From Gammaproteobacteria bacterium (GTDB lineage Bacteria; Pseudomonadota; Gammaproteobacteria; Arenicellales; Poriferihabitantaceae), in NCBI GenBank assembly GCA_009839585.1, contig VXPI01000296.1:1-21277 (forward strand): a DNA stretch of 21,277 nucleotides, in the 5' to 3' direction. The notes beneath the pieces were generated by a model. The model had not been told where the DNA came from, did no database searches, and saw only the letters and a program-made list of their open reading frames with translations. The translations under genes were made by a program, and so were the position numbers. Within the stretch, counting starts at the first letter, position 1; the number at the start of each line of letters is the position of its first letter. This document shows positions 1 through 21,277 of the stretch, one piece after another.

Positions 1-73
1 GCACGCCGTCCGCGCATGCCTGCCGCAGCCACGCGACCGTGTCCGGGGAAAACTGTTTCGTTCCTGTCTGCAT
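1..73 (-). CDS. Possible transposase / DUF4338-like N-terminus, cut by the left edge
   Basis: Read on the minus strand from an ATG at 73-71, 24 codons stay open to the window edge. The peptide contains QFSPDTVAWLRQACADG, which recalls the N-termini of some IS4-like transposases and of DUF4338 (DruA-like) proteins, where a short helical stretch of this kind precedes an arginine-rich segment. That likeness is from memory and rests on only 24 residues, so neither family nor function is established. No convincing Shine-Dalgarno sequence precedes the ATG; instead a 7-bp inverted repeat (70-76 with 86-92) overlaps the start. It lies on the same strand as the three reading frames to its right, which all look like mobile DNA. 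Confidence 0.25.
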   Translation of the reverse strand, partial: MQTGTKQFSPDTVAWLRQACADGV

Positions 74-92
74 GCCGAATAGTCTGGCATGC
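70..92. repeat. Perfect 7-bp inverted repeat, 9-nt loop
   Basis: GCATGCC at 70-76 pairs perfectly with GGCATGC at 86-92. It overlaps the start codon of the partial leftmost reading frame. It could be an operator, a hairpin occluding the start, or part of a mobile-element end; the sequence does not decide. Confidence 0.35.
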
Positions 93-105
93 CTCGCTTG
101 CGAAG

Positions 106-246
106 TCAAGTGTGTCTGGATGATAGGTCACGGGTGGACCGGGTCGGCACTGCCAGGGATGCCAGATGCCCAAGCCAAAGCGCGAAAGCCAAAACAGCTA
201 TAGCCACGAGCCACCTGTCGGACGGGAAAAGTTTCGGTTTCTTCAT
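106..246 (-). CDS. Small single-pass membrane peptide, 46 aa, function unknown
   Basis: ATG at 246-244 overlaps the stop of the preceding minus-strand gene in an ATGA arrangement (TGA at 245-243), the usual sign of translational coupling. The 46-codon product starts with MKKPKLF, has a short polar stretch, then a strongly hydrophobic run of about 20 residues (WLVAIAVLAFALWLGHLASL, residues 12-31) suited to one membrane span, and a polar arginine-containing tail; stop TGA at 108-106. Small membrane proteins of this type are common in phage and conjugative modules, including some holin-like or entry-exclusion proteins, but no family is recognisable. The coupling and the compositional pattern argue that it is real; the short length keeps confidence modest. 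Confidence 0.4.
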   Translation of the reverse strand: MKKPKLFPSDRWLVAIAVLAFALWLGHLASLAVPTRSTRDLSSRHT

Positions 247-551
247 TGTTCAGTCTCCGGTTGCTTGACATTTCCTTCCAGTCGTTCCCGGAAGATATCG
301 CTGTTGCCCAGGAAGTCCGGTTCCGGACCTCCTTCCATGAATGCGGTCATCTCGTCCCACATGTCCATTGCCCGCTTCTGGCGGGCGTGATTCTTCCGCA
401 CCTGCTCGTTCAGTGCCCGGATGTCCACCGGTTCTTGCGGCGGCGTGTAGAACTCCCCGCGGGCGTTGACCTCCTTCTGCACTCTCAGCACCCGGTGCTC
501 GTATGCGGTGCCGGGGTCTTGCTCTTTCGCGGACATCATGGCATTATTCAC
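243..551 (-). CDS. Hypothetical 102-aa charged protein in phage/mobile remnant region
   Basis: Minus-strand reading frame starting at GTG 551-549; ATG codons at 539-537 and 536-534 are alternative starts, the first lying about 8 nt after a GGTG-type ribosome site. The protein is hydrophilic, with a probable helix rich in K, R, E and M in the middle (around EQVRKNHARQKRAMDMWDEM) and an acidic C-terminus. No family is recognised. The frame is also open further upstream to a TGA at 662-660, so the true N-terminus could be missing or altered by a frameshift like those in the neighbouring remnant. It precedes, and is coupled by ATGA to, the small membrane peptide. Its place beside a broken phage head-protein domain suggests a prophage or mobile-element origin. 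Confidence 0.4.
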   Translation of the reverse strand: MNNAMMSAKEQDPGTAYEHRVLRVQKEVNARGEFYTPPQEPVDIRALNEQVRKNHARQKRAMDMWDEMTAFMEGGPEPDFLGNSDIFRERLEGNVKQPETEQ

Positions 552-659
552 CCAGCCGACGGGTAGGCCGGGTAATTTGTCGTCTCCCGGTAGATGGTAT
601 TCCTTTAGGAGTTTCGAACTGCATCGAGGGTCGCGTCTCGTCCCGTCGGCATTCTTCCT

Positions 660-1115
660 TCATTGCCGCAGATCCCCGTCTAGAAGCACATACCGCTTTT
701 GACGAAATTGAACTGCATCAACATATCCTGCCGTCCGGAAGCTGTTGAACGTTTGGGTAACGCCCTCCTGCTTTCCTTCCAGTTGATCCGGAACACCAGC
801 TTGCCCAGGCGTCCGTTGCCGTCCGCGCTGTCGAACACGTAGATCAAGGAATTCCCGTCTTTCCGGGCATCCAGCAGCACGGCCTTCGGCTCGGTGATGA
901 TCTCCGGGATCCGCTCGATGTCGGTCCATGGCAGCCTCTGTCCGCGTTTTTCCTTCAGCTCCCTCCATACATGATCGATCTCGTTTTCCTCGTGAACAGG
1001 ACCGCGCTGTCCAGACGGTAGTCCTGGTCAACGAGGGTTCCCTGGATTTCCGGCGTAACCACCCCGGTCGGAAACTGGTTTCCTGCCTGTTTCGTTCAGC
1101 CACAAAGGGCTATCT
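660..1115 (-). pseudogene. Frameshifted remnant resembling a phage MuF-type / PBECR nuclease-like C-terminal domain
   Basis: No single frame codes for the whole protein, but three minus-strand frames join into one plausible domain. About 1090-966 gives TPEIQGTLVDQDYRLDSAVLF; about 1000-760 in another frame gives LPWTDIERIPEIITEP, then KAVLLDARK and LVFRINWK; about 760-660 in a third gives VTQTFNSFRTAGYVDAVQF and RYVLLDG. The order LDS..LF, then W..I..IPEII..P.AVLLD, then LIYVFD, LVF.INWK and TAGYV matches, from memory, the nuclease-like domains (phage-Barnase-EndoU-ColicinE5/D-RelE superfamily) at the C-terminus of Mu gpF-like head proteins. At least two frame changes and the missing N-terminal head-morphogenesis part make it a pseudogene. 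It ends in the AT-rich junction before the regulator. The family call is tentative; the broken coding is clear. Confidence 0.5.
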
Positions 1116-1211
1116 CTTTGTAACTCCCCGATTCATATTGAAAAGCATGACTGCTTGGCGCCGATAGGGAAGTGATCGGTTAAAAAACATTAATAATCAA
1201 TTTATTACTTG

Positions 1212-1239
1212 TTCAGCAATCCAACAACCCGCTGTTGAA
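1212..1239. repeat. Imperfect inverted repeat in the AT-rich junction
   Basis: TTCAGCA at 1212-1218 pairs with TGTTGAA at 1233-1239 (seven pairs, one G-U). It lies between the mobile remnant and the regulator promoter. It might be the end of a transcript or an operator half. Nothing else in 1120-1250 looks like a gene. Confidence 0.25.
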
Positions 1240-1253
1240 TGGGTGAGGATAAA

Positions 1254-1272
1254 AATATTTCCGAAATATTGC
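1254..1272 (+). promoter_or_regulatory. Operator-like palindrome, copy 1
   Basis: AATATTTC-C-GAAATATT is a perfect 17-bp palindrome with one central base (1254-1270), followed by GC. It overlaps the expected -35 position (1259-1264) of the promoter whose -10 is at 1282-1287. The next copy starts exactly 40 bp downstream. Its position just before a LacI-family gene suggests autoregulation by that protein (inference). Confidence 0.6.
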
Positions 1273-1287
1273 GCAAAAATATATAAT
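1259..1287 (+). promoter_or_regulatory. Candidate promoter of the LacI-family regulator
   Basis: A consensus TATAAT -10 box is at 1282-1287. Seventeen bases upstream lies TTCCGA (1259-1264), a weak -35 match embedded in operator copy 1. Transcription would begin near 1294, at the left edge of operator copy 2, so both palindromes are placed to block polymerase. The leader to the TTG start would be about 87 nt and contains a hairpin at 1311-1335. Confidence 0.5.
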
Positions 1288-1293
1288 TGTGGT

Positions 1294-1312
1294 AATATTT
1301 CCGAAATTTTGC
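1294..1312 (+). promoter_or_regulatory. Operator-like palindrome, copy 2
   Basis: AATATTTCCGAAATTTTGC matches copy 1 in 18 of 19 positions; a single T for A change makes the palindrome imperfect. Start-to-start spacing from copy 1 is 40 bp, close to four helical turns, which would put both sites on about the same DNA face. It overlaps the predicted transcription start. Confidence 0.6.
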
Positions 1313-1335
1313 AGAAAGATGAAACTGCTTTCTGC
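1311..1335 (+). repeat. 8-bp hairpin in the regulator leader
   Basis: GCAGAAAG (1311-1318) and CTTTCTGC (1328-1335) form a perfect 8-bp stem with a 9-nt loop. It lies in the predicted untranslated leader, 45 nt before the TTG start. There is no following T-run, so it is not a standard terminator; a role in transcript stability or translation is possible. Confidence 0.35.
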
Positions 1336-1380
1336 CTGAATTGTCGATTCAGCATGTCATTTATTTGAGGATTAGCAGGA

Positions 1381-2421
1381 TTGTCAGAACGAATTACACT
1401 GCGAAATATCGCAGATGCTGCAGGAGTTTCCGAATCTACAGCCTCACGAGCACTTGCGGGAAGCGGTCAGCTTGCTGACTCAACGCGCAGCAAGATTATG
1501 GATGCTGCAGACAGGCTCGGGTACCAAAGTCCAAGTCGAAAGATTCAGTTAAGCCAAACGGCATCGTTTGACCGTAGGGGGATTGTTGGGGTTGTTGTAG
1601 CGGCTTTACACAATTCCTTTTATCCCTATCTGGTTGATCGGTTGCATGACGAACTTGATGATCTGGGGTTCGACATGGTGCTCATTATTGACGAGGTAAC
1701 TCGCGATAGAGCAAGTCGAAAATTACGAAGCCTAATTGACACATTGGATGGAGTGGTCGTGACTACAGCAACAATTGGCTCGCCTATGGTGGAATTTCTG
1801 AAAGATAGCCAAAAACCAACAGTACTCGCGATCCGATCAAACATGAGGGATAACGTTCCCGTTACCGAGAGCGACAATTTCATGGCAGGCGTCGAGGCAC
1901 TCCGACACCTGGTTTCTCTAGGGCATCGGCGGATCGGGTTCTTGATGGGTCCAGATACTACTTCAACCACGATAGGGCGACTCAAAGGTGCAAAGTCCGT
2001 TTTGCACGATTGCGGTATTGAACTGGATGAGCGCCTGCTATTTCACACTGAATTTACTCACGAAGGCGGGTATTCAGCATGTATGCAGCTGTTACGGCTG
2101 TCTTCTCCTCCAACCGCCATGTTCTGTGCCAATGATGTGATTGCGGTGGGTGCTCTGGAAGCAACTCAAAAAATGGGGTTGCGTGTTCCGCAGGATATTT
2201 CGGTAATTGGCGTCGATGACATCCCCATGGAAAGTTGGGAGATGATTTCTCTAACAACAATCCGTCAACCGATCGGAGAAATCGGCAGTATGGCGGCAAA
2301 ACTCATTTCTGAAGCCATCAGAAAGGGCTCTATCAGCCAGCCAAAGAACTACATCTTTCCTACCAGTTTGGTAGTGCGCTCAACAACAGGACCTGTTTCA
2401 GGTGGTGAAAAAGCCGAGTAA
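1381..2421 (+). CDS. LacI/PurR-family transcriptional regulator
   Basis: 346 aa, the usual length for a LacI-family repressor. Residues about 5-50 form the helix-turn-helix and hinge (ITLRNIADAAGVSESTASRAL, then LGYQ); the remainder is a periplasmic-binding-protein-like effector domain with typical segments GIVGVVVAALHNSFYPYLV, HLVSLGHRRIGFLMGP, AMFCANDVIAVGAL and ISVIGVDDIPMESW. The start must be TTG at 1381: an in-frame TGA lies at 1366-1368, no ATG or GTG lies between, and the DNA-binding domain begins within five residues. GAGGA at 1367-1371 supplies the ribosome site. It lies directly before, and in the direction of, the ThDP enzyme and importer genes, so it most likely senses the imported compound or a product of it. 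The twin palindromes upstream suggest it controls its own promoter. The effector is unknown. Confidence 0.93.
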   Translation: MSERITLRNIADAAGVSESTASRALAGSGQLADSTRSKIMDAADRLGYQSPSRKIQLSQTASFDRRGIVGVVVAALHNSFYPYLVDRLHDELDDLGFDMVLIIDEVTRDRASRKLRSLIDTLDGVVVTTATIGSPMVEFLKDSQKPTVLAIRSNMRDNVPVTESDNFMAGVEALRHLVSLGHRRIGFLMGPDTTSTTIGRLKGAKSVLHDCGIELDERLLFHTEFTHEGGYSACMQLLRLSSPPTAMFCANDVIAVGALEATQKMGLRVPQDISVIGVDDIPMESWEMISLTTIRQPIGEIGSMAAKLISEAIRKGSISQPKNYIFPTSLVVRSTTGPVSGGEKAE

Positions 2422-2458
2422 ATGAAACTCCACGTGAAGAACAAACGTGAGAATTCCT

Positions 2459-2471
2459 TAACCATTGGTTA
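2459..2471. promoter_or_regulatory. Small perfect palindrome upstream of the ThDP gene
   Basis: TAACCA-T-TGGTTA (2459-2471) is a perfect odd palindrome ending 5 bases before the AGAGGT ribosome site of the next gene. Its sequence differs from the two AATATTTC palindromes, so it may be a site for another factor or chance. Confidence 0.25.
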
Positions 2472-2490
2472 TTTATAGAGGTAATTGAAT

Positions 2491-4353
2491 ATGAAAACGG
2501 TCGGTCACCTTATCGGGCGCACCCTCAAGGCATATGGCATTCCTTATGTCACGGGAATCCCCGGACACGGTAATTGGAATCTAATTGATGCATTTAACGA
2601 TCCGGGTTCGGATATTCCGGTTGTTCAGGTAATGCACGAACAAGCGGCTGTTCATATTGCAGATGCTCACTTTCGAGTAACCGGTCATCTGCTTGCAAGC
2701 TGCACTTCCATTGGTCCGGGCGCAACGAACACGATTATGGCATTGGCCAATGCCTACTGTGATTCGACATCCCTGTTATTGATCACGGGGGCATCTTCAA
2801 CGCATATGCGTGGTCATGGCGTAATGCAGGAGCTTGATCGTGAAAATACGCCAGACTTCACCAAGGTCACAGAACATGTCACCAAGCGCAATTTTGACAT
2901 GATAACCGCAGATAGTGCGCCGTTTATTTTGCATCGTGCCTTCAATTCGATGATGACCGGTCGTCCCGGACCCGTGCATGTCAACATTCCCCTTGATGTT
3001 CAATCGGCCGAAACGGACATTGAGTATCAAGAATTGTCTAAGCGTATGCCAACTGGCCGCCAGCGGGCGGATAGCCTGGCAATTGAGCAAGCTATCCAGC
3101 TTCTATTGAAGGCCGAGCGTCCCTGTATAGTGGCCGGAGGTGGAGCGATTACCTCAAATGCCAGTACTCAACTAAGGCGGGTGGTTGAGCGGCTGGGCAT
3201 TCCAGTCGTATTTACCTGGAATGGCAAGGGTTGTTTACCCGAAGATCATCCGATGAATGCCGGAACCGTAGGCTGGCCAGGTAGTTTGACTGGCAATACC
3301 ATGGCGAAAGAGGCCGATGTGGTGATGTCTCTGGGTTGCAAATTCACCGATTGGTCATCTTCATCCTGGAGAAAAGGAGTAAGTTTCTCTATTCCGGAAA
3401 GCAAGTTGATTCACGTGGATATCGATCCACGCGAGATTGGCAAGAACTACCCGGTGGAAGTAGGTATTGTTGCCGATATTGCTCTTGCATTGGAGGATCT
3501 CGACGCCGGAATTTCAGACGATCAGGCACAAAAGTCCTATCAGCGGCGAACACTCCAGCACGACGGTTTGGTCAAGCTCTGGGCTGAATTTAATCGACTC
3601 ATGGAGCCGCGACGTTCCCATCACAAGATTCCAACCACGATGTTGACCACACTACGGGAATTGCGCAAGGTTCTGCCTCGTAACGGAATAGTGACCGTGG
3701 GGTCGGGTCATCCTCAGAGTTCTACCAAGCAGGATTTTCCGGTTTACGAGCCTCGTACTCATATCACCCCAGGCAGTTATTCGCCCATGGGGTTTGCGCT
3801 ACCTGCAGCCATTGCAGCCAAGCTTGCCAAACCTGAATCTCCAGTAGTGTGCATTATTGGGGATGGTGATTTCATGATGTGCGTACAGGAACTTGCAACC
3901 TGTGTTGCATATGACATTGCGGTCGTATTTTTAATACTGAATAACGCAGGCTATATCTCTATTCGAGATGGGCAGGACGCACTCATGGGCCGAAACATCA
4001 TGTCAGAGTTTTCTTTGCCAGGAGACACTAATGAACCCTATTCAGTGCAGTTTCCGGCATTGGCCAAATCCTTCGGTGTGGATTTCGCAACTCAGGTCCA
4101 GAGCGTTGATGAAATCGGCACGTCCATCAAGGCGGCACTGGCTAGCGGGGGGCCGGCACTCGTGGAAGTTCCGATCACAAGGGATGTCAGCATTGCCGCG
4201 GCGAATGTTGTGGGATGGTGGGATTTTCCTCCAGTTCCAACTGCACCCCAGGCAGTGCTTGATGATTATGCCGCTGGATTTGAATCCGAACAGCATCAAG
4301 GTCGCGACACGTCAAATGTCGATCTTGTTAATGCCGAGGGTGCTGTCGGCTGA
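2491..4353 (+). CDS. ThDP-dependent enzyme, acetolactate synthase large-subunit type, substrate unknown
   Basis: 620 aa from ATG 2491, chosen over an in-frame TTG at 2485 because AGAGGT (2477-2482) sits 8 nt before it. The three-domain layout of ThDP enzymes is clear. The N-terminal pyrimidine-binding domain has the cofactor-activating glutamate in VMHEQAA (Glu-50) and GPGATNTIMALANAY. The middle domain includes IVAGGGAI and VDIDPREIG. The C-terminal diphosphate-binding domain has the Mg/ThDP motif from GDG (457-459) to NN (484-485). It resembles acetolactate synthase more than sulfoacetaldehyde acetyltransferase or IolD. No small regulatory ilvN/H subunit follows, so a biosynthetic role is unlikely. 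The C-terminus runs about 40 residues past the core. Lying between a LacI regulator and an importer, it probably acts in catabolism, cleaving or condensing a 2-oxo acid or aldehyde; the substrate is inference only. Confidence 0.88.
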   Translation: MKTVGHLIGRTLKAYGIPYVTGIPGHGNWNLIDAFNDPGSDIPVVQVMHEQAAVHIADAHFRVTGHLLASCTSIGPGATNTIMALANAYCDSTSLLLITGASSTHMRGHGVMQELDRENTPDFTKVTEHVTKRNFDMITADSAPFILHRAFNSMMTGRPGPVHVNIPLDVQSAETDIEYQELSKRMPTGRQRADSLAIEQAIQLLLKAERPCIVAGGGAITSNASTQLRRVVERLGIPVVFTWNGKGCLPEDHPMNAGTVGWPGSLTGNTMAKEADVVMSLGCKFTDWSSSSWRKGVSFSIPESKLIHVDIDPREIGKNYPVEVGIVADIALALEDLDAGISDDQAQKSYQRRTLQHDGLVKLWAEFNRLMEPRRSHHKIPTTMLTTLRELRKVLPRNGIVTVGSGHPQSSTKQDFPVYEPRTHITPGSYSPMGFALPAAIAAKLAKPESPVVCIIGDGDFMMCVQELATCVAYDIAVVFLILNNAGYISIRDGQDALMGRNIMSEFSLPGDTNEPYSVQFPALAKSFGVDFATQVQSVDEIGTSIKAALASGGPALVEVPITRDVSIAAANVVGWWDFPPVPTAPQAVLDDYAAGFESEQHQGRDTSNVDLVNAEGAVG

Positions 4354-4410
4354 ACACCCAAATACTAAAACAAGATTTTTTCAAACCAAAAACATATAGG
4401 AGAATTTACG

Positions 4411-5544
4411 ATGAAACAATTTTTCAGAACTTTGCTGTTTGGAGTAGCCATTGGGGTCGCTCCGGTAATGACCATGGCTGATGGCTATGATGGACTTCCA
4501 CGAACTTTCCTGTGGAACCCGAACTTCAATGAAGTCATTGACACGTCCAGTTATGCTGGCGATGGCCCATTCACGATTGGTTTTTCAAACGCCTCTCAAG
4601 GAGATGGCTGGTTAGGCACATTCTATCACTCTGTTCAATACGGGGTATCGGAGAACCTGGACAAAATAGGCCGGTTCATTGTTACCGATGCAAACGGTGA
4701 TCCGACCAAACAAATTTCCGATATTCAGGATTTGCTAGAGCAGGGAATTGACTTGCTACTGGTCAATCCAGCTACCGCTGATGCACTTGACCCGATCCTG
4801 GGCCGCACGATGCGCCGCGGCGTACCGGTAGTTACCGTGGCTCGTCGTGTAGAAAGCGACAGCAGTTTTGTCAGTTTTGTTACTGCGTCCGATACTGCGT
4901 TAGCCAGAATGAGTGCTACCTGGATGGCTGAAACGCTTAACGGCAAGGGTCGCGTTGTCCTGTTGCCAGGTCTTGCGGGTGCCAGTCCTGCAGAGATGCG
5001 ATTGCAGGCTGCCAAGGAAGTGTTTGCACAGTTTCCCGGCATTGAGATTATTGACACACAATATACCGGGTGGAGTCCTGCGAACGGCCGGCAAATCATG
5101 GCGGCAATCATTCAAAGAGAAGGTGCCGGCAATATTGATGGGGTCTGGGCGGATTCTGGACTTCAGGGTTCAGGTTCTGTTGAAGCATTTATTGGAGCAG
5201 GGGTTACGGGTGCTGACATCCCTCCCCATACCGGAGGAGATTTGAATGGCATGTATCAACTCGCTCATGAAAACGGATTTCCATTCGCTGGAATTGATTA
5301 TACCCCTTCGATTGGCGCTGCTGCCGTGCACCTTTCGGTGGATGTTCTGGAAGGTACTCCTGTACCGCAAAGGCTGGATGTGAATTTCCAGGTAGTCATC
5401 TCCCCCGGACATGAAACGCGTTCGATATCTGCAGATGTTCTGTTGCCCGATTATGTGGCGATGGACCGACCAGGTGAATTAATCATGGGTAGCGGAATTC
5501 CGGACTATGACCCAACCAGCTTCTCAGTTGAACTGCCAAACTAA
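4411..5544 (+). CDS. Periplasmic substrate-binding protein of a ribose-type ABC importer
   Basis: 377 aa with a clear signal peptide (residues 1-23, cleavage likely after TMA before DGYDG), hence periplasmic. The fold is that of the type-I sugar-binding proteins (RbsB-like, Peripla_BP_4): the first strand FTIGFSNASQGDGW is followed by a helix, then DPTKQISDIQDLLEQGIDLLLVNP, GVPVVTVARRV, GKGRVVLLPG and AAVHLSVDVLEGTPVP. AGGAGA at 4398-4403 is a strong ribosome site 7 nt before the ATG. It follows the ThDP gene by 57 nt and is followed by a strong terminator, the usual way to make more binding protein than membrane components. The ligand cannot be read from sequence; this class binds sugars, polyols, AI-2-like and other small polar compounds. 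Confidence 0.9.
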   Translation: MKQFFRTLLFGVAIGVAPVMTMADGYDGLPRTFLWNPNFNEVIDTSSYAGDGPFTIGFSNASQGDGWLGTFYHSVQYGVSENLDKIGRFIVTDANGDPTKQISDIQDLLEQGIDLLLVNPATADALDPILGRTMRRGVPVVTVARRVESDSSFVSFVTASDTALARMSATWMAETLNGKGRVVLLPGLAGASPAEMRLQAAKEVFAQFPGIEIIDTQYTGWSPANGRQIMAAIIQREGAGNIDGVWADSGLQGSGSVEAFIGAGVTGADIPPHTGGDLNGMYQLAHENGFPFAGIDYTPSIGAAAVHLSVDVLEGTPVPQRLDVNFQVVISPGHETRSISADVLLPDYVAMDRPGELIMGSGIPDYDPTSFSVELPN

Positions 5545-5591
5545 TTGAAGAGCAACAAAAAATAGTCGGTTGCTTTCTTTTGTTGGTGTTT

Positions 5592-5637
5592 GGGCATAAA
5601 CTGTGGATTACTTCCTCCGCAGTTTATGCCCTTTTTT
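5592..5637 (+). terminator. Strong intrinsic terminator between binding protein and importer genes
   Basis: GGGCATAAACTG (5592-5603) pairs perfectly over 12 bp with CAGTTTATGCCC (5620-5631), followed by six T residues. It lies 47 bases after the binding-protein stop codon. Read-through would supply the lower amount of ATPase and permease transcript. Confidence 0.88.
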
Positions 5638-5811
5638 CCGCCAACTGCTTTTGGTCCCGTTTCTTGAGTTGCCTAGGGGATTCTGAACCACTAAATCGTT
5701 TGCGCGTTTCAAAGTGGCCCGAAGGCAAGGAGTAAGCGCAAGAATCCAGTAACGACCAGATTCACATGAGTTGGTGCTTTTTATCGGCCTTTGAAATCAA
5801 ATGGGCACACA
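5638..5811. other. Intergenic stretch without a recognisable gene
   Basis: No coding frame with a ribosome site and no convincing -35/-10 pair was seen between the terminator and the ATPase. The importer ATPase therefore depends on read-through or on a promoter of a kind I cannot recognise by eye. Confidence 0.4.
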
Positions 5812-7320
5812 ATGATCAGGCTTGATGGTATCAGCAAGATCTTCCCCGGTGTCAAATCACTGGATAACGTCACTTTTGAATCTGTAGCTGGTGAAGTTCA
5901 CGCATTGCTTGGCGAGAACGGAGCGGGCAAGTCGACGCTGATCAAGACTGTCTCAGGTGCATATATCCCGGATGAAGGCACGATCCATTTCGACGGAAAG
6001 AAACGCAAGTGGAACTCTCCAAAGGAAGCCAAGGATGCGGGCATACATATTATTTACCAGGAGCTTGTACTGTTTCACGAACTATCGGTGGCTGAAAATA
6101 TATTCATTGGGAAGGCCCCGCTTACGCGTTTTGGAACTATTGACTACAAGACCATGTATGAACGAGCGGATGAAATCCTTGATCGATTAGGCCATCATAT
6201 AAACGTACAGGCACTGGTTAAAAGCCTCAGCGTTGCAGACCAGCAGATGGTGGAAATCGCCAAGGCACTTGTCGGGGAGACAAAATTGCTGGTGCTTGAT
6301 GAGCCAACCGCAGTGATTTCAGGCCGTGAGGCCGAGCTTCTGTTCGAGCGAATCAAGCTGTTGCGGGATGAGGGGGTATGTATCATTTATATTTCACATC
6401 GGTTGGAGGAGATATTTTCGATTGCCGATCGGGTGACTGTGCTCAAAGACGGGCAACTTGTTGGTACCCGGAGTATTGAAGAGCTGGACCGCGATCAATT
6501 GGTCGGGATGATGGTGGGGCGCGAGTTGAAGGATATCTTTCCTCCCAAACGAATACCTTCCCTAGAGGCTGCCCCTGTCTTGACCGTCCGCAATTTATGT
6601 GCCCTGCCTAAGGTCAGGGATGTTTCGTTCGATCTGCATGCCGGTGAAATCCTGGGGATTGCCGGGTTGGTAGGGGCTGGGCGCTCTGAAGTGGCACATG
6701 CAGTGTTTGGCTCAATACCGCGGTCATCGGGTACGGTATCTTTAGGTTCCGAGGACTTTAACACACCCTCACCACGCGCGTCCATTGATCGAGGGCTCGG
6801 GTTCTTGACTGAAGATCGCAAGGAAGAGGGTCTGATGATGTTGCTTGATACATCAGCGAACATCTCGGCTCCTGTCTTGCCAGAGTTCACCACGGCTACA
6901 GGTCTTGATCGGGCACATGAAATTCAGGTTGCCAGGGATGAGATTGACCGCTTTCGAATTGCAGTACCGGGCCCCGAAAGTGGTGTGAGTAAACTCTCAG
7001 GAGGCAATCAACAGAAAGTACTGTTTGGACGTTGGACGAGGGCATGTCGAAGAGTGTTGATTCTTGATGAGCCAACGCGGGGTATTGATGTCGGCGCCAA
7101 AGTTGAAATCTACGAAATTATCCGCCAACTGGCTGATGATGGTTTAGGCATCCTGCTGATCTCGTCCGAACTTCCGGAAATCGTTGGACTCTGCACTCGC
7201 GTTTTAGTAATGCGGGAAGGATTTGTTACTGGTGAAGTAGAAGGCTCCCGGATTGTTGAGGAAACAATCATGAGGTACGCTACTGCCGAGAGAGAAAGCG
7301 CGGCACTTGATGTTGCCTAG
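5812..7320 (+). CDS. Ribose-type ABC importer, dual ATPase (RbsA/XylG-like)
   Basis: 502 aa from ATG 5812; an in-frame TTG at 5791 would add seven residues, and neither has a strong ribosome site. Two fused ABC domains are plain. Domain 1 has Walker A GENGAGKST, Q-loop YQELVLFHELSVAENIF, a variant signature LSVADQQMVEIAKAL and Walker B LLVLDEPTAV. Domain 2 has the degenerate Walker A GLVGAGRSE typical of RbsA/MglA proteins, then signature LSGGNQQKV and RVLILDEPTRGIDVGAK. The protein would hydrolyse ATP at the inner face of the membrane to drive the two permeases that follow 11 nt downstream. Length and the degenerate second P-loop match the carbohydrate-uptake family 2 of ABC importers. Confidence 0.95.
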   Translation: MIRLDGISKIFPGVKSLDNVTFESVAGEVHALLGENGAGKSTLIKTVSGAYIPDEGTIHFDGKKRKWNSPKEAKDAGIHIIYQELVLFHELSVAENIFIGKAPLTRFGTIDYKTMYERADEILDRLGHHINVQALVKSLSVADQQMVEIAKALVGETKLLVLDEPTAVISGREAELLFERIKLLRDEGVCIIYISHRLEEIFSIADRVTVLKDGQLVGTRSIEELDRDQLVGMMVGRELKDIFPPKRIPSLEAAPVLTVRNLCALPKVRDVSFDLHAGEILGIAGLVGAGRSEVAHAVFGSIPRSSGTVSLGSEDFNTPSPRASIDRGLGFLTEDRKEEGLMMLLDTSANISAPVLPEFTTATGLDRAHEIQVARDEIDRFRIAVPGPESGVSKLSGGNQQKVLFGRWTRACRRVLILDEPTRGIDVGAKVEIYEIIRQLADDGLGILLISSELPEIVGLCTRVLVMREGFVTGEVEGSRIVEETIMRYATAERESAALDVA

Positions 7321-7331
7321 GTATTGATCAA

Positions 7332-8294
7332 ATGGCGTACTCGAAATCAAGATACCTGGTCCGGCGTTTGCAGCTGGACCCTTCCCTGATCATCGTGATA
7401 TTGCTTTTGGCTATCGTGGTCATTTCAGGTTTTGTCCTGAGTGATCGCTTCGGAACCACGCGTAATTTCATGAATGTGCTGGAACAGTCTTCCGGTCTGG
7501 GTTTTGCCAGCATTGGACAGGCCATGGTGGTTATTGTAGGAGGCATTGACCTGTCAATCGGAGCAGTGGTAACTGCATCGACCATTTTTATGGCGGCAAT
7601 AGTTGACCTGCATCCAGGGCTCATGATTCCCATGATTTTTGGCACGCTATTGTTTGGCGCCATGATCGGATTCTGTAATGGGTATATAACCATAAAGACG
7701 GGCGTGCATCCGTTGATCGTAACGTTGGGTACAGCGTCAATCCTTAATGGCTCAGTCCTTATCTATACACTGCAGCCAACGGGTGGCGTACCCTATTGGT
7801 TTGAGGAATTCGCTTATGGCCGGATCTGGAATGTGCCAATTTCCGGTTTGGTGATGCTTCTGTGTTTTGCCCTAGTATGGCTGTTCTTGCGCTATTTTCA
7901 GGCTGGGCGTGCTTTTTATGCGGTAGGCGGAAATCCTGAGGCAGCACGCCTGAGTGGCATCCAGTCAAACCGGATCATTTTACTGGCGTATTCAGCGAGT
8001 GGCTTTTTTGCGGCGCTGGCAGGCGTTTACTTTGTGAGCCGGACCGGGGTTGGGGATCCGCGTATAGGCGACCCGATAACCCTGGCTTCAATTACCCCAG
8101 TGATTATTGGCGGACTGATTCTAGGCGGGGGGAAAGGGAATGTCCTAGGCGTGTTGTTAGGCGTCATCTTGATTTCGTTACTGAGCAACCTGTTGAATTA
8201 CATGAATATATCGACATTTATTCAATGGGTCATTCAGGGCGTCATTATCATCATTGCGGTCTCAGTTTATGTGCATAAAGGGAAAAAACTGTGA
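7332..8294 (+). CDS. Ribose-type ABC importer permease 1 (RbsC-like)
   Basis: 320 aa, inner-membrane protein with about eight to ten hydrophobic segments. The family signature GGIDLSIGAVV is present early (usual form GGIDLSVGS), with NGYITIKTGVHPLIVTLGTASI, GGNPEAARLSGI and GGKGNVLGVLLGVILISLL in the expected order. The start ATG at 7332 lies 11 nt after the ATPase stop. Its TGA overlaps the GTG of the second permease (GTGA at 8291-8294), so the two are translated together and probably form the heterodimeric pore. Confidence 0.94.
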   Translation: MAYSKSRYLVRRLQLDPSLIIVILLLAIVVISGFVLSDRFGTTRNFMNVLEQSSGLGFASIGQAMVVIVGGIDLSIGAVVTASTIFMAAIVDLHPGLMIPMIFGTLLFGAMIGFCNGYITIKTGVHPLIVTLGTASILNGSVLIYTLQPTGGVPYWFEEFAYGRIWNVPISGLVMLLCFALVWLFLRYFQAGRAFYAVGGNPEAARLSGIQSNRIILLAYSASGFFAALAGVYFVSRTGVGDPRIGDPITLASITPVIIGGLILGGGKGNVLGVLLGVILISLLSNLLNYMNISTFIQWVIQGVIIIIAVSVYVHKGKKL

Positions 8295-9259
8295 GTGAAG
8301 CTGCCGTAAATCCATCCGAGGGTATCTCGAAAATATTCAGACAGCCTGGACGGTTCATTGTACCGTTGTCGCTAGTGTTACTGGTTGGTACTGCGACGCT
8401 CCTGCAGCCCTCTTTCCTCTCCATTAATAATATTCAGGATATTTTGACGCAAGCTGCGCCTTTGGCGCTGGTCGTGCTCGGACAGGCATTCGTTATCCTT
8501 GTTCGGGGGCTTGACCTGTCCGTGGCTTCGCTGATGGCCAGTGCTGCGGTTCTGGCCACGGCCTTTAACGCAACTTCTGACGCGATGATCCCCGTGATTT
8601 TTCTGGTCACCATTGTAGTTTCTGCTGGTGTGGGACTGATCAACGGATTGCTGGTTACAAAGCGCAATGTCTCGCCATTTCTTGCGACACTGGCGATGAT
8701 GATTGTCTTGCAGGGAATCCGTTTCTACTACACCCAGGGTGCACCATCGGGATCTTTACCTGAAGGATTCCGCGTTCTTGGTGCCGGACGCCTTGCCGGA
8801 ATTCCGGTCAATATGCTGGTGTTTTTCTTTTTTTTCTGCATTCTGGGCTGGCTACTGCATAAATCAAGTTTCGGACGCAAGATCTACATTACCGGTGGCA
8901 ACCCGAAATCCGCCAATCTCGTCGGAATTCATGCTGATCGCGTGACCATCATCTGTTACGTGATTTGTTCCGTTATGGCGGGCATCGCCGGACTTTTCCT
9001 GGTGGGATTTGTCGGTACGGTTGATAATTGGGTTGGACGAGGCTATGAGCTCGATGCTATCGTTGCCTGCGTCCTGGGCGGAATTATGTTAACGGGAGGA
9101 AAGGGCACTTTATGGGGTGCTGCTACTGGTGCCTTGATCCTCATCCTGATTTTTAATATTGTGATTATTCTGGGCTTGCCGGTCCAGGCACAGTTGATCA
9201 TCAAGGGCATCATAATCATTTTTGTTGCCGGCCTTTTTTCGAGATCAACACAGACTTGA
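8291..9259 (+). CDS. Ribose-type ABC importer permease 2 (RbsC-like)
   Basis: 322 aa from GTG 8291, overlapping the stop of permease 1 by four bases. Multiple membrane spans, with the paralogous signature RGLDLSVASLMA, then NGLLVTKRNVSPFLATLAMM, GGNPKSANLVGI and GGKGTLWGAATGALILILIF. The two permeases share the same motif order, as expected of paralogues forming a heterodimeric channel. Many ribose-type systems use one permease as a homodimer; a pair is a common variant in importers for polyols, AI-2 and erythritol-like compounds. Followed after 29 nt by the HisD-like dehydrogenase. Confidence 0.93.
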   Translation: MSEAAVNPSEGISKIFRQPGRFIVPLSLVLLVGTATLLQPSFLSINNIQDILTQAAPLALVVLGQAFVILVRGLDLSVASLMASAAVLATAFNATSDAMIPVIFLVTIVVSAGVGLINGLLVTKRNVSPFLATLAMMIVLQGIRFYYTQGAPSGSLPEGFRVLGAGRLAGIPVNMLVFFFFFCILGWLLHKSSFGRKIYITGGNPKSANLVGIHADRVTIICYVICSVMAGIAGLFLVGFVGTVDNWVGRGYELDAIVACVLGGIMLTGGKGTLWGAATGALILILIFNIVIILGLPVQAQLIIKGIIIIFVAGLFSRSTQT

Positions 9260-9288
9260 AAGACAATCACAAACAATAGGAGAAAAGC

Positions 9289-10620
9289 ATGGGAATACAT
9301 TATCTCAAACAGAGTAAACCCGCTGATGAACGGGCAATGGATGATGCCAGGATCCGTTCAGTGGTTGAAAAGACCCTTCACGAGATTGAGGAGTCCGGTG
9401 ATCAGGCGGTCCGCAATTTGAGCGAGAAGTTCGACAATTACTCGCCTTCCTCCTTCCGCCTGACTGACAGCGAGATTGAGGCAATTACGTCCAGGGTTTC
9501 GGCAAGTGAAATGACGGATATTCAGTTTGCACATGATCAGGTTGTCAGATTTGCCCAGGCACAACGTGATTCAATGCTTGACATCGAGATTGAAACTCTG
9601 CCCGGTGTAATTTTGGGACACCGAAACATCCCGGTGCAGTCGGTTGGCTGTTATGTGCCGGGTGGCAAGTTTCCGATGGTTGCTTCGGCCCATATGTCGG
9701 TAGCAACTGCCAAGGTTGCACAGGTACCGCGTATTGTGGCTGCAACTCCACCATTTAACGGCGAGCCGAATCCTGCCGTGATTGCCGCCATGAAAATGGG
9801 CGGAGCCCATGAAATCCATGTATTGGGAGGTATTCAGGCGATTGGTGCCATGGCGATTGGAACAGAAACGATCGACCCCGTGCATATGCTGGTTGGTCCG
9901 GGCAATGCTTTCGTGGCTGAAGCCAAGCGACAGCTGTATGGGCGAGTTGGCATTGATCTTTTTGCCGGCCCGACAGAAACGATGGTGATTGCAGATGAAA
10001 CCAGTGCAGATGCTGAACTTTGTGCTACGGACTTGCTCGGACAGGCGGAGCATGGATATAACAGTCCATGTGTATTGCTGACAAACTCGCATCGACTGGC
10101 CCGGGATACTCTGGGGGAAATAGAACGGATTCTTGCCATTCTGCCAACGGCTGATACGGCACGTGCAAGCTGGGACCACTACGGAGAAGTGATCGTTTGC
10201 GATACATACGAAGAAATGCTGGAAGTTGCCAATGAAATCGCCAGCGAACATGTTCAGGTAATGACAGATCGTGATGAGTGGTTTCTGGAGAATATGCATA
10301 GCTATGGTGCGCTATTCCTTGGGCCACGCACAAATGTGGCAAATGGCGATAAAGTGATCGGTACCAATCACACCCTGCCAACCAGGAAAGCAGGTCGGTA
10401 TACAGGTGGATTGTGGGTCGGCAAATACATAAAGACCCACAGTTATCAGAGAATCATGACGGATGAGGCGGCAACACTGGTAGGTGAATACGGATCACGG
10501 CTTTGTCTATTGGAAGGTTTTGTGGGTCATGCGGAACAGTGCAATGTCAGAGTGCGTCGTTACGGACATATCGACCTGCCTTATGGTGAAGGCGCCCCTC
10601 GTGCTGATACCGCAGGGTAG
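9289..10620 (+). CDS. HisD-family NAD-dependent alcohol dehydrogenase, HpsN (sulfopropanediol 3-dehydrogenase)-like
   Basis: 443 aa with an AGGAGA site (9278-9283) 5 nt before the ATG. It belongs to the histidinol dehydrogenase fold, and every key residue is visible: zinc ligands Gln-252 and His-255 (LLGQAEHG), Asp-354 ([10 protein letters not shown]) and His-414 (EGFVGHAEQ), and the catalytic pair Glu-320/His-321 (IASEHVQVM). The [27 protein letters not shown] and [14 protein letters not shown] segments resemble, from memory, the HpsN branch, which oxidises (R)-2,3-dihydroxypropane-1-sulfonate to sulfolactate with two NAD+, rather than true HisD. There are no his genes nearby, and the gene follows an importer, so a catabolic four-electron oxidation of an imported primary alcohol is likely. 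The exact substrate is not proven: no sulfolactate-processing gene (SuyAB, Xsc, ComDE) is in the window. Confidence 0.82.
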
Positions 10621-10679
10621 GTTCAGGTCTTTAGTCTGTATTCAAGCGAATTCGTGGTGGCCCGGGGTAGGACAAGCGG

Positions 10680-11138
10680 ATGTTCCCTGAATTTGAAACT
10701 ACGGTAAAACCGGAGTGGATAGACTACAACGGCCATATGCGTGACTCGAATTATGGCTTGGTTTTTAGTCTGGCAGTCGATGCTCTGCAGGACGCAGTAG
10801 GACTTGATGCAACCTATCGAGAGCGAACAGGGTGCACGATCTATCTTCTGGAAGACCATAAATTCTATCTGAGGGAAGTGAAACAGGGTGATCGATTACG
10901 GGTCCTGACTCACGTGCTTGGAGTCGATGACAAGCGGTTTCACCTCTACATGGTTATGAAAAGAGACCAGGTAGAGGTATGTATTGGCGAGTTTATGGAA
11001 ATGCATGTGCGGCAACACCCATCACCGCATGGCATTTCCATGCCCCGGGAAATTCGAGAGCGCTTGATGGCTTATCACAAAAATGTAGAGAAAAGATCAC
11101 CACCATTTCGCCGGTCGCGCCAAATTCGATCAATATAG
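10680..11138 (+). CDS. Hotdog-fold acyl-CoA thioesterase, copy 1
   Basis: 152 aa of the 4HBT-like hotdog family. The active-site motif is near the N-terminus: EWIDYNGHMRDSNY with Asp-15 and His-19, the pattern of thioesterases that include betainyl-CoA thioesterase of carnitine breakdown. The remaining family features follow: a central hydrophobic helix, GCTIYLLEDHKFYLREVKQGD, and a strand pair ending in IGEFMEMHV. It would hydrolyse a CoA ester in the cytoplasm. It starts 59 nt after the HisD-like gene with only a weak ribosome site. The second copy lies some 260 nt further on. The CoA ester is unknown; the likeness to betainyl-CoA thioesterase is a family resemblance, not a substrate assignment. 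Confidence 0.8.
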   Translation: MFPEFETTVKPEWIDYNGHMRDSNYGLVFSLAVDALQDAVGLDATYRERTGCTIYLLEDHKFYLREVKQGDRLRVLTHVLGVDDKRFHLYMVMKRDQVEVCIGEFMEMHVRQHPSPHGISMPREIRERLMAYHKNVEKRSPPFRRSRQIRSI

Positions 11139-11380
11139 ACCACGACAATTCGCCAGCTTTGCGTCTGGGTATGATCCGCCTTTCTTTCTTGCTTGCCGGA
11201 CAAACATCCTGGTTGTGCTGTTTGGTGTACAGGGTTTCGTTCTGGAATGAGATTTGCCGGCCTTTCTACAGGCAGTAGAAGTCCCCAAACAAGGCGTTAA
11301 AAAATTCAGTGCCTGAATCCAGTCCAGTGCCTATACAATAATCCGTTCATTTCACAGGACAGGGAATTGCGTTCTTGTTC
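11139..11380. other. Gap between the two thioesterase genes
   Basis: About 240 bases without a supported gene. There is a short AT-rich stretch near 11300 and a TATACA/TACAAT-like element at 11332-11339 that could be a -10, but no -35 at a proper distance was found. No terminator hairpin with a T-run was seen. Confidence 0.35.
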
Positions 11381-11386
11381 AGGAGG
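11381..11386 (+). promoter_or_regulatory. AGGAGG ribosome binding site that sets a TTG start
   Basis: A perfect Shine-Dalgarno AGGAGG lies inside the longest open frame, whose first possible start is 11375. The only in-frame start codon at proper distance downstream is TTG at 11396, 9 nt away. This rules out the longer version. Confidence 0.7.
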
Positions 11387-11395
11387 ATTGACTTC

Positions 11396-11851
11396 TTGAC
11401 GCTATTGAATCTTCATAACGAGCCGGTAAGAGAGGAGTGGCTGGATGCTTACGGTCATCTTAATGAAGCGTATTATCTGGTTCCATTCAGTAACGCCACC
11501 TGGGTTCTCCAGGAGCATTTCGGTATCGGGGTGCCCTATTTTGAGGAAACAGGGTGTGCGATTTATACCGTAGAAACACACCTGCGATACTTGAAGGAAG
11601 TCCGGTTTCCAGCAATCCTGCATATTGAGAGCATGATTCTCGGTGTAGAATCCCGCAAGATCTGGTTCACCCACCGCATGCTGGTCAATGATGAGGAATG
11701 CGCAACCGGAGAATTCATGACTCTTCACTTTGATACACGGGATGGCCGGGTTAGCCCGATGCACAAGACGGTCATTGAGCATCTTCAATCATCGATTATC
11801 GATCCCTTCCCCAACTGGGTCGGGCGAAAGATAAAGCTCAAGCAAGACTAG
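11396..11851 (+). CDS. Hotdog-fold acyl-CoA thioesterase, copy 2
   Basis: 151 aa from TTG 11396, chosen because AGGAGG at 11381-11386 precedes it. The active-site motif EEWLDAYGHLNEAYY carries Asp-17 and His-21, the same positions as in copy 1. The two proteins share the order D.YGH, F-rich helix, TGC.IY..E.H.-YL.EV, SRKIWFTHRML, and a final GEFM.(L/M)H strand, so they are diverged paralogues. Copy 2 has an additional C-terminal tail (DPFPNWVGRKIKL). It most likely hydrolyses a related but different CoA ester, or forms a mixed oligomer with copy 1. A 162-nt gap follows before the LivK-type binding protein. Confidence 0.8.
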   Translation: MTLLNLHNEPVREEWLDAYGHLNEAYYLVPFSNATWVLQEHFGIGVPYFEETGCAIYTVETHLRYLKEVRFPAILHIESMILGVESRKIWFTHRMLVNDEECATGEFMTLHFDTRDGRVSPMHKTVIEHLQSSIIDPFPNWVGRKIKLKQD

Positions 11852-11924
11852 CCTTTCTGCGTTCAGGACCATGAGCTTAAAGAAAAATTAACCCCTGCCT
11901 GCCCGACTCCTGGCAAAAAATAGA

Positions 11925-11930
11925 TATAAT
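11925..11930 (+). promoter_or_regulatory. Candidate -10 box before the Liv-type importer
   Basis: A consensus TATAAT lies 84 bases before the next start codon within an AT-rich stretch. The bases 17-18 upstream (about 11901-11907, GCCCGAC) are a poor -35, so any promoter here would probably need an activator. The rest of 11852-12013 shows no gene. Confidence 0.35.
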
Positions 11931-12013
11931 CACCCGAAATATAAATCTGGGATTCCCGTCTTCATCATCAGGACTGGGATGAACAAGCACCAACATACAT
12001 GAGGTTATAACGA

Positions 12014-13240
12014 ATGAAGAAGAGTCGTCTACTGGGATTTTTGCTTGGCAGCATCTGCTTGCTGTTTGGTCAAGGCAGTTTCGCTATGGATTGCGATGAA
12101 ATCGTTTTGGGAGCAGCCATCTCCCTGACTGGGAAATATGCCACCAACGGTGTACATGCCCAAAATGGCTATGAGTTCGCCATCCAGAAAATTTCCGAAC
12201 ATGGCGGAATAAAAATCGGTGACAAATGCTACAACTTCCGTGTTATCTACTACGATGACGAGTCCAAGGGCGATCGGGGTGCTACCCTTGCAGAGCGTCT
12301 GATCAATCAGGATGGCGTTCAGTACATGCTTGGGCCCTATTCGTCAGGTCTAACCAAGGCGATCGCCCCGGTCACGGAAAAATACCAGATTCCAATGGTT
12401 GAGGCAGAAGGGGCTTCGCGCTCTTTGTTCACGCAAGGCTATCGCTATCTGTTTGCCGTGTTGTCGACTTCGGAGCAGTATCTGGCTTCGGCAATCACCC
12501 TGGCCGCGGAGAAAGCCGAGGAGACCGGTAAGAGTCCGTCAGATGTCCGGGTTGCCATAGCGGTCGAAAACGATCCGTTTTCACTGGATATCCGGGCAGG
12601 TGTTCTGGAAGATGCCGCGAAATACAACATGCAGGTTGTGGTTGACGAAAAACTTCCGCGTGACCTGTCTGACATGAGTGCAATTCTCACCAAGGTCAAG
12701 CTGGTCAAGCCGGACGTGCTGGTAGTGAGTGGGCACTCCAAGGGAGCTGCCACGGCAGTCCGACAGATCGAGGAGCAAAATGTCAAAGTTCCGATGATTG
12801 CAATCACCCACTGCGAAGCAGCGGATGTGGTCGGTAATTTCGGAGATGCGGCGAACGATATCCTGTGCTCGACGCAATGGGCGGAAACCCTGAGTTACAG
12901 CGATTCGATTTTTGGAACCGCAGCCGAGTATGAGCAAGAGTTCAAGGCAGCCTATCCGGAGTATGCTGAAAAGACGGTTCCTTACCAGACCGCTCAGGCC
13001 TCTGCTGCAGTCTATGTCTTCAAGGATGCGTTCGAGCGCGCTGGATCACTGGACAAGGAAGCGGTGCGAGACGCGATCGCCGAGACTGACCTATCAACAT
13101 TCTATGGTCAAATCCAGTTTTCTGAAGCCGGAAACAACATCGCCAAGCCAATGGTGCTCCGACAAATTCAGGACGGTAAATACAATGTGGTCGCGCCTTC
13201 CGAATTTGCTTCGCATCAATTGAACTGGCCCCGGGGCTGA
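12014..13240 (+). CDS. LivK-type periplasmic substrate-binding protein
   Basis: 408 aa with a signal peptide (MKKSRLLGFLLGSICLLF, cleavage likely after GSFA) and the Peripla_BP_6 fold of leucine-type binding proteins: IVLGAAISLTGKYA, NGYEFAIQKI, VIYYDDESKGDRGATLAERLI, GVQYMLGPYSSGLTKAIAPV, KPDVLVVSGHSKGAATAVRQI and SAAVYVFKDAFERAG. GAGGT at 12001-12005 precedes the ATG by 8-9 nt. Mature-protein cysteines in MDCDEI, DKCYNF, THCEAAD and DILCSTQ could form disulfides. The family includes binders of branched-chain amino acids, amides, urea and aromatic acids, so the ligand is undetermined. Permease and ATPase genes follow at once. Confidence 0.92.
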   Translation: MKKSRLLGFLLGSICLLFGQGSFAMDCDEIVLGAAISLTGKYATNGVHAQNGYEFAIQKISEHGGIKIGDKCYNFRVIYYDDESKGDRGATLAERLINQDGVQYMLGPYSSGLTKAIAPVTEKYQIPMVEAEGASRSLFTQGYRYLFAVLSTSEQYLASAITLAAEKAEETGKSPSDVRVAIAVENDPFSLDIRAGVLEDAAKYNMQVVVDEKLPRDLSDMSAILTKVKLVKPDVLVVSGHSKGAATAVRQIEEQNVKVPMIAITHCEAADVVGNFGDAANDILCSTQWAETLSYSDSIFGTAAEYEQEFKAAYPEYAEKTVPYQTAQASAAVYVFKDAFERAGSLDKEAVRDAIAETDLSTFYGQIQFSEAGNNIAKPMVLRQIQDGKYNVVAPSEFASHQLNWPRG

Positions 13241-13257
13241 TACACTTCTGAATGATT

Positions 13258-13293
13258 AACAGGCCGGAATGGATTTCACCGCTCCGGCCTGTT
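13258..13293 (+). terminator. GC-rich hairpin between LivK-type and LivH-type genes
   Basis: AACAGGCCGGA (13258-13268) pairs perfectly over 11 bp with TCCGGCCTGTT (13283-13293), with a 14-nt loop. Only four T residues follow (GGTTTTG), so it may be a partial terminator or a hairpin that stabilises the binding-protein mRNA. Either would raise binding protein over membrane components. Confidence 0.6.
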
Positions 13294-13322
13294 GGTTTTG
13301 AGGAGACAATTCTTCCCTGACC

Positions 13323-14234
13323 ATGGACCAGATTCTGTTTAATCTGTCCCTGCTTGGCGAATATCCGATCGTCAACCTGAAGATCGTTATCGATGGGATA
13401 ATGATCGGGGCCTTGTTTGCTCTGGCGGCTTATGGTCTGGCACTGGTCTGGGGCGTGATGAATGTAAAAAATCTTGCTCAAGGCGATTTTGTGATTGCGG
13501 GTGGCTATGTCTCATGGTGGCTTGCCAAGTATGGAGTCCACCCCTTGCTGGGCGTGCCCGCTGCATTTATCGTGATGTGGGGGGTCGGCTGGATTGCCTA
13601 TAAACTGGTCATATCCAGGGTGGTTGAGAAAGATTTGTTCACATCGCTTCTTGCTACCTTTGGTATCGCGATCATGATGGCCCAGATCCTGAACCTGCTG
13701 TTTGGCTCTGATACCCAAAGCATCAAGCTCGATTACGACACCCTGTATTTCTTTGATGGATTCATTGATGTGCCGATTGCCAAGCTGCTTGGCGTGTTAC
13801 TGGCCGCAACCCTGGCCGCATGTGTCATTATCTTCATGAAGTCCAGCCGCATGGGGCAGGCCATTCGGGCTACTGCGCAGGATGCCCGTGCAGCCCGTGT
13901 ACTGGGTATCGATACGGAAAAAGTCTATGCTTTTACCTTCTCGCTGAATTCAGCGATCTGCGGGGCAGCAGGAGCCATTGTCGTAATGGTCTGGGTGATT
14001 CAGCCATTTTACGGCATTACCCATTCCATTCGGGCTTTCGTGATCGTAACTGCAGCCGGTTTGGGGAATCTGCCCGGGGTAATTGCAGCCGGATTGGGCA
14101 TTGGTGCCCTTGAACAGTACGGATCGCATATATTCGGGATTGGCTATCAGCAGGCTATAGCCGTGATGTTATTACTGGCCGTATTGCTGTTCCGCCTGAT
14201 TCAGCAACGGAGAGTCAGAAAGAGTCTGCAATAG
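13323..14234 (+). CDS. Branched-chain amino acid-type ABC permease (LivH-like)
   Basis: 303 aa, about eight membrane spans. LivH signatures are visible: GIMIGALFALAAYGLALVWG, LAQGDFVIAGGYV, VISRVVEKDLFTSLLATFGI, SSRMGQAIRATAQDARAARVLGI and GLGNLPGVIAAGLGIGALE. ATG 13323 is used; the AGGAG site at 13301-13305 is rather far (17 nt), and an in-frame CTG at 13317 is an alternative. It follows the hairpin after the binding protein and stops 8 nt before the LivM-like gene. It would be one half of the transport channel in the inner membrane. Confidence 0.92.
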   Translation: MDQILFNLSLLGEYPIVNLKIVIDGIMIGALFALAAYGLALVWGVMNVKNLAQGDFVIAGGYVSWWLAKYGVHPLLGVPAAFIVMWGVGWIAYKLVISRVVEKDLFTSLLATFGIAIMMAQILNLLFGSDTQSIKLDYDTLYFFDGFIDVPIAKLLGVLLAATLAACVIIFMKSSRMGQAIRATAQDARAARVLGIDTEKVYAFTFSLNSAICGAAGAIVVMVWVIQPFYGITHSIRAFVIVTAAGLGNLPGVIAAGLGIGALEQYGSHIFGIGYQQAIAVMLLLAVLLFRLIQQRRVRKSLQ

Positions 14235-14242
14235 GTCTGTCC

Positions 14243-15292
14243 ATGAAGAGCGGAAAATTAATTCTCTACACGGTAGCGGCGCTGTTTACACTGTTGGCGC
14301 CGTTTATCATGCCGGACTTCAAGACCCAGCTGGCAACCCTTTGGCTCATGATTATCGTCGCCCTGACCTGGGACATGACCGGCGGACAGATGGGGTACAA
14401 CTCACTTGGGAACATCTTTTTTTATGGCACCGGCATGTATGTCGCAGCGGTCATCTGTATTGCCCTGACCCACGATGTGGGGTCCTATACCAATGCCTTT
14501 AGCGATCAGGTCTATGTGTTCAGCAACGCCGAATACTTCACCGGCGTCATGATCGGCATCCTCGGTGCCGGGGTGTTTTGCTCGGCCTGTGCATTGATTA
14601 TCGGGTACCTGACCTTTGGTCTGAGAGGACCTTATTTTGCGATTGGAACTCTGGGCGTGGCCATCGCAGCAGGGGAACTGGTCTCCAATTGGGATTGGGT
14701 CGGTGGAGGGCAGGGTATTTCATTACCGGTCTTCCCTTATGATCTGGAGTACGGCAAGATATTTTTCTACGCTCTTTTTGCTGCAACAGGCGTGTTGTTG
14801 TTCATCTTCCTGAGATGGTTCTATACCACTCGTTTTGGAGCGGCGATCAATGCAATCAGGGATGACGAGGAAAAAGCCGAAGCCATGGGCATCCACACCC
14901 TCCGCTATAAACTGACTACGTGGTCGATTGCCGCGTTTTTCATAGGTGTTGTTGGTGGAATCTCGGCATTTCAGCTGATTCATTTCGAGCCATTGGAAAC
15001 GGCCTACCAGACAATCAACCTCGGAATCTTCATGGTCGTTTGTGTACTCCTGGGTGGCAAGGGCACACTGTGGGGTCCGGTTATCGGTGCGATTGTCTTC
15101 CATTTGTTCAAGGAAGTGACTTGGAACTACTTGCTGGGATGGCAGTGGGTTGCCTTGGGGGCATTGATCGTAATCACCGTAGTGTATTTTCGAGATGGCA
15201 TCATGGGATGGTTGATGAGTGTCAAACCCGAGTGGTTCGGAATCAGGGTTGAGAAAAAATCCGGGGATGCCATGCGGGAAGCTGGCACATGA
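14243..15292 (+). CDS. Branched-chain amino acid-type ABC permease (LivM-like)
   Basis: 349 aa inner-membrane protein with about eight to nine spans. Family landmarks: TWDMTGGQMGYNSLGNIFFYGTG (the usual form has SLGHAAFFGIGAY), LRGPYFAIGTLGVAIAAGEL, GGGQGISLP, FGAAINAIRDDEEKAEAMGI and GGKGTLWGPVIGAIVF. The EAMGI segment is the coupling loop that contacts the ATPase. It starts 8 nt after the LivH-like stop, and its own TGA overlaps the ATG of the LivG-like gene (ATGA at 15289-15292), so translation is coupled. A long insertion around residues 76-97 (HDVGSYTNAFSDQVYVFSN) may be a periplasmic loop. Confidence 0.92.
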   Translation: MKSGKLILYTVAALFTLLAPFIMPDFKTQLATLWLMIIVALTWDMTGGQMGYNSLGNIFFYGTGMYVAAVICIALTHDVGSYTNAFSDQVYVFSNAEYFTGVMIGILGAGVFCSACALIIGYLTFGLRGPYFAIGTLGVAIAAGELVSNWDWVGGGQGISLPVFPYDLEYGKIFFYALFAATGVLLFIFLRWFYTTRFGAAINAIRDDEEKAEAMGIHTLRYKLTTWSIAAFFIGVVGGISAFQLIHFEPLETAYQTINLGIFMVVCVLLGGKGTLWGPVIGAIVFHLFKEVTWNYLLGWQWVALGALIVITVVYFRDGIMGWLMSVKPEWFGIRVEKKSGDAMREAGT

Positions 15293-16032
15293 GTTCGATT
15301 ATCGAAATCCGTAATGTGTCCAAGGCTTATGGCGGGGTAGTGGCCAATAAGGATATATCCCTGGATGTCGAGCAGGGAGCCATCACTGGCCTGATCGGGC
15401 CCAATGGTTCCGGTAAAACCACGCTGTTTAACTCGATCGTTGGATATCACCCGATTGATTCCGGTTCAATTTGCTTTGAAGACAAGGAAATCTCACGCAT
15501 CCAGGTTCAGGATATTGCCAGACTGGGATTGATTCGAACATTCCAGCAAACGCGGATTTACAAAGCCATGAACTGCGTTGAAAACATGTTGATTTCGCTA
15601 CCGCACCGCAAGATGCGGTTTCTCGAGGCGTTCAGTCGCAACAGTGCAACTGATTTCGAGAATGCAGACCGGTTACTTGAGTTCGTGGGGCTTTACGAGA
15701 AACGCTTCCTGATGGCAGGTTCGCTCTCTTTTGGGCAGCAGAAGCTTCTGGAATTTGCAATGGCGCTCATGAACGAGCCCAAGACCCTGTTGCTTGATGA
15801 ACCGACTGCCGGCATCAATCCGACCTTGATCAATGGCCTTATTGATCGTTTATTGCGCGCTAACCGTGAGTTTGGAATTACCTTGTTCGTGATTGAGCAC
15901 AACATGCGGGTGATCATGAATCTAGCCCAGAAAATCTACTGCCTGGCTCATGGTGAATTACTGGCACAAGGTACCCCTGGAGACATTCAAAATGACCAGC
16001 GCGTGATTGATGCCTATCTCGGAGCGCATTGA
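15289..16032 (+). CDS. ABC ATPase (LivG-like)
   Basis: 247 aa, the normal LivG length. Walker A GPNGSGKTT at residues 37-45, Q-loop RTFQQTRIYKAMNCVENML, signature LSFGQQKLLEFAMAL, Walker B TLLLDEPTAGINP, and the H-loop in FVIEHNMRVIM. The signature has F where most LivG proteins have Y (LSYGQQR). Its ATG overlaps the LivM stop by four bases. It pairs with the LivF-like ATPase next door to power the importer from the cytoplasmic side. Confidence 0.94.
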   Translation: MSSIIEIRNVSKAYGGVVANKDISLDVEQGAITGLIGPNGSGKTTLFNSIVGYHPIDSGSICFEDKEISRIQVQDIARLGLIRTFQQTRIYKAMNCVENMLISLPHRKMRFLEAFSRNSATDFENADRLLEFVGLYEKRFLMAGSLSFGQQKLLEFAMALMNEPKTLLLDEPTAGINPTLINGLIDRLLRANREFGITLFVIEHNMRVIMNLAQKIYCLAHGELLAQGTPGDIQNDQRVIDAYLGAH

Positions 16033-16934
16033 CCGGATTTCCGATGAGTTCCCAAAAAGAAGACCAGACCCCTGAAACGGCCACCGACTCGGTTCGTGGC
16101 TATGGGGGCGGCGGTGTTGAGGCAGTCATCTCGGTTGACGAAGTTACCCGTAGAGTGGCCGAGATGGCCGAATCGGTCAGTCTCCCGGATCTCGACCAAT
16201 TGTGTGATGGCGATGCCTATGTGAGCATCGACAATCTGAATGCCGGCTATGGCAAGATGCAAATCCTGCACAATTTCAACTTGCGTGTGGGTCGCAAACA
16301 ATCGTTGTGCCTGATTGGCCCGAATGGTGCCGGCAAATCAACTATTCTGCATTCCATATTCGGGTTCACGAGAATATTTTCCGGGCAGATTACGATCGGA
16401 GATGACAGGAGGGACGTTACGGCCATGACTCCCAGTCAGAAACTGGCCCAGGCCGGTATTGCCTATATCCTGCAGGACAAGTCGATCTTTCCCGGAATGA
16501 CCGTGGAGGAGAACCTGTGGATGGGCGGGTATCTCAAGGATCAGCCCGCACAAGCCCGGAAAGCCGCGGAAAAAGTATTTGACAAGTATCCCCGGCTGGC
16601 AGCCAGGCGCAAACATCAGGCCAAGGTATTGAGTGGCGGAGAACGAAGACTGCTTGAGATTTCCAGGGCTTTGGTGATGAATCCGGACTTGTTGCTGGTT
16701 GACGAACCGTCAATCGGGCTGGAGCCCCGGTTTATTGATATGGTCTTCGAAATCCTGCATGATCTTCAGCATAATGAGGAGAAAACCATAATTATGGTTG
16801 AGCAGAATGCCAAGAAAGGTCTCGAGTTTGCGGATATTGGCTATGTGCTGGTCTCTGGCGAACTGGCAATTGCCGGATCCGGCAACGACCTGCTTTCCAA
16901 CCCCAAGGTCGGAGAACTGTTTCTGGGCGGCTGA
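16029..16934 (+). CDS. ABC ATPase (LivF-like) with N-terminal extension
   Basis: 301 aa from TTG 16029, whose codon overlaps the LivG stop and has GGAG at 16021-16024; ATG 16044 (296 aa) is the alternative. Walker A GPNGAGKST falls at residues 97-105, signature LSGGERRLLEISRAL, Walker B LLLVDEPSIGLEP, H-loop IIMVEQNA. The ABC domain begins near residue 63, so there are about 60 residues ahead of it; ordinary LivF proteins (about 235 aa) have almost none. This extension holds a glycine patch (GYGGGG) and a predicted helix (SVDEVTRRVAEMAES). It may be a docking or regulatory element; I cannot name it. A gap of 57 nt separates the gene from malate synthase. Confidence 0.9.
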   Translation: MTGFPMSSQKEDQTPETATDSVRGYGGGGVEAVISVDEVTRRVAEMAESVSLPDLDQLCDGDAYVSIDNLNAGYGKMQILHNFNLRVGRKQSLCLIGPNGAGKSTILHSIFGFTRIFSGQITIGDDRRDVTAMTPSQKLAQAGIAYILQDKSIFPGMTVEENLWMGGYLKDQPAQARKAAEKVFDKYPRLAARRKHQAKVLSGGERRLLEISRALVMNPDLLLVDEPSIGLEPRFIDMVFEILHDLQHNEEKTIIMVEQNAKKGLEFADIGYVLVSGELAIAGSGNDLLSNPKVGELFLGG

Positions 16935-16991
16935 GTCGGTAGCCCAATCAATGATCTAGATCCATAAACCACAAAAGCAGGGAATGTTGTC

Positions 16992-19208
16992 ATGAATCGA
17001 AATACCGGTGAAATGGAAGAGAGCACTGAAGGCCATTGCTCTTCCAGGCACGTCAATAAACATGGGCTGAAAATAGCATCTTCGCTGTATGACCTGTTGA
17101 ATACTGAAATTTTGCCAGGAACAGGGGTTGATCCCGGTGCATTCTGGTCCGGGCTTCACGATATCATTAACCTGTACCGCTCCAGAAATCGCGAACTACT
17201 CGAAAAACGAAACGATTATCAAAAGCAGCTGGATAGATGGCATCAAGCCAATCCGGGTCCTGTCGACTCTAACGAGTATCGAACATGGCTTGAACAAATT
17301 GGCTATCTGTGCAAGCCCGGCGGTCCATTCAAGGTGACAACCGAGAACGTTGATGACGAGGTTGCGAAGATTGCGGGCCCCCAGTTGGTTGTTCCTATCG
17401 ACAATGCGCGATATGCATTAAATGCTGCCAATGCACGCTGGAACAGTCTGTATGATGCCGTGTACAGTTCCGACATCGTTTCGGAGAAATATGGATGTGC
17501 ACGAGGCAGCCGCTACAACCCGGCGAGGGGTGCCAGGGTCATTTCCTATACAAAAGACTTCCTGGATCAGGCAGTACCGCTTGCCAATGCCAGTCATGCC
17601 AATGTTGTGAACTATCGGGTGCAAGGCGACAATCTAGTCGCTCAAATGGCCGATGGCAGCGAATCTGTACTCGGTATCAAGGAGTGTTTTGCCGGTTATT
17701 CCGGTTCAAAGGACTTGCCGTCCAGGATTCTTCTTTGCAATAACGATCTGCACATTGAACTCAAGTTCAATGATCAGCGCAAACTCGACAGAAACAGGTT
17801 GCTTGAGGTTCGTGACATTTTTGTTGAATCAGCGATCACCTCAATTATGGATTTTGAGGATTCGGTTGTTGCTGTTGATGCAGAAGACAAAGTCAACGCA
17901 TATCGAAACTGGCTTGGCTTGATGAACGGCAGTCTTGAGGCCGAAATTGACAAGGGCGGAGTGAGGTCCGTGCGCAAGCTCAACCCGGACAGGAACTATC
18001 TGAGACCGGATGGAACTCCTTTTACGTTAAAGGGCCGTGGACTGATGTTTGTGCGAAATGTGGGTGCCCACATTGACACGGATATCGTGACTTTGGATGG
18101 TGAGGGTATTCCGGAGGCTTTTGTTGATGCGATGGTGACGGTAGCAGCTGCAATGCATGACTTGAAGAGCGACAGTCCCCTGAACAGTCGCAAGGGCAGT
18201 ATTTATGTGGTCAAGCCTAAAATGCACGGTCCTGATGAAGTCAAGCTTGCCGTTGACATATTCTCCAGGGTTGAAGAGCATCTAGGGTTGCCGAAAAATA
18301 CCGTGAAGATCGGAATTATGGATGAAGAGCGTCGTACTACCATCAATCTATCGGAATGTATTCGAGCTGCCAGAGAGAGAGTAGTGTTCATCAATACCGG
18401 GTTTCTGGATCGAACTGGCGACGAAATCCACAGTGTCATGGAAGCCGGCCCCATGATTTCAAAAAACCAGATGAAAACCACTCCATGGCTGTTGTCCTAT
18501 GAAGACAGCAATGTTGAGGTTGGATTGAACGTCGGATTATCCGGTCGCGGTCAGATAGGAAAGGGCATGTGGGCGGCACCAGACTTCATGCAGGGCATGA
18601 TCCGGGAAAAAATTGCCCATCCCCGATCCGGCGCAAACACTGCGTGGGTGCCTTCACCGACAGCCGCGGCCCTGCATGCGTTGCACTATCACATAGTGGA
18701 TGTCGGGCAGCGTCAGGCTCAGCTTATGGGTCGAAGCTCAGCCAAGCTTGAGGATCTACTAACGCTGCCGGTGATGGCTGATGTTGATTTGGAGCCACTA
18801 CAGATTGACCGTGAAATCCAGAATAATGCACAGGGAATTCTTGGATACGTGGTTCGCTGGATCAATCAGGGAATCGGTTGCAGCAAGGTTCCTGATATCA
18901 ATGATGTAGCATTAATGGAGGATCGGGCAACTTTGCGTATATCCAGTCAGCACATCGCAAACTGGTTGCGTCATGGCGTTGTCAGCCGGGAACAGGTTGA
19001 AGAGATATTCAAAAGCATGGCGGCTGTGGTTGACCGGCAAAATGCAGCCGATCCGGCCTATATCCCGATGTCGCGGGATTTGGAGGGCAGCATTGCCTAC
19101 CAGACGTCGCTGGATCTGGTTTTCAGGGGATGTGAATTGCCGAACGGTTATACCGAATATGTGCTTCATCCGAGACGGCGAGAATTCAAGGCCGCACAAG
19201 CAGGCTAG
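16992..19208 (+). CDS. glcB: Malate synthase G
   Basis: 738 aa; the G isoform is usually about 720-730. It condenses glyoxylate with acetyl-CoA to give malate and CoA, in the cytoplasm. Conserved blocks are present in order: GRGLMFVRNVG (catalytic Arg-349), SIYVVKPKMHGPDEV, GIMDEERRT (metal ligand Glu-445), FINTGFLDRTGDEIH (metal ligand Asp-473), GRGQIGKGMWA, GANTAWVPSPTAAALHALHYH and MEDRATLRISSQHIANWL (catalytic Asp-644); the residue roles are from knowledge of the E. coli enzyme. The segment after FVRNVG reads AHIDTD rather than the common HLMTN. An AGGGA site lies 8-9 nt before ATG 16992. Its place at the end of the transporter operon, away from aceA or the glc genes, suggests that the imported compound is broken down to glyoxylate or acetyl-CoA. 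Confidence 0.95.
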   Translation: MNRNTGEMEESTEGHCSSRHVNKHGLKIASSLYDLLNTEILPGTGVDPGAFWSGLHDIINLYRSRNRELLEKRNDYQKQLDRWHQANPGPVDSNEYRTWLEQIGYLCKPGGPFKVTTENVDDEVAKIAGPQLVVPIDNARYALNAANARWNSLYDAVYSSDIVSEKYGCARGSRYNPARGARVISYTKDFLDQAVPLANASHANVVNYRVQGDNLVAQMADGSESVLGIKECFAGYSGSKDLPSRILLCNNDLHIELKFNDQRKLDRNRLLEVRDIFVESAITSIMDFEDSVVAVDAEDKVNAYRNWLGLMNGSLEAEIDKGGVRSVRKLNPDRNYLRPDGTPFTLKGRGLMFVRNVGAHIDTDIVTLDGEGIPEAFVDAMVTVAAAMHDLKSDSPLNSRKGSIYVVKPKMHGPDEVKLAVDIFSRVEEHLGLPKNTVKIGIMDEERRTTINLSECIRAARERVVFINTGFLDRTGDEIHSVMEAGPMISKNQMKTTPWLLSYEDSNVEVGLNVGLSGRGQIGKGMWAAPDFMQGMIREKIAHPRSGANTAWVPSPTAAALHALHYHIVDVGQRQAQLMGRSSAKLEDLLTLPVMADVDLEPLQIDREIQNNAQGILGYVVRWINQGIGCSKVPDINDVALMEDRATLRISSQHIANWLRHGVVSREQVEEIFKSMAAVVDRQNAADPAYIPMSRDLEGSIAYQTSLDLVFRGCELPNGYTEYVLHPRRREFKAAQAG

Positions 19209-19254
19209 TCGGCGAGCCACAATTTGAAGAGCCTGCCCGGGTCAGCGCAGCAAC

Positions 19255-19308
19255 TCCTTTGCGAAGACTTTGGACTGCGAAGGATTCTTCATTCATCATA
19301 CGAATCCT
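19255..19308 (+). terminator. Possible terminator region after malate synthase
   Basis: TCCTTTGCG (19255-19263) can pair with TGCGAAGGA (19276-19284), nine pairs including two G-U, followed by TTCTTC. An alternative fold pairs AGGATTC (19281-19287) with GAATCCT (19302-19308). The two share bases and exclude each other. The region lies between convergent genes, where a terminator is expected, but no clean T-run is present. Confidence 0.35.
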
Positions 19309-19471
19309 CACCCTCGCCTTCCTGGTCGTTTGTTAATTGACGAATAGTGATGGCGTTAGGGGATTCGAATGAATATGTAATAACGCCCATTATGATAAGC
19401 GCTACTTCTTGCTATTGGCAACATCCCCTGCTGTGAGTGGTCACAAAACTCCCTTATGGGGCAGGTCCACG
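19309..19471. other. Intergenic stretch between convergent malate synthase and AbiEii genes
   Basis: Nothing with a start, ribosome site and coding character was found on either strand. Short AT-rich stretches near 19330-19400 hold no clear promoter. Confidence 0.4.
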
Positions 19472-20341
19472 CTATCCTGCCTCAAGACCAAAGCGCTCCA
19501 TCATTTCGGCTGTTTTTGCCCATGGCTTTCCGGGAAGTTTGGCGATGAAATGTTCAAGTACCCCAGTAAAATCTGCCTGTATTTTATCTTTGCTGAGGCT
19601 TTCAGCTTGCTCGGCAGGTAAAAGCGGTCGGATATCGGAGAGAAAGCCCGGGTTATTGAGTTTGGCAAACATCCTGTTCTCCGCTTCGGCACGAGAGATG
19701 CTGATGTCCGCTTGAGACAGATAACTTTGAAAGCAAACAATCGTGCATACCGTATCAATCTGGTCGAATACGGTGAGCGCGTGTGCAAGATCAAACAAGT
19801 CGCGTCCCTTGTTTCGTTGAAGCAAGGCTCGGAGCTTTGTAGCCAGCATTTCTTCCGTTGAAAACGTCTGAATCATGGCATCACCACTGAACCAGGGATT
19901 TCTGACTCTGTACGCAATTTCTGTCGGGTCATTGAAGATGTGAGTTTCACGCGTATTGATTTCGATTTTCAAATTCAAGGTCATTGCTGATGATTGATCT
20001 TCTGCGCTAACCTGAAACCGTAACTTTGGTGCTATATGACTTTGACTGAATCTGGCACGTCCAAGCCATGGTTCCAGCACTTCACGCATACGGTCGATGA
20101 TTGGCCCTATAGGTGTATTATTAGTGCGAACAAGATCAATATCCTCGGAATAGCGTCGCGGTTTAGGGAAGTGAAGCTTGTTCAGGGCCGTTCCACTGCG
20201 AAAGCGCAATTCCTACCTGAGAATCGGGTTGTTGAAAGTTTCTACGATAGCACGACTGATTATCAGATCCTGTTCGACCTGTCGTTGTTCGGACCAAGGA
20301 GCAATCTTGCTCCATGCAATGATGTTCATCATGGGGATCAT
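19472..20341 (-). pseudogene. AbiEii/AbiGii-family nucleotidyltransferase toxin gene with an in-frame amber codon
   Basis: From ATG 20341-20339 the minus strand reads MIPMMNIIAWSKIAPW, then a typical AbiEii N-terminus (RQVEQDLIISRAIVETF), but codon 43 is TAG (20215-20213). The frame then continues unbroken for a further 247 codons: ELRFRSGTALNKLHF, YSEDIDLVR (the metal-binding D-x-D of nucleotidyltransferases), ATKLRALLQRNKGRDLFDLAHAL and DIRPLLPAEQAESL, to the stop at 19472. The family usually has a sense codon (Glu or Gln) at this place, so a point change is likely. The motif-I FRGGTAL has become FRSGTAL. TTG at 20209-20207, two codons past the stop, could restart translation but would lose the first 44 residues. 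The start overlaps the AbiEi stop (TAATG), so expression is coupled. Calls: AbiEii-type 0.9, inactive or reduced 0.65. Confidence 0.8.
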
Positions 20342-21165
20342 TAATCAGGCTCCGGTTTGCGCCGGACTATCACGTGCCAGCATTCATCTCTTTCTATCGG
20401 TTCCATAGTGAAGCCATTACCAGATGCCAATGCCGGTTCCAGCTCGATCCAAGGCAAGGCAGAATCTTTTGATACTTTATTAAAAAGGGGGCGTGTCAAA
20501 TTATGCTTGGCAAATCGGTCAAGCAAGTGCCCTAAACGTTGCACCGTAGATACTTCAAAAGCCGACGAGGTTTTGGCAAGCTTGCGTGGCTGAATCTGCT
20601 CGGATAGATCAGAAAGTACGGTAACAACGTTGTCAAGACCGCCTCCTGCATGTGGATAACGGACCAGATCAAGTGCCGTCAGCTCAACCGATGATACCTT
20701 CATGTATCCTGTATCCGTCTTATGCTCTACGACAGCGTTTACTAATGCCTTGATGTCTTTGCGATAGTAAAATGCGATTATCGAGCGTCCGATCCTGATT
20801 CTCGGCATTCGCTTGTTAGTGACGACCTGAAATTCCATGACTGCCTGATGCGATGCACCATATAGCTCAGCTGCTTTTAGAAGGCCGACGTAATACGGGT
20901 GGTCCTCGTGATGCATGAGACTGTCAATATACCAGAAAGGCGGCGGAGCTCCCCATCCCAGATACTGGGGCGGCACAATGACATAGAAGCCATGCCGGGG
21001 ACTGATTAGATGCTTGCGGCGCTGCTGACGCTCAGCGGCATCCAGAAACGCACGCCTACTGACTCCGAGTTCTTTCTGGGCATCCTCGCGCGAGAACACT
21101 ACCTGTCCCTCGGACAGCAGGTGCGTCATATAGGTAGATATTTGTGATCTTTGATTTAGCATCAT
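20341..21165 (-). CDS. AbiEi-family antitoxin / transcriptional regulator of type IV toxin-antitoxin system
   Basis: 274 aa, intact. An N-terminal winged-helix domain (VVFSREDAQKELGVSRRAFLDAAERQQRRKHLI followed by PRHGFYVIVPPQY) is joined to the C-terminal antitoxin domain (HPYYVGLLKAAELYGASHQ, IGRSIIAFYYRKDI, SSVELTALDLVRYPHAGGGLDNV). AbiEi proteins bind inverted repeats in their own promoter and neutralise AbiEii without direct contact (family knowledge). ATG 21165-21163 is followed by a second ATG; the promoter places the transcript start at or next to this codon, so the mRNA is probably leaderless. Its TAA shares a base with the ATG of the toxin gene. Since the toxin gene carries an amber codon, the antitoxin may now act only as a regulator. 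Confidence 0.9.
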   Translation of the reverse strand: MMLNQRSQISTYMTHLLSEGQVVFSREDAQKELGVSRRAFLDAAERQQRRKHLISPRHGFYVIVPPQYLGWGAPPPFWYIDSLMHHEDHPYYVGLLKAAELYGASHQAVMEFQVVTNKRMPRIRIGRSIIAFYYRKDIKALVNAVVEHKTDTGYMKVSSVELTALDLVRYPHAGGGLDNVVTVLSDLSEQIQPRKLAKTSSAFEVSTVQRLGHLLDRFAKHNLTRPLFNKVSKDSALPWIELEPALASGNGFTMEPIERDECWHVIVRRKPEPD

Positions 21166-21170
21166 GTTCT

Positions 21171-21199
21171 ATTATCCGCTTTAATCACGGATTTTTCAA
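21171..21199 (-). promoter_or_regulatory. Promoter of the AbiE locus, probably leaderless, with embedded inverted repeat
   Basis: On the minus strand TTGAAA (21199-21194) is separated by exactly 17 bases from GATAAT (21176-21171), a near-consensus sigma-70 promoter. The expected start, about 6-7 nt downstream, falls on the ATG at 21165. The spacer and -10 contain ATCCG...CGGAT (21174-21178 with 21188-21192), a likely operator for AbiEi. Confidence 0.7.
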
Positions 21200-21277
21200 C
21201 ATGATGAAATATCCCTAATCCAAAAATAGAAAACATGGAAATGCGTTCAACGCCCTGCATGACGTGGTTCCTGAAGG
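21200..21277. other. Right edge, no supported gene
   Basis: Short open stretches reach the right border on both strands, for example ATG at 21235 with 14 open codons on the plus strand, but none has a ribosome site or enough length to judge. On the minus strand the region before the AbiE promoter repeats GGATT-like blocks that may extend the AbiEi operator. Confidence 0.3.

Follow-up and report, generated by a model that had tools for sequence, protein, structure and literature searches.

In glyoxylate carboligase, a ThDP-dependent enzyme, Val replaces the activating Glu, and the fungal chemistry of pyranose oxidase and aldos-2-ulose dehydratase (AUDH) serves as a comparison system for the locus described here. 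In the histidinol dehydrogenase (HisD) family, sulfopropanediol 3-dehydrogenase (HpsN) carries a G-R-Y-A/S-H motif and reads the sulfonate through His126 (PMC11382572). Here, we analyzed a 21,277-nt stretch of DNA (the window), from a genome that is 75.6% complete, in which genes for a ThDP-dependent enzyme and a HisD/HpsN-like dehydrogenase enclose a ribose-type importer. In the open-licence literature, judged on titles and the starts of abstracts, we recognised no description of this pair or of the HisD clade reported below, which is weak evidence of absence.

Gene layout of the locus

Family matches to the ORFs returned the gene set described earlier, all on the plus strand: a LacI-family repressor (1381–2421; PF00356, PF13377), the ThDP enzyme (2491–4353; PF02776, PF00205, PF02775), a ribose-type importer, the dehydrogenase (9289–10620; PF00815, 430.7 bits), and two 4HBT_2 hot-dog proteins, TE1 (10680–11138) and TE2 (11375–11851; both PF13279). 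The ThDP ORF opens with a TTG at 2485; among the 120 relatives listed, most have 618–622 aa, which favours the ATG at 2491 as the start. The importer has all the parts of a CUT2 sugar ABC importer, namely a substrate-binding protein (SBP; 4411–5544; PF13407, 150.8 bits), a double-domain ATPase (5791–7320; two PF00005 stretches; RbsA-like, 536 bits) and two PF02653 permeases (7332–8294 and 8291–9259). The solved chains nearest to the SBP are sugar-binding proteins, and the imported compound is probably sugar-like. A terminator-like hairpin with a T-run lies on the plus strand 3’ of the SBP gene (5592–5638), where the segment 5585–5645 folds at −31.7 kcal/mol (z −8.3). As originally predicted, kinase, sugar isomerase and aldolase families gave no match among the 19 scanned ORFs of the window; a family and model scan of the ORFs likewise gave no match for sulfonate-cleavage genes in the window, and an Rfam search gave no hit at gathering scores.

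Control by LacI, also part of the original prediction, is consistent with the conserved arrangement of the repressor. Of the 13 ribose-importer loci, 12 have a LacI homologue adjoining the ThDP gene, and a candidate operator palindrome, for which 0.04 matches would be expected in the window, is common to 8 of these 13, upstream of lacI or of the ThDP gene. In the window, one copy of the candidate lies 5’ of lacI (1259–1276; TTCCGCAATATTTCGGAA-like with one mismatch) and a second at 1299–1316 (two mismatches). The genome-wide pattern search for more LacI sites returned two other near-matches, both inside ORFs, which were set aside.

The HisD-type dehydrogenase

After removal of duplicate loci and of one fragment at a contig end (L032), the HisD tree placed the dehydrogenase in a third clade of 37 rows, sister to the HpsN clade (support 99/92 versus 100/98) and apart from the four biosynthetic HisD rows, which form another clade (100/100). 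This placement agrees with the original prediction that the enzyme is not a true biosynthetic HisD, and sets it outside the HpsN clade as well. With biosynthetic HisD it shares the PF00815 fold and the catalytic and zinc-binding residues, whereas the identity is 32–36%, GDK replaces GDY, and no his genes adjoin the gene in the window. The likeness to HpsN is closer, with 44–48% identity, the same fold family and GDK kept; in both the window protein and 37/37 third-clade rows, the catalytic Glu318, His319 and Asp352 and the zinc ligands are retained. However, the third clade has G-[KR]-[FY]-P-[ML] followed by ASAH in place of the HpsN motif (G-K-F-P-M in the window), so that the position of His126 is Met or Leu in all 37 rows (Met in the window) and His in 7/7 HpsN rows. 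By tree and residue pattern, the dehydrogenase is a member of an unstudied third branch of the histidinol dehydrogenase family, whose substrate would not be histidinol and is most likely not sulfopropanediol.

Catabolism of dihydroxypropanesulfonate (DHPS), with the dehydrogenase acting as HpsN and the ThDP enzyme replacing sulfoacetaldehyde acetyltransferase (Xsc), would account for the nearest solved structure, which is HpsN, for the name sulfopropanediol 3-dehydrogenase that homologues bear in databases, and for the retained sulfonate contact Lys353. We nevertheless regard it as very unlikely: His126 is lost throughout the clade, the genome has a separate copy that does sit in the HpsN clade (C153), the ThDP enzyme scores 274 bits against the Xsc model NF005713 (cut-off 620), and the sulfonate-cleavage genes had no match in the window.

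Among the genomes sampled, matches at the level of the third clade (at or above the cut-off) were found in 59 of 385 from Alphaproteobacteria and in 11 of 369 from Gammaproteobacteria, while the ThDP enzyme was found in 4 of the same 385; most occurrences of the third-clade dehydrogenase are thus without this ThDP enzyme. In its other operons, 30 of 41 loci have an SDR gene no further than 3 kb away (47 loci, less six in which overlap filtering left no HisD: L148, L153, L171, L174, L175 and L044). Since the dehydrogenase is far commoner than the ThDP enzyme and has an SDR nearby, it may serve a hub compound. The pairing of the two enzymes put forward earlier therefore stands as linkage and not as exclusivity of the dehydrogenase to the pair.

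The ThDP enzyme

Acetolactate synthase (AHAS) is the nearest model to the ThDP enzyme and no more than that, scoring 372 bits where the cut-off is 866 (TIGR00118, 370 against 538). In the trees, from which duplicates and the L037 fragments had been removed, the enzyme lies outside AHAS, and a shared AHAS clade was rejected (AU p 0.005); the separation from anabolic IlvB on which the original prediction depended was thus observed. The domain order and the activating Glu are common to the enzyme and IlvB/IlvI, but the identity to E. coli IlvI is 31% and the AHAS FQE reads MQE. The family instead groups (98/99 and 98/96) with IolD, the ring-opening trihydroxycyclohexane-dione hydrolase, although the IolD branch is very long, so that this join may be artefactual, and monophyly of the family against IolD reaches only 64/40. 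The reduced tree also left out own_C101, own_C360, the second L028 protein, L014, L066 and half of the family. SxGPG-, [VL]MQ- and NNxGY-like patterns are common to the family and IolD, while the identity is about 25–28% and the score against the IolD model TIGR04377, 273.8 bits, is under the cut-off of 715. By scores and trees, the enzyme is not an acetolactate synthase, and the evidence leans towards a closer relationship to IolD; the label “acetolactate-synthase-like” therefore holds for the nearest model and not for the relationship. The activating Glu is present (MHEQ) where the E. coli Gcl row reads RHVE, so the glyoxylate carboligase trait is absent. The nearest solved chain is BbmA. 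Because the predicted structure, made from a narrow alignment, had a mean pLDDT of only 64.3, it was not taken to a fold search.

The automatic names in public records and the nearest general models (HisD and AHAS) would suggest that the two enzymes are biosynthetic paralogues out of place, one a surplus HisD and the other a surplus acetolactate synthase. This explanation is hardly credible given that both enzymes fall outside the biosynthetic clades and that a HisD (C397) and an AHAS-clade gene (C110) are encoded elsewhere in the genome.

Linkage of the pair across genomes

Of 23 genome loci, 20 have a HisD-like gene no more than 5.2 kb from the ThDP gene and always on its strand; among 14 further loci there are 12 such cases, 10 of them with both genes on one strand, giving 32 of the 37 loci inspected. 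The co-occurrence in other genomes anticipated by the original prediction thus holds, and the pair is found in Pseudomonadota, Acidobacteriota, Bacillota and Actinomycetota. The order ThDP gene, ribose-type importer, HisD-like gene recurs in 13 of 23 relatives found with the ThDP protein, which argues that the cluster is more than chance. The pair persists while the importer varies, being CUT2 in 13/23 loci, LIV-type in two (L028 and L029) and, by annotation, CUT1 in rhizobia, Thalassospira and Paracoccus. Since the two enzymes recur together in several phyla, an undescribed pathway is suggested.

An arrangement in which the enzymes serve two separate pathways with a common importer operon or inducer would explain why each enzyme occurs without the other, with matches at the level of the third-clade dehydrogenase in 59 of 385 genomes and the ThDP gene alone in four loci: L066 (50%) and L014 (45%), with no HisD-like gene nearby, and L023 and L034, where acyl-CoA-type genes take the place of the adjoining HisD. 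It is nonetheless unlikely, as in seven loci the two genes are 43–81 bp apart with no importer between them, and the pair is maintained over four phyla.

Hot-dog proteins and the downstream block

Both thioesterases named in the original prediction are present in the window, but they are accessory to the pair, since a TE1 homologue lies 3’ of HisD in 6 of 23 loci and a TE2 homologue in one (L016). Further 3’ lie genes for an importer of LIV type and for malate synthase G (12014–19208); the start of the former was found only in L016 among the 23 related loci. Neither the hot-dog genes nor this block is conserved with the pair, so they are not core, and the carnitine/thioesterase and malate-synthase/glyoxylate ideas were dropped as core features.

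The hot-dog proteins do bear on a quaternary-amine or carnitine-like substrate, for which they would be betainyl-CoA-type thioesterases and the HisD-like enzyme would act on a dihydroxy amine. The carnitine 3-dehydrogenase model aligns with both through its C-terminal part, at 93 and 92 bits, and CoA-transferase, enoyl-CoA hydratase and acyl-CoA dehydrogenase genes lie near the ThDP gene in L023 and L034. Yet the cut-off of that model, 592, is far above these scores, the importer belongs to a sugar type and the hot-dog genes are as sparsely distributed as given above, which makes such a substrate improbable.

Neighbours of the pair and a proposed pathway

In other phyla, the neighbours of the pair are of carbohydrate type (GMC, sugar isomerase-like, Gfo/Idh/MocA, GH3, lactonase-like and UxuA proteins); these are absent from the window. 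In Acidobacteria and rhizobia, the pair adjoins GMC oxidoreductases and a cupin that resembles AUDH, a resemblance that rests on a predicted fold (pLDDT 78.8) and is our only use of fold evidence. This neighbourhood recalls the fungal pyranose-oxidase/AUDH system, whereas the GMC_a scores are weak (60 bits for the pyranose-oxidase model, less than the 76 for MftG, both far below cut-off). The window’s 75.6%-complete genome yielded neither the cupin nor GMC_a; for GMC_a, the search used a single rhizobial query at E ≤ 1e-40 and would miss more distant GMC enzymes. PMC12772297 was dismissed as a relevant paper, as the passages of it that matched GMC did so through a locus-tag prefix.

From the observed gene content, tree placement, residue pattern, linkage across phyla and shared palindrome, we infer all of the chemical steps that follow. 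We hold with moderate confidence that the locus is a LacI-repressed catabolic operon for a kinase-free pathway, in which NAD-dependent oxidation is combined with ThDP-dependent C-C cleavage of an imported sugar-like compound. The repressor would remain bound to the 18-bp palindrome before its own gene until an inducer frees it, and the importer would then take up a small polyhydroxylated or keto-sugar-like compound. The conserved active site suggests that the third-clade enzyme, with Zn2+ and two NAD+, may oxidize a primary alcohol (CH2OH) beside a zinc-binding group directly to the carboxylate. Before or after this step, the ThDP enzyme may cut a C-C bond beside a carbonyl of the same skeleton, and the fragments would enter central metabolism with no kinase, isomerase or aldolase encoded at the locus; in loci with hot-dog proteins, these may act as hydrolases on an acyl-CoA product.

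A more extended version is doubtful and is offered tentatively: the pair may lie at the centre of a carbohydrate pathway that is undescribed and free of phosphorylation. In it, flavin-dependent ring oxidation by GMC enzymes and the AUDH-like cupin would produce a keto- or dicarbonyl sugar, which an IolD-like ThDP hydrolase would cleave beside the carbonyl, and a third functional class of the HisD superfamily would make a CH2OH a carboxylate, with marine and sponge-type bacteria importing a late intermediate via CUT2. If so, the marine and sponge-type operon would be reduced to the two core enzymes.

The pair, with a ThDP enzyme that appears not to be AHAS, offers a concrete entry to a carbon pathway not yet assigned, and one carried by named isolates. 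Public records call proteins at the level of the third clade histidinol dehydrogenase or sulfopropanediol 3-dehydrogenase; judging from clade and residues, both names are probably wrong, and the potential for DHPS cycling may therefore be overcounted in metagenomes.

Carriers with named isolate records include Aquabacterium humicola RJY3, Thalassospira marina CSC3H3, Shinella sp. HZN7 and Rhizobium etli CIAT 652.

Conservation of the ThDP-HisD gene pair

ORF calling and hmmscan recovered every member of the operon named in the original prediction, all on the + strand: a LacI regulator, a three-domain thiamine-dependent (ThDP) enzyme (2491..4353), a ribose-type importer comprising a substrate-binding protein (SBP, 4411..5544), an ATPase and two permeases, a PF00815 (HisD-like) dehydrogenase (9289..10620), and two PF13279 hot-dog proteins (TE1, 10680..11138; TE2, 11375..11851). 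Kinase, isomerase and aldolase families had no hmmscan match among the window ORFs. A scan of named genome contigs yielded 23 loci (L-numbers) encoding the ThDP protein at 67-96% identity, which span Gammaproteobacteria, Alphaproteobacteria, Aquabacterium and Acidobacteriota; the closest are the gammaproteobacterial MAG L015 (96%) and the Arenicellales MAG L016 (95%). A same-strand HisD-like gene lies near the ThDP gene at 20 of the 23 loci, either 4.7-5.2 kb away with the importer in between (13 loci) or only 43-81 bp away (7 loci). In one of these 20, L032, the HisD-like gene is cut by the contig end. Of the other three loci, L023 and L034 carry a 68-69% HisD-like gene elsewhere in the genome, and the best match for L037 is an HpsN-clade gene (47%). 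Among fourteen further loci, three from genomes and eleven from plasmid records including Priestia (Bacillota) and Arthrobacter (Actinomycetota), twelve have a third-clade HisD-like gene (see below) within 5.2 kb, ten of them on the same strand; the exceptions encode divergent ThDP proteins (L066, 50%; L014 from Haloarcula, 45%). The predicted co-occurrence thus holds across genomes, the pair being retained in 32 of 37 inspected loci, all selected by ThDP similarity, with the plasmid loci hand-picked from the top of a 1643-record list. The ThDP gene is in pieces at L037:10001-10970, near an SBP remnant, and annotated as two genes at L083:11992-13630, which suggests decay in some lineages.

TE1 occurs in 6 and TE2 in 1 of the 23 loci. 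The hot-dog proteins, together with a LIV-type importer and malate synthase G downstream of the operon (12014-19208), are accessories or neighbours outside the conserved part. L016 has the first two genes of the LIV-type importer in the same position before its contig stretch ends. An AbiEi/AbiEii type IV toxin-antitoxin pair follows on the - strand (19472-21165). At the other end, positions 1-1100 have a higher GC content (0.58) than the remainder and a strong AT skew (-0.21), and two longer minus-strand ORFs there matched no Pfam or PHROGs family.

A third clade of the HisD family

The solved chains nearest to the window dehydrogenase are sulfopropanediol 3-dehydrogenase (HpsN) and (R)-DHPS dehydrogenase, followed by HisD. 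In a 48-row tree it fell within a clade of 37 rows (support 99/92). The sister group of this clade is formed by 7 HpsN-type rows (100/98), and the 4 HisD rows stand separately; as anticipated, the dehydrogenase does not group with biosynthetic HisD. PMC11382572 recognises HpsN by the motif G-R-Y-A/S-H, in which His126 touches the sulfonate, and assigns G-S-A-P-L to HisD; at this place the window protein has G-K-F-P-M. The His126 position is Met or Leu in all 37 third-clade rows, His in 7/7 HpsN rows, and Tyr in three and Leu in one of the HisD rows; because of this last row, Leu alone is insufficient to tell the third clade from HisD. Five places further, a His (ASAH) is present in 36/37 rows (Gln in L008). 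The third clade also retains GDK, whose Lys353 contacts the sulfonate in HpsN, whereas all four HisD rows have GDY. All 37 rows keep the zinc ligands along with catalytic Glu318, His319 and Asp352, while the motif position is altered. The protein therefore very likely functions as a four-electron NAD/Zn dehydrogenase whose pocket is of a third kind.

The window's genome (G000, 75.6% complete; the window is contig C251) holds three PF00815 genes, of which the C397 copy groups with HisD and the C153 copy with HpsN. The C153 gene (L002) adjoins an SDR resembling that of another HpsN-type locus; with this HpsN-clade gene, the organism may use DHPS through a separate locus. Counted by identity rather than motif, 10 of 19 related genomes searched have a 44-48% copy in addition to one at ≥63%.

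Placement of the ThDP enzyme

The best named models for the ThDP enzyme are acetolactate synthases (AHAS), with scores far under cut-off. In a 45-row tree, its family fell outside AHAS (E. coli IlvI and the genome's own C110) and joined IolD and a haloarchaeal protein (98/99); a reduced 23-row tree repeated the IolD join (98/96). The AU test rejected a clade with AHAS (p 0.005) and one with AHAS and Gcl (p 0.023), upholding the expectation that the enzyme does not branch inside IlvB. It has the activating Glu (MHEQ), unlike Gcl (RHVE). "IolD-like" describes a leaning rather than membership, because the IolD branch is very long (the tree program warned of long branches meeting), monophyly of the family against IolD is weak (64/40, 23-row tree), and the enzyme reaches 273.8 bits on the IolD model, whose cut-off is 715. 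The predicted structure was of too low quality for use.

A probable pathway and other gene settings

We propose that the ribose-type importer would take up the substrate, the HisD-type dehydrogenase would oxidize a CH2OH group to a carboxylate, and the ThDP enzyme would cleave a C-C bond, the whole system being under a dedicated LacI repressor. We prefer this reading because it is built on conserved features alone. The original interpretation is borne out in part: the non-HisD dehydrogenase, the linkage of the pair and the non-AHAS ThDP enzyme stand, and the hot-dog proteins are not conserved with the pair. The operon likely represents a real pathway, probably undescribed, that varies known enzyme kinds and does not amount to a new type of system. 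Counted against the proposed reading are L023 and L034, where the ThDP gene sits amid CoA-transferase, enoyl-CoA hydratase and acyl-CoA dehydrogenase genes. The ThDP homologue there (83-84%) accompanies another ribose-type importer, and the setting (L023:972-18930 and L034) further holds Zn-ADH, GMC, DUF993 and SDR genes.

The ThDP family (E <= 1e-120) was found in 1/369 Gammaproteobacteria, the window itself, and 4/385 Alphaproteobacteria. HisD matches (E <= 1e-125), called by E-value with the motif not confirmed in all, numbered 11/369 and 59/385, three of the 59 at only 49-50% identity; three of the four alphaproteobacterial ThDP genomes have such a match and G403 does not. It also weighs against the proposed reading that third-clade-type HisD mostly occurs without this ThDP enzyme and often has an SDR close by (within 3 kb at 30/41 loci). 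The dehydrogenase may therefore act on a hub compound, in which case the ThDP-HisD pair would be one route among several. A recurring operon without the ThDP gene (L038, L062, L149, L152, L157, L181, L182 and others) combines a CUT1 importer, SnoaL-like proteins, HisD, SDR, LacI, cupin, a MetE-like protein, an alpha/beta hydrolase and RraA. Across 47 HisD loci, the SDR cluster occurred in 34, LacI in 25, cupin in 19, MetE-like in 18 and RraA in 16; a literature search found no account of the HisD-SDR-LacI-cupin-MetE-like-RraA operon. An uncharacterised double-cupin family (L033:1118-1951 and homologues; 567 proteins, with no Pfam domain given for the 120 listed) resembles the cupin part of aldos-2-ulose dehydratase; in Acidobacteria and rhizobia it adjoins the ThDP-HisD pair.

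Candidate regulatory sites

An 18-bp palindrome precedes lacI at 1259-1276 and 1299-1316 (0.04 matches expected). With up to 3 mismatches it lies upstream of lacI or the ThDP gene at 8 of 13 ribose-importer loci (L015, L016, L017, L019, L022 with three tandem copies, L024, L025, L026) and is absent from L020, L021, L027 and L030; the L018 contig begins at lacI. Two isolated matches of the same quality fall outside these sites (L017, L035), and near-matches elsewhere in the window's genome are all inside ORFs. A strong hairpin with a T-run follows the SBP gene.
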